Shown here in pieces: positions 1-64,000 of a stretch of 64,000 bases of DNA (position 1 is the stretch's first letter; every line of letters begins with the position of its first letter). The DNA lies in the NCBI RefSeq assembly GCF_002864685.1, contig NZ_NMQZ01000002.1, positions 62,001-126,000 of the forward strand, given 5' to 3'. Position numbers and translations under genes: made by a program. The notes beneath the pieces were generated by a model. That model made no database searches. It was not told where the DNA came from and saw nothing but the letters and a program-made list of their open reading frames with translations. The stretch is from Alloalcanivorax mobilis (GTDB lineage Bacteria > Pseudomonadota > Gammaproteobacteria > Pseudomonadales > Alcanivoracaceae).

Positions 1-2
1 CG

Positions 3-596
3 CCCATGGGCATCCTTGCTGTCGCGACTGCACCTATCATCGGCCGACTGTTGCCAAAAGTCGATCCACGCTGGCTGGTCAGCTATGGCATGGGCGTTCT
101 GGCGGTTTCGTTCGGTATGAGAGCACTGCTGACAACGCAGATAGATTTCATGTCCGTGGCGATCCCGATGTTTGTACTGGGCGCGGGTGTACCTGCCTGC
201 CTCATCACGCTCACATCCCTGGGGGTCTCCGATCTTCCAGAAGAGAAAGTCGCAGGTGGCGCGGGGCTACAGAACTTCCTTCGTGTCTTGTGCATGGCGG
301 TTGGTTCGTCGCTCACCCAGACCTATTGGGAACACATGACCAAGTTCAATCGTGAGGAACTTGTTACGGCGATCGATCCCCAGGCATCCATGCAAGTAAG
401 CTCACAGCTAGAACATTTAGGCGTTCCTTCTCAGAGTGCTGTAGCGATGTTTTCCCAAATTGTGGACAGTCAGGCGGTCATGTTGGCAACCAACGACTTC
501 TACCAATCCGCGACGATTATGATGCTTGCGTCCATTGGCGTTATCTGGTTCATCAAACGGCCGAAAGGGCCCCTTAAGCAAGTCACGGGGCACTAG
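3..596 (+). CDS. MFS multidrug exporter, C-terminal part (cut by window start)
   Basis: This is the last ~198 residues of a 14-helix drug:proton antiporter of the EmrB/QacA (DHA2) type, which exports hydrophobic compounds across the inner membrane. The visible part holds several hydrophobic segments, an 'LGAGVPACLITLTSLGVSDLP' type loop, the 'GGAGLQNFLRVLCMAVGSSL' helix start and a periplasmic region near 'TQTYWEHMTKFNRE', all typical of the EmrB C-terminal half. The final helix 'MMLASIGVIWFIKRPKG' is followed by a short tail and stop. The N-terminal part, including the transport motif region, lies outside the window, so the true start is unknown. It sits just upstream of the LysR gene. Family call is firm; the substrate cannot be read from sequence. 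Confidence 0.85.
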   Translation, partial: PMGILAVATAPIIGRLLPKVDPRWLVSYGMGVLAVSFGMRALLTTQIDFMSVAIPMFVLGAGVPACLITLTSLGVSDLPEEKVAGGAGLQNFLRVLCMAVGSSLTQTYWEHMTKFNREELVTAIDPQASMQVSSQLEHLGVPSQSAVAMFSQIVDSQAVMLATNDFYQSATIMMLASIGVIWFIKRPKGPLKQVTGH

Positions 597-665
597 AGCT
601 GCATAGCTAACGAACGGCGGTGCATACAGTTGCCGATATGACTGTCGTCTGACAGGAAAGTATGT

Positions 666-1610
666 ATGGAATTACGCCACTTACGCTGCTTCCTTGCCGT
701 CGCCGAAGAACTTCATTTTGCCCGAGCGGCGGAACGCCTGCACATTGAGCAATCGCCGTTGTCACGCACCATCAAAGAACTGGAAGAGGACTTGGGTGAA
801 CAGTTGTTTGTACGCACTAGTCGAAGGACGCGGCTGACCCGTGCAGGCAAACTGTTTTTGGAGCATGTGCCGCGCGTTTTTACCACTCTGGAGCAGGCAC
901 GGGACAGCGTGAAAGCTGCGGCCAATGGTTTTCACGGTCAGTTGCGTATCGCGCTATCAGATGGAGTGACGCCTTCACGGCTGCCAGCCCTGCTGGCCCA
1001 GTGTCGCCAGGAGGAGCCTGAGGTGGAAATACGCCTGTTCGAGGTGTCGCTGTCCCAGCAACTCAAAGGGTTGCAGGATGACCTGTACGATGTGGGGTTT
1101 GCTCAATCCGATGAAGTGGGTGAAGGCATTGTGGTTGAGGCGGTCTGGAGCGACCCGATCATGGTCGCCGTGCCGGCGCGGCATCCCTTATTAACTCACA
1201 AGTGCATCCCTCTGGAAGACGTGCTGCGTTACCCCCTGGTGCTGTGTGATCCGCAGGTCTGTGAAGGCCCTGCACGCCAAATCGAGCGGGTGTTGCGACG
1301 TGTGGAGCAAGAACCCTTGATCGCCGAGCGCGTGTCTTCCTGCGACCTGATGATGGCGTTGGTATCAGCAGGCTTTGCTCTTGGCTTGGCAGGCGCGCCG
1401 CACATCGCTTCCAGTCGTGAATCTGGTGTGGTCGCTCGTCCACTGGCCGGTCGTTCGCCGCTGTTGACGACCTATTTGCTGCACCGGGAAGCGGAGACGT
1501 CCGAGGTTCTATCCCGCTTCGTCGAGCGGGTGCATGCCATCGCATCTCCCGACACCATGAGACCCGTTCGTCCACCTGACCCCGATCCCGAAGCAGAGGT
1601 TGAGCTATGA
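666..1610 (+). CDS. traR: LysR-family transcriptional regulator (traR position of Tn4371-like ICE)
   Basis: A 314-residue LysR-type regulator. Residues ~1-60 form the winged helix-turn-helix ('MELRHLRCFLAVAEELHF', 'RAAERLHIEQSPLSRTIKELE'), and ~90-295 the periplasmic-binding-protein-like effector domain. It is translationally coupled (ATGA overlap) to the next small lipoprotein gene and precedes traG. That is the place occupied by the LysR-type traR gene in Tn4371-family ICEs, so a role in controlling transfer genes is inferred from position. Alternatively it controls the adjacent MFS exporter on the same strand. The LysR family assignment is certain; the regulatory target is not. Confidence 0.85.
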   Translation: MELRHLRCFLAVAEELHFARAAERLHIEQSPLSRTIKELEEDLGEQLFVRTSRRTRLTRAGKLFLEHVPRVFTTLEQARDSVKAAANGFHGQLRIALSDGVTPSRLPALLAQCRQEEPEVEIRLFEVSLSQQLKGLQDDLYDVGFAQSDEVGEGIVVEAVWSDPIMVAVPARHPLLTHKCIPLEDVLRYPLVLCDPQVCEGPARQIERVLRRVEQEPLIAERVSSCDLMMALVSAGFALGLAGAPHIASSRESGVVARPLAGRSPLLTTYLLHREAETSEVLSRFVERVHAIASPDTMRPVRPPDPDPEAEVEL

Positions 1611-1885
1611 AACGAGCTGTCCCTGTATTGCTGATGGCAATGCTGACTGCCTGCAATCCCCCGGAGCCACCTAATCAGGAGGCAGTTGACGTCGCTAATG
1701 TACCCAGCGTAGACAAGTTGGCTGACGAGCCTGATCGCCTGAAGGCGCTGCGTCAGCAGTGCAAGGCCGACCGGCCAACGATGAGCGACGTGTTGTGCAA
1801 CCGGGTAGCCGAGGCCACGCGCAGACGATTCTACGGTGATGGCGATACCCCCTATACGCCGCCGGAAGACTCGCCGACATTCTGA
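1607..1885 (+). CDS. EexN/TrbK-like entry-exclusion lipoprotein (first copy)
   Basis: A 92-residue lipoprotein. It starts MKRAVPVLLMAMLTAC, a signal peptide with a lipobox ending at Cys16. The mature part carries two cysteines in a pattern 'LKALRQQC...VLCNRVAEATRRRF' that is shared with the second small lipoprotein inside the trb operon (9501-9794). Such proteins in conjugative elements sit in the cell envelope and block redundant transfer into cells that already hold the element. The gene overlaps the LysR gene by ATGA, so the two are probably co-transcribed. Function is inferred from family resemblance and the transfer context. Confidence 0.7.
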   Translation: MKRAVPVLLMAMLTACNPPEPPNQEAVDVANVPSVDKLADEPDRLKALRQQCKADRPTMSDVLCNRVAEATRRRFYGDGDTPYTPPEDSPTF

Positions 1886-2120
1886 TTGTTCGCCATTCAA
1901 AAAGAAATTCCTCCATTCTTTTCTGACACGCCGCAGCACGCCCATGCTTGCCGCGTTTTCACGACACATTCTCCTGCATGAAACGATGCTTTTTGCATCA
2001 CTTATCTTTCGATAATGGTCTTTGATCGGCACCGGTTTGGCACAGATCCTCGCGTTATGCGGCACGTTCTTATGTCGCGATTGAGCGAGGAATTAGTGCG
2101 AACATATTGGAGGCCGGTGA

Positions 2121-4118
2121 ATGCAAACTCAGGGCATATTGTTCGGACAGATCACGGTCGTTTTCGGCATCGTGATCGCCGGCGTGTGGGGTGCCACACA
2201 ATGGACCGCTGCCGCCCTGGGCTATCAGCTACGTCTCGGCTCGCCCTGGTTCGATTTTTTCGGCACCCCGGTCTATCACCCTTGGCGACTTTTTGACTGG
2301 TGGTTCTTCTTCGGTGTCTATGCACCGGATATCTTCGATATCGGAGGCGCCATCGCGGGTAGCAGTGGCCTGGTCGCCGTCATCGTCGCTATCGCCATGT
2401 CGGTATGGCGTTCTCGACAAGCCAAGCGAGTTACCACCTACGGTTCAGCACGCTGGGCTAACGACACCGACATCCGCAAGGCCAAACTATCCGATCCAAC
2501 GGGCGTCTTCCTGGGCCTGCACGACGACCAGTATCTGCGCCATGAAGGTCCGGAACACGTGCTGGCCTTTGCGCCCACGCGCTCAGGCAAGGGCGTCGGC
2601 TTAGTGGTGCCGACGCTTCTGTCTTGGCCTGACTCTGTGATTATTCACGACATCAAGGGCGAGAACTGGCAGCTTACCGCCGGCTGGCGTTCGCGCTTTT
2701 CGCACTGCCTGCTGTTCAACCCCACCGATGCCAACTCGGCTGGCTACAACCCGCTGCTGGAAGTACGGCGTGGCGCGCATGAGGTGCGCGACGTGCAGAA
2801 CATTGCCGACATCCTGGTCGATCCCGAGGGCGCGCTGGAGCGGCGCAATCACTGGGAAAAGACCAGCCATGCACTGCTGGTCGGCGCGATTCTGCATGTG
2901 CTCTACGCAGGCGAGGACAAGACCCTGTGTGGTGTCGCCAACTTCCTCTCCGATCCCGACTGCCCATTCGAACTGACGCTGCACCGGATGATGACGACGA
3001 AGCATCTGGGTGACAAACCGCATCCCGTGGTCGCGTCAGCAGCTCGGGAAGTGCTCAACAAAGCCGTCAACGAACGATCAGGTGTGCTCTCCACAGCTAT
3101 GTCATTCCTGGGGCTGTACCGCGACCCTACGGTGGCGGCAGTGACCTCGCGCTGTGACTGGCGTATCGCCGACCTGATTGCCGCCGAGCATCCCGTCTCG
3201 TTGTACCTGGTGGTGCCACCGTCGGACATCAGTCGTACCAAACCGCTGATCCGGTTAATCCTCAATCAGATTGGACGGCGGCTCACGGAGTCGCTCGACG
3301 GCTCCGACGGCATCGAGCGACGCCACAAGCTGCTACTGATGCTCGATGAGTTCCCGGCATTGGGACGGCTCGATTTCTTCGAGACTGCCTTGGCCTTCAT
3401 GGCGGGGTATGGCATCCGCAGCTTTCTCATCGCGCAGTCGCTCAACCAGATCGACAAAGCTTACGGGCAGAACCACTCGATACTCGACAACTGCCATGTG
3501 CGGGTGACCTTTGCCACCAACGATGAACGCACGGCCAAGCGGATATCCGAGACGCTGGGCACCGCCACTGAGTTACGCGCACAGCGCAACTACGCCGGCC
3601 ACCGGCTGGCGCCGTGGCTGGGCCACCTGATGGTGTCGCGTCAGGAAACCGCACGGCCGCTGCTGACGCCCGGAGAAGTGATGCAACTTCCACCCGATGA
3701 AGCCGTGGTGATGGTCTCAAGTGTGGCACCGATCAAGGCTAAAAAGCTGCGCTACTACCTGGATGCCAATTTCAAGCAACGCGTGCTGCCGGTGCCTGTA
3801 CTCGCGGCGGGGCGTTACGCGGATACGCCCCCGGCCCGACCCGACGACTGGCGCGAGTTGGTAGTCCCGACCGTACCCGCGGCATCGACTACGGCTTCTG
3901 CTGATGGCCTGGACGACACGGACGACGGTGGCCCGCGCCGCCTGCCCGAGCTATCCGAGACCGTCGCTTTCAGCCCTGAGTCGGAACACCCGGCCAGTGA
4001 CCTGGCACTGCTCGATGACGACGACGCGCCACTGACTCTTCCGAGCCAGTTGGACCCGGCCATGCAACGCGTGGCGCGGCAGGCGTCCCTCGATCCTGAT
4101 GATGGAATCCCGCTATGA
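2121..4118 (+). CDS. traG: TraG/VirD4 conjugative coupling protein
   Basis: A 665-residue hexameric ATPase that brings the relaxase-bound DNA to the type IV secretion channel at the inner membrane. Three hydrophobic segments lie in residues ~1-95. A Walker A motif APTRSGKG is at ~151-158 and the Walker B LLMLDEFPALG at ~404-414. The C-terminal ~80 residues are acidic and low complexity. The ATG is preceded by GGAGG at 2110-2114, which fixes the start. Its stop overlaps the CopG-like gene by four bases. The order traG, CopG gene, trbB is the standard Tn4371-family layout. Confidence 0.95.
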   Translation: MQTQGILFGQITVVFGIVIAGVWGATQWTAAALGYQLRLGSPWFDFFGTPVYHPWRLFDWWFFFGVYAPDIFDIGGAIAGSSGLVAVIVAIAMSVWRSRQAKRVTTYGSARWANDTDIRKAKLSDPTGVFLGLHDDQYLRHEGPEHVLAFAPTRSGKGVGLVVPTLLSWPDSVIIHDIKGENWQLTAGWRSRFSHCLLFNPTDANSAGYNPLLEVRRGAHEVRDVQNIADILVDPEGALERRNHWEKTSHALLVGAILHVLYAGEDKTLCGVANFLSDPDCPFELTLHRMMTTKHLGDKPHPVVASAAREVLNKAVNERSGVLSTAMSFLGLYRDPTVAAVTSRCDWRIADLIAAEHPVSLYLVVPPSDISRTKPLIRLILNQIGRRLTESLDGSDGIERRHKLLLMLDEFPALGRLDFFETALAFMAGYGIRSFLIAQSLNQIDKAYGQNHSILDNCHVRVTFATNDERTAKRISETLGTATELRAQRNYAGHRLAPWLGHLMVSRQETARPLLTPGEVMQLPPDEAVVMVSSVAPIKAKKLRYYLDANFKQRVLPVPVLAAGRYADTPPARPDDWRELVVPTVPAASTTASADGLDDTDDGGPRRLPELSETVAFSPESEHPASDLALLDDDDAPLTLPSQLDPAMQRVARQASLDPDDGIPL

Positions 4119-4591
4119 GCCGATACCGCTTGAACCTCTTTATCCAGCCCGAGCACGCCAAGCGCCTGGATGAGTTGGCCGCAAAGAAAGGCGTCTCGAA
4201 ATCCAGCATCGTCGCGGCGGCCCTGGCGTCCTGGTTGTCACCGGACGCCGCCGACCGACGCGAGGCTGCCATCGCTAAACGGCTGGATCGCCTGTCGCGC
4301 CAGTTCGAGCGCCTGGAGCGTGATCAGAACATCGAGATCGAGACGCTGGCGCTGTTCGTGCGCTACTTCCTGACGGTGAGCACGCCGGTGCCCGAGGCCC
4401 ATCAGGACGCCGCCCGCGCCCAGGGTAAGGCGCGTTTCGAGCAGTTCGTCGAACAACTTGGGCGCCATTTGCTGCGTGGGCGCAGTCTGGTGCGTGACGT
4501 GGTGGAGGAGTTGCATCCCGACCCGGTGCACATGGACGACGCGGCAGCGCAAGGTGAGGGGCGGGAACGTGCTGGGGAACCGATGTCATGA
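4115..4591 (+). CDS. CopG/ribbon-helix-helix family protein of the trb operon
   Basis: A 158-residue protein. The first ~50 residues ('MSRYRLNLFIQPEHAKRL', 'KGVSKSSIVAAALASWL') match a ribbon-helix-helix DNA-binding domain. A helical stretch (~58-80, 'RLDRLSRQFERLERDQNIE') and an Ala/Glu-rich tail follow. A gene of this type lies between traG and trbB in Tn4371-like and many rhizobial-type transfer operons, where it is annotated as a CopG-family regulator. ATGA overlaps on both sides indicate translational coupling. Autoregulation of the trb operon is plausible but only inferred. Confidence 0.85.
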   Translation: MSRYRLNLFIQPEHAKRLDELAAKKGVSKSSIVAAALASWLSPDAADRREAAIAKRLDRLSRQFERLERDQNIEIETLALFVRYFLTVSTPVPEAHQDAARAQGKARFEQFVEQLGRHLLRGRSLVRDVVEELHPDPVHMDDAAAQGEGRERAGEPMS

Positions 4592-5622
4592 GCGCCATTC
4601 CTCAGTCTTCCCCCACCACGTCGCTGGATCGACGTATCCAGATGCTGCGTACAGCAATGGGGCCGGTGATTGCCGCTGCACTGGAAGACCCGGACGTGGT
4701 GGAGATCATGCTCAACCCCGACCGCACGCTGTGGGTCGACCGCCTGTCCTCCGGCCGCGCGCCGCTGGACGTGTCACTGCCCGAGGCCGACGGTGAGCGC
4801 ATTATCCGTTTGGTCGCCGCCCATGTCGGCGCGGAGGTGCATCGCGGTCAACCGCTGTTGACGGCTGAGCTGCCGGAAACGGGCGAGCGCTTCGAGGGCA
4901 TCCTGCCGCCGGCCGCGCCCGGGCCGGCCTTCGCGCTGCGCAAGCGCGCTGTGGGTGTTATCCCACTGGAGCGCTACGTCGCCGATGGGATGATGACGGT
5001 GCAGCAAGCCGAGTTCCTGTGCCGTGCGGTACGCCACCGGCAAAACATCCTGATTGCCGGTGGCACCAGCTCCGGCAAGACCACACTGGCCAATGCCTTG
5101 CTCGCGGAGATCGCCACCACCGGCGACCGCGTACTGGTGCTCGAGGACACCATCGAACTGCAATGCGCCGCCCATGACCATGTACCGCTGCGCACGCGTT
5201 CGGGTGTTGTGACCATGAGCGAGCTGGTGCGCGCCACCATGCGGCTGCGGCCCGATCGTGTGGTAGTTGGCGAGGTCCGTGGTGGTGAGGCGCTGGATCT
5301 TATCAAGGTCTGGGGCACGGGGCATCCCGGCGGCATTGCCACCATCCATGCGGGTTCCACCCTGGGCGCCCTGTTGCGTTTGGAGCAGTTGATTCTCGAA
5401 GTCGCAGTGAATCCGCCGCGCCCGCTGATCGCCGAAGCGGTCAATGTCGTCATCTACATCGCGGGGCGTGGCCGCAAGCGCCGTATCGCCGGTATCGCCC
5501 ATGTGACGGGCTTCGACGCTACCGGCTACCACCTGACGGACGTGTTGGACACGTCGTTGCCCGAATTGCCATCACCACCTGGTTCCACCCCAACTCCCAG
5601 TTCCCTTGGAGAACAGCCATGA
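4588..5622 (+). CDS. trbB: TrbB, type IV secretion ATPase (VirB11 family)
   Basis: A 344-residue traffic ATPase that powers assembly of the mating-pair channel from the cytoplasmic face of the inner membrane. It shows the VirB11/PulE fold signature: Walker A GGTSSGKTT at ~158-166, an Asp box region 'VLVLEDTIELQC', 'MRLRPDRVVVGEVRGGEALDLI' (Walker B) and the His box 'TGHPGGIATIHAGS'. Length is normal for TrbB. It overlaps the preceding CopG gene and trbC by four bases each. Confidence 0.95.
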   Translation: MSAIPQSSPTTSLDRRIQMLRTAMGPVIAAALEDPDVVEIMLNPDRTLWVDRLSSGRAPLDVSLPEADGERIIRLVAAHVGAEVHRGQPLLTAELPETGERFEGILPPAAPGPAFALRKRAVGVIPLERYVADGMMTVQQAEFLCRAVRHRQNILIAGGTSSGKTTLANALLAEIATTGDRVLVLEDTIELQCAAHDHVPLRTRSGVVTMSELVRATMRLRPDRVVVGEVRGGEALDLIKVWGTGHPGGIATIHAGSTLGALLRLEQLILEVAVNPPRPLIAEAVNVVIYIAGRGRKRRIAGIAHVTGFDATGYHLTDVLDTSLPELPSPPGSTPTPSSLGEQP

Positions 5623-5996
5623 CCCATACCCTTGCTTGGCGTTTTACTGACCAGCCGCTTTCCCGCTCAATGTGGCTGCACCCTCTGCCCGGACTCGCAG
5701 GGCAGGGGCTGTTACTGGCCGCACTGATGCTGTTGTTGGCCAGCACGGCGCAGGCCGCCGGTTCCTCAATGCCCTGGGAAGGCCCGCTGGAATCCATTCT
5801 CGAGTCCATCCAGGGGCCAGTCGCGCGCATCGTAGCCGTCATCATCATTATTAGTACGGGCCTGGCACTGGCCTTTGGCGATACCAGTGGGGGCTTTCGC
5901 AAGCTGATTCAGATCGTGTTCGGGCTCTCCATTGCCTTCGCCGCGTCCTCGTTCTTTCTGTCGTTCTTCAACTTTTCGGGCGGGGCGGTCGTATGA
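5619..5996 (+). CDS. trbC: TrbC, conjugative pilin precursor (VirB2 family)
   Basis: A 125-residue hydrophobic protein with a long leader ending near 'LASTAQAAGSSM', followed by two hydrophobic helices ('ARIVAVIIIISTGLALAFG' and 'FGLSIAFAASSFFLSFFNFSGG'). This is the architecture of VirB2/TrbC pilins, which are processed and then polymerise (cyclised in RP4) to form the mating pilus. ATGA overlaps join it to trbB and trbD. Confidence 0.9.
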   Translation: MTHTLAWRFTDQPLSRSMWLHPLPGLAGQGLLLAALMLLLASTAQAAGSSMPWEGPLESILESIQGPVARIVAVIIIISTGLALAFGDTSGGFRKLIQIVFGLSIAFAASSFFLSFFNFSGGAVV

Positions 5997-6277
5997 GTAC
6001 GGCCAATGAGGGAGCTTCGGGCTTCGCACCGGGCTTCGAGATTCCGCTGCATCGCTCGCTGACCGAGCCGATCTTGCTGGGTGGTGCGCCGCGTACGGTC
6101 GCCATTGCCAACGGGACTTTGGCTGCCGCCGTCGGGTTGGGCCTGCAACTGTGGATTCCGGGGGTGGTGCTGTGGATCGTCGGCCATTCACTGGCGGTCT
6201 GGGGCGCGCGAGTCGATGCGCAGTTCATGCAAGTCTTCGCCCGACACATCAAGCACAAGCCGCTGCTGGACGTGTAG
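5993..6277 (+). CDS. trbD: TrbD, VirB3-like inner membrane component
   Basis: A 94-residue protein with the conserved N-terminal 'FEIPLHRSLTEPILLGGAPR' and one hydrophobic hairpin (~40-72), typical of TrbD/VirB3, which partners the VirB4-type ATPase TrbE. It overlaps trbC by ATGA and is 12 bases from trbE; the GGGAGG just before trbE lies in that gap. Confidence 0.9.
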   Translation: MSTANEGASGFAPGFEIPLHRSLTEPILLGGAPRTVAIANGTLAAAVGLGLQLWIPGVVLWIVGHSLAVWGARVDAQFMQVFARHIKHKPLLDV

Positions 6278-6289
6278 GGAGGTGTCGCG

Positions 6290-8740
6290 ATGCTGAATCT
6301 CGCCGAATACCGCAAGCGCCCCGCGTTACTGGCAGATTGGTTGCCCTGGGCCGGGTTGGTCGCGCCAGGTGTGGTGCTCAACAAGGATGGTTCGTTCCAG
6401 AGGACGGCGCGTTTCCGGGGACCGGATCTGGACAGTGCCACGCAGGGCGAGATGATCGCCGTCACGGCGCGGCTCAACAATGCGCTGCGCCGACTGGGGA
6501 CAGGGTGGGCGCTGTTTATCGAGGCGGAACGTCAGTTGGCGGGGGACTATCCGCATTCTGATTTTCCGGAGGCTCTGTCCTGGCTGGTGGATGAGGAACG
6601 CCGCGCTGCGTTTGAGGAATCCAATCAGCACTTCGAGAGCCGCTATCACCTGACGCTGGCCTTCCTGCCATCGGAAGAATCCCACGCCCGCGCGGCCAAG
6701 GTGCTGTACGAGAACGCCCCCGGCGAAGGTGTGGATTGGCAGGGCCGGCTGGATGCCTTCGTGGCGGAGACCAATCGCATATTCGATCTGCTCGACGGCG
6801 TGATGCCGGAAATCGCCTGGTTGGATGACAGCCAGACGCTGACCTACCTGCACACGACCGTCTCGACGCGCCGCTACGAGATCGGCGTTCCCGAGGTGCC
6901 GTTTCATCTGGATGCGCTATTGGCCGACCGCCCACTGGTCGGCGGACTGGCGCCGACGCTCGGCGATCACCACCTGCGAGTGGTATCGGTGCGCGGTTTC
7001 CCGACCTCGACCTGGCCGGGGATTCTGGATGACCTCAATCGCTTGGGATTTGGCTATCGCTGGAGTACGCGCTTTCTGTGCCTCGACAAAACCGAGGCGG
7101 AAAAGGAGCTGGGCCGCCTGCGCCGTCAGTGGTTCGCCAAGCGCAAGAACGTGGTGGCGCTGCTGCGCGAGACGATCTTCCAGCAGGAAAGCCCGCTGGT
7201 GGATACCGACGCCAACAACAAGGCGGCGGACGCCGATGTGGCCCTGCAGGAGCTGGGTAGCGATCAGGTCGCCGTTGGTTATCTGACGGCCACGGTCACC
7301 GTGATGGACACGGATGCCGATCTGGCCGACGAGAAGCGGCGGATGGTGGAGCGCGCCATCCAGGGACGTGGGTTCGTGACCATTCCCGAGACACTGAATG
7401 CGGTCGATGCCTGGCTGTCCTCGATCCCCGGTAATGCCTATGCGAATGTGCGTCAGCCTATCGTATCGACACTGAACCTGGCGCACCTGATGCCGATGTC
7501 GGCGGTGTGGGCCGGGCCCGAAAAGAACGATCATCTTGATGGCCCACCGTTGGTTGTCACCCGTACCGATGGTGCCACGCCGTTCCGGTTGGTGACGCAC
7601 ATTGGTGACGTGGGCCACACCCTCGTCGTGGGGCCGACCGGCATGGGTAAGTCGGTGTTGCTGGCCACGCTGGCGATGCAGTTCCGCCGCTATCCTGGTT
7701 CGCGCATTTTCGCCTTCGATATGGGCCGCTCGATGCGCGCTACGATCCTCGGCCTGGGCGGCGAACACTACGACCTGGGTGCTGATGGCGGCATTGCCTT
7801 CCAGCCGCTCGCGCAAATCGGCCAGGAGGGTTATCGCATCTGGGCGGCCGAGTGGGTGGAAGGTCGCTTGCTGCACGAAGGCGTGGCGGTCGGCCCGGAC
7901 GAGAAGGCGGCCATCTGGTCGGCGCTGAACAGCCTCTCCGGGGCGCCGCTGGAACAGCGCACCATGACCGGACTGTCCGTCCTGCTGCAATCCAACGCAC
8001 TGCGACAGGCGCTCGCACCCTATGTGCTCGGGGGCGCTCACGGCAAGCTGCTGGATGCCGATCATGACCGACTCGGTAGCGCCGACGTGCAGGGCTTCGA
8101 AATGGAAGAGCTGATGCACAGCAAGGCGGCGGTGCTGGCTGTGCTGGGCTATCTGTTCGCGCGCTTTGATGAACGGTTCGACGGTGCCCCTTCGCTGTTG
8201 ATCCTTGATGAGTCCTGGCTGTTCCTCGACGACCCGGTATTTGCCGCGCGTATCCGCCAGTGGCTCAAGACGCTGCGCAAGAAGAACGTCAGCGTCATCT
8301 TCGCCACGCAGTCGCTGGCTGACATCAAGGATTCCAGCATTGCGCCGGCCATCATCGAAAGCTGCGCCAGCCGCATCTTCCTGCCGAACCCACAGGCTAC
8401 TGAGCCACAGATCCGCACCATCTACGAGGGCTTTGGCCTCAACAGTCGGCAAATCGAGATCATTGCCACCGCCGAACCCAAGCGCGACTACTACTACCAG
8501 TCACGCCTGGGCAATCGCCTGTTTGACCTCGACCTGGGGACCGTCGCGCTGGCGTTTGCGGGTGCCTCAACGCCGCAGGATCAACGTGACATCGACCGTG
8601 TGCTTGCTGACGCTGGTGTGCCGGGCTTTGCCGGTGCCTGGCTGCGTCATCGCAGCCTCGATTGGGCGACCGACCTGTTGCCCGAGTTTTCTCCCATCTC
8701 GTCATTCAGCGCGTCCACCAACCGGGTTCCTCAGCCATAG
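6290..8740 (+). CDS. trbE: TrbE, VirB4-family type IV secretion ATPase
   Basis: An 816-residue ATPase of the CagE/TrbE/VirB family, the largest energiser of the mating channel. The N-terminal half is the VirB4 family domain. The C-terminal half is a RecA-like domain with Walker A GPTGMGKS at ~447-454 and Walker B LLILDESWLFL at ~636-646, followed by 'VIFATQSLADI', a motif conserved in VirB4 proteins. Full family length and no frame disruption. Confidence 0.95.
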   Translation: MLNLAEYRKRPALLADWLPWAGLVAPGVVLNKDGSFQRTARFRGPDLDSATQGEMIAVTARLNNALRRLGTGWALFIEAERQLAGDYPHSDFPEALSWLVDEERRAAFEESNQHFESRYHLTLAFLPSEESHARAAKVLYENAPGEGVDWQGRLDAFVAETNRIFDLLDGVMPEIAWLDDSQTLTYLHTTVSTRRYEIGVPEVPFHLDALLADRPLVGGLAPTLGDHHLRVVSVRGFPTSTWPGILDDLNRLGFGYRWSTRFLCLDKTEAEKELGRLRRQWFAKRKNVVALLRETIFQQESPLVDTDANNKAADADVALQELGSDQVAVGYLTATVTVMDTDADLADEKRRMVERAIQGRGFVTIPETLNAVDAWLSSIPGNAYANVRQPIVSTLNLAHLMPMSAVWAGPEKNDHLDGPPLVVTRTDGATPFRLVTHIGDVGHTLVVGPTGMGKSVLLATLAMQFRRYPGSRIFAFDMGRSMRATILGLGGEHYDLGADGGIAFQPLAQIGQEGYRIWAAEWVEGRLLHEGVAVGPDEKAAIWSALNSLSGAPLEQRTMTGLSVLLQSNALRQALAPYVLGGAHGKLLDADHDRLGSADVQGFEMEELMHSKAAVLAVLGYLFARFDERFDGAPSLLILDESWLFLDDPVFAARIRQWLKTLRKKNVSVIFATQSLADIKDSSIAPAIIESCASRIFLPNPQATEPQIRTIYEGFGLNSRQIEIIATAEPKRDYYYQSRLGNRLFDLDLGTVALAFAGASTPQDQRDIDRVLADAGVPGFAGAWLRHRSLDWATDLLPEFSPISSFSASTNRVPQP

Positions 8741-8751
8741 GAGGTCTCACC

Positions 8752-9489
8752 ATGAAGATCCGTGTGCGCTCCCTTCCGCTTATTGTCGTGCTGGTCGGCT
8801 CGCTGATGACGGCCCAGTCGGCTGTAGCGTTCACGGTTATCGATCCGACCAACCTCGTGCAGAACACACTGACCGCAATCCGCACGCTGGAAATGATCGA
8901 AAACCAGATCAATCAGCTCCAGAACGAAGCGCAAATGCTCGTAAATCAGGGGCGCAATCTGGAGAGCCTGCCGTTCAATACGGTCAGTCGATTGCGTACA
9001 ACGCTTGCCAACACCCAGCAGTTGATCGATCGAGCACAGGGGCTGGCCTACGACATTCAGAGCTTGGATCAGCAGTTTGCGCGTTTATACCCGGAGCAGT
9101 ACGACGCTGCTATCAGCAGCGACCAGATGGTGCAGGGTGCGCATCGGCGTTGGCAGAACACGCTCCATGGCTTGCAGACCGCGATGCAGATACAGGCCCA
9201 GGTGTCGCGCAACCTGGACGAAGACGAAAGTGTACTGATCGATCTGGTCGGTCAAAGCCAGTCGGCCACGGGTGCTTTGCAGGCGCAGCAGGCGACCAAC
9301 CAACTGCTGGCGTTGCAAGCCAAGCAGTCGATCCAGGCACAACAGCTTCAACTGACGCAGGGCCGTGCGATGGCACTGGAGTTGGCACGTCAGGCCACTG
9401 CTGTCGAACGTGGCCGTGAGGTGACACGGCGCTTCCTCGGTACCGGCACGGCGTACACGTCTCAGCCCGTGAACTTCTACAACCACTGA
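8752..9489 (+). CDS. trbJ: TrbJ, VirB5-like conjugal transfer protein
   Basis: A 245-residue exported protein. It has a signal peptide at residues 1-24 ('MKIRVRSLPLIVVLVGSLMT', cleavage near 'AVAF') followed by a largely helical, Gln-rich region, as in TrbJ/VirB5 proteins that sit at the pilus tip or periplasm. The start at 8752 is chosen because GGAGG lies 7 bases upstream (8740-8744); an upstream in-frame ATG at 8662 would overlap trbE by 79 bases and remove the signal peptide from the N-terminus. Confidence 0.9.
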   Translation: MKIRVRSLPLIVVLVGSLMTAQSAVAFTVIDPTNLVQNTLTAIRTLEMIENQINQLQNEAQMLVNQGRNLESLPFNTVSRLRTTLANTQQLIDRAQGLAYDIQSLDQQFARLYPEQYDAAISSDQMVQGAHRRWQNTLHGLQTAMQIQAQVSRNLDEDESVLIDLVGQSQSATGALQAQQATNQLLALQAKQSIQAQQLQLTQGRAMALELARQATAVERGREVTRRFLGTGTAYTSQPVNFYNH

Positions 9490-9500
9490 CGGGCACGGCG

Positions 9501-9794
9501 ATGAAATGCATACCCGTCCTGTTCGCCTTCGCATTGCTGCTGGCCGCCTGCGGTCGGCAGCAGGCGATGTCGGTCAATGCGCTGGCAACTGATCCGGCGC
9601 AGCTTCATGTTCTCCGTGTGCAGTGCCGCCAGGGGAAACATGACCACGTCTTCTGCTCACGTGTCGAACAGGCCAATTGGTACCGTTTTTTCTCCGGCAA
9701 GGCCGGGCCGGACGAATACCAGACACTAGCTGACTTGCCGCCAATTCCGGCCAGCTTCGATGGTCCCTCGGTACCGATGGAGGCTTCGCGATGA
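9501..9794 (+). CDS. EexN/TrbK-like entry-exclusion lipoprotein (second copy)
   Basis: A 97-residue lipoprotein in the trbK position between trbJ and trbL. Signal peptide and lipobox: 'MKCIPVLFAFALLLAAC', with lipid Cys17. The mature part repeats the pattern of the first copy at 1607-1885: 'LHVLRVQC...VFCSRVEQANWYRFF'. Proteins at this position provide entry exclusion in RP4-like systems. The gene overlaps trbL by four bases. Confidence 0.8.
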   Translation: MKCIPVLFAFALLLAACGRQQAMSVNALATDPAQLHVLRVQCRQGKHDHVFCSRVEQANWYRFFSGKAGPDEYQTLADLPPIPASFDGPSVPMEASR

Positions 9795-11158
9795 ACGACA
9801 TCGGCGTGATCGACCATTTCCTCAATGTCTTTTCCACCTACATCGATTCAGGGTTCGGGTTGCTGCAGGGGGAGGTGGCCTTTCTGACCGCCACACTGGT
9901 GGTGATCGATATGACGCTCGCCGGCCTCTATTGGGCGCTGGGGCATGCCACTGGCCAGGGTGACGACGTGCTGGCGAAGCTCATCCGCAAGGTGCTCTAC
10001 GTCGGTGCCTTTGCCTACATCATCGGCAACTTCAATTGGCTGGCGAGCATCGTATTCCGTTCATTCGCGGTCTTGGGGCTAACCGCAACCGGTTCGGCCT
10101 TAAGCATGGAGACGTTCCTGCAGCCGGGGCATCTGGCCAAGACCGGTATCGATGCGGCAGCACCGATCCTTGATCAGATTAGTGAGATGGCCGGGTTCCC
10201 CGAGGTGTTCGCCAACCTCACCCCGATCATCGTGCTGTTTCTCGCCTGGTTCATAGTCATCATTTGCTTCTTCGTACTGGCGGTGCAGCTATTCATCACG
10301 CTGATCGAGTTCAAGCTGACCACGCTCGCCGGCTTCGTGCTGGTGCCGTTCGCCCTGTGGAACAAGACCTCGTTTCTTGCCGAAAAGGTGCTGGGCAACG
10401 TGGTGTCTTCCGGCGTCAAGGTGCTGGTGCTGGCCGTGATCGTTGGTATTGGCACGGGCCTGTTCGCGGAGTTCCAGGTGCATCCGGACGAACCGTCCAT
10501 CGACCATGCACTGGTTATCATGCTGGCATCGCTCGCCTTGCTGGCGCTGGGCATCTTCGGGCCAGGCATTGCGACCGGGCTGATTTCCGGCGGGCCGCAA
10601 TTGGGTGCCGGGGCGATGGCCGGTGCCACCATCGGCGCTGCCGGCACCGCCGTGGCCGTTGGTGCGGCCGCCACGGGTGTGGGCGGCGCGGTGCTGGCCG
10701 GGGCGCGCATGGCCCCAGTCGCCGCCAGACTGGCCGGCACGGGCGCGCGTACTGCCACTTCGACCGCCAGCAGTGCCCGGTCAGCGTTTCAGTCCGGTTC
10801 GTCCGCAGCCGGTGGAGGCCTCAAGGGGACGGCGGCGGGCTTCGGCAACGTCGCCAGGTCCGGCGCTCAAGGCGCCGGGCGAAGTACGGTCGCTCGTGCC
10901 TCCGCTGCTGGGCAGCGTATGACGGCTCCCTTCCGTGCGGGCTGGAATAGCTCGGCTACCGATGATGGGGCAGGGGGCGACGCTGCCGGAGGAAGCCAGA
11001 GCGGAACCTCGTCATCCCAACAGCAACCCGCCTGGGCCAAGCGCTTGAACCGCCGTCAACAGATCTCCCATGCCGCCACAACAACGGCCCATACGTTGCG
11101 CGGTGGCGACAGTGGTGGGGCGGGTTCTGGCCCAAGTCTGCGTGATTCGGATATCTGA
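9791..11158 (+). CDS. trbL: TrbL, VirB6-like polytopic membrane channel protein
   Basis: A 455-residue inner-membrane protein. About six to seven hydrophobic segments occupy residues ~25-300, followed by a Gly/Ala/Ser-rich, low-complexity cytoplasmic tail (~300-455), the usual TrbL/VirB6 layout. It forms part of the inner membrane pore of the mating channel. ATGA overlap with the upstream lipoprotein gene. Confidence 0.92.
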   Translation: MNDIGVIDHFLNVFSTYIDSGFGLLQGEVAFLTATLVVIDMTLAGLYWALGHATGQGDDVLAKLIRKVLYVGAFAYIIGNFNWLASIVFRSFAVLGLTATGSALSMETFLQPGHLAKTGIDAAAPILDQISEMAGFPEVFANLTPIIVLFLAWFIVIICFFVLAVQLFITLIEFKLTTLAGFVLVPFALWNKTSFLAEKVLGNVVSSGVKVLVLAVIVGIGTGLFAEFQVHPDEPSIDHALVIMLASLALLALGIFGPGIATGLISGGPQLGAGAMAGATIGAAGTAVAVGAAATGVGGAVLAGARMAPVAARLAGTGARTATSTASSARSAFQSGSSAAGGGLKGTAAGFGNVARSGAQGAGRSTVARASAAGQRMTAPFRAGWNSSATDDGAGGDAAGGSQSGTSSSQQQPAWAKRLNRRQQISHAATTTAHTLRGGDSGGAGSGPSLRDSDI

Positions 11159-11176
11159 CCCTCAAGGAGGTCCCTC

Positions 11177-11881
11177 ATGCGATTCAAACGACCGAGGGTG
11201 CGCTATGCGGAATCGCCGCAACCGGCCACCCCGTACCAATCCGCCGCGCAAGTGTGGGATGAGCGCATCGGCTCGTCCCGTGTGCAGGCCAAGAATTGGC
11301 GTTTCATGGCCTTTGGCTGCCTGGTCCTGGCGCTGCTGATGGCGGGTGGCCTGGTATGGCGCTCGGCGCAGTCCATCGTCACGCCCTATGTGGTCGAGGT
11401 GGATCAAGCCGGACAAGTACGTGCTGTGGGCGAAGCTGCCACACCGTACCGGCCCAATGACGCGCAGATCGCGCACCACTTGGCGCGTTTCGTGACGTTG
11501 GTGCGTGCGCTGTCCATTGATCCGGTCGTGGTACGGCAGAACTGGCTCGCTGCCTACGACTACACCACCGACAAGGGAGCGGCGGTGCTCAATGACTATG
11601 CCAGCACTCACGATCCCTTCGCACGTATCGGCAAGGAGTCGGTGACGGTGCAGATCACCAGTGTGGTGCGTGCCAGTGATTCGTCGTTCAACGTGCGCTG
11701 GACCGAACGCCGCTACGTCAATGGCGCTGACGAGGGCCTGGAGCGTTGGACCGCCGTGGTGTCCATCGTGCTGCAAACTCCGCGTACCGAAGATCGCCTG
11801 CGCAAGAACCCCCTGGGCATATACATCAATGGTCTGTCGTGGAGTCGCGAACTGGATACGTCCGAAGGAGCCCAGCCATGA
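11177..11881 (+). CDS. trbF: TrbF, VirB8-like bitopic membrane protein
   Basis: A 234-residue VirB8-family protein. A cytoplasmic N-terminal ~40 residues are followed by one transmembrane helix ('FMAFGCLVLALLMAGGLVW', ~43-61) and a periplasmic NTF2-like domain that nucleates channel assembly. The start has AAGGAGG upstream (11163-11169). It overlaps trbG by four bases. Confidence 0.93.
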   Translation: MRFKRPRVRYAESPQPATPYQSAAQVWDERIGSSRVQAKNWRFMAFGCLVLALLMAGGLVWRSAQSIVTPYVVEVDQAGQVRAVGEAATPYRPNDAQIAHHLARFVTLVRALSIDPVVVRQNWLAAYDYTTDKGAAVLNDYASTHDPFARIGKESVTVQITSVVRASDSSFNVRWTERRYVNGADEGLERWTAVVSIVLQTPRTEDRLRKNPLGIYINGLSWSRELDTSEGAQP

Positions 11882-12870
11882 AACCGTCTTCTCGCTTTTA
11901 CGCTTTGCTGCTGACCCTGCTGGCTCTGTCGGGCTGCGCCACGCAGGGCACGCCACCGCCGGCCATTTCACTCGACGACGCCGTACAGGCCCAGCCACTT
12001 CCCGAACCGCCGAAGCCTGTGGAAGTGGTGCCCGTGCCGGAGGTACTGCCGATGCCGGCGCAGTTGAAACCGTTGCCGGAGACCGGGGAGGCTGAGACGA
12101 CGCCGGAGCCCGCCGATGAAACCGTGCGTGTATCCACGGCCAATGAAGAAGCGCGCATGGCACCGACTCGCGAGGGTTACGTCAATGCCATCCAGGTGTG
12201 GCCCTTTACCGATGGGGCGCTGTATCAGGTCTATGCAGCGGTCGGGCGCGTGACGGTGATTGCGCTTCAGCCGGGGGAAGAGCTGGTCACGGTAGCGGCT
12301 GGTGATACCGTGCGCTGGGTCGTGGGCGACACGTCCAGCGGTGCCGGTGACGAATTGCGCGTCAACGTGCTGGTCAAGCCCATTCGTTCGGACCTGAAAA
12401 CCAACCTGGTCATCACCACCAGCCGGCGCACCTACCTGATCGAACTGACCTCGACGGACAAGGCCTGGATGGCGTCGGTGTCCTGGGATTACCCACGTGA
12501 CCAGATGCTGGCCTTGCAGCGCCGGAATCAGGCCGCCGAGGCGGCCGCACCCGTGGTTAGCGGCTTGGCACTAGAGAATCTGCGTTTTCGCTACGCGATC
12601 AGCGGTAGCCTGCCGCCCTGGAGGCCGCTGCGCGCCTTTGATGATGGACGGAAGGTCTATATCCAGTTCCCGGTGGGTATCGCCCAAGGTGAGCTACCGC
12701 CCCTGTTCGTGATTGGTGCCGAGGGGGATGGGCAGCTGGTGAACTACCGGTTCCGTTCTCCGTACTACATCGTCGATCGACTGTTCGGGGCGGCCGAATT
12801 ACGCCTGGGCGGTGATAAGGGCGATGTGGTGCGCATCGAACGTACCGACGGCGTGGCCCGGAGGGACTGA
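11878..12870 (+). CDS. trbG: TrbG, VirB9-like outer membrane channel lipoprotein
   Basis: A 330-residue VirB9-family protein forming the outer-membrane core ring together with TrbI. It has a lipoprotein signal ('MKPSSRFYALLLTLLALSGC', lipid Cys20), a Pro-rich linker (~25-80) and a beta-rich VirB9 domain (~90-330) with the family stretch 'LVITTSRRTYLIELTSTDKAWM'. The start at 11878 overlaps the trbF stop (ATGA); an in-frame upstream ATG at 11746 is inside trbF and would bury the signal peptide. Confidence 0.93.
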   Translation: MKPSSRFYALLLTLLALSGCATQGTPPPAISLDDAVQAQPLPEPPKPVEVVPVPEVLPMPAQLKPLPETGEAETTPEPADETVRVSTANEEARMAPTREGYVNAIQVWPFTDGALYQVYAAVGRVTVIALQPGEELVTVAAGDTVRWVVGDTSSGAGDELRVNVLVKPIRSDLKTNLVITTSRRTYLIELTSTDKAWMASVSWDYPRDQMLALQRRNQAAEAAAPVVSGLALENLRFRYAISGSLPPWRPLRAFDDGRKVYIQFPVGIAQGELPPLFVIGAEGDGQLVNYRFRSPYYIVDRLFGAAELRLGGDKGDVVRIERTDGVARRD

Positions 12871-12872
12871 AC

Positions 12873-14150
12873 ATGAATCAGGACGAGACGGCAGACCGGA
12901 CCACGCCGCAAGCGGAGAAGGTTGCCCCCGATACCATGACGCTGCGTGCCCAACCGCGCCCGGTGACGCGGCTGAATCGTCGCACTTTGGCAATCCTGAC
13001 CGGTGGCCTGGCGATCACTGTGCTCGGGGCCACGATATGGTCATTGCAGCCGCCGCAGCGTGGGCGCGATGAGCAGACCGAATTGTATAACGTGGAACGT
13101 GTGTCGCGCTCCGAAGAGTTGGCGCAGCTACCCACCGACTATTCCGAACTGCCGCCTGAGGTGCCGGAGTTGGGGCCGCCGTTGCCGGGTGACCTGGGGC
13201 CAGCCATCGTGAACGCACAGCAGCCAGCCGTGGCCAGCTACTCGGCGCCCGGTCATGATCCTGCCGGTGCGCTACGCGAGGAGGAAGAGGCCGCGGCGGC
13301 TTCGCCGCTGTTCTTCCAGACGAGCAACCAGGGCCAAGCCACCACGACAACCGCAGCATCGCCTTCGCCTCCTATGCCAGATATGGGCAATGCCTTGGTG
13401 GCCTTTGATCCGCTGGCCGCCGGGCCAGCCTCGACGTCGGCCCAGTCCACGGATCCCACAGCCGTGCAGAACCGGCAGGACCAGAAAGAAGCGTTTCTGC
13501 AATCTGGAACCACGGAAACCCGTAATAGCGGAGATCTGCAATTGCCCGATTCGCCGTATCAGGTCATGGCCGGGACGGTCATCGCAGGTGCCTTGGTCAC
13601 GGGGATCAAGTCGGATCTGCCGGGCGATGTGATCGCTACCGTGACGGAGCCGGTCTATGACACGGCTACCGGCCAACACCTGTTGATCCCACAGGGCTCA
13701 CGTATCCTGGGGCGCTACAACAGTCAGGTGAGCTACGGGCAGAGTCGGGTTCAGGTCGTCTGGAACCGCATCATACTGCCGGATACCTCCTCGCTGACGC
13801 TCGACAACCTGGCTGGCACCGACCCGGCGGGCTATGCCGGTCTGGAGGATGGTGTCGATTGGCACTGGGATCGTATTTTTGCCGGTGCCGTGCTGACAAC
13901 GCTACTGGGTGTCGGCGCTGAACTGGCCGCACCGGAAAACCGGCAGGACGGCGATCGCGTCATCATCGCCGGTCGCGACAGCGCGCAAGACAGCATCAAT
14001 CAGGTTGGCCAGGAAATGACCCGGCGCAACCTGAACATTCAACCTACCTTGACGGAGCGGCCTGGCTTGTCGGTACGCATTATCGTCAACCGCGACTTGG
14101 TACTTCGTCCTTACCAGCCACTGTTCCTCAACCAGGAAGTGCCACAATGA
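12873..14150 (+). CDS. trbI: TrbI, VirB10-like energy-sensing channel protein
   Basis: A 425-residue VirB10-family protein that spans both membranes and passes conformational changes from the ATPases to the outer ring. It has a cytoplasmic N-terminus, one transmembrane helix (~34-52, 'LAILTGGLAITVLGATIWS'), a Pro-rich periplasmic linker, and the C-terminal beta-barrel domain with 'AGTVIAGALVTGIKSDLPG' and 'LLIPQGSRILGRYNSQVSYG'. It is the last core structural gene of the operon. Confidence 0.94.
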   Translation: MNQDETADRTTPQAEKVAPDTMTLRAQPRPVTRLNRRTLAILTGGLAITVLGATIWSLQPPQRGRDEQTELYNVERVSRSEELAQLPTDYSELPPEVPELGPPLPGDLGPAIVNAQQPAVASYSAPGHDPAGALREEEEAAAASPLFFQTSNQGQATTTTAASPSPPMPDMGNALVAFDPLAAGPASTSAQSTDPTAVQNRQDQKEAFLQSGTTETRNSGDLQLPDSPYQVMAGTVIAGALVTGIKSDLPGDVIATVTEPVYDTATGQHLLIPQGSRILGRYNSQVSYGQSRVQVVWNRIILPDTSSLTLDNLAGTDPAGYAGLEDGVDWHWDRIFAGAVLTTLLGVGAELAAPENRQDGDRVIIAGRDSAQDSINQVGQEMTRRNLNIQPTLTERPGLSVRIIVNRDLVLRPYQPLFLNQEVPQ

Positions 14151-14386
14151 CTACGACCCGAAAGCTACGCCTCGGCCCACTGCCCAGCACTCAGACAACC
14201 AAGCTGACCTTCGCTTGCCCGGCCTACCTGAAGGCCGACCTTGACCGTTACGCTGCATTGCATGCCCAGGCCTACGGCGAGCCGGTGGATGCGGTGACGC
14301 TGATCCCTCACATGCTGGAGGCGTTTATGGCGAGGGATCGGGGGTTCAAGAAGACGCCTCTGAAAGGTAACAATATACTTGAATAA
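14147..14386 (+). CDS. DUF2274 protein at end of trb operon
   Basis: A 79-residue protein with 'TTKLTFACPAYLKADLDRYAALHAQ', matching the small DUF2274 proteins found directly after trbI in Tn4371-like elements. The fold is likely a short DNA-binding or RHH-like helix pair, but the function is unknown. ATGA overlap with trbI. Base composition becomes clearly more AT-rich right after it, marking the end of the conserved transfer module. Confidence 0.85.
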   Translation: MTTTRKLRLGPLPSTQTTKLTFACPAYLKADLDRYAALHAQAYGEPVDAVTLIPHMLEAFMARDRGFKKTPLKGNNILE

Positions 14387-14523
14387 CATTTAGAATGGTT
14401 GATGCTGGCTAGGATTCAGGACATTGCCTCTGGTTAGCGCAGTAGCCAAGGTAAGGCGGCATTATAAACAACAGTTGCATTACAATGTGACAACAAAATT
14501 GGGGACTCATAAGGGGGCAGTCT

Positions 14524-15525
14524 TTGCGTATTAACCACGCTATCCTGATCCGCGCACTTCCGCCAGATCGTTTGGAGGACTTCGTTAATGATTGGCTGGC
14601 CCAGCGTTGCAAAGACTACCACAGCCATGAACTTTGGCGTGGCACAGGTGATATGGGACGCGATGTCACGGGCTATGTGACAGATAAGCGTATGGAAGGT
14701 CCGTGGGATAACTTCCAATGTAAGCAGCTCAGCAAGTCACTTTCCGAAAGCTCGGCCTTCATTGAGCTTGGCAAGATATTTATGCACTCATCTGTCGGTG
14801 AGTACTCATTGCCACGCTCCTACATTTTTGTCGCACCGCGAGGTGTGGCTAGGGCTGTGCAGCAGTTTATAGCTCATCCTGAACGCTTTAGAACCGCCTT
14901 TCTCGAACGCTGGGATTCTGATATTTCTGGAAAGCTAGTGGAAAAGCAAAGTATACCACTTAGCCCCGAGATTGTTGCCGCGATTAAAGCATTTGATTTC
15001 ACCAACATCCATTGGCTCGATGCAGCGCGGCTCGTCGAAGATCCCGCGTGCAAGCCCGCTCTGGTTAAATGGTTTGACGAAGATCCTGGCCCCTCGCCAC
15101 GAGGAGTTGTTCCAGATCAGATCGAGGCCAGTGAGTCTTCATACATCGGCCAGCTGCTTAAACTATACGAAGAAAAAGGTCCGGGAACTTTCCCAGATGC
15201 AACAACAGCATTGGCCAGCCCGGAGTTTGGTAAGCATCTGCGTGACCAACGTACTCGCTTCTTTGATTCGGTCGCATTTGATAGGTTTTATAGAGATTCT
15301 ACCCCTGAAGATTACTTGTTTAATTTTAAGGATGAAGTTTATCACGGTGTAGTTGAAATTCATGATGATGAACATGCAAATGGGCTGACGAGGCTACGCC
15401 AAGTGATGCAGCAAGCTGCGATCTTGCAACCATCCGGCATTCTGGGCAAGCATGCAGGTCCTCAAGTGAAACAAGGGACCTGCCATCAGTTCGCAAATGA
15501 CGGACGTTTGCCGTGGCATCGTTAG
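14524..15525 (+). CDS. ABC-3C system effector with PD-(D/E)XK nuclease N-domain
   Basis: A 333-residue protein. The N-terminal ~75 residues carry a restriction-endonuclease-like core: 'GDMGRDVTGY' (Asp47) and 'WDNFQCKQ' (Gln65-Cys-Lys67), the QxK variant common in Mrr-type nucleases. The C-terminal ~200 residues match the adaptor domain of ABC-three-component (ABC-3C) conflict systems. It starts at TTG 14524 with AAGGGGG about 7 bases upstream. The next two genes complete an ABC-3C operon. Inferred role: cutting DNA when the ATPase senses invading or damaged DNA. Codon use is less GC-rich than the trb genes, consistent with recent cargo. Confidence 0.75.
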   Translation: MRINHAILIRALPPDRLEDFVNDWLAQRCKDYHSHELWRGTGDMGRDVTGYVTDKRMEGPWDNFQCKQLSKSLSESSAFIELGKIFMHSSVGEYSLPRSYIFVAPRGVARAVQQFIAHPERFRTAFLERWDSDISGKLVEKQSIPLSPEIVAAIKAFDFTNIHWLDAARLVEDPACKPALVKWFDEDPGPSPRGVVPDQIEASESSYIGQLLKLYEEKGPGTFPDATTALASPEFGKHLRDQRTRFFDSVAFDRFYRDSTPEDYLFNFKDEVYHGVVEIHDDEHANGLTRLRQVMQQAAILQPSGILGKHAGPQVKQGTCHQFANDGRLPWHR

Positions 15526-16028
15526 AGGACAGAATATTGGACAAACATCCGTTCAATAGCACCCTTGAAACTGGTATTCGGGCCTTGGTAGTGCTTGAGG
15601 CTTTTTATCCGCGCCATTGCGATCTGATGGAAATGACGTGGTTTGATCATTTGATCGTACATACAGGCGATATCGATGGGCAGGATGTACCAGAAAGTCT
15701 CCATCCCGATCTGCCTAATCGTACCGGTGAACTCCTAGTTCGTCGTCAGCTGGTAGAGAGAAGCCTGCGTATGATGCAGCAAATGCACCTTGTTGACGTT
15801 TTTGAGACGGAAGCTGGAATAGAATTTCGCGCCAGTGAGGAGGCTCCAAGTTACGTGGAACTTCTGCAGGCGCCTTATTCTCTCGCGCTTAAGGACCGAG
15901 CTAGATGGATGGCGGATCGCTTTGCTCAACAGGAGAACGTTGAAATTCGGGAACTCATTGAAGGCCAGATTGGTCGCTGGACTACGGAATTCACGACCGA
16001 TGACACATCTTCGGGGCGATCAGTATGA
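15513..16028 (+). CDS. ABC-3C system middle component
   Basis: A 171-residue mostly helical protein without catalytic motifs. It starts at GTG 15513, overlapping the nuclease gene by 13 bases, and overlaps the ATPase gene by ATGA. In ABC-3C systems this middle component (a small winged-HTH-like protein) links the effector to the SMC-like ATPase. Features seen: an N-terminal 'LETGIRALVVLEAFYPRHCDL' helical pair and a C-terminal 'MADRFAQQENVEIRELIEG'. Assignment rests mainly on size, gene order and coupling; sequence resemblance is moderate. Confidence 0.7.
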   Translation: MASLEDRILDKHPFNSTLETGIRALVVLEAFYPRHCDLMEMTWFDHLIVHTGDIDGQDVPESLHPDLPNRTGELLVRRQLVERSLRMMQQMHLVDVFETEAGIEFRASEEAPSYVELLQAPYSLALKDRARWMADRFAQQENVEIRELIEGQIGRWTTEFTTDDTSSGRSV

Positions 16029-17893
16029 ATGGTATCCGGCTGCGTCATCTCGTCTTCACTGGCTCCGGCATTGAGCCTGCCGAACTTGAGTTTGATGAGG
16101 GGCTCAATATTATCTATGGTGCCTCGAATACTGGTAAGTCCTTCGCTTCGAAGGCCATTCTGTTCATGCTCGGTGTTTCCAAGAGTCTACCCGCAATTGA
16201 AGAAATTGCTGCTTATGAATCGATTTGGCTAGGCCTGACTCTACCTGATAATCGCGATGTCACGCTTTACCGTGCAACACAGGGTGGCCAGTTCAAGCTC
16301 TATCAGGGGCTACTCAAGAAGGCCGATGTCAAAGATGGTTTAGTGCTGCGTCAGCAGCACGATTCAAAGCGTACTGATACTGTTTCACACCTATTGCTCG
16401 ATGCTATGGGGGTCGCCGGAAAAACGGTCGTTCGAGATGGTAACTGCAAGAAGGACACGCTGTCCATTTACTTGTTATCGCCTTACGTTGTAGTGTCCGA
16501 GCAGGATATTATTGCCGAGAAAAGTCCTGTCTTTACCTCGGGGTCGCCTTCCCAGCGTACCTTCGAGCAGAACTTGTTCAAGTTTTTGCTTACCGGTGTT
16601 GACGACGCTGCGGCCGTTACAGTTCCGAAACCCTCCGAACGCAAAGTGGCCAAGGCTGCGAAAATTGAACTAGTTGATGAGTTGATTGCTCAGATCAATG
16701 TAGAGCTCGGCGAGAATCCGCCAGATGAAAGGGACATCGAAGAACAGCTAGAGCGACTGGAGCAAAGTGCAAGTAACCTTGCGTTTAGGCTAAAGGATGC
16801 CCAAGCAAAACTTGATGCCCTTGCAGGTGAAAGACGAAAATCCATAGAGCGCCGCCGCGAGTTATTAGAAAGGTCGGGAGAGCTTGATCTAACGATTGAG
16901 CGTTTCTCTAAATTACAGGCTGTCTACAGCTCGGACCTTCAGCGCCTGCAGTCAATTGAAGAAGGAGGGTTCGTGCTCGTGGCGATGACCGACATGGATT
17001 GTCCGGTCTGTGGTGCTCCGTCTGATGCCCAAAAACATAATCATGCTGCGGAAGAAATTGCGATGGCGCATAAAGCTGCTGCCGCTGAAGCTCGCAAGAT
17101 CGAGCGTGAACAACGTGAGCTGACTCAAACTATAGCTTCTCTGGAGGCAGAAGCTGTAGGGCTGCGCCGGACCGTTGATTTGGAGAAAACCGAGATTGAT
17201 AGGCTCGATGGCGAGATTGAGAAGGCGCGCCCACATGAAACTTCTTTGCGAGAAAGTTACGAAGTATATGTTTCGAAGCGATCCGAGATAGAAAATGTAC
17301 TCGACCTTTATAAGCGCCGCTCCAATCTGTCGATACGGAGAGCTGAAATCGACGCTGAACCAACCAGACGAAGTAAAGGCGATGCACCATCAGTAGGCCC
17401 AGATTCGACTACATTGTTCCGGTTTGGCGAGACAGTGAAGTCTGTACTAACTGAATGGCGCTTTCCCGATGCAGACAAAGTGCAGTTTGACACAGAAGCT
17501 ATGGATATTATCGTTGCCGGAAAACTCCGTGCCGCCAACGGCAAAGGTGTTAGGGCAATTCTTCATGCAGCTTTTAATGTGGCCATTGTTGTTTTTTGTA
17601 TCGAAAATGAACTTCCATACCCTGGCTTCCTCGTTCTTGACACTCCATTGCTCACTTATCGTGAGCCGATGACATCGCGCTATGGTGAGTTGTCGGAAGA
17701 TGAAAAGGTCCTCAAGAAGACAGGTCTGGCTGAACATTTCTATAAACATCTCTCTAGCCTCAAGGACAAAGTGCAGTTCATCGTAATCGAAAACTCTGAT
17801 CCACCGACTGCTATCCGAAATGTTGCTCGTATTGAGACCTTCAGTGGCCTTGAAGGCAATGGTCGATTTGGTCTATTGGCAAGAAGTACGTGA
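16025..17893 (+). CDS. ABC-3C system SMC/Rad50-like ATPase
   Basis: A 622-residue ABC ATPase of the Rad50/SMC type. Walker A GASNTGKS is at ~32-39, followed by a long coiled coil (~215-450) interrupted by a zinc-hook-like 'CPVCGAP' at ~325, and a C-terminal lobe with Walker B 'GFLVLDTPLL' at ~533-542. The fixed order nuclease effector, small middle protein, ATPase identifies an ABC-3C operon. The ATPase is expected to sense abnormal DNA ends or structures and license the nuclease. Gene is intact. Confidence 0.8.
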   Translation: MNGIRLRHLVFTGSGIEPAELEFDEGLNIIYGASNTGKSFASKAILFMLGVSKSLPAIEEIAAYESIWLGLTLPDNRDVTLYRATQGGQFKLYQGLLKKADVKDGLVLRQQHDSKRTDTVSHLLLDAMGVAGKTVVRDGNCKKDTLSIYLLSPYVVVSEQDIIAEKSPVFTSGSPSQRTFEQNLFKFLLTGVDDAAAVTVPKPSERKVAKAAKIELVDELIAQINVELGENPPDERDIEEQLERLEQSASNLAFRLKDAQAKLDALAGERRKSIERRRELLERSGELDLTIERFSKLQAVYSSDLQRLQSIEEGGFVLVAMTDMDCPVCGAPSDAQKHNHAAEEIAMAHKAAAAEARKIEREQRELTQTIASLEAEAVGLRRTVDLEKTEIDRLDGEIEKARPHETSLRESYEVYVSKRSEIENVLDLYKRRSNLSIRRAEIDAEPTRRSKGDAPSVGPDSTTLFRFGETVKSVLTEWRFPDADKVQFDTEAMDIIVAGKLRAANGKGVRAILHAAFNVAIVVFCIENELPYPGFLVLDTPLLTYREPMTSRYGELSEDEKVLKKTGLAEHFYKHLSSLKDKVQFIVIENSDPPTAIRNVARIETFSGLEGNGRFGLLARST

Positions 17894-18169
17894 TCGCGCC
17901 CGAAGTTTGAATATCACTTTCGTCTTGGCTGTGAGGTTACGCGATTACCACTGTGTCGGGCAGGGGGCTTGGGCATATGGATGATGCGCTGTGCTTCTGG
18001 TACTATGGCCTTTGGTTGATGATGGTATGGAAAACACTGCCGCTGGAAAAATCGCTGCATCACCCGCGGAAACAAAGAGCCCGTGATTCTGACGGTAAAA
18101 GCGACGGTAAAGCCCCAAATCAACCTTTTGTGAAATCTTTACTTTCAATAGGTTAGAGCTCTCGTTGAT
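17894..18169 (+). other. Intergenic stretch without recognised gene
   Basis: Between the ABC-3C ATPase stop and the first copy of the 250-bp repeat. Short open frames on both strands here show no family resemblance. I see no attC-like ends in it. Confidence 0.4.
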
Positions 18170-18419
18170 GATTGAGTGGGAATGATCTGATTTAGGCTGG
18201 TAGTAAGGGCTTACTAAAAGGCCGTCGGCGCGGGAGTGCCGGCGGCCTTTTTGCGTTTTGGGGGAAGCGTTGGTCAAGATATCAGTAGGAGGACAACTTG
18301 CTGAATTTGTAAGCGTCTGACTTTTCTGGTTTTATTTTGCTTTAGGGGAACCTAAGGAAAGTGATATGACGCCGGCGCGTTCATTGGATGTTCGAGATGG
18401 CGTCCTAATTCCTGTTAGT
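18170..18419 (+). repeat. ~250-bp dispersed repeat, copy 1
   Basis: Shared order of elements with the copies at 21099 and 26413: an ATGATCTGA-like start, the palindrome AGTAAGGGCTTACT (18202-18215), a hairpin with T-tract, 'TTGGTCAAGATATCAG', 'CTTTTCTGGTTTTATTTTG', a stem GACGCC...GGCGTC, and the end CCTAATTCCTGTTAG. Sequence after this end is unrelated between copies. It lies 16 bases before the DUF2971 start. It could be a cassette recombination platform (attI-like) or a transcription insulator. Confidence 0.7.
18220..18253 (+). terminator. Rho-independent terminator inside repeat copy 1
   Basis: GC-rich stem GGCCGTCGGC / GCCGGCGGCC with a short GCGGGAGT loop, followed by TTTTT. It would stop plus-strand readthrough from the ABC-3C operon. 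Confidence 0.7.
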
Positions 18420-18435
18420 ACACACTTCAAAATTT

Positions 18436-19221
18436 ATGCTTTATAAATATCTATCTACGAAATCTAAGTCCTATACAAGTATTCTCAATGATCTTGAGGT
18501 TTACTTTGCATCATGTGCTAGGTTTAATGATCCCTTTGAGGGAGTGCCCTACTATTCGTTGCCAAGCAGAGCTGAAATCAAGCAATATCTTTTGAAAAGG
18601 GGAGTGAAAAGAGAAAAGTTAAAGGATAACTTGGATCGAGCAAGGAACCATTTTTTTGAATCTCAAGAAATGCTCTCTAAAGACGATGAATGGCGAGAAG
18701 GCGCAGGCATTTTGTGTCTTACGCCTTACAACGACAATTTGTTAATGTGGTCGCATTATGGAGATCAGCATAAGGGCGTATGTCTAGGGTTTGATGTTGC
18801 TCTTCCCTTTGACGAAATATTTGGTGCGGGATACGACGTGGAATACTCTGAAACGTACCCACAAATTCCTGTGCTCAGAATGGAAGAGCTCCTGGTAGAC
18901 AGTTTGAATGGTTATAAAAATATAGATGGCTATGATGATGTCGTAACAAAACAATTTTATACAAAGGCCGAGTGCTGGAGTTATGAGCAAGAAATTCGTT
19001 TTCTAAGGCCGGCCCTTGCTCATGGTGTAGGTTCTATGCCGTTCCCTGCTATAAAACTAAGAGAAGTAATTCTTGGCTGCAATATTGAAGAAAGTGACAG
19101 GATAAAGACTATGAATCTTGTTAAGAAGAACTTCCCGCATGCCAAAATACTACAGTCAAAAATGGAAGAAAAATATTATAAAGTTAAATATGAAGAAATT
19201 GCTGAAGTCGAGAAGTGCTAA
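18436..19221 (+). CDS. DUF2971 domain protein
   Basis: A 261-residue protein matching DUF2971: 'MLYKYLSTKSKSYTSILNDLEVYFASCARFNDPFEG' reduced here to its core 'ARFNDPFEG', then 'CLTPYNDNLLMWSHYG' and 'HKGVCLGFD'. Genes of this family are frequent in integron cassettes and other accessory DNA; biochemical function is unknown. GC content is low (about 40%). It is preceded by the 250-bp repeat and its stop overlaps the beginning of an attC-like sequence, so it has the outline of a single gene cassette. Its end is TAA within TGCTAACAAGGCGC. Confidence 0.75.
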   Translation: MLYKYLSTKSKSYTSILNDLEVYFASCARFNDPFEGVPYYSLPSRAEIKQYLLKRGVKREKLKDNLDRARNHFFESQEMLSKDDEWREGAGILCLTPYNDNLLMWSHYGDQHKGVCLGFDVALPFDEIFGAGYDVEYSETYPQIPVLRMEELLVDSLNGYKNIDGYDDVVTKQFYTKAECWSYEQEIRFLRPALAHGVGSMPFPAIKLREVILGCNIEESDRIKTMNLVKKNFPHAKILQSKMEEKYYKVKYEEIAEVEKC

Positions 19222-19240
19222 CAAGGCGCTGCAACCGACT
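19216..19240 (+). other. Left half of an attC-like site, truncated
   Basis: TGCTAACAAGGCGCTGCAACC overlaps the DUF2971 stop in the way cassette attC sites usually do, and closely resembles the 5' ends of gammaproteobacterial attC sites. No matching right core GTTRRRY follows; sequence breaks into 'TGTGTAGTTCCCCCGCTTTAG', which resembles an insertion-sequence end. I infer that an insertion or deletion removed the right half. Confidence 0.5.
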
Positions 19241-19364
19241 GTGTAGTTCCCCCGCTTTAGTGGATCCCTTCTCCTAACGAGAGGGGGTGGACAATGCCCA
19301 GACGCAAGCATCCGAGGGGGACCTGGATAATTGAATATCCATAATGGATCGAGATGCCAGCAAT

Positions 19365-19388
19365 GGGGTCAGGTCTTGCCTTTTGCCT
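19365..19388 (+). repeat. RAYT/REP-type palindrome half, copy 1
   Basis: GGTCAGGTCTTGCCTTTTGCC. The same 20-odd bases occur at 22556 (with an inverted partner, forming a full hairpin) and 24200. Sequences of this form are usually the recognition ends of REP-associated Y1 transposases. No transposase gene is in the window. Confidence 0.6.
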
Positions 19389-19402
19389 ATACCGCTGACG
19401 CG

Positions 19403-19428
19403 AGAAGCCCCGGCGGAAATCCGGGGCA
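19403..19428 (-). terminator. Terminator-like hairpin downstream of symE relic
   Basis: Stem CCCCGG / CCGGGG with a 7-base loop, reading on the minus strand into GCTTCT. It lies 7 bases after the symE stop. A similar hairpin follows yoeB at 24233. Confidence 0.5.
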
Positions 19429-19434
19429 ATCCCC

Positions 19435-19636
19435 TCACCGACAACGATCCCGAACAATCGACAGCCGCCCATCTTCCACGGTAACCGACACAGGCGTATC
19501 AATGGTAAACCCCGCCCGCACCAGCCAGATGCCTTTTAGAAGAAGAGAGGGTGTGATCGGATTGCCGCTGCAAGGCTTGCTTTTCAGAGTGTAGTTCTGA
19601 TGGCCTTTGCGGACTTTGAGGTTGCGTTGTTTTCAT
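19435..19636 (-). pseudogene. symE: SymE-like type I toxin, frameshifted
   Basis: Reading the minus strand, ATG at 19636 (AGGAGCAGG upstream) is followed by AAAA. Removing one A gives MKQRNLKVRKGHQ, and the same frame runs on to 'LLLKGIWLVRAGFTIDTPV' and 'SVTVEDGRLSIVRDRCR', which is the SymE toxin signature (G-x-W-L-x-x-A-G-F). As written, the start codon leads into another frame that stops early. About 66 residues, like short SymE homologues; SymE acts on RNA/nucleoid in its AbrB-like fold. Relic or slippage-switched gene; a sequencing error in the A-run cannot be excluded. Confidence 0.55.
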
Positions 19637-19997
19637 GGTCCTGCTCCTGTTGTGCAATTTCTAGGTTGCGTAAGTAGGGCGGTCGGGAGGCTAGAAACAG
19701 CAACAGGTACTGCTCCGACTATTTCCTGCAAGCAGGTGTTGTATTCGCCGGACCTCCCGACCATTGCGTCCCGGATTTCGGGCACAAAAAATTTCCGGAA
19801 GAATTTTTTGACTTCGCCCCATGGAGCGACTGTCCATAGGGTGCCAGCCAGGGATGGCGTAGGCACAAAAAAGCCGCAGTGCTTCCGGTATGCGGCTTTG
19901 CCCGCCTGTTGGAGTTTCTAGGCTCCTCAAGCAGGTGTACCTTCGTGTAATGTACTGTCAATATGGCCAGTGCGGATGATTACGATAAGGAGGTTGT
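19637..19997. other. Structured intergenic region with inverted repeats
   Basis: No gene recognised in 361 bases. GGTCGGGAGG (19681-19690) and CCTCCCGACC (19753-19762) are perfect inverted partners with a 62-base loop that itself contains CCTGCAAGCAGG. A second hairpin, AAAGCCGCA / TGCGGCTTT (19870-19899), ends in a T-tract when read on the minus strand, like a terminator, but no minus-strand gene feeds it. The Fic gene's ribosome site AAGGAGG (19987-19993) closes the region. Confidence 0.5.
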
Positions 19998-20999
19998 GTG
20001 AGTGACATTGTTATTTTTGAGGAGGACGCCGGATCGGTGGAGGTTCGCCTGGAGGGCGAGACCCTATGGGCGACTCAAGGCCAGATGGCCGAGCTTTTTG
20101 ATACCTCCACGGACAATATCGGCCTGCACCTTAAGAACGTCTACGCCGAGGCCGAGTTGGACGAGGCGGCAACCACCGAGGATTTCTCGGTAGTTCGTCA
20201 GGAGGGCAAGCGCCAAGTCCGTCGGCGGCTCAAGCACTACAACCTGGATGCGGTGATATCCGTCGGCTACCGGGTCAGTTCCCGGCGGGCCACGCGCTTC
20301 CGCCAGTGGGCCACCCGCGTCCTCCGTGAGCACCTCACCCGGGGCTACAGCTTCAACGAGCACCGCCTGGCCCGGCAGGGCCTCGCCGAGCTGGAGCAAG
20401 CTGTGGAATTGCTCGGCCAGACCCTGACCCGACAGGAACTGGTCTCCGACATCGGTCAGGAAGTGGTCGGTCTGATCCTCGGCTATGCGCGCACCTGGCG
20501 CTTGCTCCAGGACTACGACGAAGGCGTGCTGGGCGTGCCTCCCGGGGCCCGCCCTGCCTGCGGTGTGCTGGGCGTGGATGAAGCCCGCCGCGCCCTGGAT
20601 GCCCTGGCCGGCGAGCTGCGAGAGCGCGGCGAAGCCAGCGACCTCTTCGCCCGGGATAGGAATGACGGCCTGGCCTCGATTCTGGGCAACCTGGAACAGA
20701 GCATGTTCGGCGAGCCCCTCTACGGCACCCGTGAGGAACGCGCCGCGCACCTGTTGTATTTCGTGATCAAGAACCACCCCTTCTCGGATGGCAACAAGCG
20801 CTCCGGCGCCTTCTTGTTCCTGATCTACCTGCGCCAGGAAGGCATGCGCCTGACCCTGAACGAGCAGGGTCTGACCGCCCTCACACTGCTGATCGCCGAA
20901 AGTGACCCCAAGGCCAAGGATCTGATGGCACGGCTGGTCATGAATCTGGTTGCGGATGACATCAGTGTGGCCAACAAGAATGAGGCGAGTACCGAATAA
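19998..20999 (+). CDS. RhuM-Fic/DOC fusion protein (putative toxin)
   Basis: A 333-residue protein. Residues ~1-130 match the RhuM/Bro-N-like DNA-interaction region ('LWATQGQMAELFDTSTDNIGLHLKNVY'). Residues ~190-320 are a Fic/DOC domain with motif HPFSDGNKR at 260-268, which fits the DOC-type (kinase-like) or Fic catalytic loop H-P-F-x-x-G-N-K-R. Such proteins modify a cellular target, as Doc does with EF-Tu. GTG start at 19998 with AAGGAGG upstream. Its GC content (about 63%) is higher than the cassette genes around it. No partner antitoxin ORF is evident next to it. Confidence 0.85.
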   Translation: MSDIVIFEEDAGSVEVRLEGETLWATQGQMAELFDTSTDNIGLHLKNVYAEAELDEAATTEDFSVVRQEGKRQVRRRLKHYNLDAVISVGYRVSSRRATRFRQWATRVLREHLTRGYSFNEHRLARQGLAELEQAVELLGQTLTRQELVSDIGQEVVGLILGYARTWRLLQDYDEGVLGVPPGARPACGVLGVDEARRALDALAGELRERGEASDLFARDRNDGLASILGNLEQSMFGEPLYGTREERAAHLLYFVIKNHPFSDGNKRSGAFLFLIYLRQEGMRLTLNEQGLTALTLLIAESDPKAKDLMARLVMNLVADDISVANKNEASTE

Positions 21000-21098
21000 A
21001 CGCCGTCCCCTCGCTGCATCTGCCCTGTGAGTTTCTGGAAATCGAATCTCGATGATTGGTAGGGGCATTTACGACAACTCGTCCAAGCCATCGGCGGC

Positions 21099-21350
21099 GA
21101 TTGAGCGTGGATGATCTGAACGGGACAGATAGTAAGGGCTTACTTATAGGGTTGCCGGCGGGAGAGCGTCGGCGGCCTTTTGATTTTTGAAAGAAAGAAT
21201 TGGTCAAGGTATCAGGAAGGGACTGCTCGCTGAGTTTGTAAGTGGCTGACTTTTCTGGTTTTATTTTGCGTTAGGGGGAATTCAGTAAAAATGATATGAC
21301 GCTGGCGCGTTCATTGGATATTCGAGCCGGCGTCCTAATGCCTGTTAGAT
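21099..21350 (+). repeat. ~250-bp dispersed repeat, copy 2
   Basis: Same elements as copy 1: ATGATCTGA, palindrome AGTAAGGGCTTACT (21131-21144), hairpin with T-tract, 'TTGGTCAAGGTATCAG', 'CTTTTCTGGTTTTATTTTG', stem GACGCTGGC...GCCGGCGTC and the end CCTAATGCCTGTTAGAT. Here the last seven bases, GTTAGAT, fit the integron core-site consensus GTTRRRY exactly. It ends about 10 bases before the next ORF start. Confidence 0.72.
21149..21186 (+). terminator. Terminator inside repeat copy 2
   Basis: Stem GTTGCCGGCG / CGTCGGCGGCC (with one mismatch-tolerant pairing) followed by TTTT and then ATTTTT. It would stop transcripts from the Fic gene. Confidence 0.55.
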
Positions 21351-21360
21351 TGAAATCCAG

Positions 21361-21966
21361 GTGAGAGTTGTGCATGTGAATCCGGACTTAGAATGGTACG
21401 CCTCAGAAGGAGAGAAGCGGTCTTTGCCGATTCGTTGCCCATTCGCTGCGTCTGCGCGGTGCCCGCGATACTTTCAAAGCTTGGCATTGCTCGGCGAATC
21501 TGGAATTACAACGAGAATTCCTGAAATCGAAGATACTCGGCTTGTTGAGTTTTGGTCGAGTTCTGATTTATGGCCGACTACCGCTGAGCAGTCAACATCT
21601 GTCTCGGGTGGCGAAGGTTCGCCACGCCAGTTCTCCAACTTCTGCCCGGAGGTTTCCTGCGATACTTTCAATTTCTTTGGATCTTATTTGTCTCAGTTCT
21701 CTGATGAAACTGATCGCGACTCTACTCATGAGGCACTGATGCGCTCTGGAGTTGTTGGAGCTGGAGATTGGCGCTGGAGCTGGCAGTATGTTGAGCCGCT
21801 TCATTATTCCTCTTGCTCTTTGTATTCCCTTCTTCAGGTAAGCAGTTCTGGGACCGAAACAAAAAGTAAAGATCACGACGTATTCCAGCTTCGGCCAACC
21901 TTATGGGGTATTAGCGTCGATCTTAAAAAGCTATTTTCTGTAATTAAAGACTGGTGGAGGCGGTAG
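21361..21966 (+). CDS. Cassette-type hypothetical protein
   Basis: A 201-residue protein beginning at GTG 21361 with a Cys/Pro-containing N-terminus ('LPIRCPFAASARCPRYFQ') and a C-terminal basic end ('DLKKLFSVIKDWWRR'). No catalytic motif recognised. ORFs with this N-terminal pattern recur in integron gene cassettes, from memory of such arrays. It lies between repeat copy 2 (ending GTTAGAT) and an attC-like site (21973-22056), the exact outline of a gene cassette. Function unknown. Confidence 0.65.
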   Translation: MRVVHVNPDLEWYASEGEKRSLPIRCPFAASARCPRYFQSLALLGESGITTRIPEIEDTRLVEFWSSSDLWPTTAEQSTSVSGGEGSPRQFSNFCPEVSCDTFNFFGSYLSQFSDETDRDSTHEALMRSGVVGAGDWRWSWQYVEPLHYSSCSLYSLLQVSSSGTETKSKDHDVFQLRPTLWGISVDLKKLFSVIKDWWRR

Positions 21967-21972
21967 CATGCA

Positions 21973-22056
21973 ATCTAACCATGCCAGGCACGGCGACGGC
22001 TTCTTCGTTTCGGCTGCGCCTACACTACAAAGCCGCGCGTGCTGGCGGCGTTAAAT
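21973..22056 (+). other. attC-like recombination site (84 bp)
   Basis: Left core ATCTAAC (21973-21979) fits RYYYAAC; right core GTTAAAT (22050-22056) fits GTTRRRY. The two ends are complementary, and the inner boxes pair as GGCACG(G)CG against the reverse complement AGCACGCGCG, with offset single bases, as in folded attC sites. It lies between two short ORFs. No integron integrase was found in the window. Confidence 0.68.
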
Positions 22057-22078
22057 TCCAATCAGAGAGGAGTCTGCA

Positions 22079-22423
22079 TTGTCTAACAGGATGCTGTTTA
22101 GATTGTTTGACTTTCCAATTCTTTTGCTTGTTTTGGCGATTGTCGGGCTTCATTTTCTCGGCGACCTCGTGCCCAACTGGTTTTCTGGCAGCGCAGTTCT
22201 TGAGGGATTGGCCAATGGTTCTCGTGCTGCGGCACCCTGGGTCGCCTCAGCTCTTATGCTGGCCTCATTCTTTTTTTTCACCGTGAATTGCCATCGATTG
22301 TGGCGTTGGAATCAGGGTAACTCAGATTGCTGTTTTGTCTGTGGTGGTATTGTTGACCACAAGCATGGTCGTTATGGGCCTTACAAGCACTGCTTGGCAT
22401 GCGGGAAAAATCAAAAAAATTAA
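22079..22423 (+). CDS. Small membrane protein with C-terminal zinc ribbon
   Basis: A 114-residue protein starting at TTG 22079 with AGAGAGGAG upstream. It has two hydrophobic helices (~11-33 'FPILLLVLAIVGLHFLGDLV' region and ~52-72 'PWVASALMLASFFFFTV') and a C-terminal ribbon with two knuckles, 'CFVCG' and 'CLACG'. It sits between two attC-like sites, so it forms a one-gene cassette. Zinc binding is inferred; no further role can be read. Confidence 0.7.
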   Translation: MSNRMLFRLFDFPILLLVLAIVGLHFLGDLVPNWFSGSAVLEGLANGSRAAAPWVASALMLASFFFFTVNCHRLWRWNQGNSDCCFVCGGIVDHKHGRYGPYKHCLACGKNQKN

Positions 22424-22519
22424 CAAGGCGCAGTAGTTCGCGGCCGGTGGCCGCCGGACACCCTTTACGCGGCTCCTTCGTCGCCACTCCAAGGTCGCCG
22501 CTGTGCTTCGGCGTTAAAT
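22418..22519 (+). other. attC-like recombination site (102 bp)
   Basis: Begins AATTAACAAGGCGCAG over the stop codon of the preceding ORF and ends CGGCGTTAAAT (right core GTTAAAT fits GTTRRRY). The left core AATTAAC deviates from RYYYAAC at one position. L boxes pair loosely (GCGCAG with GCACAG from the other strand). Internal 'CGCGGCCGGTGGCCGCCGG' adds a secondary hairpin. Confidence 0.58.
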
Positions 22520-22555
22520 CGAAAGGAGTGGCCGCATTACATTCAGGGGAAGCAA

Positions 22556-22617
22556 TGGGTCAGGTCTTGCCTTTTGCCTGAGGAGGGCGCGTTAGGCAAA
22601 AGGCAGGTCCTGACCCA
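22556..22617. repeat. Complete RAYT/REP-type palindrome
   Basis: TGGGTCAGGTCTTGCC... (22556-22579) and its inverted partner (22594-22617) pair over 24 bases with two mismatches around a 14-base loop. The left arm repeats the sequences at 19365 and 24200. It is a typical REP-associated transposase target or ssDNA hairpin. Confidence 0.65.
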
Positions 22618-22833
22618 GACGTGCTAGCTGAGTAAAGCCATCAAGTTGTTCGGTAGAGGCAACAGACTGACGGAAGGATGATCACCGAGGCTGCGGTAAG
22701 ATCGATGACAGATGCACTGATGTAGTCGGGCGGGAAGCTGCTCAGCGCATCGATCAGCATTGTCGTACGCCTTAGGCATAGGCCCGATCTTGTGCTTGAC
22801 TAATTAAGCAGTGTGCTGAATTTGGAGAAGGGT

Positions 22834-24150
22834 GTGGATGACAAGAAGAGCGATAAAAAGATATCTGACAATCCGAGTACCGAAGACATGAAAGCTCTAC
22901 TCCCGGGCCTTCAGGTTCTTGAAAAAGGCGCACGTTTTCTCGGAAGGCTGGGTTTCAAGCGAGGGAAAATGTTGCGCTTCGCTGACCAAATAGATGAACT
23001 GGCCGAGCATTCAAAAATTATCGACTTACCTGATCGCTTCAATGAGGCTTTCGGGCCGCTTGGCTGGATAGCCGTCGGGTCGGCGCTGTCCGTTGAAGTC
23101 ATGGATGAGGCGTTGTCGCTCCACGCCGAAGGGAGCATTGACGAGGCCGAGATGGTACTCGTCGAATGGTTCACCAAGGAAAACATCGAGCTTTTCGCAA
23201 TCCTTCGAGCGCGTCGTTTTCATCAAGCAAGCCTTCGGGATGATCAACTGAAGGAAGCACTCCAGCTCTATCTGGAAGAGCGATACATAGCGGCGGTCCC
23301 GCTCATCCTGATCGCTTGCGATGGACTTGCTTCCGATGTAGCGCCGGTCAGCCCATTCGAGAAGGGTGCTGATCTCAGCTGTTTTGACTCGATCACAGGC
23401 CACAGCACCGCTTTGCCGGAGTTGATGAAGCTAATTACCAAAGGTGTTAGAAAATCCCGCGACGATGCGCTCGACCTGCCGCTGAGGCATGGCATTCTAC
23501 ACGGTCGCTCTTTGGGGTATGCAAACAAGAAAGTGTGTGCGAAGGCTTGGCTTTTGATGATGGCACTGGTTGATTGGGCGACTGACAAGTCATCGGAAGA
23601 AGAACGGCGCGCACAGCATGAAAAGAAGCAGCAAGAAACACTCTCGGACATTCTTGAAAAACATCGTCAGACGCAGGCCGACCGCAAGGCTATGGACGCG
23701 TTCGAACCTTACCATGTCGACTTGCCGTTGACCAAGCCGCTTACCCCCGGTTCGCCTGAGAATGCGGTCTCCGAGTTTCTTTCCGGATGGAAAGCTAAGA
23801 ACTTTGGGAAGATGGCGCAACACGCGGTTAATGTCACGCAGAAGCCGGCAAAAAAAATGGCCGGCGAAATAAGATCAACGGCCGATCATGTAGAGCTTAT
23901 CAATTATGAAATCCTGTCGATCCATCGCACCACTGTCGTGCGTTGTGACGTCCGGCTTTGGGCGAAGGCAAAAACCCTCATGAATGAGGTAGACGGCGAG
24001 TTCAGCTTGGTAGTCTTTCGCTTCACTGCCGACGGCAATGTCGCCATGCCGAGTGAAGACGGTAAGTGGTGCATCCAGCAAAATTTCATGTACAAAATAA
24101 TGCAAGAGAAGTTTGCCGACACGGCCAACAATCCGAGCACCAAAGGATAG
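22834..24150 (+). CDS. HEPN-motif protein with C-terminal NTF2-like region
   Basis: About 438 residues. 'LPLRHGILHGRSLGYANKK' near residue 217 has the R-x4-H signature of HEPN ribonucleases, set in helices as in HEPN abortive-infection proteins. A charged linker ('SSEEERRAQHEKKQQE', ~255-290) precedes a C-terminal region ('SPENAVSEFLSGWKAKNFGKM') that resembles an NTF2-like domain. GTG 22834 is chosen because GGAG lies 6 bases before it; GTG 22813 is possible. It is flanked by RAYT sequences. RNase activity is inferred from the motif, not proven. Could act as a single-gene abortive-infection toxin. Confidence 0.6.
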   Translation: MDDKKSDKKISDNPSTEDMKALLPGLQVLEKGARFLGRLGFKRGKMLRFADQIDELAEHSKIIDLPDRFNEAFGPLGWIAVGSALSVEVMDEALSLHAEGSIDEAEMVLVEWFTKENIELFAILRARRFHQASLRDDQLKEALQLYLEERYIAAVPLILIACDGLASDVAPVSPFEKGADLSCFDSITGHSTALPELMKLITKGVRKSRDDALDLPLRHGILHGRSLGYANKKVCAKAWLLMMALVDWATDKSSEEERRAQHEKKQQETLSDILEKHRQTQADRKAMDAFEPYHVDLPLTKPLTPGSPENAVSEFLSGWKAKNFGKMAQHAVNVTQKPAKKMAGEIRSTADHVELINYEILSIHRTTVVRCDVRLWAKAKTLMNEVDGEFSLVVFRFTADGNVAMPSEDGKWCIQQNFMYKIMQEKFADTANNPSTKG

Positions 24151-24199
24151 TTGGCAGTGCAGGCGGTTTGATCGCTTTGCATTGACAGCAATCAGATAG

Positions 24200-24222
24200 A
24201 GTCAGGTCTTGCCTTTTGCCTT
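24200..24222 (+). repeat. RAYT/REP-type palindrome half, copy 3
   Basis: AGTCAGGTCTTGCCTTTTGCC, matching 19365 and the left arm at 22556. It lies just beyond the terminator of yefM-yoeB, in the same arrangement as copy 1 beyond symE. Confidence 0.55.
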
Positions 24223-24232
24223 TCAGGACGCA

Positions 24233-24256
24233 AGAAGCCCCGGCCATGGGCGGGGT
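24233..24256 (-). terminator. Terminator-like hairpin downstream of yoeB
   Basis: Stem CCCCG / CGGGG around GCCCATGGC read on the minus strand, continuing into GCTTCTTG. About 120 bases after the yoeB stop; the interval holds no recognised gene. Confidence 0.45.
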
Positions 24257-24376
24257 CATCCCTCCACTATCGCTTGCCGTGGCTCGGTCGACACCACGCT
24301 TCTGAACTCAGCAACGCCGACCGCTAGCCCTTGCACCATCGGGGTAGGGCATGATGATGGGATCGTGGCGGGCGGT

Positions 24377-24649
24377 TCACGGCTGATCGTAGTGCCCGCC
24401 AAGCGCGAAGATATAAATGGAGGAGGCATCAAACTGATACACAATCCGATCTTTCTGGGACAAGCGCCTGGACCAGAAACCAGACAGATTGTGCTTCAGC
24501 GGCTCGGGTTTGCCGATACCCACGCTGGGGTCGTCGCAACGAATCAACTCCTTGATCACCTTGCGCGTGGCATCGTGCAGCTTTCTGTCCTTCTGGCGCA
24601 TGGCCTCATACGCCTCCCAGGTTTTACCCTCAAAGACCAGTGATCTCAT
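24377..24649 (-). CDS. yoeB: YoeB toxin (mRNA interferase)
   Basis: A 90-residue Txe/YoeB toxin that cleaves mRNA in the ribosomal A site. The family stretch 'KPEPLKHNLSGFWSRRL' and 'DRIVYQFD' carry the conserved Glu/Arg/His region; the usual C-terminal H-Y pair appears as 'GGHYDQP'. The ATG at 24649 aligns with the E. coli YoeB start (MKLIW versus MRSLVF); an in-frame ATG at 24661 is possible. It overlaps the yefM 3' end, as in other yefM-yoeB pairs. Confidence 0.9.
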   Translation of the reverse strand: MRSLVFEGKTWEAYEAMRQKDRKLHDATRKVIKELIRCDDPSVGIGKPEPLKHNLSGFWSRRLSQKDRIVYQFDASSIYIFALGGHYDQP

Positions 24650-24902
24650 CCATTTGCTCATCGGTTGGCGTATAGCCAGCGCGCTCGCTGTGCGTTTTCG
24701 CCGAGTCCGCCAGTTGGCGCATCAGGCTGCTGTTCTGCAGCACATACAGCGTCTCCTGTTCGCGCTCCCAATCCTCGGCACTGAGCACCACGAAGTCTTC
24801 CCCGGAGCGCCGGGTCACTCTGAGGGGTTCATGTTTGCTAAGGCTCTCTTCCACAAGCTTTTTCAGGTTGTCCCTGAACTTGTTGACGCTCACGGTATCC
24901 AT
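24630..24902 (-). CDS. yefM: YefM/Phd antitoxin
   Basis: A 90-residue Phd/YefM antitoxin: N-terminal DNA-binding part 'MDTVSVNKFRDNLKKLVE', 'EPLRVTRRSGEDFVVLSAEDW', then a toxin-wrapping C-terminal helix. It neutralises YoeB and represses its own promoter. The start at 24902 matches the family N-terminus. The longer open frame upstream has no family match. A GTAC-rich palindrome lies 30 bases upstream. Confidence 0.9.
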   Translation of the reverse strand: MDTVSVNKFRDNLKKLVEESLSKHEPLRVTRRSGEDFVVLSAEDWEREQETLYVLQNSSLMRQLADSAKTHSERAGYTPTDEQMDEITGL

Positions 24903-24919
24903 TTCAGGCACCAAATTAT

Positions 24920-24945
24920 GTACTAAATTGCCGTACGATTGTACG
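24920..24945 (-). promoter_or_regulatory. Probable YefM operator
   Basis: CGTACGATTGTACG (24932-24945) is a perfect inverted repeat, and a further GTAC is at 24920. YefM operators are built on TGTACA-like palindromes, so autoregulation is likely. Confidence 0.5.
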
Positions 24946-24960
24946 TTCGGCGGACTGGGG

Positions 24961-25182
24961 ATGGCAAGGAATAAGGGTATTGGGCCGGCGCAAGCGAGTA
25001 GGGTGATATCGTCATACTCTGCCGATCTCGGGAGCACCCGCGATCAGGACCAGCAAGCCCAGGAGCGGCTTGTCAGGCTGAGGCAGGCCCTGGTTGACGG
25101 TGAAGCAAGCGGCGAGCCCAAGCCAGTCGATATGACGGCGATCAAGGCGGCTGGCCGCAAGCGGATGAAGGCGCCGGAGTAG
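24961..25182 (+). pseudogene. ParD antitoxin remnant (C-terminal part)
   Basis: The open frame from ATG 24961 encodes 73 residues. Only the last ~45 ('QAQERLVRLRQALVDGEASG', 'EPKPVDMTAIKAAGRKRMK') look like ParD, namely its toxin-binding tail. The first ~28 residues replace the normal ribbon-helix-helix domain with unrelated sequence next to the yefM promoter. It is followed by a truncated parE. Inference: an ancient parDE locus cut at its 5' end by the arrival of yefM-yoeB. Confidence 0.55.
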
Positions 25183-25190
25183 GGCCCACG

Positions 25191-25361
25191 CTGGGCCTTA
25201 CACCCAAGGCGGAATCCGACCTCATCGACATCTGGGCGTATACCTGCGAAGAGTGGAGCGCGGATCAGGCGGATGGCTACCTTGATCAGTTGGAAGCAGG
25301 GATGATGCCTCTGGTTCAACATCAGTACCTGGGGGCACCGGAAAGGCTTGTGGGTGACTAA
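25191..25361 (+). pseudogene. ParE toxin remnant (N-terminal part)
   Basis: The frame reads 'LGLTPKAESDLIDIWAYTCE', then 'EWSADQADGYLDQLEAG' and 'HQYLGAPERLVGD', then stops. This is the N-terminal half of a ParE-family gyrase toxin (usual length ~95-105). The C-terminal strands with the conserved Arg/Tyr are missing and no normal start codon is present. It lies 8 bases after the ParD remnant. Confidence 0.6.
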
Positions 25362-25452
25362 TGGCAGAGGCCTGACGAATCATATAGGCCGGCTTCGCTT
25401 TGCGGCGCGGCTTACCGCAGACGTGAAAGGGCCCATCACTGGAGGTTGAGGC

Positions 25453-25683
25453 ATGGAAATTGACGAAGAGAAAATTGACGAGGCCGTACTGGCTTTGTTG
25501 TACCTGACTTTGCATGATGGCGATCGGGCGTGGAAGTCCTTCGATTGGGATGCCATGAACAGGCTTCACGAAAAGGGGCAGATTGAAAATCCGGTCGGTA
25601 AGGCCAAGTCTATCCTGTTCACTGAGGAGGGCCTCAAAGAGTCAGAGCGTTTGTTCCAGAAATTTTTCGCCAAGGACTCGTGA
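25453..25683 (+). CDS. DUF6429 family protein
   Basis: A 76-residue protein, 'MEIDEEKIDEAVLALLYLTL' ... 'FDWDAMNRLHEKGQIENPVG' ... 'KSILFTEEGLKESERLF', matching the small DUF6429 family common in proteobacterial accessory DNA. It has a winged-helix-like helical pattern; function unknown. Start ATG 25453 has GGAGG 5-9 bases upstream (25441-25445). Confidence 0.8.
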   Translation: MEIDEEKIDEAVLALLYLTLHDGDRAWKSFDWDAMNRLHEKGQIENPVGKAKSILFTEEGLKESERLFQKFFAKDS

Positions 25684-25776
25684 GCATGGCACGGACCTTT
25701 TGGTCAGGCGGTCAACCGGAAGTCAAAAGAAGGGTTTTGGGTTAAGCGGGTACGTGTTTCCCGGTGCCGTTCCGGA

Positions 25777-26435
25777 TTGCCCCAGGCCCCGATCCGTGCG
25801 CGCTTTCCGCGAGCCATGCCCGCACAACTTCTGGACGCGGCCCGTGCATCTACGCTCGCGCCAGCGACACCCTGGCCGACGAAGCCGGCGTCTCCAGCGG
25901 CACCCTCTACAACGACTTCCGCTCCCGCGAAGCAGTGCTCGAAGCCGTTGGCCTGGAACTCGCCGTCCAACTCTCCGAGCAGATCCTCACCGTCAGCGAA
26001 GCCGTCGAAAGCGGCGCCGAACGCCTCAGCATCGCCGTACGCACCTTCATGAACAAAGCCCGCACCGACCCCGACTGGACCCGCGCCCTGATCACCGTGG
26101 TCCGCTACGCCGAAGGCATGCGCTCCACCCTCGCCACCTACCTCCGCGTCGACCTGCAAGCCGGAAGCCGCCAAGGCGACTTCCACTACGCCCACGAAGA
26201 AATGGCCATGAGCATGGTCATCTCCGCCACCCTGGGCGCCATGAACCTGCTCGTGGAAGACGGTGAAGTGGAACACGCCGACCGGAGCGCTGCGGAAATG
26301 GTGCTGCAGGCGCTGGGGGGAGGCCGCCGGAGAAAGCTAAGCGGATTGCTGGGTTGCCGTTGCCGGGGGAGGCCTGCTAGACGGTCTCCTCCCCAGCGTG
26401 GGTGGCTGGCCTGCGATTTATCTGACTTGGGGAAT
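25777..26435 (+). pseudogene. TetR-family regulator, 5' frameshift/deletion
   Basis: The N-terminal fragment reads 'RARFPRAMPAQLLDAAR' in one frame, then the sequence jumps to another frame for 'DTLADEAGVSSGTLYNDFRS' and an intact-looking ligand-binding domain to 'MVLQALGG'. About ten residues of the first DNA-binding helices are missing at the junction. Downstream the frame runs on without its natural stop into repeat copy 3. High GC and strong C-rich codon bias differ from the neighbours, so it came from another source. It is unlikely to bind DNA now. Confidence 0.6.
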
Positions 26436-26653
26436 TAGTAAGGGCTTACTTAAAAAGTTGCTGGCGCTCGGGCGTTGGCGGCCTTTTTGTTTTTGGGGGG
26501 CAGAGAATTGGCCGAGATGCCAGGAAGAGAATAGTGTGAAGCGTTTGTCAGTGGAGGGCTTTTCTGGTTTTATTTTGTTTCATGAGAGATAAATGAAAAG
26601 ACATCACGCCGGCGCTTTCATTAGGTGCCCATGCTAACGGTCTAATGCTGGTT
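26413..26653 (+). repeat. ~250-bp dispersed repeat, copy 3 (most diverged)
   Basis: Palindrome AGTAAGGGCTTACT (26437-26450) is unchanged from copies 1 and 2; the hairpin plus T-tract, 'GCTTTTCTGGTTTTATTTTG' and 'CACGCCGGCGC.TTCATT' are recognisable; the end reads TCTAATGCTGGTTAT instead of CCTAATGCCTGTTAG. It ends 26 bases before the next gene start. Confidence 0.65.
26456..26490 (+). terminator. Terminator inside repeat copy 3
   Basis: Imperfect stem GTTGCTGGCGC / GCGTTGGCGGC followed by CTTTTTGTTTTT, at the same place as the terminators in the other two copies. Confidence 0.55.
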
Positions 26654-26679
26654 ATACTTAGAAAAATTGGAGTAAAAAA

Positions 26680-27366
26680 ATGGATGAAGTGCCAGGCGGG
26701 CTAATGACGATCCCAGCAGGGACGCTTTTGGATAAATTTGGTTCCGGTACTCATGCTCCTGGGTCAGGGAGTGCGGCGGCACTGATGGGTATCTTGTCGG
26801 CGAAGCTTATTATTACTGTTGGTAAATTGTCTCTGAAGAAGGATGGGTATAAAGCTGACCACAGCAAAATTAAATATATAAATGACAGAATTGAGAAAGA
26901 TATAGAGCCAGAGCTAAAAAGGCTTTTTGATGAAGATGCTAGAATTTTTGATGAGGTTATTAGTTTCCGTGTTGCGCGAGATAAAGCTACCGACAAGAAC
27001 GAAAAGAGGCGTCTGGGGGAACAAGCCAACAATAAGCTGCGTGTCGCCACAGATATCCCGATTCGAATTTGTGAGCTTTCGTTACGGTTAATAGATCATG
27101 GGACGGCCATGTTTGACATGGGCTTTAAGGCTGCTCGAGGAGACAGTGGTGCTGCAGTAAGTTCTGCTGTAGCCGGCGCGATGTCCGCAATCTTTGTAGT
27201 CAGCCTGAACTTGCGCTCCTTTAAACAGAGTGATTGGGCTCAATCTAAAAGAAAGCGCGTAGCTGAGTTGGAGAGAGAGCTGGAGATAAAACAGTTGGAT
27301 GCATTCGGTCGAGTCAGCCAGCTTAAAGAAGAGGATGTCGAGGCTATGTCCTTGGACTTGGATTGA
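26680..27366 (+). CDS. Cyclodeaminase/cyclohydrolase (FTCD-fold) family protein
   Basis: A 228-residue all-helical protein with the formiminotransferase-cyclodeaminase signature near the N-terminus, 'SGTHAPGSGSAAALMGILSA', and 'SGAAVSSAVAGAMSAIFVVS' at ~150-170. The family includes folate cyclodeaminase and methenyl-THF cyclohydrolase, but no histidine-utilisation or folate genes are nearby. Instead a GHKL ATPase-nuclease and AbiH follow on the same strand. GGAG lies 8 bases before the ATG. A terminator follows, so it may be a separate transcript. A nucleotide- or cofactor-sensing role in defence is a guess. Confidence 0.75.
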   Translation: MDEVPGGLMTIPAGTLLDKFGSGTHAPGSGSAAALMGILSAKLIITVGKLSLKKDGYKADHSKIKYINDRIEKDIEPELKRLFDEDARIFDEVISFRVARDKATDKNEKRRLGEQANNKLRVATDIPIRICELSLRLIDHGTAMFDMGFKAARGDSGAAVSSAVAGAMSAIFVVSLNLRSFKQSDWAQSKRKRVAELERELEIKQLDAFGRVSQLKEEDVEAMSLDLD

Positions 27367-27377
27367 GTATAAGCATC

Positions 27378-27399
27378 GGCTGCAAAGCAGCCTATTTTT
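27378..27399 (+). terminator. Rho-independent terminator after cyclodeaminase-like gene
   Basis: GGCTGC AAA GCAGCC followed by TATTTTT, 12 bases after the stop codon. Confidence 0.75.
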
Positions 27400-27498
27400 C
27401 ACAGCATTACAGTTCTAAATCGGTACGTGACCCAGAGTTTAACTTGACATGTAAATCAATTGGCCTGGTGAAAATTTAGTCTGTAAAAAAGGGGAATT

Positions 27499-29436
27499 AT
27501 GGAATACTCGGTCACCTATGAGGATGGGTTTCTAACCAGAGAGATTGGTGCCATTGCCACAAAGGCGGATGTAGCCATCACAGAACTCATTGCGAATGGC
27601 CATGATGCGGGCGCGTCAGAAGTCAGGATTATTTTTCCCGAAGAAAGAGGAAGCCTAATTACGGTCGAGGACAATGGAGTTGGACTTACCGAATCACAAT
27701 TCGAGAAAAGATGGTTGAAGCTTCGCTATGACCGAAAAAAGCATCAAGGCCCATTGGTGGAGATACCAGAAGATAATAATCTGAGAAAGACAAGGCTTGC
27801 CTTCGGGAGAAACGGCGTCGGACGTCATGCAGGTCTCTGTTTTGATGATGAGTACACCGTCGAGACTTGGCGAAACGAAGAGTGCAATATATACGAGCTA
27901 AAGCTTTCATCCGGCCGGCAGCCGATTGAGGTTGGAAGGCACCGAAAGGAGCTTAAGTCAGGTCATGGAACAAAGATAAAGGTCGTTGCTAATAAAAACT
28001 TGATTCCAGTTGAAGAACTGACCGAAACGATATCTGCAAGATTTCTGTTCAATCCAGAATTTAAAGTATATGTAAACGGGAAACTTATAACGCTATCCGA
28101 GCACCCCGGTATTGTCAAAAGAACAGAGATCAATCCCGTCGGCAGCATAAATATAAAATTGACTCTGGTTGATTCATCAACCGCGTCCCGAACCGCTAGG
28201 CAGCACGGGGTGGCTTTTTGGTTGGGAGGTCGTTTATTGGGCGATCCTTCTTGGTCCATAAATGGACAGCAAGTATTCGACGGTCGCAGGTCTTTTGCCA
28301 AGCGATACACCGTGATTGCGGAGTCTGAGGATCTTTTTGACTTCATTGAGGCTGACTGGTCTGGCTTTAAATCCGATTTTTCTGCTCTAAATCTAATAGC
28401 AGAAGAGATTTCTGATTTTGTGAAATCTTGCTACTTAGAACTTTCTAAAAGCGAAATAGAAACAACTAAACGTCAGGTTCTTGATTCGCACAAAAGTGAG
28501 CTAAAAGAATTGCCAAGACTGGCTCGAAGAGAGTTGCTAAGTTTTGTTGACGATATGTTATCCGGAAGTCCTGACATAAAGATTGAGCTTCTTGAGCTTG
28601 CATTTAAGGCGGCACTCAATCTTGAGAAATCTAGAGCTGGAATATCGCTATTATATAAGCTGACGAATATATCACCAAACGACTCCGAGTCGCTGAACTC
28701 GTTCTTGGAAGAATGGAGCGTGTCTGACGCAATGTGCGTTCTCGCCGAGATAGATTCTAGAATCAAAGTAATAGAGGCTATAGATAGACTGAGCGGTGAT
28801 CACAGTGTGGACGAGCTTCATACCTTACACCCCTTGATCGAAAAGGCTCGATGGGTATTCGGTCCTGAATTCGATACGCCAGAGTATGCAAGCAACAGAG
28901 GTCTAATCAAGACAATGGTTGCTGTTTTTGGAGGAAGATATAAGAAACAGGATTTTAAAAATTCTGCAAAAAGACCAGATATTGTGGTTGGTGAGAACTC
29001 ATCTATTAGCTCATTAGGTTTAGAAGAGTTTTCGGGTGAGATAAGAAAAACAAAAAGAGTTTTGTTGATTGAGCTTAAGAAAGGTGGTTTCGAGATTGGC
29101 CGTGGAGAAATGGATCAGGCTAAATACTATGTTGAGGACATTTGGCATGCCGGTGTTGGCTCCTCTCAACCATACATAAAAGCCTTTGTGGTCGGCGAAA
29201 GTATTGATCATCTTACAGGAAAATACCAAACAGTAGGAAAGTCAAGGGATGAGCAGTTTGGAGAAGTTCATGCTGTAACATATTCGGAATTGGTTCGAAG
29301 CGCCGAGGCTCGATTGTTTTCGCTAAAAGAGAGAATCGAGAGTCGATATGATGGTTTGGAGGATGGTCCGCTCCTGGATGAGCTATTGGGGAATCCCGTG
29401 CAAACAGATTTAGATTATGCAGCCGGCCACGATTAA
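27499..29436 (+). CDS. GHKL ATPase fused to PD-(D/E)XK nuclease-like domain
   Basis: A 645-residue protein. The N-terminal ATPase has the Bergerat-fold boxes: Glu29...Asn33 in 'ITELIANGHDAGAS', 'EDNGVG' at 57-62, 'GRNGVGRHAG' and 'SGHGTKIKV', as in Hsp90/MutL/MORC-like ATPases. A helical middle follows. The C-terminal ~170 residues hold 'RPDIVV' (~493) and 'VLLIELKKGGFEIGRGEMDQ' (~522), a PD...(E)xK nuclease core. It resembles restriction or phage-defence ATPase-nucleases; role inferred. GGGGAA lies before the ATG. Gene intact, low GC. Confidence 0.75.
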   Translation: MEYSVTYEDGFLTREIGAIATKADVAITELIANGHDAGASEVRIIFPEERGSLITVEDNGVGLTESQFEKRWLKLRYDRKKHQGPLVEIPEDNNLRKTRLAFGRNGVGRHAGLCFDDEYTVETWRNEECNIYELKLSSGRQPIEVGRHRKELKSGHGTKIKVVANKNLIPVEELTETISARFLFNPEFKVYVNGKLITLSEHPGIVKRTEINPVGSINIKLTLVDSSTASRTARQHGVAFWLGGRLLGDPSWSINGQQVFDGRRSFAKRYTVIAESEDLFDFIEADWSGFKSDFSALNLIAEEISDFVKSCYLELSKSEIETTKRQVLDSHKSELKELPRLARRELLSFVDDMLSGSPDIKIELLELAFKAALNLEKSRAGISLLYKLTNISPNDSESLNSFLEEWSVSDAMCVLAEIDSRIKVIEAIDRLSGDHSVDELHTLHPLIEKARWVFGPEFDTPEYASNRGLIKTMVAVFGGRYKKQDFKNSAKRPDIVVGENSSISSLGLEEFSGEIRKTKRVLLIELKKGGFEIGRGEMDQAKYYVEDIWHAGVGSSQPYIKAFVVGESIDHLTGKYQTVGKSRDEQFGEVHAVTYSELVRSAEARLFSLKERIESRYDGLEDGPLLDELLGNPVQTDLDYAAGHD

Positions 29437-29518
29437 GGTGATTTTTAACAAATGAAAGCACTCGGGCGCAGAAAGCCGCGCTGATGTTTGAGGCGATAGG
29501 TTGCAAGGAGATCGAAGA

Positions 29519-30430
29519 TTGTCAGCCAAAGCGCTTTATATAATAGGTAATGGATTTGACCTGCACCATTGCCTGTCGACCAGCTTCTCTAACTTCAAGG
29601 ATTTTTTGGCTCGTCGTAACCCCGACCTTCAATCTACGATTGAAGAGTATCTTTGCGCTCTCAGCGGAAACTGGGCAAATCTTGAGGAAGCCTTGGCTTA
29701 CTTCGACATTGATCGAGTCCTAGATTATGCTTCGAATTTCTTAGTATCTTATGGCGCGGATGATTGGAGCGATTCATACCATCATGACTATCAATGTGAA
29801 ATAAATGAGATCGTGCAAGCTGTATCTAGCCGGCTGAAGGAAGAGTTTTGTTCTTGGGTGGAGACAGTTCAAATTCCCGATGAAGCAGCAAAAAGAATTC
29901 TCAAGGTAGAGCCGAACGCATTGTTTCTTAATTTCAACTACACAAATACCATTCAAGAGCTTTATTCGAGGGCGCAGCCTCAAGTGCTCCACATTCACGG
30001 CTCAGTCGAAGATGGGGACGAGGGGATTATTCTTGGTCATGGTTGGAGCGCTGCTGAGCGACCGAAATTAAACGAATGGAATGAGTTCGATGATATAGAC
30101 ACACGAGTCATGGAAGGCTACGAGCTTATAGAGAGCTATTCTGAGGATACATTCAAACCAACCGAAGAAATCATAAAGAGAAATCAAGATTTCTTCGCTA
30201 GTCTCCTGAGTGTATCTGACGTTTATGTTTGGGGGCATTCGTTATCAAGCGTTGACCTTCCATATCTCGCTGAGGTTGCAGCTATCACTAACGCAAACCG
30301 CCCAGTTTGGCATATTAGTCACTATAACTCCTCCTCCAGTGCCGAAGATAACGCAGCCGCGATGCCACCCATTGGGGTAGAGGATTTTCGAGTGCGTCAC
30401 CACCAGCTCGCGGAGTATGTCCTTATCTAA
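29519..30430 (+). CDS. AbiH-family abortive infection protein
   Basis: A 303-residue AbiH-like protein: N-terminal 'ALYIIGNGFDLHHCLSTSF', central 'FLNFNYTNTIQELY', 'VLHIHGSVED' and C-terminal 'VYVWGHSLSSVDLPYL'. AbiH proteins block phage growth in lactococci and occur widely as a single gene; the biochemical activity is not settled. The TTG at 29519 is preferred since AAGGAG lies 8 bases before it; TTG 29501 would also be open. An attC-like site starts 4 bases after the stop. Confidence 0.85.
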   Translation: MSAKALYIIGNGFDLHHCLSTSFSNFKDFLARRNPDLQSTIEEYLCALSGNWANLEEALAYFDIDRVLDYASNFLVSYGADDWSDSYHHDYQCEINEIVQAVSSRLKEEFCSWVETVQIPDEAAKRILKVEPNALFLNFNYTNTIQELYSRAQPQVLHIHGSVEDGDEGIILGHGWSAAERPKLNEWNEFDDIDTRVMEGYELIESYSEDTFKPTEEIIKRNQDFFASLLSVSDVYVWGHSLSSVDLPYLAEVAAITNANRPVWHISHYNSSSSAEDNAAAMPPIGVEDFRVRHHQLAEYVLI

Positions 30431-30433
30431 GCA

Positions 30434-30536
30434 ACCTAACAAGTAGTTGCAGTATGTTACGGTCCTGTGGGCCTCTACCAGACAAGTTTTGCGGCGCGTT
30501 GCCTTTCCAAACAGTTACTGAACACCGGGGTTAAGC
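30434..30536 (+). other. attC-like recombination site (103 bp)
   Basis: Left core ACCTAAC (fits RYYYAAC) and right core GTTAAGC (fits GTTRRRY) pair with each other. The inner boxes GTTGCAGTA and (reverse complement of the other side) GTTCAGTA pair except for one extra G, the kind of extrahelical base used by integron integrases to choose the strand. This is the best attC candidate in the window. The ~250 bases after it, to 30789, hold no recognised gene. Confidence 0.7.
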
Positions 30537-30789
30537 AAAAATCGCTGCAGAAGATGGAATGCCTAAAGATAACAGGTACCGTCATTTTTGTTGTCGCTGA
30601 TTGGTCAACCGTTTCTAGGCGCGGTGGACTGTCACGTTAATACCATCACTACACACCGTGCTCCTTGTTGGTGCGGCGGGTTCTGCAACGGTTTCCTTAT
30701 CCTTGGACTGGCCAAGCACGAACACGACATAGAGCGTTCTGCTCTCCAATTGCGCCCCGGTGGCGGGTCACTGATTGTTCATATCTTGG

Positions 30790-32478
30790 TCATTCATCTG
30801 GCCTCCCAAACCACAGATGGGGTGGTATGGGTAACCGGTGGTGCCTACATGCGGTTAAGAACAACGGAAAAAATCCAAATTGGAAAGCTTCAAATTTCAA
30901 TATTTCCGAATGTTCTTTAGCAATACTCTCGACCTCGACTGATAACGAGGCCCTCTCTCCGCTCATGCTTAGTGCTGGCACTGGTACCGCGATACCTATG
31001 CTTTCTCCTTGGCGCCAAATCACGCTGTCCGTCTCTTCATGGGGTACCCATACCTGCTGAGTCATGTGATCTAACTCTTGGTCGACGGTTTCCTGGAAAT
31101 TTTTTAAGTCAGCAGTTGCTTTAAGGCGTTCGAGTCCGACAAGGATAAGCGGAACTAGAATGCTCCCCGTTGTCGAGCGTTGGAAGTACGCATCACTTTG
31201 GTCTGCGGGATGACACGCCAAACGCCGATAGTCCTGCATGCAGGTGACCCAATTCGATCGACGAGCATACCGGTAGGCCATCCTAAAGGCGATCTCTCTG
31301 AAATAGCCTTCAAGGCCGCTCATTCGGCCAGAGACTTCAGCCAAAAGCATGATCATCCCAATCTCGATCTGATGATCGTCCCGGATGGGGGCGACCAGGG
31401 TGGGATTGTTGTTAATCATCAAGATGGCTAGGTCGAGAGCTTCGTCCCGCTTCATTAGATGGGCCTGCATTTGTTCATTGTCCGAGCGGCATGCTATAGC
31501 ATGATGCCAGAGACCGAGTAGAGCCATGCGGCCTAGAGTTTCAAATAGCGAAAGGTTGATATCCAGAGCAGAGCGAGAACGCACAGAGGCAGAAAGGGCG
31601 TGTTGACGGGATGCATGACGGCCGATTTTCTCAATGAGTAGACTTTGCCCCATGCTCAGGTATAGAGACAGTACGTGATCGAGTATTTCAATACGCTCGT
31701 CGCGCCTTGTCTTCGATTTTTCCGGACACCTGCGATAGGCATCCCAAGCGTGTAATAGTGCCAGTTCACAAGCTCGGTATGGCGCATCTAGGTTTTTGGC
31801 ATCGACGCCGTTACCTACGAGGATCCATAGGCAGATTAGCATCTGTCGCAGACGTGTTGTACCAGGCTTTCCAGGGGCTAGATCATTCGTAAGAGCATTA
31901 AGGAGAGCACGAAAGTTGATGTAGGCTTCGTCAGGCTCGCTGACGAGGGCAATTGCCTTTTGAAAATATGATCGATGGTCCGGGTCAAGCAATTCTTGTT
32001 TAAGAATGCCTGAGAGAATCAGGTTTGCGAGCCTGTCTCCATTCCACTCCCGAAAACTTAATGCGTCTTTAGTATTGGTCTGGACAAAGCCGCTCCAGGT
32101 CGAGCGAATGCCTTCCTGGATCTCTCCGCCCATGCAGAGGCAGACTGCAACCGGGAGATCTTGATATTGTGCTGGCACTCTATTTGGAAGGTAGTCATCT
32201 ATGACTTCGATTAGTGAAGGACGAACTCCTTGCAAGGTCCCATCCCAGTCCTGACGGCCAATATCACCGGATTTAATGACGAATAGCATGAGTGATCTCT
32301 CCCTGCCGTTGTCTGGATCCGGCCCTACAGCCGCGACATCAACGCCGGCTTGGCGCCCTCCTATTCGGGGATGGTGGATTAATTCATAACCAAGCTCGCT
32401 AAGAAGTTGCGGTAGCAAGACGTCAAGTCCTCCGCGTTCCTTCATGTCCTGAAGGTGCTGTCTTACCAATAGCTTCAT
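30790..32478 (-). CDS. Unrecognised protein with restriction-nuclease-like N-terminus (gene B of two-gene operon)
   Basis: A 562-residue protein. Residues ~18-80 resemble a PD-(D/E)XK core: 'LLPQLLSELGYELIHHPRIG', 'GRQAGVDVAAVG' (Asp47) and 'LMLFVIKSGDIGRQDWDG' (Lys69). After this the protein is helical with no motif I can name. The stop/start junction TAATG shares one base with the upstream gene, so the two are translationally coupled. GC ~50%, unlike the chromosome. The acidic partner of the lysine is not obvious, so nuclease activity is uncertain. Likely a defence or conflict component, by location. Confidence 0.55.
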   Translation of the reverse strand: MKLLVRQHLQDMKERGGLDVLLPQLLSELGYELIHHPRIGGRQAGVDVAAVGPDPDNGRERSLMLFVIKSGDIGRQDWDGTLQGVRPSLIEVIDDYLPNRVPAQYQDLPVAVCLCMGGEIQEGIRSTWSGFVQTNTKDALSFREWNGDRLANLILSGILKQELLDPDHRSYFQKAIALVSEPDEAYINFRALLNALTNDLAPGKPGTTRLRQMLICLWILVGNGVDAKNLDAPYRACELALLHAWDAYRRCPEKSKTRRDERIEILDHVLSLYLSMGQSLLIEKIGRHASRQHALSASVRSRSALDINLSLFETLGRMALLGLWHHAIACRSDNEQMQAHLMKRDEALDLAILMINNNPTLVAPIRDDHQIEIGMIMLLAEVSGRMSGLEGYFREIAFRMAYRYARRSNWVTCMQDYRRLACHPADQSDAYFQRSTTGSILVPLILVGLERLKATADLKNFQETVDQELDHMTQQVWVPHEETDSVIWRQGESIGIAVPVPALSMSGERASLSVEVESIAKEHSEILKFEAFQFGFFPLFLTACRHHRLPIPPHLWFGRPDE

Positions 32479-34172
32479 TAGTTATCTCTTTGCTCGAACC
32501 GAAATATTTCTAACATATAGTCAGTGCCGGTAGGGTCAAAAAAAATTCCTTTGGGAAGTTCGCTTTCCACGGACATTGCCCCCATTTTTAAAGTCTGGGG
32601 GCGGCGGATTCCTTCGTGATCCATGATGCTGTAGCTGGATCGGTCTCCATAGAGTAGCGTTTGCGTAGTTAAGAGACTGGCAAATAGTGACTTTTCCCTC
32701 GCTGATTCGTGTATTTTTTCGGACTCCTCCGCCTCTTGGAAGCGGACAAGTGCGCGTTGTGAAGATGATGGCTCAAGCTCGACTACGTCCCTCGCCTCCT
32801 CAAAGCCCTCCCATATAACTTCAGCCCGCTCTAGCGCTTCACGAATAAACTTGTTCCCACGCCCTCTCTTCTGAATTAATGACTCTAGCCATTTCCTCAA
32901 AGCTCCTCCGTAGTTTAGTAAAAGCGGGTCGAAGAGTAGATCCGCGGCTGCCGGCGAGGCCGCGCCGCCTTTACGTAGCAACGCAATAATCCATGATGCT
33001 GCCGTCATCGGGGCTATAAACAAGTAACCAATGGCCTTTCGGCAAACGAAAATCTGATCTTTGGCACTGTCTGGAAGCACGTCAGGCGGGACATTAAGGT
33101 TTGGTTCGGTGCTGTTAACCTCGGAGAAGCAGTGGGCGAGAGCTGTACACATTTGGTGGTCGCCTTCCAGCAGCCACTTAGTTGCCAAGCGTGCGCGCTC
33201 GCCAGCCAATTCACTAGTGTCGTCGGAAAAAAATTGGCGCAGAGACTTGCTGCCGACTTGACCCTGTGTTTTCGAAATGAGAGTGGCAACTGTTTGCCCG
33301 ATCTCGGCTGGATATTCCGGCCACAGTTCGCTTAATGCTGTTTCGGCTTGCTGAACCGTGGCGGCCTTTTCTGGATTAATTGATAGGAGTCCCCTCAAGC
33401 AGCTTGCCACCTCCCTGTCGCTCATTTTTTTTCCGTGCCAGTATAGAGCCGTAGCCATCATATGGACTGCGGTGGGATCGGTTGATCCTGAGAGTTGGTC
33501 TAGCGCGGCCGCAATCTCTGATCGGTCGATTGTGGGGTGTTTTTCCGCGATGTCGAGTGCGGCCTTGATCAAGCTGGCGGCTTCCTCATGCGGAAATGAC
33601 TCTATGGCTTCGAGGATCGTGCTAAGTGAGCTTAATGCTTCGCTTTCATCTAAGGTCATGCGGGATAGAGCGAGTACTCCCGCTGCCCGCTCATCTCCTT
33701 CGTTTTTGGCCGATCGCTGCGCCTCCTCGGGATCCCCGGTAGCCTGTAGAGCAAAAACGAGGTGACGAAGTGCAAGTGGATCTCCGGCGCGTGCCGACAC
33801 GATCACTTCGCTTGCGCGGCGGTCATCTTTTGCACACCACTTGAGAAACGCTGCATTCGGCTGGTTCGCAGCGAGATCCTCTCCTCCCTGTTCCACCAGT
33901 GTCGAGACCAAAGCCATGATTTCCGGTGGGGCTCTCACTAAATGCGGGCTAACTTGGCAAAGTACAATTTGGATATTGAAGAAATTGGACCCGTGTAGTT
34001 TACCTAATGCGTCAATATCTGCGTCTGAAAGCAAATCGTTTCGGGAGGAGGCTCCGCGTGCTATAGCTTCTATTAAATTTTCATTATTGCGATCTGATGG
34101 AGCTAGTACTTGTGCCCCCGCTATGAGGCCTTGGTCTCGTACAATTTTCTCAATCTCATCGTCTGTTATCAT
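32478..34172 (-). CDS. Unrecognised helical-repeat-like protein (gene A of two-gene operon)
   Basis: A 564-residue, Ala/Leu/Glu-rich, almost entirely helical protein. Segments of ~35-40 residues ('DPLALRHLVFALQATGDPEE', 'DRSEIAAALDQLSGSTDPTA', 'AVHMMATALYWHGKKMSDRE') suggest TPR- or HEAT-like repeats. One hydrophobic patch near 'GYLFIAPMTAASWIIALLRK' could touch membrane. No signal peptide, no nucleotide-binding motif. It is the first gene of the minus-strand pair with 30790-32478. I do not recognise either gene; the repeat protein could be a sensor or scaffold for the nuclease-like partner. Confidence 0.5.
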   Translation of the reverse strand: MITDDEIEKIVRDQGLIAGAQVLAPSDRNNENLIEAIARGASSRNDLLSDADIDALGKLHGSNFFNIQIVLCQVSPHLVRAPPEIMALVSTLVEQGGEDLAANQPNAAFLKWCAKDDRRASEVIVSARAGDPLALRHLVFALQATGDPEEAQRSAKNEGDERAAGVLALSRMTLDESEALSSLSTILEAIESFPHEEAASLIKAALDIAEKHPTIDRSEIAAALDQLSGSTDPTAVHMMATALYWHGKKMSDREVASCLRGLLSINPEKAATVQQAETALSELWPEYPAEIGQTVATLISKTQGQVGSKSLRQFFSDDTSELAGERARLATKWLLEGDHQMCTALAHCFSEVNSTEPNLNVPPDVLPDSAKDQIFVCRKAIGYLFIAPMTAASWIIALLRKGGAASPAAADLLFDPLLLNYGGALRKWLESLIQKRGRGNKFIREALERAEVIWEGFEEARDVVELEPSSSQRALVRFQEAEESEKIHESAREKSLFASLLTTQTLLYGDRSSYSIMDHEGIRRPQTLKMGAMSVESELPKGIFFDPTGTDYMLEIFRFEQRDN

Positions 34173-34246
34173 GCCCGGGTCCCTAACGCTATCGAGCTTA
34201 GCTCTTCAGCTAACACTCCTTCCAGCCAATGCCGTCCCTTCGCCTG

Positions 34247-34390
34247 TTAAGCATTGAGTAACGCTAATTTAATTGCTTCCGCCCCCTTTCGGTAGCACAC
34301 CACAGCCAAAAGCTCAGAATCAACCCAAACACCCCAGTAACGGCTCCCACGATAGTGACCGATCTCAATGTTCGGCTTGCGCTTTTTCAT
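34247..34390 (-). CDS. Small island-type protein (47 aa)
   Basis: The minus strand from ATG 34390 reads MKKRKPNIEIGHYRGSRYWG and on to 'VVCYRKGAEAIKLALLNA' before TAA, 47 residues. The start is preceded by GGGATG rather than a strong ribosome site. The compact Tyr/Arg/Trp-rich pattern looks like the small proteins of unknown function found beside integrases or at ends of genomic islands. Its stop lies in GCTTAACAGGCG, which looks like an attC left core on the minus strand, but no convincing right half follows. Confidence 0.5.
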   Translation of the reverse strand: MKKRKPNIEIGHYRGSRYWGVWVDSELLAVVCYRKGAEAIKLALLNA

Positions 34391-34411
34391 GATACATCCC
34401 TGTTTGTTTGG

Positions 34412-34636
34412 TTAGCCATTGCCTTCATCGAGAAAGGCACAGGCCCACTGTTCTGCGTGACTCCGGCCCAATAAGGCAAGTCTTTTGGCATCCCTGATTA
34501 TTCGGTCCTCGGCGCCGAAGGCGCCCAGTTGCTCGGCCATCACGGAGAAAAGCGCCTCCAAATAGTTAAACTGCTCAACAGCCAAACTTGCCATATCGCA
34601 TACTTCGGTCCGCTCCACATCGTACGGCTTGGTCAT
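34412..34636 (-). CDS. Small island-type hypothetical protein (74 aa)
   Basis: A 74-residue helical protein, 'CDMASLAVEQFNYLEALFSV', resembling short proteins in Pseudomonas-type islands and prophages. ATG 34636 is chosen because GGAGG lies just upstream; a TTG at 34651 would include that ribosome site in the coding region. It reads away from lldD and is the last island-like gene before the chromosome. Confidence 0.55.
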   Translation of the reverse strand: MTKPYDVERTEVCDMASLAVEQFNYLEALFSVMAEQLGAFGAEDRIIRDAKRLALLGRSHAEQWACAFLDEGNG

Positions 34637-34746
34637 CTCCGCCTCCTTCAATTACTCTCCTTAAATCGACCCATCCAGTAGAGCGCAGACCACTAATTAC
34701 GGTCTACAGACGATAAGTAGCACTTTCCCGCTTTGTTGAGACAACC

Positions 34747-35889
34747 ATGATCATCTCCTCCACCCACGATTACCGCCTCGCCGCCAAACGCCGCCTGCCG
34801 CCCTTCCTGTTCCACTACATCGACGGGGGCGCGTACGACGAGCACACCCTGGCGCGCAATGTGGCGGATCTGCGCGATCTGGCGTTGCGGCAGCGGGTGT
34901 TGAAGGAGGTGGGGGAGGTGGATCTGTCGGCGCGGTTGTTCGGGGAGGCGGTGAGCCTGCCGGTGGCGTTGGCGCCGGTGGGGCTCACCGGGATGTACGC
35001 GCGGCGGGGCGAGGTGCAGGCGTCGCGGGCGGCGGCGTCGCGGGGCGTGCCGTTTACGTTGTCGTCGGTGTCGGTGTGCCCCATCGAGGAGGTGCAGCCG
35101 GCGACGACGCGGCCGATGTGGTTTCAGCTGTATGTGCTGCGCGACCGCGGTTTCATGAAGAACGCGCTGGAGCGGGCCTGGGCGGCGGGGGTGCGGACGC
35201 TGGTGTTCACGGCGGATATGCCGGTGCCGGGGGCGCGCTATCGCGATCGGCATTCGGGGATGTCCGGGCGCTTCGCGGCCTGGCGGCGAGTGCTGCAGGC
35301 GGTGACGCACCCGCGCTGGGCGTGGGACGTGGGCCTGCGCGGGCGGCCGCACGATCTGGGCAATGTGTCGGCCTATCTGGGCCATCGCATCCACCTGGAG
35401 GATTATATCGGCTGGCTGGGCGAGAACTTCGATCCGTCCATCGGCTGGCGGGATCTGGAATGGATTCGTGAGTATTGGAAAGGCTCGATGGTGCTCAAGG
35501 GCATTCTCGACCCGGAGGACGCCCGCGAGGCGGTGCGGTTCGGCGCGGACGGCATCGTGGTCTCCAACCACGGCGGGCGCCAGCTCGACGGCGTGCTCTC
35601 CTCGGCCCGGGCGCTGCCGGCCATCGCCGACGTGGTGCAGGGCGACCTGACCCTGCTGGCCGATTCCGGCGTCCGCTCCGGCCTGGATGTGGTGCGCCTG
35701 CTGGCCCTGGGCGCGGACGGCGTGCTGCTGGGCCGCGCCTTCGTCTACGCCCTCGCCGCCGCCGGCGAGCAGGGCGTGGCCCATATGCTGGACCTGATCG
35801 CCAGCGAGATGAAGGTGGCGATGACGTTGACCGGGGCGCGGGCGGTTGGGGAGATTTCGCGGGAGAGTCTGGTGCGGGCGGGGGATTGA
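34747..35889 (+). CDS. lldD: FMN-dependent L-lactate dehydrogenase
   Basis: A 380-residue alpha-hydroxy-acid oxidase family enzyme that oxidises L-lactate to pyruvate at the inner membrane. Family motifs: '[14 protein letters not shown]' at the N-terminus, '[19 protein letters not shown]', '[16 protein letters not shown]' and the active-site block '[12 protein letters not shown]' with the catalytic His, then '[20 protein letters not shown]' for FMN phosphate. The last ~85 bases are repeated at 37790-37876 after the Fic segment, so the present 3' end may have been supplied by an inserted element. Very high GC. First clear chromosomal gene. Confidence 0.93.
35804..35889 (+). repeat. Direct repeat A: lldD 3' end
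   Basis: About 87 bases, roughly 90% identical to 37790-37876 (about eight differences, including one inserted T). This copy is in frame as the end of lldD. Confidence 0.85.
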
Positions 35890-35969
35890 GCGATCTCGCC
35901 TTGTTAAAGGCTGGCTTTAGTACGCGCTACCTGTTCCCCGGGGCTTGGCGCTTTGCACCAACCAGAGCA

Positions 35970-36036
35970 TAATCATTTTTGTGTAAATCCTTGTTAGTGT
36001 AATCGTTTTTGTGCACAGCTAACCCGTTTTGTGCAG
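35970..36036 (+). repeat. Three short tandem operator-like repeats before fic
   Basis: TAATCATTTTTGTGTAAA (35970), TAATCGTTTTTGTGCACA (36000) and TAACCCGTTTTGTGCAG (36020) share the core TAAYC-TTTTGTG. Spacing is 30 and 20 bases. They lie about 60 bases before the fic start and are probably binding sites for a regulator. Confidence 0.55.
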
Positions 36037-36094
36037 CGGCCAGCTGGTATCGCCGCTTTCGGTTGTCCATAAGCCGTTTCACTCGGAGGTCCCC

Positions 36095-37733
36095 ATGATG
36101 GAATTGCCCACCGATCCGATTGGTGCCGCCTGGCTGGCACGGGCTTATGACGTCATGCCGCTGGGGACCCTGGCGGTGGTGAGCCAGATGAGGGGGCGCC
36201 GCACGACGGAAGTGAACGATGGCTTCCGGCTGGAAACCTATCCCGAGGCCATGCGGCCGCCGGCCAACCCGGCCGCGCATTTGCAGTTTCACTTGCGCCA
36301 TGAGGTGCCGCATCTGGAGTTTCTTGCCCGTTTGTTCGGGCGCACCGGGCCCGGGTTTGTGCAGGCGTGGGTGGCGGCGGAGCCCACCGGCCAGTACGCC
36401 CGCCGCGCCGCCTTCCTGTATGAATGGCCGCGCCGCCTTCCTGTATGAATGGTTGACGGACGAGGCGCTGGCGGTGCCCGAACGGCTGGGGGGCAACTAC
36501 GTGGATGCTCTCGATGACAGCAAGTTGGTGGCGGCCTCCGCTGATCAGGTGGTCAAGAGCAAACGCTGGCGGGTCAACGACAACATGCCGGGTACGCGCT
36601 GTTTCTGCCCGATGGTGGTCAAGACCGAGTCGCAGACCCAGGCGGCGGAGTTGGATGTGGGCGCGCTGTTTGGCGAGCTCACTGAAGAGTTCGGTGAGGA
36701 CCTCCTGGTGCGCGCGGCGGTATGGATGACCCTGCGCGAAAGCAAGGCCAGCTTCGCGATTGAGGGGGAGGCCGATCAGGTAGGGCGGGTGCAGCGTTTC
36801 GCCGACGTCATGGCGCGGCGTACCGGGCAGGGGAGGCCGCCGCTTGACGATGTGAGCCTGGCCGATCTGCAAAGGGAAATTCTGGGCGAGAGAACCACCC
36901 TCGAGCACTTTGGCATTCGTCAGTCTCCGGTGTTTGTTGGCGAGATGGTGCGCTACCAGGAAGTGGTGCATTACGTGGCGCCGCCGGACGACGCCGCTGC
37001 CGCGATGCTGGAAGGCCTGCGGGTGTTTCTTGAGCGGACCCGTGGCCAGTCTTCCACAATGCGCAGCGCGGTGGCGGCCTTCGGGTTTGTGTACATCCAC
37101 CCGCTGGCCGATGGCAACGGCCGCGTGCATCGCTTCCTGATCAACGATGTCCTGCGCCGTGACGGCGTGATCCCGGATCCGGTGATCCTGCCGGTGTCCG
37201 CCGTGATCATGGATGACGCGGGCGAGCGGCGCGGCTACGACCGGGTGCTGGACGAGGTCTCCAAACCCCTGATCCAGGCCGTGCGCCAGCACGTCGAGTT
37301 CACACCGACACAAACCACCTACCCGGATGGCGTGGTGTCCAACCTGGTGTTCCATGGTGCGAAGCAGGCGATGCCGCTTTGGCGCTATCCCGACCTGACG
37401 CCCCATGTGATTTTCCTGGCGGCGATTCTCCGTCGGACCTTGACCGAGCAGATGCGCGTGGAGTCCCGATACCTGCGCACTCACGCGCGGGCCCGTGCGG
37501 CGCTCAAGGAGGTGGTGGAGATGCCGGACCCTCAGGCGGATCGCCTATTGCGTTCCATCGAACAGAATAGCGGGCAACTCAGCAACGTCCTGGCCAAGGA
37601 AATGCCGGTGCTTCGGAGAGCCGGGGTGTGGGAAGAACTCGTTGAGGCTGTTGCGCGAGTCTTTCAGGAAGAGGAGGAGACGGACGCCAAGGTGCTGGAT
37701 CGGTATCGCCCGGAGAAGCCGGTTGGGAAGTAG
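36095..37733 (+). pseudogene. Fic-family protein, frame broken by 25-bp tandem duplication
   Basis: ATG 36095 (CGGAGG upstream) opens a Fic protein: 'ELPTDPIGAAWLARAYDVMP', 'GRRTTEVNDGFRLETYPEAM', up to 'RRAAFLYEW'. There a perfect 25-base tandem duplication (36403-36452) shifts the frame and gives a stop after 118 residues. The other frame continues 'LTDEALAVPERLGGNYVDAL' through 'FAIEGE' (a possible inhibitory helix, S/T-x-x-x-E-G/N type) and the full catalytic motif 'HPLADGNGRVHRFLINDV'. Without one repeat unit the gene would encode about 537 residues. Fic enzymes AMPylate proteins. Could be reversible by slippage. Confidence 0.85.
36403..36452 (+). repeat. 25-bp perfect tandem duplication
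   Basis: Two adjacent copies of CCGCGCCGCCTTCCTGTATG+AATGG (36403-36427 and 36428-36452). 25 is not a multiple of three, so it shifts the fic frame. Confidence 0.95.
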
Positions 37734-37789
37734 TATCCAGCCTTGTGGAGGTTGAGTTATCAAAGCGTCCCTGCCGGGCGACGCCGCCG

Positions 37790-37876
37790 GCGAGATGTAA
37801 GGTGGCGATGACGCTCACCGGGGCGAGGGCGGTTGGGGAGATTTCGCAGGAGAGTCTGGTGCGCGCGGGTGAGTGA
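37790..37876 (+). repeat. Direct repeat B: displaced lldD 3' end
   Basis: Would encode '[20 protein letters not shown]' plus 'VRAGE' and stop, the same tail as lldD with conservative changes. It has no gene body in front of it. It is probably the original lldD end, displaced by the Fic segment. Confidence 0.85.
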
Positions 37877-37934
37877 GTCCTGTCTAAGGATACAATTGGA
37901 CGCAGCCTCACTATACAAATGGACGCGCCACGGC

Positions 37935-38492
37935 CTATTTCTCAGCCATGGCCCGCAAACCAGCGATCACCCGCTCAAACAGCCCCGCATCGCGCCGCGC
38001 CCGGGCCAGGGTGATGGCGCCCTGTATCCCCGCTACCACCTGCTCGGCAATGGCGTTGGCGCGCTCCGCGTCGTGGCCCAGGCGGCGCAGGGCGTGGGCG
38101 AGCGCTTCGGTCCAGTGGGCGAAGTAGGCGTTCACGGCGCTGGCGAATCGGTCCCGCGTGTCCGAGAGCGCGAAGGCACCCACCAGGCACACCCGCTGCC
38201 CGGAGCGAAAATAGGCGGAGACCGCCTCCCACATGGCGTCGATGGCCGCTTGCGCGTCCGCTTTTGAACGGAGGGGGGCGAAGATTTCGCGCTCGAACCA
38301 GGCGTCGATGTCTTCCAGCACTGCGGCTGCCATTTCCGCCTTCCCGCCGGGGAAGAAGTGATACAGGCTGCCACGGCCCAGCCCGGTCTGTTTAGTGATG
38401 ACCGACAGGCTGGCGCCCTCGTAGCCGTGCTCGCGGAAGGCTTCCCCCAGTAGGGGAAGCACGTCCGCGCGTTCCATCACCATGCGCGCCAT
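37935..38492 (-). CDS. TetR-family transcriptional regulator
   Basis: A 185-residue TetR/AcrR repressor: helix-turn-helix 'GASLSVITKQTGLGRGSLYHFFPGGKAEM' condensed in residues ~26-55, then a helical ligand-binding domain of the LmrA/YxaF type. It is second in a minus-strand operon with the DUF1348 gene 2 bases away. The long inverted repeat at 38976-39010, upstream of the operon, is its likely operator. The ligand is unknown. Confidence 0.88.
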   Translation of the reverse strand: MARMVMERADVLPLLGEAFREHGYEGASLSVITKQTGLGRGSLYHFFPGGKAEMAAAVLEDIDAWFEREIFAPLRSKADAQAAIDAMWEAVSAYFRSGQRVCLVGAFALSDTRDRFASAVNAYFAHWTEALAHALRRLGHDAERANAIAEQVVAGIQGAITLARARRDAGLFERVIAGLRAMAEK

Positions 38493-38494
38493 GC

Positions 38495-38959
38495 TCAGAG
38501 CCCCAGATCGCTGAGCCCGGGGTGGTCCTCCGGGCGGCGGCCCAGCGGCCAGTGAAACTTCCGCTCGGATTCCGCGATGGGCACATCGTTGATCGACGCG
38601 ATCCGCCGCCGCATCAGGCCCTGGTCGTCGAACTCCCAGTTCTCATTGCCGTAGGCCCGGAACCACTGGCCGCTGTCGTCGTGGCATTCATAGGCGAAGC
38701 GCACCGCGATGCGGTCGCCACCCCAGGCCCAGACTTCCTTGATCAGGCGGTAGTCGAGCTCGCGGGCCCACTTGCGGCGCAGGAAGGCGACGATCTCTTC
38801 GCGGCCGCGCAGAAATTCCGCCCGGTTCCGCCACAGGCTGTCTTCGGTGTAGGCCAGCGACACCTTCTCGGGGTCGCGGCTGTTCCAGGCGTCTTCCGCC
38901 ATGCGCGCTTTCCGCGCGGCGGTGTCCTGGTCGAACGGGGGGAGGGGTGGTCGGGCCAT
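38495..38959 (-). CDS. DUF1348 / NTF2-like (SnoaL-fold) protein
   Basis: A 154-residue protein of the DUF1348 NTF2-like family: '[20 protein letters not shown]', '[20 protein letters not shown]', '[20 protein letters not shown]' and '[15 protein letters not shown]'. Small-molecule binding or isomerase-like activity is possible but unproven. ATG 38959 is preceded by AAAGGAG; a longer open frame upstream crosses the operator and is not used. Transcribed with the TetR gene that probably represses it. Confidence 0.85.
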
Positions 38960-38975
38960 TGTGAATCTCCTTTTG

Positions 38976-39010
38976 TGTACCAATCGAAGCATACTTGAAC
39001 GATTGGTACA
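38976..39010 (-). promoter_or_regulatory. Long inverted repeat, probable TetR operator
   Basis: TGTACCAATCG (38976-38986) and CGATTGGTACA (39000-39010) are perfect inverted arms with a 13-base spacer, placed 17 bases before the DUF1348 start. The following 275 bases, to the AbiEi palindrome, hold no recognised gene. Confidence 0.75.
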
Positions 39011-39285
39011 GAGCAAGACGCCGGGCTGCCTCGGAAGCCCTCTTTGTGCCGGCGCACGAGGAGATGGCTTACAGCTGTCTTCTTTCTTCGCTGACATCAG
39101 CTTCCGCTTTCGCTGATGTTCCGTGGTTGGTTTCAGAGCGACCATGCTCGTCCAGGCGTGGCGGGCGGCTTAAGCGTGAGAAGGGCCAGAAAGGTTTATA
39201 TGAGCGCTAAAAAGCTCACTAATAGTAAGTTATTTTATGATTTTATAAACCTTGGAGTAATTGGCTTTGGTTTCCTTTGAGTGTA

Positions 39286-39310
39286 TTTTGCTCACTATGA
39301 GTGAGCAAAA
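39286..39310 (+). promoter_or_regulatory. Palindrome centred on the abiEi start codon
   Basis: TTTTGCTCACT - ATG - AGTGAGCAAAA: perfect 11-base arms with the initiation ATG (39297-39299) as the loop. It may be an AbiEi operator or an mRNA hairpin that hides the start. A direct repeat ATAAACCTT flanks it at 39245 and 39323. Confidence 0.65.
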
Positions 39311-40118
39311 AGAAAGTTTCATAAACCTTCTCCTGGCCAGCCTGGACGATACCGCCTTGGTTTCCAGCCGTTGGCTGCGGGCCCACGGTTACTCCACCAG
39401 TCTGGTCGCGCGCTATGTGGCCAGCGGTTGGCTGGTGTCGCCCGCGCGGGGTGTCTACCTGCGCAAAGGTGGACGGCTGCGCTGGCAGGGGGTAGTGCGC
39501 AGTCTGCAGCTCCGGGAAGGGTTGTCGCTGTATGTGGGGGGGCGCTTTGCTTTGGCCTGGCAGGGGCACGAACACTATTTGCGTCTGGGTGAGGCGGCCT
39601 CGGTGACGTTGTATGGCACGGATCGCTTGCCGGGGTGGGTGACGAAGCTGCCGATGGCGGAACGCTTCGAGTTTTGCGGCAGGGCGCCCTTCGATTTGGA
39701 ATCGCCGCGCTTCACTACAGAGACGCCGGAGCGCCAGTTGTTGGATCAAGGGCTGGCGCGCCGCGAGACGGATTCTGGTTTGGAAGGCATCGTCTGTTCC
39801 ACGCCGGAGCGGGCCATGCTGGAGCTGTGTGACGGCCCGCCGGGCGCGGCACTGGTCTACGAAGCCGATGCGCTGATGCAAGGGATGACGAGCTTGCGGC
39901 CGCAGCGGGTGGGCATGCTGCTTCGTCACTGCCGCAGCATCAAGGCCAAGCGGCTGTTTCTTGCATTGGCGGAACGGCACGGCCATGCCTGGTTGGCTCA
40001 TGTTCCGATGGAGGGGGTCGATCTGGGCACTGGTAAGCGGTCGCTGGTACTCGGGGGGCGGCTTGATCCTACCTACCAGATAACATTGCCAGGAGACTTG
40101 GATGAGCACCTGGGATAG
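39297..40118 (+). CDS. abiEi: AbiEi antitoxin (type IV toxin-antitoxin)
   Basis: A 273-residue AbiEi-family antitoxin. N-terminal winged-helix part 'VSSRWLRAHGYSTSLVARYV' with 'GWLVSPARGVYLRKGG', then the AbiEi C-terminal domain ('ERQLLDQGLARRETDSGLEG', 'CSTPERAMLELCDG'). It represses its own operon and counteracts AbiEii without direct binding. The start at ATG 39297 matches the family N-terminus; a TTG at 39261 is also open. Overlaps abiEii by 17 bases. Confidence 0.88.
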   Translation: MSEQKESFINLLLASLDDTALVSSRWLRAHGYSTSLVARYVASGWLVSPARGVYLRKGGRLRWQGVVRSLQLREGLSLYVGGRFALAWQGHEHYLRLGEAASVTLYGTDRLPGWVTKLPMAERFEFCGRAPFDLESPRFTTETPERQLLDQGLARRETDSGLEGIVCSTPERAMLELCDGPPGAALVYEADALMQGMTSLRPQRVGMLLRHCRSIKAKRLFLALAERHGHAWLAHVPMEGVDLGTGKRSLVLGGRLDPTYQITLPGDLDEHLG

Positions 40119-41046
40119 CCGCTACAGGGATCGTGTGCAGCTGCTGGTCGACATCCTGCCGATGCTGGCGCATGAGCCGCGCTTCGCTTTGAAGGGCGGC
40201 ACGGCGATTAACTTGTTTGAGCAGGATTTGCCCCGGTTGTCGGTGGATATCGACCTGACCTGGTTGCCGGTGAACAGCTTTACCGAGGATTGCGCCTTGA
40301 TCACGGATGCGTTGGAGGCGTTGGCAGAGACATTGCGGGCACGGCCATTGCAGTTGCAGGTGCAAGTGTCGGCCAAGGAGAACGCGCGGGGTGTGACGCG
40401 GCTGGTGGTCAGCCGGGGCCGGGCGCGGGTGCAGATCGAAACCACGCCGGTGATGCGCGGCACGGTGCATCCGGTGAGGCAGATGGTGGTCAGGCCGGCG
40501 GTGGAAGAGGCGTTTGGGTTTGCTTCCGCCCAGGTGCTCGATTTCGCCGATCTGTACGCCGGTAAGTTGGCGGCCGCGCTATCGCGGCAACATCCTCGTG
40601 ATTTGTTCGACGTCGGTTTGCTGCTGAACGATGCGCGGGCGGACATAACGCTTTGGCGCACTTTCCTGGTCTACCTGACCTGCAGTCCCAAGCCCGCCTG
40701 GGAGATATTGCAGCCCAGTGAACCCAAGGATTTCCACACCGTATTCGAAACCCGTTTCCAGGGCATGCCCGCCGAGCCGGTCAGCGCGGATCAATTGCTG
40801 GACAGCCGGGCACGGCTGCTCACACGGGTCGCCGGTTGGCTGGATGAGTCTTCGCGGGCCTTCCTATGGTCGGTGGAGAACGAGCAGCCTGATTTCGGGT
40901 TGATTGGTCTGCCCCAGGCTCAGGCGCTGCCAGGTGTGCGCCATAAGCTGCACAATCTGGCTCGGCGCTCGGAGGAAAAGCGGGCGGCCGACAAAGAGCA
41001 GTTGGAACAATCCCTGGCCCGGATCGCCAGGCCGATTGACGAATAA
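40102..41046 (+). CDS. abiEii: AbiEii nucleotidyltransferase toxin
   Basis: A 314-residue nucleotidyltransferase of the AbiEii/AbiGii family. The core reads 'FALKGGTAINLFEQDLPRLS' followed by 'VDIDLTWLP' (the GG...DxD signature), and the later 'DLYAGKLAAALSRQHPRDLFDV' is also conserved. Related toxins add nucleotides to tRNA 3' ends and block translation, giving phage-induced abortive infection. AGGAG precedes the ATG. Gene intact. Confidence 0.9.
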   Translation: MSTWDSRYRDRVQLLVDILPMLAHEPRFALKGGTAINLFEQDLPRLSVDIDLTWLPVNSFTEDCALITDALEALAETLRARPLQLQVQVSAKENARGVTRLVVSRGRARVQIETTPVMRGTVHPVRQMVVRPAVEEAFGFASAQVLDFADLYAGKLAAALSRQHPRDLFDVGLLLNDARADITLWRTFLVYLTCSPKPAWEILQPSEPKDFHTVFETRFQGMPAEPVSADQLLDSRARLLTRVAGWLDESSRAFLWSVENEQPDFGLIGLPQAQALPGVRHKLHNLARRSEEKRAADKEQLEQSLARIARPIDE

Positions 41047-41118
41047 CAACTGAGTTTGCCGATATCGTAGTGTGACTACGATAAGCATGAAAAAGCTAAA
41101 CATTCCTTTCGAATAGAA

Positions 41119-41787
41119 ATGGGGGGAAAGAGGATGGAAGAGTTCACCAGGGTTCTGGCGGAAGGCCTGCAAAAGGGCAATGTACTGCTTGTCATCGCCT
41201 TGCTTGTGGTGATTGTCGTGCTGAATGCTCATAAGCTGCATCCAATCCTTGTCGAACGAAAAAGGCATCGTTTAAAAGCGGTGGAAGCCGCTCTGAACTC
41301 GGAATGGGTACAAGCCCAAGAAAGGACCTGCCTCCAGCAACAGGCCGCCACGGAGCATTTCCACGCCGCCACCGGGATCATGTTGGAAAAGGCCCCGCGA
41401 GACGCGTTGCTGAAAATCTACGAGCGCAGTGAGGGGCGGTTGCCGTTCGTACATTTCAAGCGCGCCGTCTCTTATGTTCGCTATGAGAAGGGCGAGTTTG
41501 AGATAAGGCTGGGCCGATTCGAGCGATGGATGATGCTGGCCGGCATGTGGACCGGGTTGCTATTAGTTCCGGTATCGTTGGCTCTCTTTGTTTTGACCCT
41601 TTATGCGTTACTGGTATGGGGCAACGAACCGCTCGGTTCTTGGAAGGTCTGGCTGTTCTTCAATGTGGCCGGCTGGGCATCGGTGGTGTCGTCCCGCCCA
41701 GCCTATTCGGCGAACCGCATCCGCAAGGAGATGGAGCGCCAAGCCGGCGCGCAAGCCGAGCCGGATAACGCGCCAGCGATTCAATAA
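41119..41787 (+). CDS. Hypothetical membrane protein
   Basis: A 222-residue protein with an N-terminal transmembrane helix ('NVLLVIALLVVIVVLN', ~21-36), a charged helical region (~45-125) and two more hydrophobic segments at ~140-165 and ~175-195. No family recognised. Either ATG 41119 or ATG 41134 could start it; AAAGAGG lies directly before the second. It follows abiEii after a 72-base gap and may be an unrelated chromosomal gene. Confidence 0.6.
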   Translation: MGGKRMEEFTRVLAEGLQKGNVLLVIALLVVIVVLNAHKLHPILVERKRHRLKAVEAALNSEWVQAQERTCLQQQAATEHFHAATGIMLEKAPRDALLKIYERSEGRLPFVHFKRAVSYVRYEKGEFEIRLGRFERWMMLAGMWTGLLLVPVSLALFVLTLYALLVWGNEPLGSWKVWLFFNVAGWASVVSSRPAYSANRIRKEMERQAGAQAEPDNAPAIQ

Positions 41788-41805
41788 AACGCGCACCCGG
41801 CCCTC

Positions 41806-43989
41806 TCACACCGGATCCATCTTCTCTTCTTTACTCTTAGCCAGCAGAAGCAGCACCACGGCAACCACCGCGCCGATGGCATCGCTCCACAGCCCCGGAT
41901 AAATCAGCGCCAGCGCGCCGATCAGGGCCAGCAGGCGCCAGCCCGGGCCGAGGTGCCGGCGCAGGTAGCCTTCCACGGCCACCGCCAGCAGCAGTACGCC
42001 GATGATGCCGGTGACGACGACCCAGAGAATATTGCCGGGGGTGGCGTCGATCATCAGCATGCTGTGGGCGAACACGAACATGTAGGGCACCACGAAGCCG
42101 GCGATGGCCAGTTTCATGGCCTGGAAGCCGGTGGCGTTGGGCGAGCCGCCGCTGATGCCGGCGGCGGCGTAGGCGGCGAGCGCCACCGGGGGCGTGAGGT
42201 TGGCGAAGATGCCGAAGTAGAACACGAACATGTGGGCGACGAAGATGGCGGTGTCGTTGCTGCCGGCCAGTTCTCGGAACAGGGGCAGGTTGAGCAGAAT
42301 CGGCGCGGCCATGGTGCTGGTGATGATGTAGGTGGGGATGCTGGGCAGGCCCATGCCGAGCACGATGGAGGCGAGCATGGTGAGCATCAGGGTGACCAGC
42401 AGTTGCAGGGTCGGGTAGGGGATGGCGTGGCCCAGTTGCACCACGGCGTCGGCGGCGTCCAGGGCGATGCCGGTGAGGGTGGCGATGCCGACGATGATGC
42501 CCACGGCGCCGCAGGCCAGGGCCACGGGGATGGCGTTGCGCACGCCGTCGGTCATGGCGTCGCGGCAGTCGGCGAGGTCGACTTTCTCGGCCACCAGGCC
42601 CAGGCGCGCGCGGATCGCGTTGATCACCACGGGCAGGGCGATCACGGCGAACAGGCTCCAGCGGCTCGGTGACATGTTGGGCACGGAGTGCGACAGCGCC
42701 AGGGCGCGCAGTTGCGGCTCAAAAATCAGCAGCGCCAGCAGCACGCTCAGGCCGATGGTGACCCGGCGGGTGCCGCAGATCAGCACGGTGGCGGCGATCG
42801 ACCAGAAGGCGGCGAAAAAGGGCGCGCGCCCTTCGAACAGCAGCCACAGCAGCACGGCCATGGGGATCAGCAGGTGGCCGCGTTTGAGCAGCACTTCGCG
42901 GATCGGCGTGAGCTGGGAGCGGGGGATGCCTTCCAGGCCGTTGCGCATGGCGCGCAGGTGCACCTGGAACAGCACGCCCAGGTAAAACAACAGCGCCGGA
43001 ATGATGCCCGCCAGAATCACCTGGGTATACGGCACGGACAAGACTTCGGCCATGATGAAGGCGGCGGCGCCCATGATCGGCGGCAGGATCTGCCCGCCGA
43101 CGCTGGCGGAGGCTTCCACGGCGCCGGCGAAGTTGGGTTTGTAGCCGGTGCGCTTCATCAAGGGAATGGTGAAGGCGCCGGTGGTGACCACGTTGGCGAT
43201 GGCCGAGCCGTTGATGGAGCCGAGCAGGCCGCTGGCCAGCACCGCCACCTTGGCGGGGCCGCCCCGGGTGTGGCCGGCCACGGCCAGGGCCAGGTCGTTG
43301 AACAACTGGCCGAGGCCGGATTTGACCAGAAAGGCGCCGAACAGAATAAACAGAATGATGTAGCTGGCGGACACGGCGATGGCGGTGCCCAGCAGCCCTT
43401 CGGTGATGAACACCAGGTGCGACATGATCTGCCGGCCGGTGGCCAGCACGATGTTCTCGTTGAGCTCGGGGTAGAACGACAGCTTGGCGTAGAAGCCGTA
43501 GATCAGAAAAATCGTGGCCAGCAGGGTCAGGCCCCAGCCGGTGACGCGGCGGGTGGCGTCCAGCACCATCAGAATGGCCATGGCGCCGACGATCATATCG
43601 GTGGTGTTGACGCGCCCGCCGGAGGCGATCACCCGGTCCGCCACCACCAGCATATAAATGCCGATGCCGAAGGCGGCGGCGGCCAGCAGCAGGTCGAGCC
43701 AGGGCACCCGGTCACGGACGCCTTTTTTGGTCATCGGATAAAGAATAAAAGTGAGAGCCAGCAGCGTGTAAAGGTGGATGCTGCGCTGCGCCACGTCCAC
43801 CAGTGGGCCGGAGAATGAAGTGTACAGGTGGAAGGCCGCCAGCAGGACGCAAACGGTGGTCACGAAGAGCACCGCCCAACGGGGCAGGGCGTCGCGCACC
43901 ACGCTTTCGCGGTCGTATTTTTCCAGGGCTTCCTTGATCGCTGGGTCGGTGTCCGGCGATGCCGGGGGCGGCGGCGTTAACTGGCTCAT
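41806..43989 (-). CDS. TRAP transporter permease, TAXI-type 4TM/12TM fusion
   Basis: A 727-residue inner-membrane protein, the fused small and large permease subunits of a TRAP carrier driven by an ion gradient. The N-terminal four-helix part is followed by ~12-14 helices with family stretches 'FILFGAFLVKSGLGQLFNDL', 'GGPAKVAVLASGLLGSINGS', 'NFAGAVEASASVGGQILPPI' and 'VLGMGLPSIPTYIITSTMAA'. The start at 43989 has GGAGAGG upstream. It forms an operon with the DUF1850 gene and the TAXI binding protein gene. Substrate unknown; TAXI systems often carry glutamate-like or other organic acids. Confidence 0.93.
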   Translation of the reverse strand: MSQLTPPPPASPDTDPAIKEALEKYDRESVVRDALPRWAVLFVTTVCVLLAAFHLYTSFSGPLVDVAQRSIHLYTLLALTFILYPMTKKGVRDRVPWLDLLLAAAAFGIGIYMLVVADRVIASGGRVNTTDMIVGAMAILMVLDATRRVTGWGLTLLATIFLIYGFYAKLSFYPELNENIVLATGRQIMSHLVFITEGLLGTAIAVSASYIILFILFGAFLVKSGLGQLFNDLALAVAGHTRGGPAKVAVLASGLLGSINGSAIANVVTTGAFTIPLMKRTGYKPNFAGAVEASASVGGQILPPIMGAAAFIMAEVLSVPYTQVILAGIIPALLFYLGVLFQVHLRAMRNGLEGIPRSQLTPIREVLLKRGHLLIPMAVLLWLLFEGRAPFFAAFWSIAATVLICGTRRVTIGLSVLLALLIFEPQLRALALSHSVPNMSPSRWSLFAVIALPVVINAIRARLGLVAEKVDLADCRDAMTDGVRNAIPVALACGAVGIIVGIATLTGIALDAADAVVQLGHAIPYPTLQLLVTLMLTMLASIVLGMGLPSIPTYIITSTMAAPILLNLPLFRELAGSNDTAIFVAHMFVFYFGIFANLTPPVALAAYAAAGISGGSPNATGFQAMKLAIAGFVVPYMFVFAHSMLMIDATPGNILWVVVTGIIGVLLLAVAVEGYLRRHLGPGWRLLALIGALALIYPGLWSDAIGAVVAVVLLLLAKSKEEKMDPV

Positions 43990-44038
43990 GGGCCTCTCCA
44001 CACTGCAAAGAAACATCGCGCCACGGGGCGCAATGCCT

Positions 44039-44554
44039 TCAACGAATTGACAAAATGCCCGCGCCGCGCAGCAGGCCGGGCAAAACCGTTAACAAGGGGG
44101 CATCACGGGTGGTGAACGTCAGAATCGGCGGCGCGCCCGGGCCGGTTAGCGCCAGTGTCCACCCCCGGTAACGCAGGCGGTAGTGCTCCGCGGCGGCGGC
44201 CTGAACATTGAGCGGGTCGACGGGCCGTTGAATGCCGCTCATCACCACCCAGCCGTTTTCCAGGCGTGTTTCCGTTCCCACCTGGGCGGGCACGCCAGCG
44301 CCGAAGGTCTTGAAGCGGGTTTCCACCAGCATCAGGCCGCCGTCCGGTTGAACCTGGAAGCGCTCTTGCCAGTCTTCCTTCTCCACCGAATGGGTCCACC
44401 GCAACACGAAGGTGGTGCCGGCGGCGCCGGGCAAGGCATAGCGAAGATGATCGCCTTGCAGCACCACCAGCCACGGCAGCGGCAATAGCGTGCCGGTGGC
44501 CGCCACGGTCACGATCAGCACCGGCCACCACCACCCGCCGCGAAGCTTACGCAT
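44039..44554 (-). CDS. DUF1850 protein of TAXI-TRAP operon
   Basis: A 171-residue protein with one N-terminal hydrophobic anchor ('WWPVLIVTVAATGTLLPLPW') and a periplasmic beta-rich domain including 'FVLRWTHSVEKEDWQERF', the DUF1850 signature. Proteins of this family sit between the binding protein and permease genes in TAXI-type TRAP operons, as here. Exact role unknown, probably an accessory subunit. Confidence 0.85.
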   Translation of the reverse strand: MRKLRGGWWWPVLIVTVAATGTLLPLPWLVVLQGDHLRYALPGAAGTTFVLRWTHSVEKEDWQERFQVQPDGGLMLVETRFKTFGAGVPAQVGTETRLENGWVVMSGIQRPVDPLNVQAAAAEHYRLRYRGWTLALTGPGAPPILTFTTRDAPLLTVLPGLLRGAGILSIR

Positions 44555-44576
44555 TGGTGCGTGAGTCGCTCAGACC

Positions 44577-45644
44577 TCAGTCGTTGCTGGCGTCATCCGT
44601 GCCTGCGCGGCCATCGTAGTACGCCTTCGCGCCGGGATGCAGGGGCACCACCAGGTGTTGGTCCATGCTGGCGGGATCGATGTCCTTGAGCGCGCCCACC
44701 GAGACCTTGTCGGACTGCAAGTAGTCGTCGAAGCGTTGCGTCAGTTCTTCCGCCACGCCGTCATCCATGGAGGCCGGCACGATCAGGATATTGCGGATCG
44801 CCACGGTGGTCACCGCGTTGTCCAGGCCGTAGCGCTCGGGTTTGTCCGCGGGGATCGTGTAGCTTTCGTAATACGGGTAGGCCTCGAGCAGTTTGTCGGC
44901 CACATCCCCATCGACGGGCACGAAGGTGACGTCGTTGGTCTGCATCAGGCCGGTGATGCTGGAGTTGGGCACGCCGGAGGTGAAGAAGGCCGCGTCCAGG
45001 TTGCCGTTGCTCATTTCGGTGACACTGTCGGCGTAGCCGGTGTGGCTGACCCGCGCCATATCCTCGTAGCTGAGCCCGGCGGACTCCAGCACTTTGCTGG
45101 CGCTCTGTTCCACGCCGGAACCCACCTTGCCCACGCCGATACGCTTGCCCGCCAGCTCCGCGACGCCTTTGATGCCGCTTTCCTGGGTGGCGACGATCTG
45201 CACTACCTTCGGGTACAGGCCCGCCAGGGTGGCGATGTCCGCCTTGTTGCCTTCGAACTGGTTCTTGCCGTTGATGGCGTCATAGGCCACATCGCTCATG
45301 ACGATGGCAATGTGGTTCAGGCCATCCTGAATATTCTGGATGTTCTGCACTGACGCGCCGGTGGAGACCACCTGAACCCGGCCCACCTTGTCGCTGGCTT
45401 CGAAGATCGGTTTCAGGGCGCCGCCAATCGGGTAATAGGAGCCCGAGGTGCCGCCGGTGCCGAAGATCAGATCCACCTCCGATTGGCTGGCGTCGGCCTG
45501 GGACGATTCGGTGGCGGCGTTGTCGATCGCGCTGCCGGTGCCGGCCTCGTTCTTGGCGGCGTCGTTGCCATTGTCACTGCAGCCGGAGAACAATACTCCG
45601 GACAACCCCAGCGCGGCGGCCAGTATCAGAGTGCGAGATATCAT
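44577..45644 (-). CDS. TAXI-family TRAP transporter substrate-binding protein
   Basis: A 355-residue periplasmic binding protein. Lipoprotein signal 'MISRTLILAAALGLSGVLFS' then GC (lipid Cys22), a low-complexity linker rich in Asp/Asn/Ala, then the TAXI domain with 'DLIFGTGGTSGSYYPIGGAL' and 'GKRIGVGKVGSGVEQSASKV'. It captures the substrate and hands it to the fused permease. First gene of the operon. The 207 bases before it hold no gene I can support. Confidence 0.92.
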   Translation of the reverse strand: MISRTLILAAALGLSGVLFSGCSDNGNDAAKNEAGTGSAIDNAATESSQADASQSEVDLIFGTGGTSGSYYPIGGALKPIFEASDKVGRVQVVSTGASVQNIQNIQDGLNHIAIVMSDVAYDAINGKNQFEGNKADIATLAGLYPKVVQIVATQESGIKGVAELAGKRIGVGKVGSGVEQSASKVLESAGLSYEDMARVSHTGYADSVTEMSNGNLDAAFFTSGVPNSSITGLMQTNDVTFVPVDGDVADKLLEAYPYYESYTIPADKPERYGLDNAVTTVAIRNILIVPASMDDGVAEELTQRFDDYLQSDKVSVGALKDIDPASMDQHLVVPLHPGAKAYYDGRAGTDDASND

Positions 45645-45851
45645 GGGTCTCTCCTGGTGAGGTATCGCTGTTGTTTGTTGCTGTTATTGAGATCCTGACG
45701 ACAGCTTACGAGTGGTGATACCTCGATACTACGCCAGGAACGGGCTTTAAGACTAAAGTAGAACAGCGATAACGGTTTCACCGAGAACGGGTCTGATTTT
45801 TTAGACACGCTTAAAGAAAGCACGGCGGGTGCTTGGCGGACAGGGATGCGC

Positions 45852-46109
45852 CTAGGCGCCGCCCTTTTTTTGCGGAGCCCGTTCTGCTCGGGCATGCAAA
45901 ACGAGACGCAGCAACCAACCCGCCGGGGATTCGACCAGCGTGGTGGGCCGGCGTGCCGTTTGCGGTGAAGTCAGTTTGATCAACAGTGCCTGCTGGTTTA
46001 ACCAGGCTTCCACGCCTTCGAGGGCTTCATCATCGTTTAGCATCGTTTCCAGAGCGGACGGCGAACTGCCGCGCTTATTTTTCCAGGTGTTTTCGTGGTG
46101 GGGGCTCAT
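45852..46109 (-). CDS. Hypothetical protein (85 aa)
   Basis: An 85-residue, Ala/Leu-rich soluble protein with a charged N-terminus and a basic C-terminus ending 'KKGGA'. No family recognised. Its ATG overlaps the stop of the upstream membrane protein gene (ATGA), so the two are co-transcribed under the same TetR-type operator. Confidence 0.55.
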   Translation of the reverse strand: MSPHHENTWKNKRGSSPSALETMLNDDEALEGVEAWLNQQALLIKLTSPQTARRPTTLVESPAGWLLRLVLHARAERAPQKKGGA

Positions 46110-46684
46110 CGCGTTTTCCTGAAGTGCGCATTGATTAAGTGGTTCGCGGTTTCATCATTCACCGGACGATTAGGGGCTGGGTTGGTCAGGCAGTGTTTCT
46201 TCTGCTGCGAGCGCATCCACCAGAACTGCAAGACGGAGCCCAGCACAAAGAGGCCCAGCCAGGCCGCGAGTGCGGCGCGCACGAGGGGGGATTCCGGCCC
46301 GTCCGCAAGCGGGTGGGCAACGGGCAGCCGTGTCAGCGTTTCATTGATCCCGGGCACCAACAGCAGGAAGAAACTGAAGGCGAACGCGAACTGGGCCAGA
46401 TAGGGCCGTGCGCGCCCGAGCAGGGATAGTCGTGAAACAAGCACCGCGCCGGCTATCGCAAGCAATGCCACGATGCCCAGGGCATGGCCGACATTGAAGC
46501 CGCCGGTGCTGGATAATCCGAACGAGGTGAACACGGAAACGACCATTCCGGTCAGATAAAACTTACCGGACGGAATGGCGCTGTCGATTTTGTGATGGCG
46601 GGCGTAGCTATACAGCCCCGCGGCGAACGTTATCACGCTGATCAGGGTATGGCCGGCGCCGAGGGCGGAAATGGGATGGGGCAT
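46106..46684 (-). CDS. Polytopic membrane protein, DUF2306-like
   Basis: A 192-residue membrane protein with five to six hydrophobic helices and conserved His/Tyr at 'YSYARHHKID' and 'GHALGIVALLAI', reminiscent of DUF2306-type proteins. ATG 46684 has AGGAG upstream. A perfect palindrome, ACCAACTAGTTGGT, lies 60 bases before the start, and the gene for a TetR regulator is next to it. Function unknown. Confidence 0.6.
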   Translation of the reverse strand: MPHPISALGAGHTLISVITFAAGLYSYARHHKIDSAIPSGKFYLTGMVVSVFTSFGLSSTGGFNVGHALGIVALLAIAGAVLVSRLSLLGRARPYLAQFAFAFSFFLLLVPGINETLTRLPVAHPLADGPESPLVRAALAAWLGLFVLGSVLQFWWMRSQQKKHCLTNPAPNRPVNDETANHLINAHFRKTR

Positions 46685-46744
46685 AACGATGACTCCTGGT
46701 GTCAGTCGGGCTTGGCGGTTGAGGTACCGAGGGTTAAAATACAA

Positions 46745-46758
46745 ACCAACTAGTTGGT
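46745..46758 (-). promoter_or_regulatory. TetR-type operator O1
   Basis: Perfect palindrome ACCAACTAGTTGGT followed by CGG, between the TetR gene and the membrane-protein gene. A close copy lies at 47495, before the TetR gene itself. Confidence 0.7.
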
Positions 46759-46814
46759 CGGTTAAATGATCAAAAATAAGAGCCCTATAGTGCGGCGGCT
46801 CGTCGTAAAGACGA

Positions 46815-47402
46815 TCAGGTAGGGACAGACAGTTGGCGAATGGCCGTGCGTGAAATCGCCTGGAACGACTCCGCGTCGTTCAGGGCCCGGGCGGTGAGCA
46901 TGGCGCCGTGCACCATGGACATAAAGGTCTGCGCCTCGACCGAGGCCGTACCACTGAACCGGAACTGCCCGGTGGCCTGACCACGTTCCAGAACGGTGAC
47001 GAGCCAGGCCGTCAGATCCTGGAAATAGGCACGAACCTGATCCGCGATGTCGGCTGGAACCATCGGCGATTCGGCGGCCAGCATGGCGCAAATGCACATG
47101 GGCGATGTGCCCTCGCGGATGCATTCCGCCCAATAGTCGGTGTAGGCGGTCAGACGCGCCAGCGGGTCCTCGAAGTGTTGATCAAGAGCGGCCAGGCCAT
47201 CCCGGGTCTGCTCGCGGTGCCGTGCAACCACGGCCAGAACCAGATCCGCCTTGCTGGGAAAATGATGATGGATGCTGGGCTTGCCGATATGGACTCGTTT
47301 GGACACATCAGCGTAGCTGAAACCGTGGTAGCCACCGGCGGCAAGCAGTTGCTTGGTATGGTCCGCGATTTCGGTTGCCCGAGGGGAAAGCTCCGTGCTC
47401 AT
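46815..47402 (-). CDS. TetR-family transcriptional regulator
   Basis: A 195-residue TetR repressor: helix-turn-helix 'FSYADVSKRVHIGKPSIHHHFPSKADL' (residues ~29-56, shown as FSYADVSKRVHIGKPSIHHH), then a TetR C-terminal domain with 'CAMLAAESPMVPADI', as in the AcuR/NemR-like group. Both the gene's own upstream region (47495) and the next operon (46745) carry ACTAGTTGGTCGG, so it likely represses itself and the membrane-protein operon. Confidence 0.88.
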   Translation of the reverse strand: MSTELSPRATEIADHTKQLLAAGGYHGFSYADVSKRVHIGKPSIHHHFPSKADLVLAVVARHREQTRDGLAALDQHFEDPLARLTAYTDYWAECIREGTSPMCICAMLAAESPMVPADIADQVRAYFQDLTAWLVTVLERGQATGQFRFSGTASVEAQTFMSMVHGAMLTARALNDAESFQAISRTAIRQLSVPT

Positions 47403-47494
47403 AAGTCCGTGCTCATAAAAGAGTGACGCGATGTGTGCTCAGTTCACGCAAAGCAACGTCACGAGCGCCGCTGCTTGCTGTATCCAAGGTGTCA

Positions 47495-47508
47495 ATCTAC
47501 TAGTTGGT
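47495..47508 (-). promoter_or_regulatory. TetR-type operator O2
   Basis: ATCTACTAGTTGGT followed by CGG, matching O1 in 11 of 14 bases including the whole right half. About 95 bases before the TetR start. Confidence 0.6.
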
Positions 47509-47583
47509 CGGCTGGGTGTCAAAGGGAGAGATCAAAGGGGCATCCTCATATTTCTCACGCCCCCGATTCCGAGCGGTTGGCGC

Positions 47584-48846
47584 CTAATCGAAAATGGAAG
47601 GGGACAGCAGGGTCGCTTTGGCCAAGTATTCGATATCGCCGGCGGCCATGCCCGCCGTCGAGAACCTCTCTTTCCAGTGGGTTTCCACGGTCCGGCGGAT
47701 GGCATCGACGCATTCGCTGGCCCCGTTGGCGGCCAGGCCAAACCGCTGGGCCTGGCTGAGCGCGTTGTTGAGGCTGGCCGCGCGGCCCTGATCGCCGACG
47801 ATCATGGCCAGGTCCGCGGAATAGCCCAGCCGTGGCAGGGGGCAGAGGTCGTAGGCTGGCGTTAGCTCAAGGGCGCGGCCGTCCCAGAAGCAGGCGTGGT
47901 TGCGGGCGTGGTCATCGGTGTTGCCAATCAGGATATTGAAGACCATGCGCCGGAACAGCTCACGGCCATCCCGTTCGAAATCCCGGGCGTACTTGCGCAG
48001 CAGGTCGGCCAGTTCCAGATAGCTGGCGTCGCCGGCGCGCACCGCGTACTCGTCCAGGTCCAGCAGCGTCATGGCGCTGAGCATATGGCGGCGGGTCAGG
48101 TTGCCCGCTGCGTCGGTTTCCCGGTCAAAGCGGCGCACCAGCAGAACATCCTTGCCCGAGACGTCGAGCACCCGGGTCTGCGCGACGTGCAGGCCGGCCT
48201 TGGCGGCGAGCCGCATGGCGCCGCATTCGGCGGCGATCATGTTGATGGTGTCCCTGCTGGAGCTGAACTTGGCGACCCAGTATTGCTTTCCCTGCCGGAA
48301 CAGCACCTTGGGGCGGGCGCCGCCAATGCTGGTGCCGTGATTCAGCGCCGCATCCAGCTCTTCGCTCAGTTCCTCACCGCGTTCCATCTGTTCCGCCGCT
48401 TCCAGGGCGTCGGCAAGCGGGCTGACGCGCCTGGCGCGAGGGTCATAGGCGTCCGGGGTCTCGGTGGTGTCCAGCGCGCCAATACGATCAGAGCCGGCGC
48501 CGAGAAGATAATCGATTTCGCCGAGCTCGCCTTCGAGGCGGCTATCGGCCTGGCCGGTCGAATCGATTGTCTTGGCAATTTCTCTTTGGATGAGGCGCCG
48601 CCCCCAGGCGTCCGGCGCCGCGTCCCGTAAGGCCCCGCTCAGTTCGTTGTCGAGCACGAAAGGCTCGCCGGTCAGTTCGCCCAGAGGGCGGCCAGGGATG
48701 GAGAGGGGGATGGCGTCCCGGCGGGCGAGATAGCTTCTGCCGTAACGAAATACGTATTCGGTGCCATCCCAGGCCACCACGCCACACACCACGGGCTTGG
48801 TCTGCCCGGGTGGAAAGATCCAGATATAGGCCCTGTCAGAAATCAT
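47584..48846 (-). CDS. hipA: HipA-family serine/threonine kinase toxin
   Basis: A 420-residue HipA-like kinase. N-terminal 'YIWIFPPGQTKPVVCGVVAW' and the 'GTSIGGARPKVLF' loop that precedes the ATP site, 'YWVAKFSSSRD' (catalytic Lys) and the active-site block 'NILIGNTDDHARNHACFWDG' with the D-x-x-x-N and following 'LTPAYDLCP'. HipA phosphorylates glutamyl-tRNA synthetase and drives persistence. ATG 48846 overlaps hipB by 11 bases; a longer frame extending through hipB is not used. Confidence 0.9.
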   Translation of the reverse strand: MISDRAYIWIFPPGQTKPVVCGVVAWDGTEYVFRYGRSYLARRDAIPLSIPGRPLGELTGEPFVLDNELSGALRDAAPDAWGRRLIQREIAKTIDSTGQADSRLEGELGEIDYLLGAGSDRIGALDTTETPDAYDPRARRVSPLADALEAAEQMERGEELSEELDAALNHGTSIGGARPKVLFRQGKQYWVAKFSSSRDTINMIAAECGAMRLAAKAGLHVAQTRVLDVSGKDVLLVRRFDRETDAAGNLTRRHMLSAMTLLDLDEYAVRAGDASYLELADLLRKYARDFERDGRELFRRMVFNILIGNTDDHARNHACFWDGRALELTPAYDLCPLPRLGYSADLAMIVGDQGRAASLNNALSQAQRFGLAANGASECVDAIRRTVETHWKERFSTAGMAAGDIEYLAKATLLSPSIFD

Positions 48847-49201
48847 TGTCGATCTCGGTGGGCCGGATTCGTTTCCGGGTGTGGGCCGGTCGCGCTCGGG
48901 CAAGACGCGGGTCGGCGAGGAAGAGGCCGCCGGTTGGCGAACGGTTCGGCCCGGGCAGGGTGGCCAGCAGAGGCAGGTCAAGCAGCCAGAGAGCGGCCAC
49001 CACAAGGCCGACGCCCACATTCGGGTCGCCTTTTTCCAAGGCGCTGACGTGGCGCCGGTCGACATCACCCAGCCTCTGCCCGAGGTCGGACTGGGACCAG
49101 CCCCTTTGCTTGCGCGCCTCGGTGATCAGCCGGCCGGTGTCGCGCAGGGCGTCACGGATCTGGGCTTTGCGCTGGATGGAGAAATCGACTTTCTTTGGCA
49201 T
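48836..49201 (-). CDS. hipB: HipB-like antitoxin (Xre/Cro HTH)
   Basis: A 121-residue helix-turn-helix protein: 'LITEARKQRGWSQSDLGQRL' and 'RRHVSALEKGDPNVGVGL' at residues ~25-70, then an extended Pro/Arg-rich tail longer than in E. coli HipB. It neutralises HipA and represses the operon. GTAC-rich palindromes lie upstream (49279-49303). Confidence 0.88.
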   Translation of the reverse strand: MPKKVDFSIQRKAQIRDALRDTGRLITEARKQRGWSQSDLGQRLGDVDRRHVSALEKGDPNVGVGLVVAALWLLDLPLLATLPGPNRSPTGGLFLADPRLARARPAHTRKRIRPTEIDNDF

Positions 49202-49278
49202 TGGGCATTAAACCGTACAAAAATTCGGTTTATGTACGCTAATGGGTACATTTCGTTGCGTCAAGAATTGATTTCTTC

Positions 49279-49303
49279 AAAATGTACACATAAATGTACA
49301 TTT
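49279..49303 (-). promoter_or_regulatory. Probable HipB operator region
   Basis: AAAATGTACA (49279-49288) and the perfect palindrome AAATGTACATTT (49292-49303); further GTAC words occur nearer the start (around 49214, 49235 and 49246). The repeated spacing suggests cooperative HipB binding. Confidence 0.5.
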
Positions 49304-49465
49304 TGGTTCATTATGTGCGGTTTAGAGTACAAATAAGAAGTGGCCACATCGAATCGCGCGCTGGCCTTTAACCCGATACAGTCTCATGTCGACCGGGTCG
49401 ATTCCGGGTGACGGCCCGACAACAAAAAGCCCGGCACCATGCCGGAGGCTAAGGAGAGAGAAAAC

Positions 49466-49858
49466 GTGTTCAACCACATCATGATCGGTTCCAACGACAT
49501 CGAGCGCTCCAAGCGCTTCTACGACGCGGTGCTGAGCGTGCTCGGCGCCGGCGAGCCGGTGCGTCACCAGACGGCGGCCGGCCATACCCGGCTGTTCTAC
49601 CGGCACGAAGGCAACACCCTGGCGGTCACCCAGCCGATCAATGGCGAGGCGGCCTGCGGCGCCAACGGCGGCACCATTGGTTTCAAGTGCGGCTCGCCGG
49701 AGCAGGTGAAGGAGTTTCATGACGTGGCGGTGGCCCACGGTGGCAAGTCGGTTGAGGACCCGCCGGGCCTGCGCGAGAGCGACATGGGCGCCATGCACCT
49801 GAGCTACGTGCTGGACCCGGACGGCAACAAGCTGTGCGGGCTGTACCGCGTCAAATAG
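49466..49858 (+). CDS. VOC (glyoxalase/dioxygenase) family protein
   Basis: A 130-residue vicinal-oxygen-chelate protein: 'FNHIMIGSNDIERSKRFYDA' with the metal-ligand His4, 'GNTLAVTQPINGEAA', 'GTIGFKCGSPEQVKEFHDVA' and 'HLSYVLDPDGNKLCGLYR'. GTG 49466 is used because AAGGAGAG lies ~10 bases upstream. The substrate cannot be read; related proteins handle glutathione conjugates or catechols. Confidence 0.88.
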   Translation: MFNHIMIGSNDIERSKRFYDAVLSVLGAGEPVRHQTAAGHTRLFYRHEGNTLAVTQPINGEAACGANGGTIGFKCGSPEQVKEFHDVAVAHGGKSVEDPPGLRESDMGAMHLSYVLDPDGNKLCGLYRVK

Positions 49859-49940
49859 ACGGCAACTGATTCCCGATGCCGTGGGGCGAGGCGCCCGCCT
49901 CGCCCACCCCGGGCACCTTGTCCGGCCTGCAAAGCGCTGC

Positions 49941-51182
49941 TCAAAACCGATCCGCCCGATAGGGCGCCATATCCACTTCCGCCGGCTCCCCGTCCATCAT
50001 CTGCCCGAGCAATTTGCCGGTGATCGGCCCCATGGTGAAGCCCTGGTGCCCGTGCCCGAAGGCCAGCCACAGGCCGGGCAGGCCGGGGGCTGGGCCGATC
50101 ACCGGTTTCATGTCAGGGGTGCAGGGGCGGGCGCCCATCCAGGGTTGCGGGTCGAGGCGCTCGCCAAGGGGAAACAGCGTTCGCGCCACGGCTTCGGCGG
50201 CGGCCAGTTGCTGGTAGCGGGGCGAAGCGTCGTGGCGCGCCAGTTCGGCGCCGGTGGTGAGGCGGATGCCGGCGCGCATCGGGGCGAGCAAATAGCCGGT
50301 TTCGGAGTCCATCAGCCAGTGGCGCAGGCGGGCGTTGTCGTGGGCGCCGTAATGCATGTGGTAGCCGCGTTTCACGAACAGCGGCACATGCAAGCCTTGC
50401 TGGTCGAGCCATTGTGCGGACCAGGGGCCCAGCGCCAGCACCACTTGCTGGGCACGGATCGTCTCGCCGCCGGCCATTACCTGCCAGCCGCTGCCGTCGC
50501 GGGAAAGCGTTTCCAGGGGCGCCTGGATAAAGCGCCCGCCTCGTTGCTGGAAGTCCTCGGCGTAGGCGGCCACCAGGGCGCCGGGGTCGGTGGCGGTCCA
50601 GGGCTGGGTCCAGTGGAGGGCGCCGGCGAGGCCGGAGGCCAGGTCCGGTTCTTCTTCAGCGAGCGCAGCGTGGTCCAGCACGCGATGGGTGACGTCGTAT
50701 TCGTCGGCGTCCTGCCGGGCCTGGCGGCATTCCGCGTCGAAGGCGGCAGCGGTGCGGAACACTTCCAGGTAGCCGTCCTGGCGGATCAGGTCCCCGGCGC
50801 CGGCGGCGTCGATCATCTCCGCGTGGGCGTCCCGCGCCCGGGTGATCAGAGCCGCGTACTCGGGAACGATGCGCGCATAGCGCTCCGGCGCCGAATTGCG
50901 CCAGTACTGGAACAGGGGCAGGGCGGCCCGGGCCATGCCGGAAGGCTGGTAGCGGATGTCGACGGCCCGGTTGGGCAGCACCCGGGTCAGCGTGGCCAGA
51001 TCCCGGGGGAAGCGGTAAGGCCGCACCGCTTCACGCTGGATGATGCCGGCGTTGCCGAAGGAGGTCTCGCGGCCCGGTGCATTGCGATCCACCAGGGTGA
51101 CGCGGTGGCCGCGCCGCAGCAGGTGCCAGGCGGCGCACACGCCGACCATGCCGGCGCCGAGTACCACTGTGTGTTTTGCCAT
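49941..51182 (-). CDS. FAD-dependent D-amino-acid dehydrogenase-like oxidoreductase
   Basis: A 413-residue DadA-type flavoenzyme. N-terminal Rossmann motif 'VVLGAGMVGVCAAWHLLRRG' (GxGxxG), the family segment 'SFGNAGIIQ', and C-terminal 'MGARPCTPDMKPVIGPAPGL' and 'LAFGHGHQGFTMGPITGKLL'. It oxidises an amino acid or related amine, probably at the membrane. ATG 51182 has GAGGAG upstream. Divergent from the zinc-ribbon gene. Substrate uncertain. Confidence 0.88.
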   Translation of the reverse strand: MAKHTVVLGAGMVGVCAAWHLLRRGHRVTLVDRNAPGRETSFGNAGIIQREAVRPYRFPRDLATLTRVLPNRAVDIRYQPSGMARAALPLFQYWRNSAPERYARIVPEYAALITRARDAHAEMIDAAGAGDLIRQDGYLEVFRTAAAFDAECRQARQDADEYDVTHRVLDHAALAEEEPDLASGLAGALHWTQPWTATDPGALVAAYAEDFQQRGGRFIQAPLETLSRDGSGWQVMAGGETIRAQQVVLALGPWSAQWLDQQGLHVPLFVKRGYHMHYGAHDNARLRHWLMDSETGYLLAPMRAGIRLTTGAELARHDASPRYQQLAAAEAVARTLFPLGERLDPQPWMGARPCTPDMKPVIGPAPGLPGLWLAFGHGHQGFTMGPITGKLLGQMMDGEPAEVDMAPYRADRF

Positions 51183-51288
51183 GGAGCTCCTCTGCAGGCG
51201 CTTTCCGGAAAGGCGAACGCATCGGCGGCGATGCCGCGCCGCCCACGTTACCGTATCCTCGCACTTCGTCGTCGCGGGAGGAAACGGA

Positions 51289-51858
51289 TTGAGTACAAGC
51301 TGCACCCACATCGTGCCGGTTCACACCGGCGATTACCCGGAAGACGAGGCCAAAGCGATGGAAGTTCTTGCCTGGTTTCAGGCGCGCGGCCTGGTGGAAA
51401 CCGACCTGTCCGATTGCACCCTGGGTAAGCCCGGCTACCGGTTCACGCCGGAGATCGGACCCCTGTTTATCGAGGCGCCGGACCCGCGCAGCCAGGATCT
51501 GCTGACCCGCGGGCTGGAGCTGCACCACGGAGAACGGGTGGTTTTTCATCCCGCTGAAGGCGCGCAATTGAGCTTTATCTGCCCATCGTGCGGCCACGAC
51601 CAGGGTTGGGATGCGCTAGAGTCCATCGGCGATTGGTACTCGCGCGTTGAGGACTGCCCGCGCTGCCCCGCCTGCGGCGCGCGCCATCATATCAATGAGT
51701 ACGGTACCGATTGCGGCGGAACGGACACGCCCTGGGCGTTCAGCAATCTGGCCATCACCTTCTGGAACGACCAAGGCGGCGCCTTCCAGCCCGGGTTTCT
51801 GGAGGCCATGCGCGGGTTGTTCGGCACCGACATTCGCGTGGTGGAAGTGCACATCTGA
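51289..51858 (+). CDS. Hypothetical protein with zinc-ribbon
   Basis: A 189-residue protein from TTG 51289 with GGGAGGAA 7 bases upstream. The central part holds two knuckles, 'FICPSCGHD' and 'CPRCPACGARHH', suggesting a zinc ribbon; the C-terminal ~50 residues ('PWAFSNLAITFWNDQGGAFQ') match small conserved hypothetical proteins. An open frame extends upstream through the divergent gene and is ignored. Function unknown. Confidence 0.65.
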   Translation: MSTSCTHIVPVHTGDYPEDEAKAMEVLAWFQARGLVETDLSDCTLGKPGYRFTPEIGPLFIEAPDPRSQDLLTRGLELHHGERVVFHPAEGAQLSFICPSCGHDQGWDALESIGDWYSRVEDCPRCPACGARHHINEYGTDCGGTDTPWAFSNLAITFWNDQGGAFQPGFLEAMRGLFGTDIRVVEVHI

Positions 51859-51956
51859 CTGCGCCGGGCAAGGCGCTTCGGCGGGCGTTGTTGACAGCGC
51901 GCGGTGCTTTGGCCAGCTTTGGATCAACCGTTAAACCTGACTGACGGCAGTGAAAC

Positions 51957-52505
51957 ATGGCCTCTGCGAAACAAGATCACTTCAGCGCGCGATTGCTTCG
52001 TCCTGAAAAGCCTGGCGATGGCGGGCTCTGGGCGTTTGTGGTTCTGCCCAAAGCGGTCAGCGCGGCACTGCCCAGGCGCGGGCGCACCTCCGTGGAAGGC
52101 ACCCTCAATGGCACGGGCTTCCGGGCCCTGCTTGAGCCGGATGGCCAGAAGAGCCATTGGCTCAGAATCGACCCGGCACTGCTGGATGCCGCCAACGCCA
52201 CCGTTGGCGACGTCGCCGAATTCGAGATCCGACCGCTGGCGCGGGAGCCGGAACCGGAGGTGCCCGCGGACCTGCGCGCGGCGTTGCAGGCGTCGCCACC
52301 GGCCCTGGCCACCTGGCAGGCCACCACCACCCTGGCTCGGGTGGACTGGATTCACTGGGTGGTCTCCGCCAAGCAAGCGAAGACCCGCGCCAAGCGCATC
52401 AGGGACGCCTGCGACAAGCTGGCCAGCGGCGAGAAGCGAGTGTGCTGTTTCGACCCGTCGGGGTTTTACAGCAAGGCACTCAGCGCACCCCGGGCGGCGG
52501 AATAA
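51957..52505 (+). CDS. YdeI/DUF1905 family protein
   Basis: A 182-residue protein. Residues ~8-95 match DUF1905 (small beta-barrel, 'WAFVVLPKAVSAALPRRGRT', 'VEGTLNGTGFRALLEPDGQK'), and the C-terminal ~60 residues match the YdeI/OmpD-associated helical region ('HWVVSAKQAKTRAKRIRDAC'). This two-part architecture is common and its function is not established. Confidence 0.82.
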   Translation: MASAKQDHFSARLLRPEKPGDGGLWAFVVLPKAVSAALPRRGRTSVEGTLNGTGFRALLEPDGQKSHWLRIDPALLDAANATVGDVAEFEIRPLAREPEPEVPADLRAALQASPPALATWQATTTLARVDWIHWVVSAKQAKTRAKRIRDACDKLASGEKRVCCFDPSGFYSKALSAPRAAE

Positions 52506-52530
52506 GACGAACCGCCGGCCCGGCGGCGCG

Positions 52531-53127
52531 TCAGCGTGGTTGACGGGCCGCTTCCCCGGCGATCAATCGTGCGAACAACACTGCCCGCTCCCGCCGCCGG
52601 CGTTTCGGTTCCAGGCTCGCTTCCAGGCACAAGGTGGCGTAGCCGTGCACCTGGCACCAGGCGGCCAGGCTCAGCGCGTCGACCCGTTCTTTTGCGGTGA
52701 GAGTGGCGACCACCTCCGCCAGAGCCTGGAAAGCGGCGTTGCCGGCGGCGCCCGCGTCCGGGTAGTGGGAGATATCCACCAGTTCCCGGGAAAACATCAA
52801 GCGAAACTGCGCCGGCGCGTTCTGGGCAAAGGCGATGTACGCTTCGCCCGCCGCGGCCAGGGCCATCTCGCCGGCATGCCTTGCCGCAGCCCGCCGCACC
52901 TTCTTTTCCAGCTTTTCAAAGCCGGCCCGGGCCAGCTCGGCGAGCAACGCCTGTTTGTCGGCGAAGTGGTTGTAGGCGGCCTGGCGCGACAGGCCGGCGT
53001 GTTCGGAAAGTTGCCGCAACGACAATCCGGCGGCGCCGGTGCTTTCCAGCAGAGCTTCGGCGGCGGCGACCAGCGCCTGGCGCGCGTTGCCGTGGCGATG
53101 GCCCGGGCGTCGGGTGGGCGCGGCCAT
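52531..53127 (-). CDS. TetR-family transcriptional regulator
   Basis: A 198-residue TetR repressor: 'AAGLSLRQLSEHAGLSRQAA' and 'YNHFADKQALLAELA' form the DNA-binding domain; the C-terminal domain contains 'ELVDISHYPDAGAAGNAAFQ', as in the WHG-type TetR group. It is divergent from an NnrU-like gene, and a perfect TGACA palindrome lies between them. Confidence 0.88.
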   Translation of the reverse strand: MAAPTRRPGHRHGNARQALVAAAEALLESTGAAGLSLRQLSEHAGLSRQAAYNHFADKQALLAELARAGFEKLEKKVRRAAARHAGEMALAAAGEAYIAFAQNAPAQFRLMFSRELVDISHYPDAGAAGNAAFQALAEVVATLTAKERVDALSLAAWCQVHGYATLCLEASLEPKRRRRERAVLFARLIAGEAARQPR

Positions 53128-53150
53128 GGTGATTCCTTGGTGGGTAAGGC

Positions 53151-53208
53151 AATATTGACACTGTCAATATTAGTGATCATATTGGTGGTGTCAATGTGAC
53201 AACGTCAA
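53151..53208. promoter_or_regulatory. TetR operators in the tetR-nnrU interval
   Basis: AATATTGACA-C-TGTCAATATT (53151-53171) is a perfect inverted repeat. About 20 bases on, GTGTCAATGTGACA (53189-53202) is a second, weaker TGTCA/TGACA palindrome. Together they could let the repressor control both divergent genes. Confidence 0.75.
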
Positions 53209-53278
53209 TATAACGCCAGGCCGAGGCTGTGCCGCCACCGTGAGCGGCGCGGCTGCGATCCAAGCGGGGAGATCGACC

Positions 53279-53857
53279 ATGACGATTCTGATTTTCGGTT
53301 TGCTGATTTTTCTGGGTATTCATAGTGTGGGCCTGTTCGCCCCGACATGGCGGCAACGCCGCGTGGCCAGGCTTGGTGTGGGCGCCTGGAAGGGGCTGTT
53401 CAGCCTGATCGCCGTGGCCGGGTTCGTGCTGATCATCTGGGGATTCCAACGGGCGCGTCTTGATCCGGTGTTGCTGTACGCGTCGCCGGCCTGGCTGGGC
53501 CACCTCAATGCGCTGTTCACCTTGGTTGGCTTTATTCTGTTGGCCGCAGCCTATGTGCCCGGCAATCGCATCAAAGCAAAAATCGGCCACCCGATGGTTG
53601 CCGGGGTCAAGATCTGGGCGCTCGGCCATTTGCTGGCCATCGGCTTCCTGCGCGACGTGCTGCTGTTCGGTGCGTTCCTGGCATGGGCTATTGCCGCCTT
53701 CGCCATTCTGCGCCGCCGTGACCGCGCCAGCGGCGTAACGTATCCGCCGGGCACGCTGAAGGGCGATGTAATCACGCTGGTGGTCGGCGTAGTGGCGTGG
53801 GGTCTGTTCGCGTTCTGGCTGCACGGGCCGTTGATTGGCGTTCGGCCGTTCGGCTAA
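53279..53857 (+). CDS. NnrU family membrane protein
   Basis: A 192-residue membrane protein with five to six helices: 'ILIFGLLIFLGIHSVGLFAP', 'GLFSLIAVAGFVLIIWGFQR', 'HPMVAGVKIWALGHLLAIGF', the last containing the conserved His residues of NnrU/isoprenoid-methyltransferase-like proteins. NnrU is linked to nitric-oxide reduction in denitrifiers, but no nir or nor genes are nearby. GGGGAGA lies before ATG 53279. Confidence 0.85.
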   Translation: MTILIFGLLIFLGIHSVGLFAPTWRQRRVARLGVGAWKGLFSLIAVAGFVLIIWGFQRARLDPVLLYASPAWLGHLNALFTLVGFILLAAAYVPGNRIKAKIGHPMVAGVKIWALGHLLAIGFLRDVLLFGAFLAWAIAAFAILRRRDRASGVTYPPGTLKGDVITLVVGVVAWGLFAFWLHGPLIGVRPFG

Positions 53858-53889
53858 CCGGCCTCGCGCTGACACCCTTCGCGGGCGCC

Positions 53890-54360
53890 TTACTTTGGGT
53901 CTTTGCCGCCGCAGTGGGCTTGGCCATCGGGCCGCTGTTCCGATAATCGGGCTTCAAAGTCCGCCGCCAAGTCCGCCACCGTGAGCGTTTGAAAGCGTGC
54001 GATCAGCAACGCTTCGGCTTCGTCCAGGGTTTCCGCCAGGCGCGCGTCCACGGCCTGTTCGACCAGGCACTCCGGGTGTTCGGCGTGCGGACCAATGCTG
54101 AACAACGGCGGTTTGCCGATGGCGTGATACACATCCAGCAGGGTGATGGCCTCCAGGCCGCAGGTCAGTTGCCAGCCGCCACCGTGGCCTTTCTCCGAGC
54201 GCACATAACCCTGATCCCGCAGCCCGGCCATCATCCGGCGCACCACCACCGCATTGGTACCGAGCATTTTCGAGAGGGTCTCCGAAGTGGCCCGTTCCAC
54301 GTGCCGGTCCAGATGTATCAACACGTGGAGCATGCGGGAAAGGCGGCTGTCACGGGGCAT
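53890..54360 (-). CDS. Rrf2-family transcriptional regulator
   Basis: A 156-residue Rrf2 regulator: winged helix with 'ATSETLSKMLGTNAVVVRRM' and 'GYVRSEKGHGGGWQLTCG'. It has only a single cysteine in the region where IscR-like members bind an iron-sulphur cluster ('HPECLVEQ'), so it belongs to the cluster-free or thiol-sensing group (YwnA/CymR-like). Divergent from the flavoprotein gene it probably controls; GTTAC/GTAAC inverted sites lie between them. Confidence 0.88.
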   Translation of the reverse strand: MPRDSRLSRMLHVLIHLDRHVERATSETLSKMLGTNAVVVRRMMAGLRDQGYVRSEKGHGGGWQLTCGLEAITLLDVYHAIGKPPLFSIGPHAEHPECLVEQAVDARLAETLDEAEALLIARFQTLTVADLAADFEARLSEQRPDGQAHCGGKDPK

Positions 54361-54423
54361 GAAGTAGTCCTTGCGGGCAGAAAGGTGCTGGCGGAGAGAG
54401 TGGCTAATCTAGCAGCTTGCCGA

Positions 54424-54476
54424 TTACGTAACAAATCAGGTTCCATGAGTTGACGGCGGTTGCCGTTACTCGTAAC
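54424..54476. promoter_or_regulatory. Probable Rrf2 operators
   Basis: TTACGTAA (54424-54431) and GTTACTCGTAAC (54465-54476), two related inverted sites in the divergent interval; ACTTGTAATG next to the second may extend it. Confidence 0.5.
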
Positions 54477-54532
54477 TTGTAATGATGCGTGAGTGCGAAA
54501 CGCACATTGCGAGCGACGAGGCGAGGAGAGTC

Positions 54533-55438
54533 ATGGTGTTCGATGTGATCATTGTCGGCGGCAGTTTCGCCGGGCAGGCGGCGGCGTTGCAGCTGGCCCG
54601 GGCGCGGCGGCGGGTGTTGCTGGTGGATGCGGAGCGTCCGCGCAACCGCTTTGCACGATCTTCCCACGGGTTTCTCGGTCAGGACGGCCAGCCGCCGGCG
54701 GCGATCATCGCCACCGCCGTTCGCCAGCTGGCGGCCTATCCGACAGTGACGCGCCTGGCCGGCGAAGCCGTGGCCGCGTTCGCGGACGAGCAGGGTTTCC
54801 GTGTCTCGTTTGCCGACGGCCGGCAAGAGAGTGGCCGCCGTTTGATTCTGGCCACCGGCGTGCGCGATAAGCTGCCCGAGTTGCCCGGCCTGGCGCCGCG
54901 CTGGGGCATCAGCGTTTTGCATTGCCCCTACTGCCATGGCTATGAGCTGGATCAGAGGCCGCTGGGCGTCCTGGCCAGCGGCGAATCGGCCATGCATCAA
55001 GCCCTGCTGGTGCCCGACTGGGGCCCCACCACGCTGTTCACCCAGGGCACTTTTACGCCCACGCCGGAACAGCGCGCGGCGTTGCAATCGCGGGACGTGG
55101 CGGTGGAGCACACGCCAGTGGTGGAATTGCTGGGCGCCGGGCCGGCGTTGGACGCGGTGCGTCTGAGCGATGGACGAAGCATTCCTATCAGCGGGTTGTT
55201 CCTGGCCCCGAGAACCGTTGCGGCCAGCGATCTGGCCGAACAACTGGGCTGTGCGTTCAAGGATGGCCCCACCGGGCCACTCATCGAGGTGGACGCCATG
55301 CAGGCCACCTCGGTGGCCGGCGTGTTCGCGGCGGGGGACGCGGCCAGCCCGATGGCCAATGCCAGCCTGGCAGCGGCGGCGGGGGTCATGGCGGCGGTGG
55401 GCAGCCACCGTTCGCTGATCCACGGCGATGATGGCTAA
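54533..55438 (+). CDS. Thioredoxin-reductase-like NAD(P)/FAD oxidoreductase
   Basis: A 301-residue flavoprotein. FAD motif 'DVIIVGGSFAGQAAALQLAR', redox-active CPYC in 'LHCPYCHGYE' (~127-130), and C-terminal FAD segment 'GVFAAGDAASPMANASLAAA'. The second nucleotide-binding region lacks a clear GxGxxG, as in gliotoxin-reductase-like or 'YpdA-like' relatives. ATG 54533 has GAGGAGAG upstream. Likely induced through the divergent Rrf2 regulator under redox or electrophile stress. Confidence 0.85.
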   Translation: MVFDVIIVGGSFAGQAAALQLARARRRVLLVDAERPRNRFARSSHGFLGQDGQPPAAIIATAVRQLAAYPTVTRLAGEAVAAFADEQGFRVSFADGRQESGRRLILATGVRDKLPELPGLAPRWGISVLHCPYCHGYELDQRPLGVLASGESAMHQALLVPDWGPTTLFTQGTFTPTPEQRAALQSRDVAVEHTPVVELLGAGPALDAVRLSDGRSIPISGLFLAPRTVAASDLAEQLGCAFKDGPTGPLIEVDAMQATSVAGVFAAGDAASPMANASLAAAAGVMAAVGSHRSLIHGDDG

Positions 55439-55445
55439 CGGCGGG

Positions 55446-55753
55446 CTATCGCTTCAACGAGGCGCTCAGCAGTTGGAGCACCGCCGGTGGCGCGTGCTCC
55501 GGGGAGAAACGGCCGACGCCGGGCAACAGATTGAGCTCGGCGCCGGGGATGCGGGCGGCCAGATCGCGGGCGATCGCCACGTTGCAGTAAGGGCCGGCGT
55601 CGCCCCAGATAATCGCGGTGGGGCAGCGCACCCGGGTAAGTCCGCGTCCAGATCGGCGCGTGGGCGTACATCGTGGAGCAATGGCTCACCCTTGTCTTCC
55701 TGGTGATAACACAGACGCAAACCGTCGATTTCATGAACACGGCGTTTGAGCAT
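55446..55753 (-). pseudogene. Alpha/beta hydrolase, internally deleted
   Basis: The first ~25 residues in one frame, 'VHEIDGLRLCYHQEDKGEPL', are the normal start of an alpha/beta hydrolase. After a large deletion the last ~60 residues appear in another frame: 'RCPTAIIWGDAGPYCNVAIA', then 'RIPGAELNLLPGVGRFSPE'. The nucleophile elbow and most of the core are gone, so it is non-functional. It lies 7 bases after the flavoprotein gene. Confidence 0.75.
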
Positions 55754-55884
55754 GATGTCGGGCTCCAGACCCGCAGTCACCGAAGCATCCCGCTGCCACC
55801 GGGCAGCGGCAATTAACCGGCAGGTAAGCGCCCGGCGATTATCGATGGGCTAATTTGAAGACATTTCGGCAGCGATAAAGAACG

Positions 55885-56148
55885 ATGACGGAGCGCCTGA
55901 TGATAGAGAGCCCAATGATAGAGGGCGCGGCGATTGAGAACACAACGATGGCGGACGCGGCGGCTTTTGTGGCCCGGTTCGAGGCGTTTTGGGCGGCGCC
56001 CTCGGTGGAAAAAATGGCGACGATATTGACGTCGGATGTGATTCTGATTCAACCCCTGGCGCAGCCGATGCACGGCCTGGAATCCGCCTGTGCGGAGTTT
56101 CAGCGGCTGTTCCGGTGGTTGCCGGATTTGCGCGCCACGGTGGCATAA
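55885..56148 (+). CDS. Truncated NTF2/SnoaL-like protein
   Basis: An 87-residue frame. Residues ~22-86, 'FVARFEAFWAAPSVEKMATI', 'PLAQPMHGLESACAEFQRLF' and 'WLPDLRATVA', match the first half of SnoaL-like proteins (usually 120-150 residues), then it stops. The N-terminus has a repeated 'MIE' pattern (MIESPMIEG) that could be read-through of upstream sequence; ATG 55948 may be the true start. Probably a shortened or decayed gene in front of the methyltransferase. Confidence 0.5.
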   Translation: MTERLMIESPMIEGAAIENTTMADAAAFVARFEAFWAAPSVEKMATILTSDVILIQPLAQPMHGLESACAEFQRLFRWLPDLRATVA

Positions 56149-56163
56149 ACAGGAGAACGGGCA

Positions 56164-56877
56164 ATGAACAGCGACGAAATCAACGCGGTGTTCGATCAAA
56201 TGGCAGCGGGCTACGACAAACAATGGGCAAGAACGGCGCCCATCACCAAGGCGCTGTATTTTCTGCTTGAGTCCGTGTTCGCCGGGTTGCCCGATGACGC
56301 CCGGATTCTGTGCGTGGGTGTGGGCACCGGCAATGAACTGATTCATCTGGCCAAACGATTTCCCGGCTGGCGCTTCACGGCGGTGGAGCCATCAAGCGCC
56401 ATGCTCGCTGTGTGTCGCCGCCGATGCGAAGAGGCGGACATTGCCGATCGCTGCGATTTTCACCAGGGCTATCTTGATTCCCTGGCGGGTGAGACGCTGC
56501 ACGACGGGGCCACCTGTTTCCTGGTGTCTCAATTTATTCTCGACAAAGACGACCGCTCGGCGTTGTTTCGCGGCATCGCCGCCCGGCTTAAGCCAGGCGG
56601 CGTGCTGGCCAGCGCCGACCTGTCGGCGCAACGGGATTCGCAACAAAACTACGAATCGCTGCTGCGTGTCTGGCAGCGGGTGACGGCACCGGCGCAAGCC
56701 GGCGAAGAAGGGCTGCAACGGATGAAGGCGGCCTACGCTAAAGACGTGGCGGTGCTGCCGGCCGCCGAGATTGTGGCGATCCTTCAGGCCGGCGGCTTTG
56801 AGGCACCGGTGCCGTTTTTTCAGGCCGGCCTGATTCGTGCCTGGTTTTCCAAGCGCGCTGCCGGCGACGCAACGTGA
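56164..56877 (+). CDS. Class I SAM-dependent methyltransferase
   Basis: A 237-residue methyltransferase. Motif I 'ILCVGVGTGNELIHLAKRFP' (~43-62), 'FTAVEPSSAML' for SAM ribose binding, then 'ARLKPGGVLASADLS' as motif III region. Cytoplasmic. The start has GGAG upstream. Acceptor substrate unknown; the sequence lacks features of ubiquinone or rRNA methylases. Confidence 0.88.
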   Translation: MNSDEINAVFDQMAAGYDKQWARTAPITKALYFLLESVFAGLPDDARILCVGVGTGNELIHLAKRFPGWRFTAVEPSSAMLAVCRRRCEEADIADRCDFHQGYLDSLAGETLHDGATCFLVSQFILDKDDRSALFRGIAARLKPGGVLASADLSAQRDSQQNYESLLRVWQRVTAPAQAGEEGLQRMKAAYAKDVAVLPAAEIVAILQAGGFEAPVPFFQAGLIRAWFSKRAAGDAT

Positions 56878-56893
56878 ACGGGCAAAGGCAATG

Positions 56894-57523
56894 TTAACGC
56901 CGGGCCACGGCCCGTACTTTTCCGCTGGGGCCGCCGCCACAGTAAAAAACGCCGTTGCCATCGTTGGTAAGCCCGGATACGCCGGCGCCTTCCGGCATGC
57001 CGATGCTTTCCAGCACCTCCCCGGTGTCCGGGTCGATATGCCGTAAGTCGCTTGTTTCACCTTCCCAGGTGCCGTGCCAGAGTTGGTCGTTAAGCCAGGT
57101 GACGCCGGTGACGAAGCGGTCGGAGTGCAGAGTGCGCAAGATGGCGCCGGTGTCGGCATCGACCTGATGGATTTTTTTGTTGCGGTACTGGCCGATCCAC
57201 AGTGAACCCTCCGCCCAGGCCATGCCGGAATCCTCGCCGTTGCCGGGAGCGGGGAGGGTGGCCAGTATCTCGCCGGTTTTTGGATCGATCTTCTGGATCT
57301 GCTTTTCCGCTATCTGATAGAGGTGGGTGCCATCGAAGGCGGTGCCGGCATCGGCGGCGACCTTCAGGGTGTGCGCGATCTCGCCATCGGCCAGGTCGAG
57401 TGCCTGGAGCGCGTCGCCGGTGGCGAGCCACAGGTGGCGGCCATCGTAGTCAACACCGTGGATGATGGGGGCGCCGTGAAAGGGGCCGTACTCCTGGATG
57501 ATGTGGGCTTTGGTTTGTTTCAT
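56894..57523 (-). CDS. Beta-propeller protein (quinoprotein/glutaminyl-cyclase-like repeats)
   Basis: A 209-residue protein made of repeated blades: 'GVDYDGRHLWLATGDALQAL', 'GTAFDGTHLYQIAEKQIQKI', 'GMAWAEGSLWIGQYRNKKIH', 'GVTWLNDQLWHGTWEGETSD', each of ~40 residues with D-G-x-x-L-W/Y. No signal peptide. ATG 57523 has GGAGGAG upstream. The enzyme role is not clear; it is next to a regulator that probably controls it. Confidence 0.72.
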   Translation of the reverse strand: MKQTKAHIIQEYGPFHGAPIIHGVDYDGRHLWLATGDALQALDLADGEIAHTLKVAADAGTAFDGTHLYQIAEKQIQKIDPKTGEILATLPAPGNGEDSGMAWAEGSLWIGQYRNKKIHQVDADTGAILRTLHSDRFVTGVTWLNDQLWHGTWEGETSDLRHIDPDTGEVLESIGMPEGAGVSGLTNDGNGVFYCGGGPSGKVRAVARR

Positions 57524-57554
57524 GGTGATCTCCTCCGTGTGGTTTGAGGCCATG

Positions 57555-58775
57555 CTAGCCACCCGGCAGCGGAGCAGTGAGTAACAAGGTTGTCGTGAAT
57601 CCGATCATCGGCGGGGCCATCCAGCGGCGCGCGCGGCCCTGGCCCAGCATCTGCACCTTGCCGGTGTCCGCCAGGGCGTCCAGCGCCCGTTGCACGGTGC
57701 GCTGGCTGGTGCCCAGCGCCAGGGCCAGAGCCGAGCTGGACCAGGCCTGACCGTCGGAGAGGAAAGCAAGCACCGCCGCGTGCTTCTCTTCCACCGGTCG
57801 CGCCAGCACCGCCACGTTGCCGCAGGTCAGAGGTTCCAGAACAAAGCCGAGGCGGGTGGCATGAATACGCGCCAGTGGCTTGAGTGCTTTGCGCAGCCGG
57901 CCAATTTCCACTCGCAGGCGGGCGCGGTGAGATTCGTCCGCATGGCGGATGCGGAACGCCCGCTCAATCAAGGCGTGCCGGTGGGCGGCGCCGGGGAAGG
58001 CTTCGGCGAGCGCCTGTGCCAGGGCGAACAAAATCGGTCGTGTCGCCAGCTCTATGAGCGTGTCCGCCCGACGCACACGGTAACGGCAGGCATCCACCAC
58101 CAGCGTCGGCGAGGCGAACAAGCGTTCCACTTCGTCGAGCCGCACAGGCCGTTCTTCATTTGCTGTGACCAGCCGCGCCGCCGGCGTGCGTAACGCCTCG
58201 GCTGCGTTGCCGACCTCATTGATCAGGGCTGCGATACCGGAATGGCGAGCGGCTTGCCTGGCCCGCGCCAGGGCGGCGCGGGCCGAGCGGGTGTCGAGCC
58301 GGCGCAACGCAATACCGGCGACGCCCAATTGATGGCTGGCTTGCAATGCGGACGGCAGAGCCTTGAAGTCCAGTGCCGCCAGTTTAAGTTCGGCGGCGTC
58401 GAGCTGGCCGATCAGCAGCAGACGATGGATCTCCAGATAGCGGGCGTGCGCGGCATTACGGGTGTCACCGTGACGTTCCAGCGTGTCACGGGCGGCCTCC
58501 AGTGCCTTGGGCGACCAATGCAGGTCGCGGGTGGCAAGAGCCACTTCGGCTTCGGCGGCGACACAGCGGGCGCGGGCCAGCGTCTCCCGGGGGCTGAACG
58601 CCCGCGCGGCCCGTTTCAGTAGCGTTTTTGCGTTAGCCAGATCACCGAGCTGCGCCATGGCGATGCCGCGCAGCGCCAGTGCCGGCGCATCCTCGCGCAG
58701 CGATAACTGATTCAGCGCGCGCAACGGATCACCGCCGTCGAGCGCCCGTGCCGCCGCTGTGATTAAAGAATCCAT
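57555..58775 (-). CDS. HTH regulator with TPR-like N-terminal region
   Basis: A 406-residue protein: helical repeats in residues ~1-200 rich in Ala/Arg/Leu, a central domain ('VVDACRYRVRRADTLIELAT'), and a C-terminal winged helix ('SSSALALALGTSQRTVQRAL', 'DTGKVQMLGQGRARRW'). It reads toward the beta-propeller gene from 31 bases upstream of it. ATG 58775 fits with AGGA 7 bases upstream. Probable local transcription factor. Confidence 0.72.
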   Translation of the reverse strand: MDSLITAAARALDGGDPLRALNQLSLREDAPALALRGIAMAQLGDLANAKTLLKRAARAFSPRETLARARCVAAEAEVALATRDLHWSPKALEAARDTLERHGDTRNAAHARYLEIHRLLLIGQLDAAELKLAALDFKALPSALQASHQLGVAGIALRRLDTRSARAALARARQAARHSGIAALINEVGNAAEALRTPAARLVTANEERPVRLDEVERLFASPTLVVDACRYRVRRADTLIELATRPILFALAQALAEAFPGAAHRHALIERAFRIRHADESHRARLRVEIGRLRKALKPLARIHATRLGFVLEPLTCGNVAVLARPVEEKHAAVLAFLSDGQAWSSSALALALGTSQRTVQRALDALADTGKVQMLGQGRARRWMAPPMIGFTTTLLLTAPLPGG

Positions 58776-58886
58776 GGACATCCTGCCACGTCCGTTCCCC
58801 GATGCGGAGACGCCGCGACCCTGGTCACGGCGCTGATGCTCGGGTACAAGATACAAGACCGCCGCGATACAGAATACGGAGCTGCT

Positions 58887-59780
58887 ATGTTTTCCGGTTT
58901 GAGTGCTTTCCCATTAACGCCCATGGATGAACAGACCATCGATGAAGTTGCTTTTGCCGGGCTGATCGACCGCCTGACGGCGGCAAAGGTGGATTCCATT
59001 GGCGTGCTGGGCTCTACCGGCAACTATGCCTATCTGTCAGTGCCGGAGCGCCAGCGTATCGCGCGGCTCGCCGTGGACCGTGCCGACGGCACGCCAGTGA
59101 TGGTGGGCATTGGCGCCTTACGCACCCGAGATGTGCTGGCGTTGGCCGAGCAGGCGCAAGAGGTTGGGGCCAGCGCGGTATTATTGCCGCCTGTCTCCTA
59201 CCAGAAGCTGTCGCCCGAAGAAGTGTTCGGCCTGTTCGAGACGATCACCGGAGCGCTGTCCGTGCCTTTGTGCGTGTACGACAACCCCGGGACGGCCCAT
59301 TTCGAATTCAGCGATGAACTCCATGGTGATATCGCCCGTCTCCCCGGAGTAGCGTCCATTAAGATCCCCGGTGTGCCTGCGGATCCCCAAGCCGCCCGGG
59401 CCCGTGTGGCGAGCCTGCGGACGCGCCTCCCCGGGTCCGTGACGATCGGTGTCAGCGGCGATGCGTTCGCCGCCACCGGCCTTAATGCCGGGTGCGAGGT
59501 TTGGTATTCCGTGATGGGCGGCCTGTTTCCCACCACCGCATTGTCGATCACCCGCGCCGCTCAGGCCGGTGATGCCGACCAGGCACGGCGGCTGTCGGAG
59601 AAGCTGCAACCGATGTGGGACCTTTTTAGCCACCATGGTGGCAGCCTGCGCGTGGTCGCGGCGGCGGCGGAGTTGCGCGGTTTGGTCCGGCGCCCTTGTT
59701 TGCCGAAGCCGCTACGGGTGCTGGAAGGCGAAGGCCGGGAAAGGCTCGCCGCGCTTATCGACGAGTTGGAATTGGAATGA
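58887..59780 (+). CDS. DapA/N-acetylneuraminate lyase family aldolase
   Basis: A 297-residue TIM-barrel enzyme of the dihydrodipicolinate synthase family. Seen: 'GLSAFPLTPMDEQTIDEVAF', 'GVLGSTGNYAYLSVPERQRI' (the GxxGE/T motif), 'PLCVYDNPGTAHFEF' (conserved Tyr) and 'GVASIKIPGVPAD' with the Schiff-base Lys. It probably cleaves or forms a 2-keto acid; not enough is visible to call true DapA, since the Tyr/Lys region differs and no lysine genes are near. Confidence 0.85.
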   Translation: MFSGLSAFPLTPMDEQTIDEVAFAGLIDRLTAAKVDSIGVLGSTGNYAYLSVPERQRIARLAVDRADGTPVMVGIGALRTRDVLALAEQAQEVGASAVLLPPVSYQKLSPEEVFGLFETITGALSVPLCVYDNPGTAHFEFSDELHGDIARLPGVASIKIPGVPADPQAARARVASLRTRLPGSVTIGVSGDAFAATGLNAGCEVWYSVMGGLFPTTALSITRAAQAGDADQARRLSEKLQPMWDLFSHHGGSLRVVAAAAELRGLVRRPCLPKPLRVLEGEGRERLAALIDELELE

Positions 59781-59886
59781 TCCCAAGCTCCTTGGCGCGA
59801 AGGGCTGCGCGCGGCTGGAAGAAAGCGCTGTGCAGTGATGGCATTTTCAAGTGAAAGATAAGAGAGGCAAGAAATAGAGGCGCCCG

Positions 59887-59977
59887 GTGAAGGCGAAGCG
59901 CATCGGCCGACGCGGTAACGCCGGACCCGCACGAAGCCGCCCACTTTTATGGTGAGATGGCGGGTCGGAACTGCTGA
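59887..59977 (+). pseudogene. VOC-family gene relic
   Basis: GTG 59887 reads 'VKAKRI', then after restoring two missing bases 'ADAVTPDPHEAAHFYGEMAG', then a stop. This matches the first 30 residues of the intact VOC protein at 60755 (MNIKRIMANTATPDPHQAER and on). The rest of the gene is absent. It occupies part of the 381-base interval 59781-60161, which has no other recognised gene. Confidence 0.65.
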
Positions 59978-60161
59978 TTGGATCACGGCCATTGCTTGCG
60001 CGCCGCGCCTTGCTACTGCGTGCTGTCGCACTCGCAGAACCATCGGTGAGCCATCGTCGGCTGCATATTGCCTGCCGTTGAGCGAAAAGAACGTTGATTT
60101 TATCGCTCGCGCCCTCTACACCTGTAAAAGCGGGGCCTGGGGCTGGACACTGAGGGCGGCA

Positions 60162-60692
60162 ATGATGAGTACCATTGAAAAGCGCGGCGATGGCACCAGG
60201 GTTTCGTGGTTTCAATTATACCTGCACGGTCTGGGCGTGTCGGTGCACGATAACGCTCAGGCGTTCGGTTTTTCGATACTGATCACGGTGACCTATGGCA
60301 TTGTCTCGGGCGTGTCCGGCAAGCCGTCTTCCCTGGAACTGACCGGCTTTGCCCTGTCGGCGGTGGGCGCCCTGTCATTATTGAACGTATTGGTCGCCTT
60401 CTTGAAAAAAGACGAACCGGATGAGGTTGAGCGTTCGTACGTTTTGCTGGTGGCCACAGCCACGGATTTTCTCTCGGTCGGTGCCGGCCTTGGCGCCGCG
60501 TTCGCCACCGCCAACATTTCCCACGGTGCTTTTCACGGTGCTCTTCACAGTACTCTCCACGGCACTCTCCACGGCGCCTTCCACAACTGGTTGCCCTGGG
60601 TGCTGACGCCGTTTCTGGCCGGGCTTAGCTATGCTCTGGTGCAGGGCCTGCAGATCGCGGTGGCACGGCGTGGTGCCGATGTGCGGGGCTGA
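60162..60692 (+). CDS. Hypothetical membrane protein with His-rich repeat loop
   Basis: A 176-residue membrane protein with about four to five helices. Between helices, residues ~123-146 read as a five-fold 4-residue repeat H-G/S-x-x/L/F ('HGAFHGALHSTLHGTLHGAF'), encoded by imperfect 12-base units. The clustered histidines could bind metal or simply reflect repeat expansion. Starts at ATG 60162 or 60165; a long open frame upstream is not supported. No family recognised. Confidence 0.6.
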   Translation: MMSTIEKRGDGTRVSWFQLYLHGLGVSVHDNAQAFGFSILITVTYGIVSGVSGKPSSLELTGFALSAVGALSLLNVLVAFLKKDEPDEVERSYVLLVATATDFLSVGAGLGAAFATANISHGAFHGALHSTLHGTLHGAFHNWLPWVLTPFLAGLSYALVQGLQIAVARRGADVRG

Positions 60693-60754
60693 GCAGTGCC
60701 GGTCGAGTATCAGAGGGCACCAGATTTTCGCCCAATAAAACACGGAGAGTCGGC

Positions 60755-61105
60755 ATGAACATCAAACGCATCATGGCCAACACGGCAACGCCGGACCCGC
60801 ACCAGGCCGAACGCTTCTACGGCGACATTCTGGGCCTGGATACGCTGATGGACCACGGCTGGTTCCGCACCTATGGCAGTGATGAAAAAATGACGGTGCA
60901 GATCAGTTTCGGCAGCGAGGGGGGCTCCGGCACGGCGGTGCCGGATCTGTCCATTGAGGTGGACGACCTGGACGCGGCCCTGGCCCGTTTTCAGGCGGCG
61001 AAGGTGCCGATTGAGTACGGGCCGGTCAGCGAGCCCTGGGGTGTGCGGCGGTTCTATGTGCGCGATCCGTTCGGAAAACTGCTTAATATTCTGCAGCATC
61101 AGTGA
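60755..61105 (+). CDS. VOC family protein
   Basis: A 116-residue vicinal-oxygen-chelate protein: 'TATPDPHQAERFYGDILGLD', 'MTVQISFGSEGGSGTAVPDL' and 'VRRFYVRDPFGKLLNILQH', the latter with the metal-binding Glu position replaced by Asn/Leu region. CGGAGAG lies before the ATG. Function unspecified within the glyoxalase/bleomycin-resistance superfamily; a decayed relative sits 870 bases upstream. Confidence 0.85.
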   Translation: MNIKRIMANTATPDPHQAERFYGDILGLDTLMDHGWFRTYGSDEKMTVQISFGSEGGSGTAVPDLSIEVDDLDAALARFQAAKVPIEYGPVSEPWGVRRFYVRDPFGKLLNILQHQ

Positions 61106-61144
61106 GCAACCACCGATAGCCCGCCGATAATCGAGGCCGTTGGC

Positions 61145-62227
61145 TTAGCGCCTTGTTTCTTCCCGCCACCACGCGGTACCGGCGTGGGGGGCATTCAGGT
61201 CCACCCTCTCGCCCATCACCGGCGTGCTTAAGCTCACCCGCCGCTCGCTGGCCAGGGCGGTGATCCGTTCGAACGGCTGCTCCCAGGGGTGCATGGCGAG
61301 GTCGAAGGTGCCGTTGTGGATCGGCAGCAGCCAGCGCCCGCGCAGGTCCAGGTGGGCTTGCAGGGTTTGCTCGGGCTGCATGTGCACGAACGCCCAGCGT
61401 GGGTCGTAGGCGCCGGTCTCCATCAGGGTCAGGTCGAACGGGCCGTAGGCGTCCCCAATCGCTTTGAAACCGTCGAAGTAACCGCTGTCGCCGCTGAAGA
61501 ACACGCGCAGGTCGCCGGCCTGAATCACCCAGGACGCCCACAGGCTGCGGTCACCGTCGGCCAGGCCACGACCGGAAAAGTGCTGCGCTGGGGTGGCGGT
61601 CAGGCGCAGGCCCTCGACTTCGGTGGACTGCCACCAGTCCAACTGCTCGACCTTGGCCGGGTCCACGCCCCATCTCACTAACTGGTCGCCGACGCCCAGC
61701 GGCGCGATAAAGCGGCGGGCTTTGTCCGCCAGGCGGCGGACCGCGTCCCGGTCCAGGTGGTCGTAGTGGTTGTGCGAGAGGATCACGCCGGCGATTGGCG
61801 GCAGGGCGTCCAGGTCAATGGGCGGCTTATGGAAACGCGCCGGGCCGGCCCATTGCACCGGCGAGGCGCGCTCGCTGAACACCGGGTCGGTGAGCCAGTA
61901 GCGGCCGTTCAGTTTGAGCAACACGGTGGAGTGACCAAGCCGGTAGAGGCTGCCGTTCGGGGCCGCTTCCAATTCAACGCGAGTCAGTGAGCGTACCGGA
62001 ATAGGGCGATCTGGCACGGTCCCCGCCGGTTTCGCGAACAGGAAGGTCCGGGCCAGCTTCAACCCCTGCCACCAGCCCATTGCGGGGCGTGGCGCTGGAT
62101 TATGAAAGCGGCCGTCATGATGCTGCGGTGATTGCGGATAGGTGGGCGGGGTGCCGCATCGGGTGTAGGCGGTATGAACGGTCACGGCGAGGGCTCCAAG
62201 CAGTAAAACGATGAGAAGGCGCTTCAT
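61145..62227 (-). CDS. MBL-fold metallo-hydrolase (NAPE-PLD/UlaG-like)
   Basis: A 360-residue hydrolase with an N-terminal hydrophobic anchor or signal ('RLLIVLLLGALAVTVHTAY'). Metal-site motif 'SHNHYDHLD' (HxHxDH), later 'TPAQHFSGRG', 'VFFSGDSGYFDGF' and 'HNGTFDLAMHPW', the order found in N-acyl-phosphatidylethanolamine phospholipase D-like proteins. Probably periplasmic or membrane-bound; acts on a lipid or lactone ester. Divergent from a TetR gene with a palindromic operator. Confidence 0.88.
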   Translation of the reverse strand: MKRLLIVLLLGALAVTVHTAYTRCGTPPTYPQSPQHHDGRFHNPAPRPAMGWWQGLKLARTFLFAKPAGTVPDRPIPVRSLTRVELEAAPNGSLYRLGHSTVLLKLNGRYWLTDPVFSERASPVQWAGPARFHKPPIDLDALPPIAGVILSHNHYDHLDRDAVRRLADKARRFIAPLGVGDQLVRWGVDPAKVEQLDWWQSTEVEGLRLTATPAQHFSGRGLADGDRSLWASWVIQAGDLRVFFSGDSGYFDGFKAIGDAYGPFDLTLMETGAYDPRWAFVHMQPEQTLQAHLDLRGRWLLPIHNGTFDLAMHPWEQPFERITALASERRVSLSTPVMGERVDLNAPHAGTAWWREETRR

Positions 62228-62248
62228 GGCGACGTCCTGGACAATACA

Positions 62249-62261
62249 CTACACAGTGTAG
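62249..62261. promoter_or_regulatory. TetR operator in the mbl-tetR interval
   Basis: Perfect palindrome CTACAC-A-GTGTAG. A degenerate second site, CCACGCAGTGTAG (62284-62296), lies 35 bases on; together they could control both divergent genes. Confidence 0.72.
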
Positions 62262-62332
62262 TTTTCACTTTTGAACAAGTAAACCACGCAGTGTAGAGTT
62301 GCCTCGCGCCTTCCACTGCCCAGGTCTCCGCC

Positions 62333-62950
62333 ATGCCTCGTGCCCCGCAACGTCTCACCGACCGCAAACGCGAGGCAATCCTGCGCGCGGCGGTGGAGGA
62401 GTTCCGCGCGGCCGGCTATGAGGCCACCAGCATGGATCGCATCGCCGCCGCCGCCGCCGTGTCCAAGCGCACGGTCGGCAATCACTTTCCCAGTAAAGAG
62501 GCGTTGTTCGGCGAGATCCTCGAACAACTGTGGCGCAGCAGCGCGGCCAGCGTAGATCTGGCCTACCGGGCCGACCGGCCCCTGGAGGCGCAACTTCGGA
62601 CTCTGCTTATGCAAAAACTGCTGCTGCTTGGCGACCCCAATTTTATCGATCTGGCCAGGGTGGCGCTGGCCGAGATCATCCACGCCCCGGCCCGCGCCCA
62701 GGCCATTGTTGGCCGCATGGACGAGAAGGAAAGCGGCGTGACCCGTTGGGTGCGCGCCGCCGTGGCGGACGGCAGCCTGGCCCAGGTGGACCCGGACTTC
62801 GCCGGCCATCAGTTGCAGGGGCTGGTGAAGAGCTTCGCGTTCTGGCCCCAGGTCACGCTGGGGCAGCCGCCGCTCACCGAGGCTGAGCGCGAGCGCGTGG
62901 TTGATTCGGCGGTGGCCCTGTTTCTGGGGTGCTACGCGCGCCGCGTGTGA
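62333..62950 (+). CDS. TetR-family transcriptional regulator
   Basis: A 205-residue TetR repressor: 'ATSMDRIAAAAAVSKRTVGN' and 'HFPSKEALFGEILEQLW' form the DNA-binding domain; the C-terminal domain resembles the AefR-like group ('GDPNFIDLARVALAEIIHAP'). It likely represses itself and the divergent MBL hydrolase gene through the CTACAC-A-GTGTAG site. Confidence 0.9.
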   Translation: MPRAPQRLTDRKREAILRAAVEEFRAAGYEATSMDRIAAAAAVSKRTVGNHFPSKEALFGEILEQLWRSSAASVDLAYRADRPLEAQLRTLLMQKLLLLGDPNFIDLARVALAEIIHAPARAQAIVGRMDEKESGVTRWVRAAVADGSLAQVDPDFAGHQLQGLVKSFAFWPQVTLGQPPLTEAERERVVDSAVALFLGCYARRV

Positions 62951-62974
62951 GGGCCTGGTCGGCCCGATTGCCAT

Positions 62975-63403
62975 TCAAGGCGTTCCTCCGGCGAACTGCT
63001 CCTTGCCCATTAATACGTCCAGGCGGTGTACATGGGCCGGGCACGCCAGGATTGCGTTCATTCGTTCCACGTCCCGAAAGATGTCACCGCCGCCACCCTC
63101 CACATGGGCCTGGCGCCCGGCCAGATTGGGAAACACCTCGAAGATACCGAACACGGTTTGCGAATAGCGCACTGCGTACCAGGGGCCGGTGGCCGGCTCG
63201 TCCCGCACGCAGCCGAGAATGTCCTCGAGCATGCGGATCACCGCGTGTTCCTGGCCCGGCAGGGCCTCGATGTGGATGTAGAAGGCTTTCTTGCCGTCTT
63301 CGCCGTGGTCGCCGGACACCTGCACGCCACGGTGCGGGCGGGTCGGCTCGGCGGGGCCAGATGGCGGGGCGGGGCCCGGAATGCGGGGAATGGTGTCGGT
63401 CAT
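62975..63403 (-). CDS. Antibiotic biosynthesis monooxygenase-like protein
   Basis: A 142-residue protein: a Pro-rich N-terminal ~35 residues, then an ABM-type ferredoxin-like domain ('KKAFYIHIEALPGQEHAVIR', 'GPWYAVRYSQTVFGIFEVFP'). Such small dimeric enzymes oxidise quinols or detoxify aromatic compounds. ATG 63403 has AAAGGAG upstream. Substrate unknown. Confidence 0.8.
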   Translation of the reverse strand: MTDTIPRIPGPAPPSGPAEPTRPHRGVQVSGDHGEDGKKAFYIHIEALPGQEHAVIRMLEDILGCVRDEPATGPWYAVRYSQTVFGIFEVFPNLAGRQAHVEGGGGDIFRDVERMNAILACPAHVHRLDVLMGKEQFAGGTP

Positions 63404-63532
63404 CGTTGATCTCCTTTGCAAAGAGACCACGATAGCCGGGCAGGCGGAGCGGGCGGTGCGTGAAGCTCGCCACTTTTTGCCTGATTGTCCGTATCTCTGT
63501 ACCCGACCCCGGGTGTCGGATCACAATGGGGC

Positions 63533-64000
63533 ATGTCCGATTCCTTGCGCCAGGCGGTTCACTGCTACACACAACGGCACGCCAACGCCAACGCCAGCGG
63601 CGTGGCCGGCACGCCGGTGTCCGGTCTGTTGCTGATTCGCGGCACCGCCCCCAGTGCGCTCGAGCATGCCATCGCCAACCCTCTGATCTGTCTGGTGCTG
63701 CAGGGGAGCAAACAGGTCAGCATCGGCAATCGCAATTTCACCTTCGTCGGCGGCGACTCGATGATCGTGACCGCCAATCAACCCACGGTCACCCGCATCA
63801 GCCAGGCCAGTGTCGCCGCCCCCTACCTGGCGCTCGCCCTGGATCTGGACCCGGCGGTGATCGCCGAGTTGGGGGTCGCCATCAACCTGGCCGAATCAGC
63901 GGCAGCGGAGGCCAGCGCCGATGTGGAGGCCGGGCTGCGTGACGCCATGCTCCGCTTGCTGCGGCTGCTGGAACGGCCCCGCTCGCTGGCGGTGCTGCAA
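63533..64000 (+). CDS. AraC-family regulator, N-terminal part (cut by window end)
   Basis: The first 156 residues of an AraC-type regulator with the AraC_N (cupin-like) sensing domain: 'GTPVSGLLLIRGTAPSALEH', 'PLICLVLQGSKQVSIGNRNF', 'GGDSMIVTANQPTVTRI'. The DNA-binding C-terminal domain lies outside the window. ATG 63533 starts the first frame with this family match. Likely controls the divergent monooxygenase gene. Confidence 0.82.
   Translation, partial: MSDSLRQAVHCYTQRHANANASGVAGTPVSGLLLIRGTAPSALEHAIANPLICLVLQGSKQVSIGNRNFTFVGGDSMIVTANQPTVTRISQASVAAPYLALALDLDPAVIAELGVAINLAESAAAEASADVEAGLRDAMLRLLRLLERPRSLAVLQ

Follow-up and report, generated by a model that had tools for sequence, protein, structure and literature searches.

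Two genes on the minus strand, oloA and oloB, lie within the window, by which we mean the whole 64,000-nucleotide stretch of Alloalcanivorax mobilis DNA that was analysed. They and the surrounding features are as follows.

2121-14150: IncP-type transfer module with TraG, TrbB, TrbE, TrbL, TrbG and TrbI
14524-17893: Lamassu operon LmuA-LmuC-LmuB
18436-19221: PDC-S31
26623..34252, no strand assigned: variable insert of the lldD hotspot, encoding an FTCD_C protein, a GHKL-type ATPase protein, AbiH and Olokun; its limits follow from homology with relatives in the genus
26680-27366, plus strand: FTCD_C (formiminotransferase-cyclodeaminase) domain protein, 228 aa, inside the defence insert
27499-29436, plus strand: GHKL-type ATPase protein, 645 aa (HATPase_c_3, 4.3e-16)
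29501-30430, plus strand: AbiH
30790..32478, minus strand: oloB, 562 codons, ATG start; restriction-endonuclease-like domain 1-161, helical body ~162-470, C-terminal part 471-562
31996..32478, minus strand: restriction-like domain of OloB (residues 1-161); D47 codon 32338-32340, K69 codon 32272-32274
32476..32480, minus strand: TAATG junction at which the oloA stop and the oloB start have one base in common; putative translational coupling
32478..34172, minus strand: oloA, 564 codons, ATG start; HEAT/armadillo-like solenoid (~4-461) and conserved C-terminal segment (~462-560)

The first-pass annotation had described two coupled genes of ~563 residues with a TAATG junction, placed in defence-rich surroundings and on the strand opposite to their neighbours, and this layout holds: the ORFs of 564 and 562 aa have one base in common, plus-strand genes occupy 26680-30430, and LmuA/LmuC/LmuB (Lamassu), PDC-S31 and AbiH all fall within 14.5-34.2 kb. 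Its remark that the two genes are of equal size is true of the window copy but not as a rule, with OloA of relatives measuring 300 or 679 codons next to an OloB of ~563-579. oloA is transcribed first and oloB second, and an ORF overlap of 1 to 17 bases also occurs in most of the fetched relatives. The G+C content of oloA (51.6%) and oloB (50.7%) is lower than that of the neighbouring lldD (70.3%) and the trb transfer genes (63.0%), which speaks for a horizontal origin; the pair probably arrived by horizontal transfer and settled next to lldD, at a defence locus of variable content. Scans for promoters (2 found, 4.1 expected) and terminators (5 found, 4.5 expected) stayed at chance level.

The pair had initially been taken for an unrecognised system, a reading that is ruled out by near-full-length matches to PADLOC models of a named one. 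OloB matches PDLC03926 (2e-162, profile 1-551 of 556) and OloA matches PDLC03925 (1.8e-86, profile 44-595 of 596), these OloB and OloA models being the only ones matched by the two proteins at E <= 1; Pfam and NCBIfam give nothing above cut-off for either protein. oloAB is thus the already described anti-phage system Olokun and not new, although the earlier picture of a two-gene operon in a defence-rich region, encoding a nuclease-like and a helical-repeat protein paired in nearly every relative seen, survives. The nearest fetched relatives are 65-72% identical for OloB and 50-57% for OloA. In the passages available, Olokun is credited to Millman et al. 2022 (PMC12926258), counted among the systems of reference 7 (PMC10121019) and, in a 2025 paper, said to lack thorough characterisation (PMC12592470). 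A Pseudomonas study tabulates it under nuclease activity (PMC10855318), so that, as a label in that table, the nuclease idea has been published before. Within the literature searched no mechanism paper on Olokun was found, the passages naming both Olokun and phage being mentions or listings. From this family identity, the window copy is predicted to protect against phage, given that PADLOC and the literature file Olokun as anti-phage.

For OloB, a restriction-like core with Asp47 and Lys69 followed by a long helical body had been proposed, with structure prediction suggested as the check; both the model and the alignment agree with this. D47 and K69 are invariant in 27/27 sequences (21 aligned in A1 and 6 further; the count omits L001/L012, which are the window itself, L006, which scores the same as L005, L014 from G090, L015 from G234, and L029-L033, which are contigs of L026-L029 again). 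The 21 aligned sequences form 12 groups at under 50% identity, and 14 of the 24 invariant positions lie within residues 1-160 of 562. The predicted order of elements is helix-strand-strand-strand-helix-strand, followed by helices over 166-468, with D47 just before the second strand and K69 at the end of the third. In a structure model of moderate confidence (mean pLDDT 72.5, built from 8 sequences), residues 1-161 adopt a restriction-like core fold whose best structural matches are the restriction enzymes FokI and MspJI, with AF1548 also among the nearest folds; no Foldseek match of OloB reaches E <= 0.001. MspJI is a modification-dependent restriction enzyme. Sequence searches returned no Pfam nuclease family at E <= 1 in the 21 members, no NCBIfam nuclease family for the window OloB, and, for the OloB profile against sequences of solved structures, only unrelated matches at chance level (best E 0.28).

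OloB keeps the catalytic-type Asp and Lys of the PD-(D/E)xK superfamily but lacks the canonical acid two residues before the Lys, position 67 being V, S, I or T in 27/27. Because of this missing acid, we file OloB only as having a restriction-like fold and not as a canonical PD-(D/E)xK member, and its putative activity would need a relocated acid. Such relocation is found in accepted members of the superfamily, for example Cfr10I.

OloA had been read as helical repeats throughout, which is right for residues 4-461, where the model has 26 helices in an array of paired helices as in HEAT/ARM repeats, but not for the last ~100 residues. These form no repeat array and carry a conserved motif, LLYGxxS...E.P...DP; modelled alone, OloA has pLDDT under 50 over 461-468, 487-515 and 526-564. 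On the strength of the model, the architecture of OloA is HEAT/ARM-like. The solenoid resembles protein-binding scaffolds, a type that can also bind DNA, and the sequences of solved structures yield weak adaptin/HEAT matches (best 0.0027). No helicase family is listed among the Pfam matches of OloA members or the PADLOC matches of the pair, though a missing match is no proof. The OloA alignment (A2) is too diverse for a pattern search.

The first-pass annotation had also asked whether the two genes travel together, and by and large they do, being adjacent and co-oriented in 9/9 OloB genomes and in 21/21 short-form plasmid records. Within a phylum sample of 398 genomes, the OloB model matches 9 and the OloA model 17, an OloA match directly adjoining OloB in all 9; both genes are reduced to fragments in G234, and OloA of G375 seems to be split across two contigs. 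The 8 genomes with OloA only have weak matches (7.2e-5 to 8.2e-4), as expected of generic helical repeats, and since the OloA model also matches 2/14 well-known control genomes (OloB model, 0/14), weak OloA matches mean little. A class sample of 369 genomes contains 4 OloB genomes, and both new ones (G452, G717) have OloA upstream; within the genus, OloB occurs in 1/13 genomes, the window's own.

On plasmids, tblastn of OloB matched 34 records, 12 of them over at least 80% of the query, and OloA lies upstream in 8/8 opened long-match records, in one (L020) with transposase genes between the two. The opened records exclude H2, H4, H5, H8, H13 and all but two of the 21 short-form ones. Viral contigs have the pair in 4/4 distinct loci. 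Scans with two other OloB proteins added no new locus. Searching viral_contigs with one OloA sequence yielded no confirmed relative, a search that was too narrow given the OloB-found pairs there. In E. coli, 14 of 5,426 genomes carry a relative, ~70% identical in DNA, of pair L028 from the viral contigs, the opened copy (MLI104K1) being in a prophage beside phage tail genes.

Two loci call for separate mention. The remnant in G234 (L015/L041) passes from OloA profile 5-256 directly to OloB profile 511-555, as if one deletion had taken out the middle of the pair. In G090, another of the 9 OloB genomes, a pair (L014 1387-2832, L040 1372-3927) matches PADLOC OloB at 7.9e-51 and OloA at 3.4e-45 (171.8 and 153.4 bits) yet gives no alignment with our Olokun alignments; by eye, an ELK motif lies near the C-terminus of its 'OloB'. 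Either this is a very divergent Olokun branch or the PADLOC models are over-broad.

The short-form records are the 21 of the 34 plasmid records (19 Klebsiella, 1 Raoultella, 1 Enterobacter) in which the tblastn match is limited to OloB 1-195. The two that were opened (L016, L017) encode a full-length OloB (563 and 565 aa; PADLOC 9.9e-84 and 5e-81) and, upstream of it, a 300-aa OloA whose match to the OloA model is confined to the C-terminal part of that model (profile 360-589, 4.4e-16, and profile 313-589, 1.2e-18); hhalign of the first of the two against our OloA alignment gives 96.5%. As a tblastn query, the 300-aa OloA picks out these 21 records again, its match directly adjoining that of OloB and covering its full length in 20 and residues 204-300 in AP023265. 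Genome G178 has the same layout, so that short Olokun, a 300-codon OloA with a full OloB, is documented at three loci:

L016, 5096-7686
L017, 4096-6674
L013 (genome G178), 593-3168

All three share with the window the OloB layout with E14, D47 and K69 and PADLOC matches of both proteins, and differ from it in the 300-codon OloA that aligns to the C-terminal part only. One lineage, found in plasmids and G178, thus does without the N-terminal OloA solenoid, and the C-terminal segment is present in every examined pair that is not a fragment. In L016 a further gene precedes the short OloA; we rejected it as part of the short form, as it has no counterpart in L017 or L013 (the latter with only ~0.6 kb upstream).

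The insert that holds Olokun (26623-34252) is flanked by the lldD side and, at its other end, by a TetR-type gene, recognised by eye, that is accompanied by a ~240-bp repeat. Apart from the window's own, the genus sample has 12 genomes; stretches from 11 of them (all except G403) were compared, and 9 have both borders, that on the left in G405 being a 92-base match; G406 and G407, at contig ends, were not judged. These 9 relatives (L072-L074, L077-L082) have inserts of 2.6-12.5 kb and differing content at the lldD site, with 50 ORFs of 120 codons or more once overlaps were removed. PADLOC, run on 10 of these ORFs from 7/9 inserts, reported a reverse transcriptase of DRT4 type together with a TIR protein in G400, Old/Ari-like in G404, MzaC in G408, Dsr1 in G401, SspC and SspD in G405 and, weakly (6.6e-7), PDC-S50 in G398; one ORF each in G398 and G399 had no PADLOC match. 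Given these varied defence genes at the same site, Olokun is here a tenant of a defence hotspot beside lldD.

Imperfect direct repeats of ~240 bp lie at 18157-18418, 21086-21349 and 26420-26655 and recur in genus relatives, where a cassette and a TetR-type gene often lie next to them; by way of recombination they may promote the exchange of cassettes. The transfer module at 2121-14150 belongs, we infer, to an ICE, and DNA similarity to the genus relative G408 stops at 14414. Within the insert, the GHKL-type ATPase gene has relatives in 21 plasmid records. Its product shows, by eye, a PD...ELK nuclease-like motif near residues 495-525 and is possibly, as judged from its sequence, a single-gene ATPase-nuclease defence protein. 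The FTCD_C gene is rejected as its fixed partner, being absent by annotation beside the ATPase relatives in the 3 opened of the 21 records.

Building on what the computation established (family identity, pairing, invariance of D47 and K69, the OloB fold and the OloA architecture), we propose, with moderate confidence in the account as a whole, that this is a horizontally gained Olokun in which OloA acts as sensor and OloB as a nuclease released on recognition. OloA and OloB would form a complex, likely an obligate one, in which the conserved C-terminal segment of OloA, poorly modelled alone, may dock on OloB. The fast-evolving N-terminal solenoid of OloA and the helical body of OloB would recognise something made by the phage or nucleic acid in an abnormal state; this would release the OloB nuclease, with D47, K69 and a helix acid (E14, D19 or E91) in place of the acid absent at 67 as its presumptive site. 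OloB would then cut DNA, of the phage or of phage and host alike, and so stop the infection. As far as the models go, OloB is probably the protein that cuts nucleic acid, and OloA, built like a spring, is a scaffold with a possible role in sensing infection. A more specific version, which we offer tentatively and regard as possible but doubtful, pictures Olokun as a modular alarm, in which OloB and the OloA C-terminal segment would make up the constant core and the solenoid would be an exchangeable sensor; here the plasmid form without the N-terminal solenoid would be the minimal version, and OloB a restriction-like nuclease with a relocated acid (E14, D19 or E91) in the manner of Cfr10I.

The structural matches of OloB 1-161 to FokI and MspJI would also be expected if OloAB were a constitutive type IV-like restriction complex, with OloB cutting incoming DNA that carries or is missing a feature read by OloA or by the OloB helical body, and with neither infection trigger nor cell death. 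In keeping with this, no methyltransferase gene directly adjoins the pair in 8 annotated plasmid regions, one lying 1.5 kb downstream in L017 and another, with its own helicase, ~5 kb away in L021. Yet no DNA-recognition domain was identified and the OloA solenoid resembles protein-binding scaffolds, even if such scaffolds can bind DNA, and we hold this reading to be unlikely. Somewhat less likely still is a restriction-like domain without catalysis, either dead or confined to nucleic-acid binding, with the helical parts providing defence by some other activity: 27/27 sequences do lack the canonical acid ahead of K69, but D47 and K69 are kept in all of them despite the 12 groups under 50% identity, and the 14 of 24 invariant positions within OloB 1-160 are at odds with the loss expected of a dead domain.

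Two further alternatives touch the target rather than the machinery, and we give each of them little credence. The restriction-like superfamily includes RNA cutters, and OloB might cut RNA such as tRNA or mRNA in place of DNA; the nearest structural matches of known substrate are, however, DNA endonucleases. Similarly, the presence of the pair on plasmids typed as conjugative, beside tail genes in the prophage of E. coli MLI104K1 and near the ICE transfer module in the window would suit a system whose main targets are competing mobile elements (plasmids, prophages, ICEs) rather than lytic phage, against which stands the classification of Olokun as anti-phage defence by PADLOC and in the passages of the literature available.

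By itself, a further genome with Olokun is an ordinary find. Against the literature searched, what is new here are details: the lldD hotspot, the short form, and the exact residues of a site whose canonical acid is absent; together with the alignment and the fold match, residues D47, K69, E14, D19 and E91 and the naturally short form offer direct handles for experiments.

Compared with described Olokun, the window copy has the same near-full-length family matches, gene order oloA-oloB, coupling and defence-island setting, and departs in sequence only. With the FokI nuclease domain, MspJI and AF1548, OloB 1-161 shares the restriction-endonuclease-like fold, but it differs in the missing (D/E)xK acid, the long helical body after the domain and the partner gene. 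In the parts of the literature examined, the nearest working analogy for Olokun is Hachiman (HamA nuclease and HamB sensor helicase), in which the sensor helicase is described as holding the nuclease back until damage is sensed (PMC12278908). The likeness would be one of working only, a two-gene complex with a partner that restrains and licenses a nuclease; the partner in Hachiman is a helicase, whereas OloA of Olokun looks like a HEAT/ARM-type solenoid.
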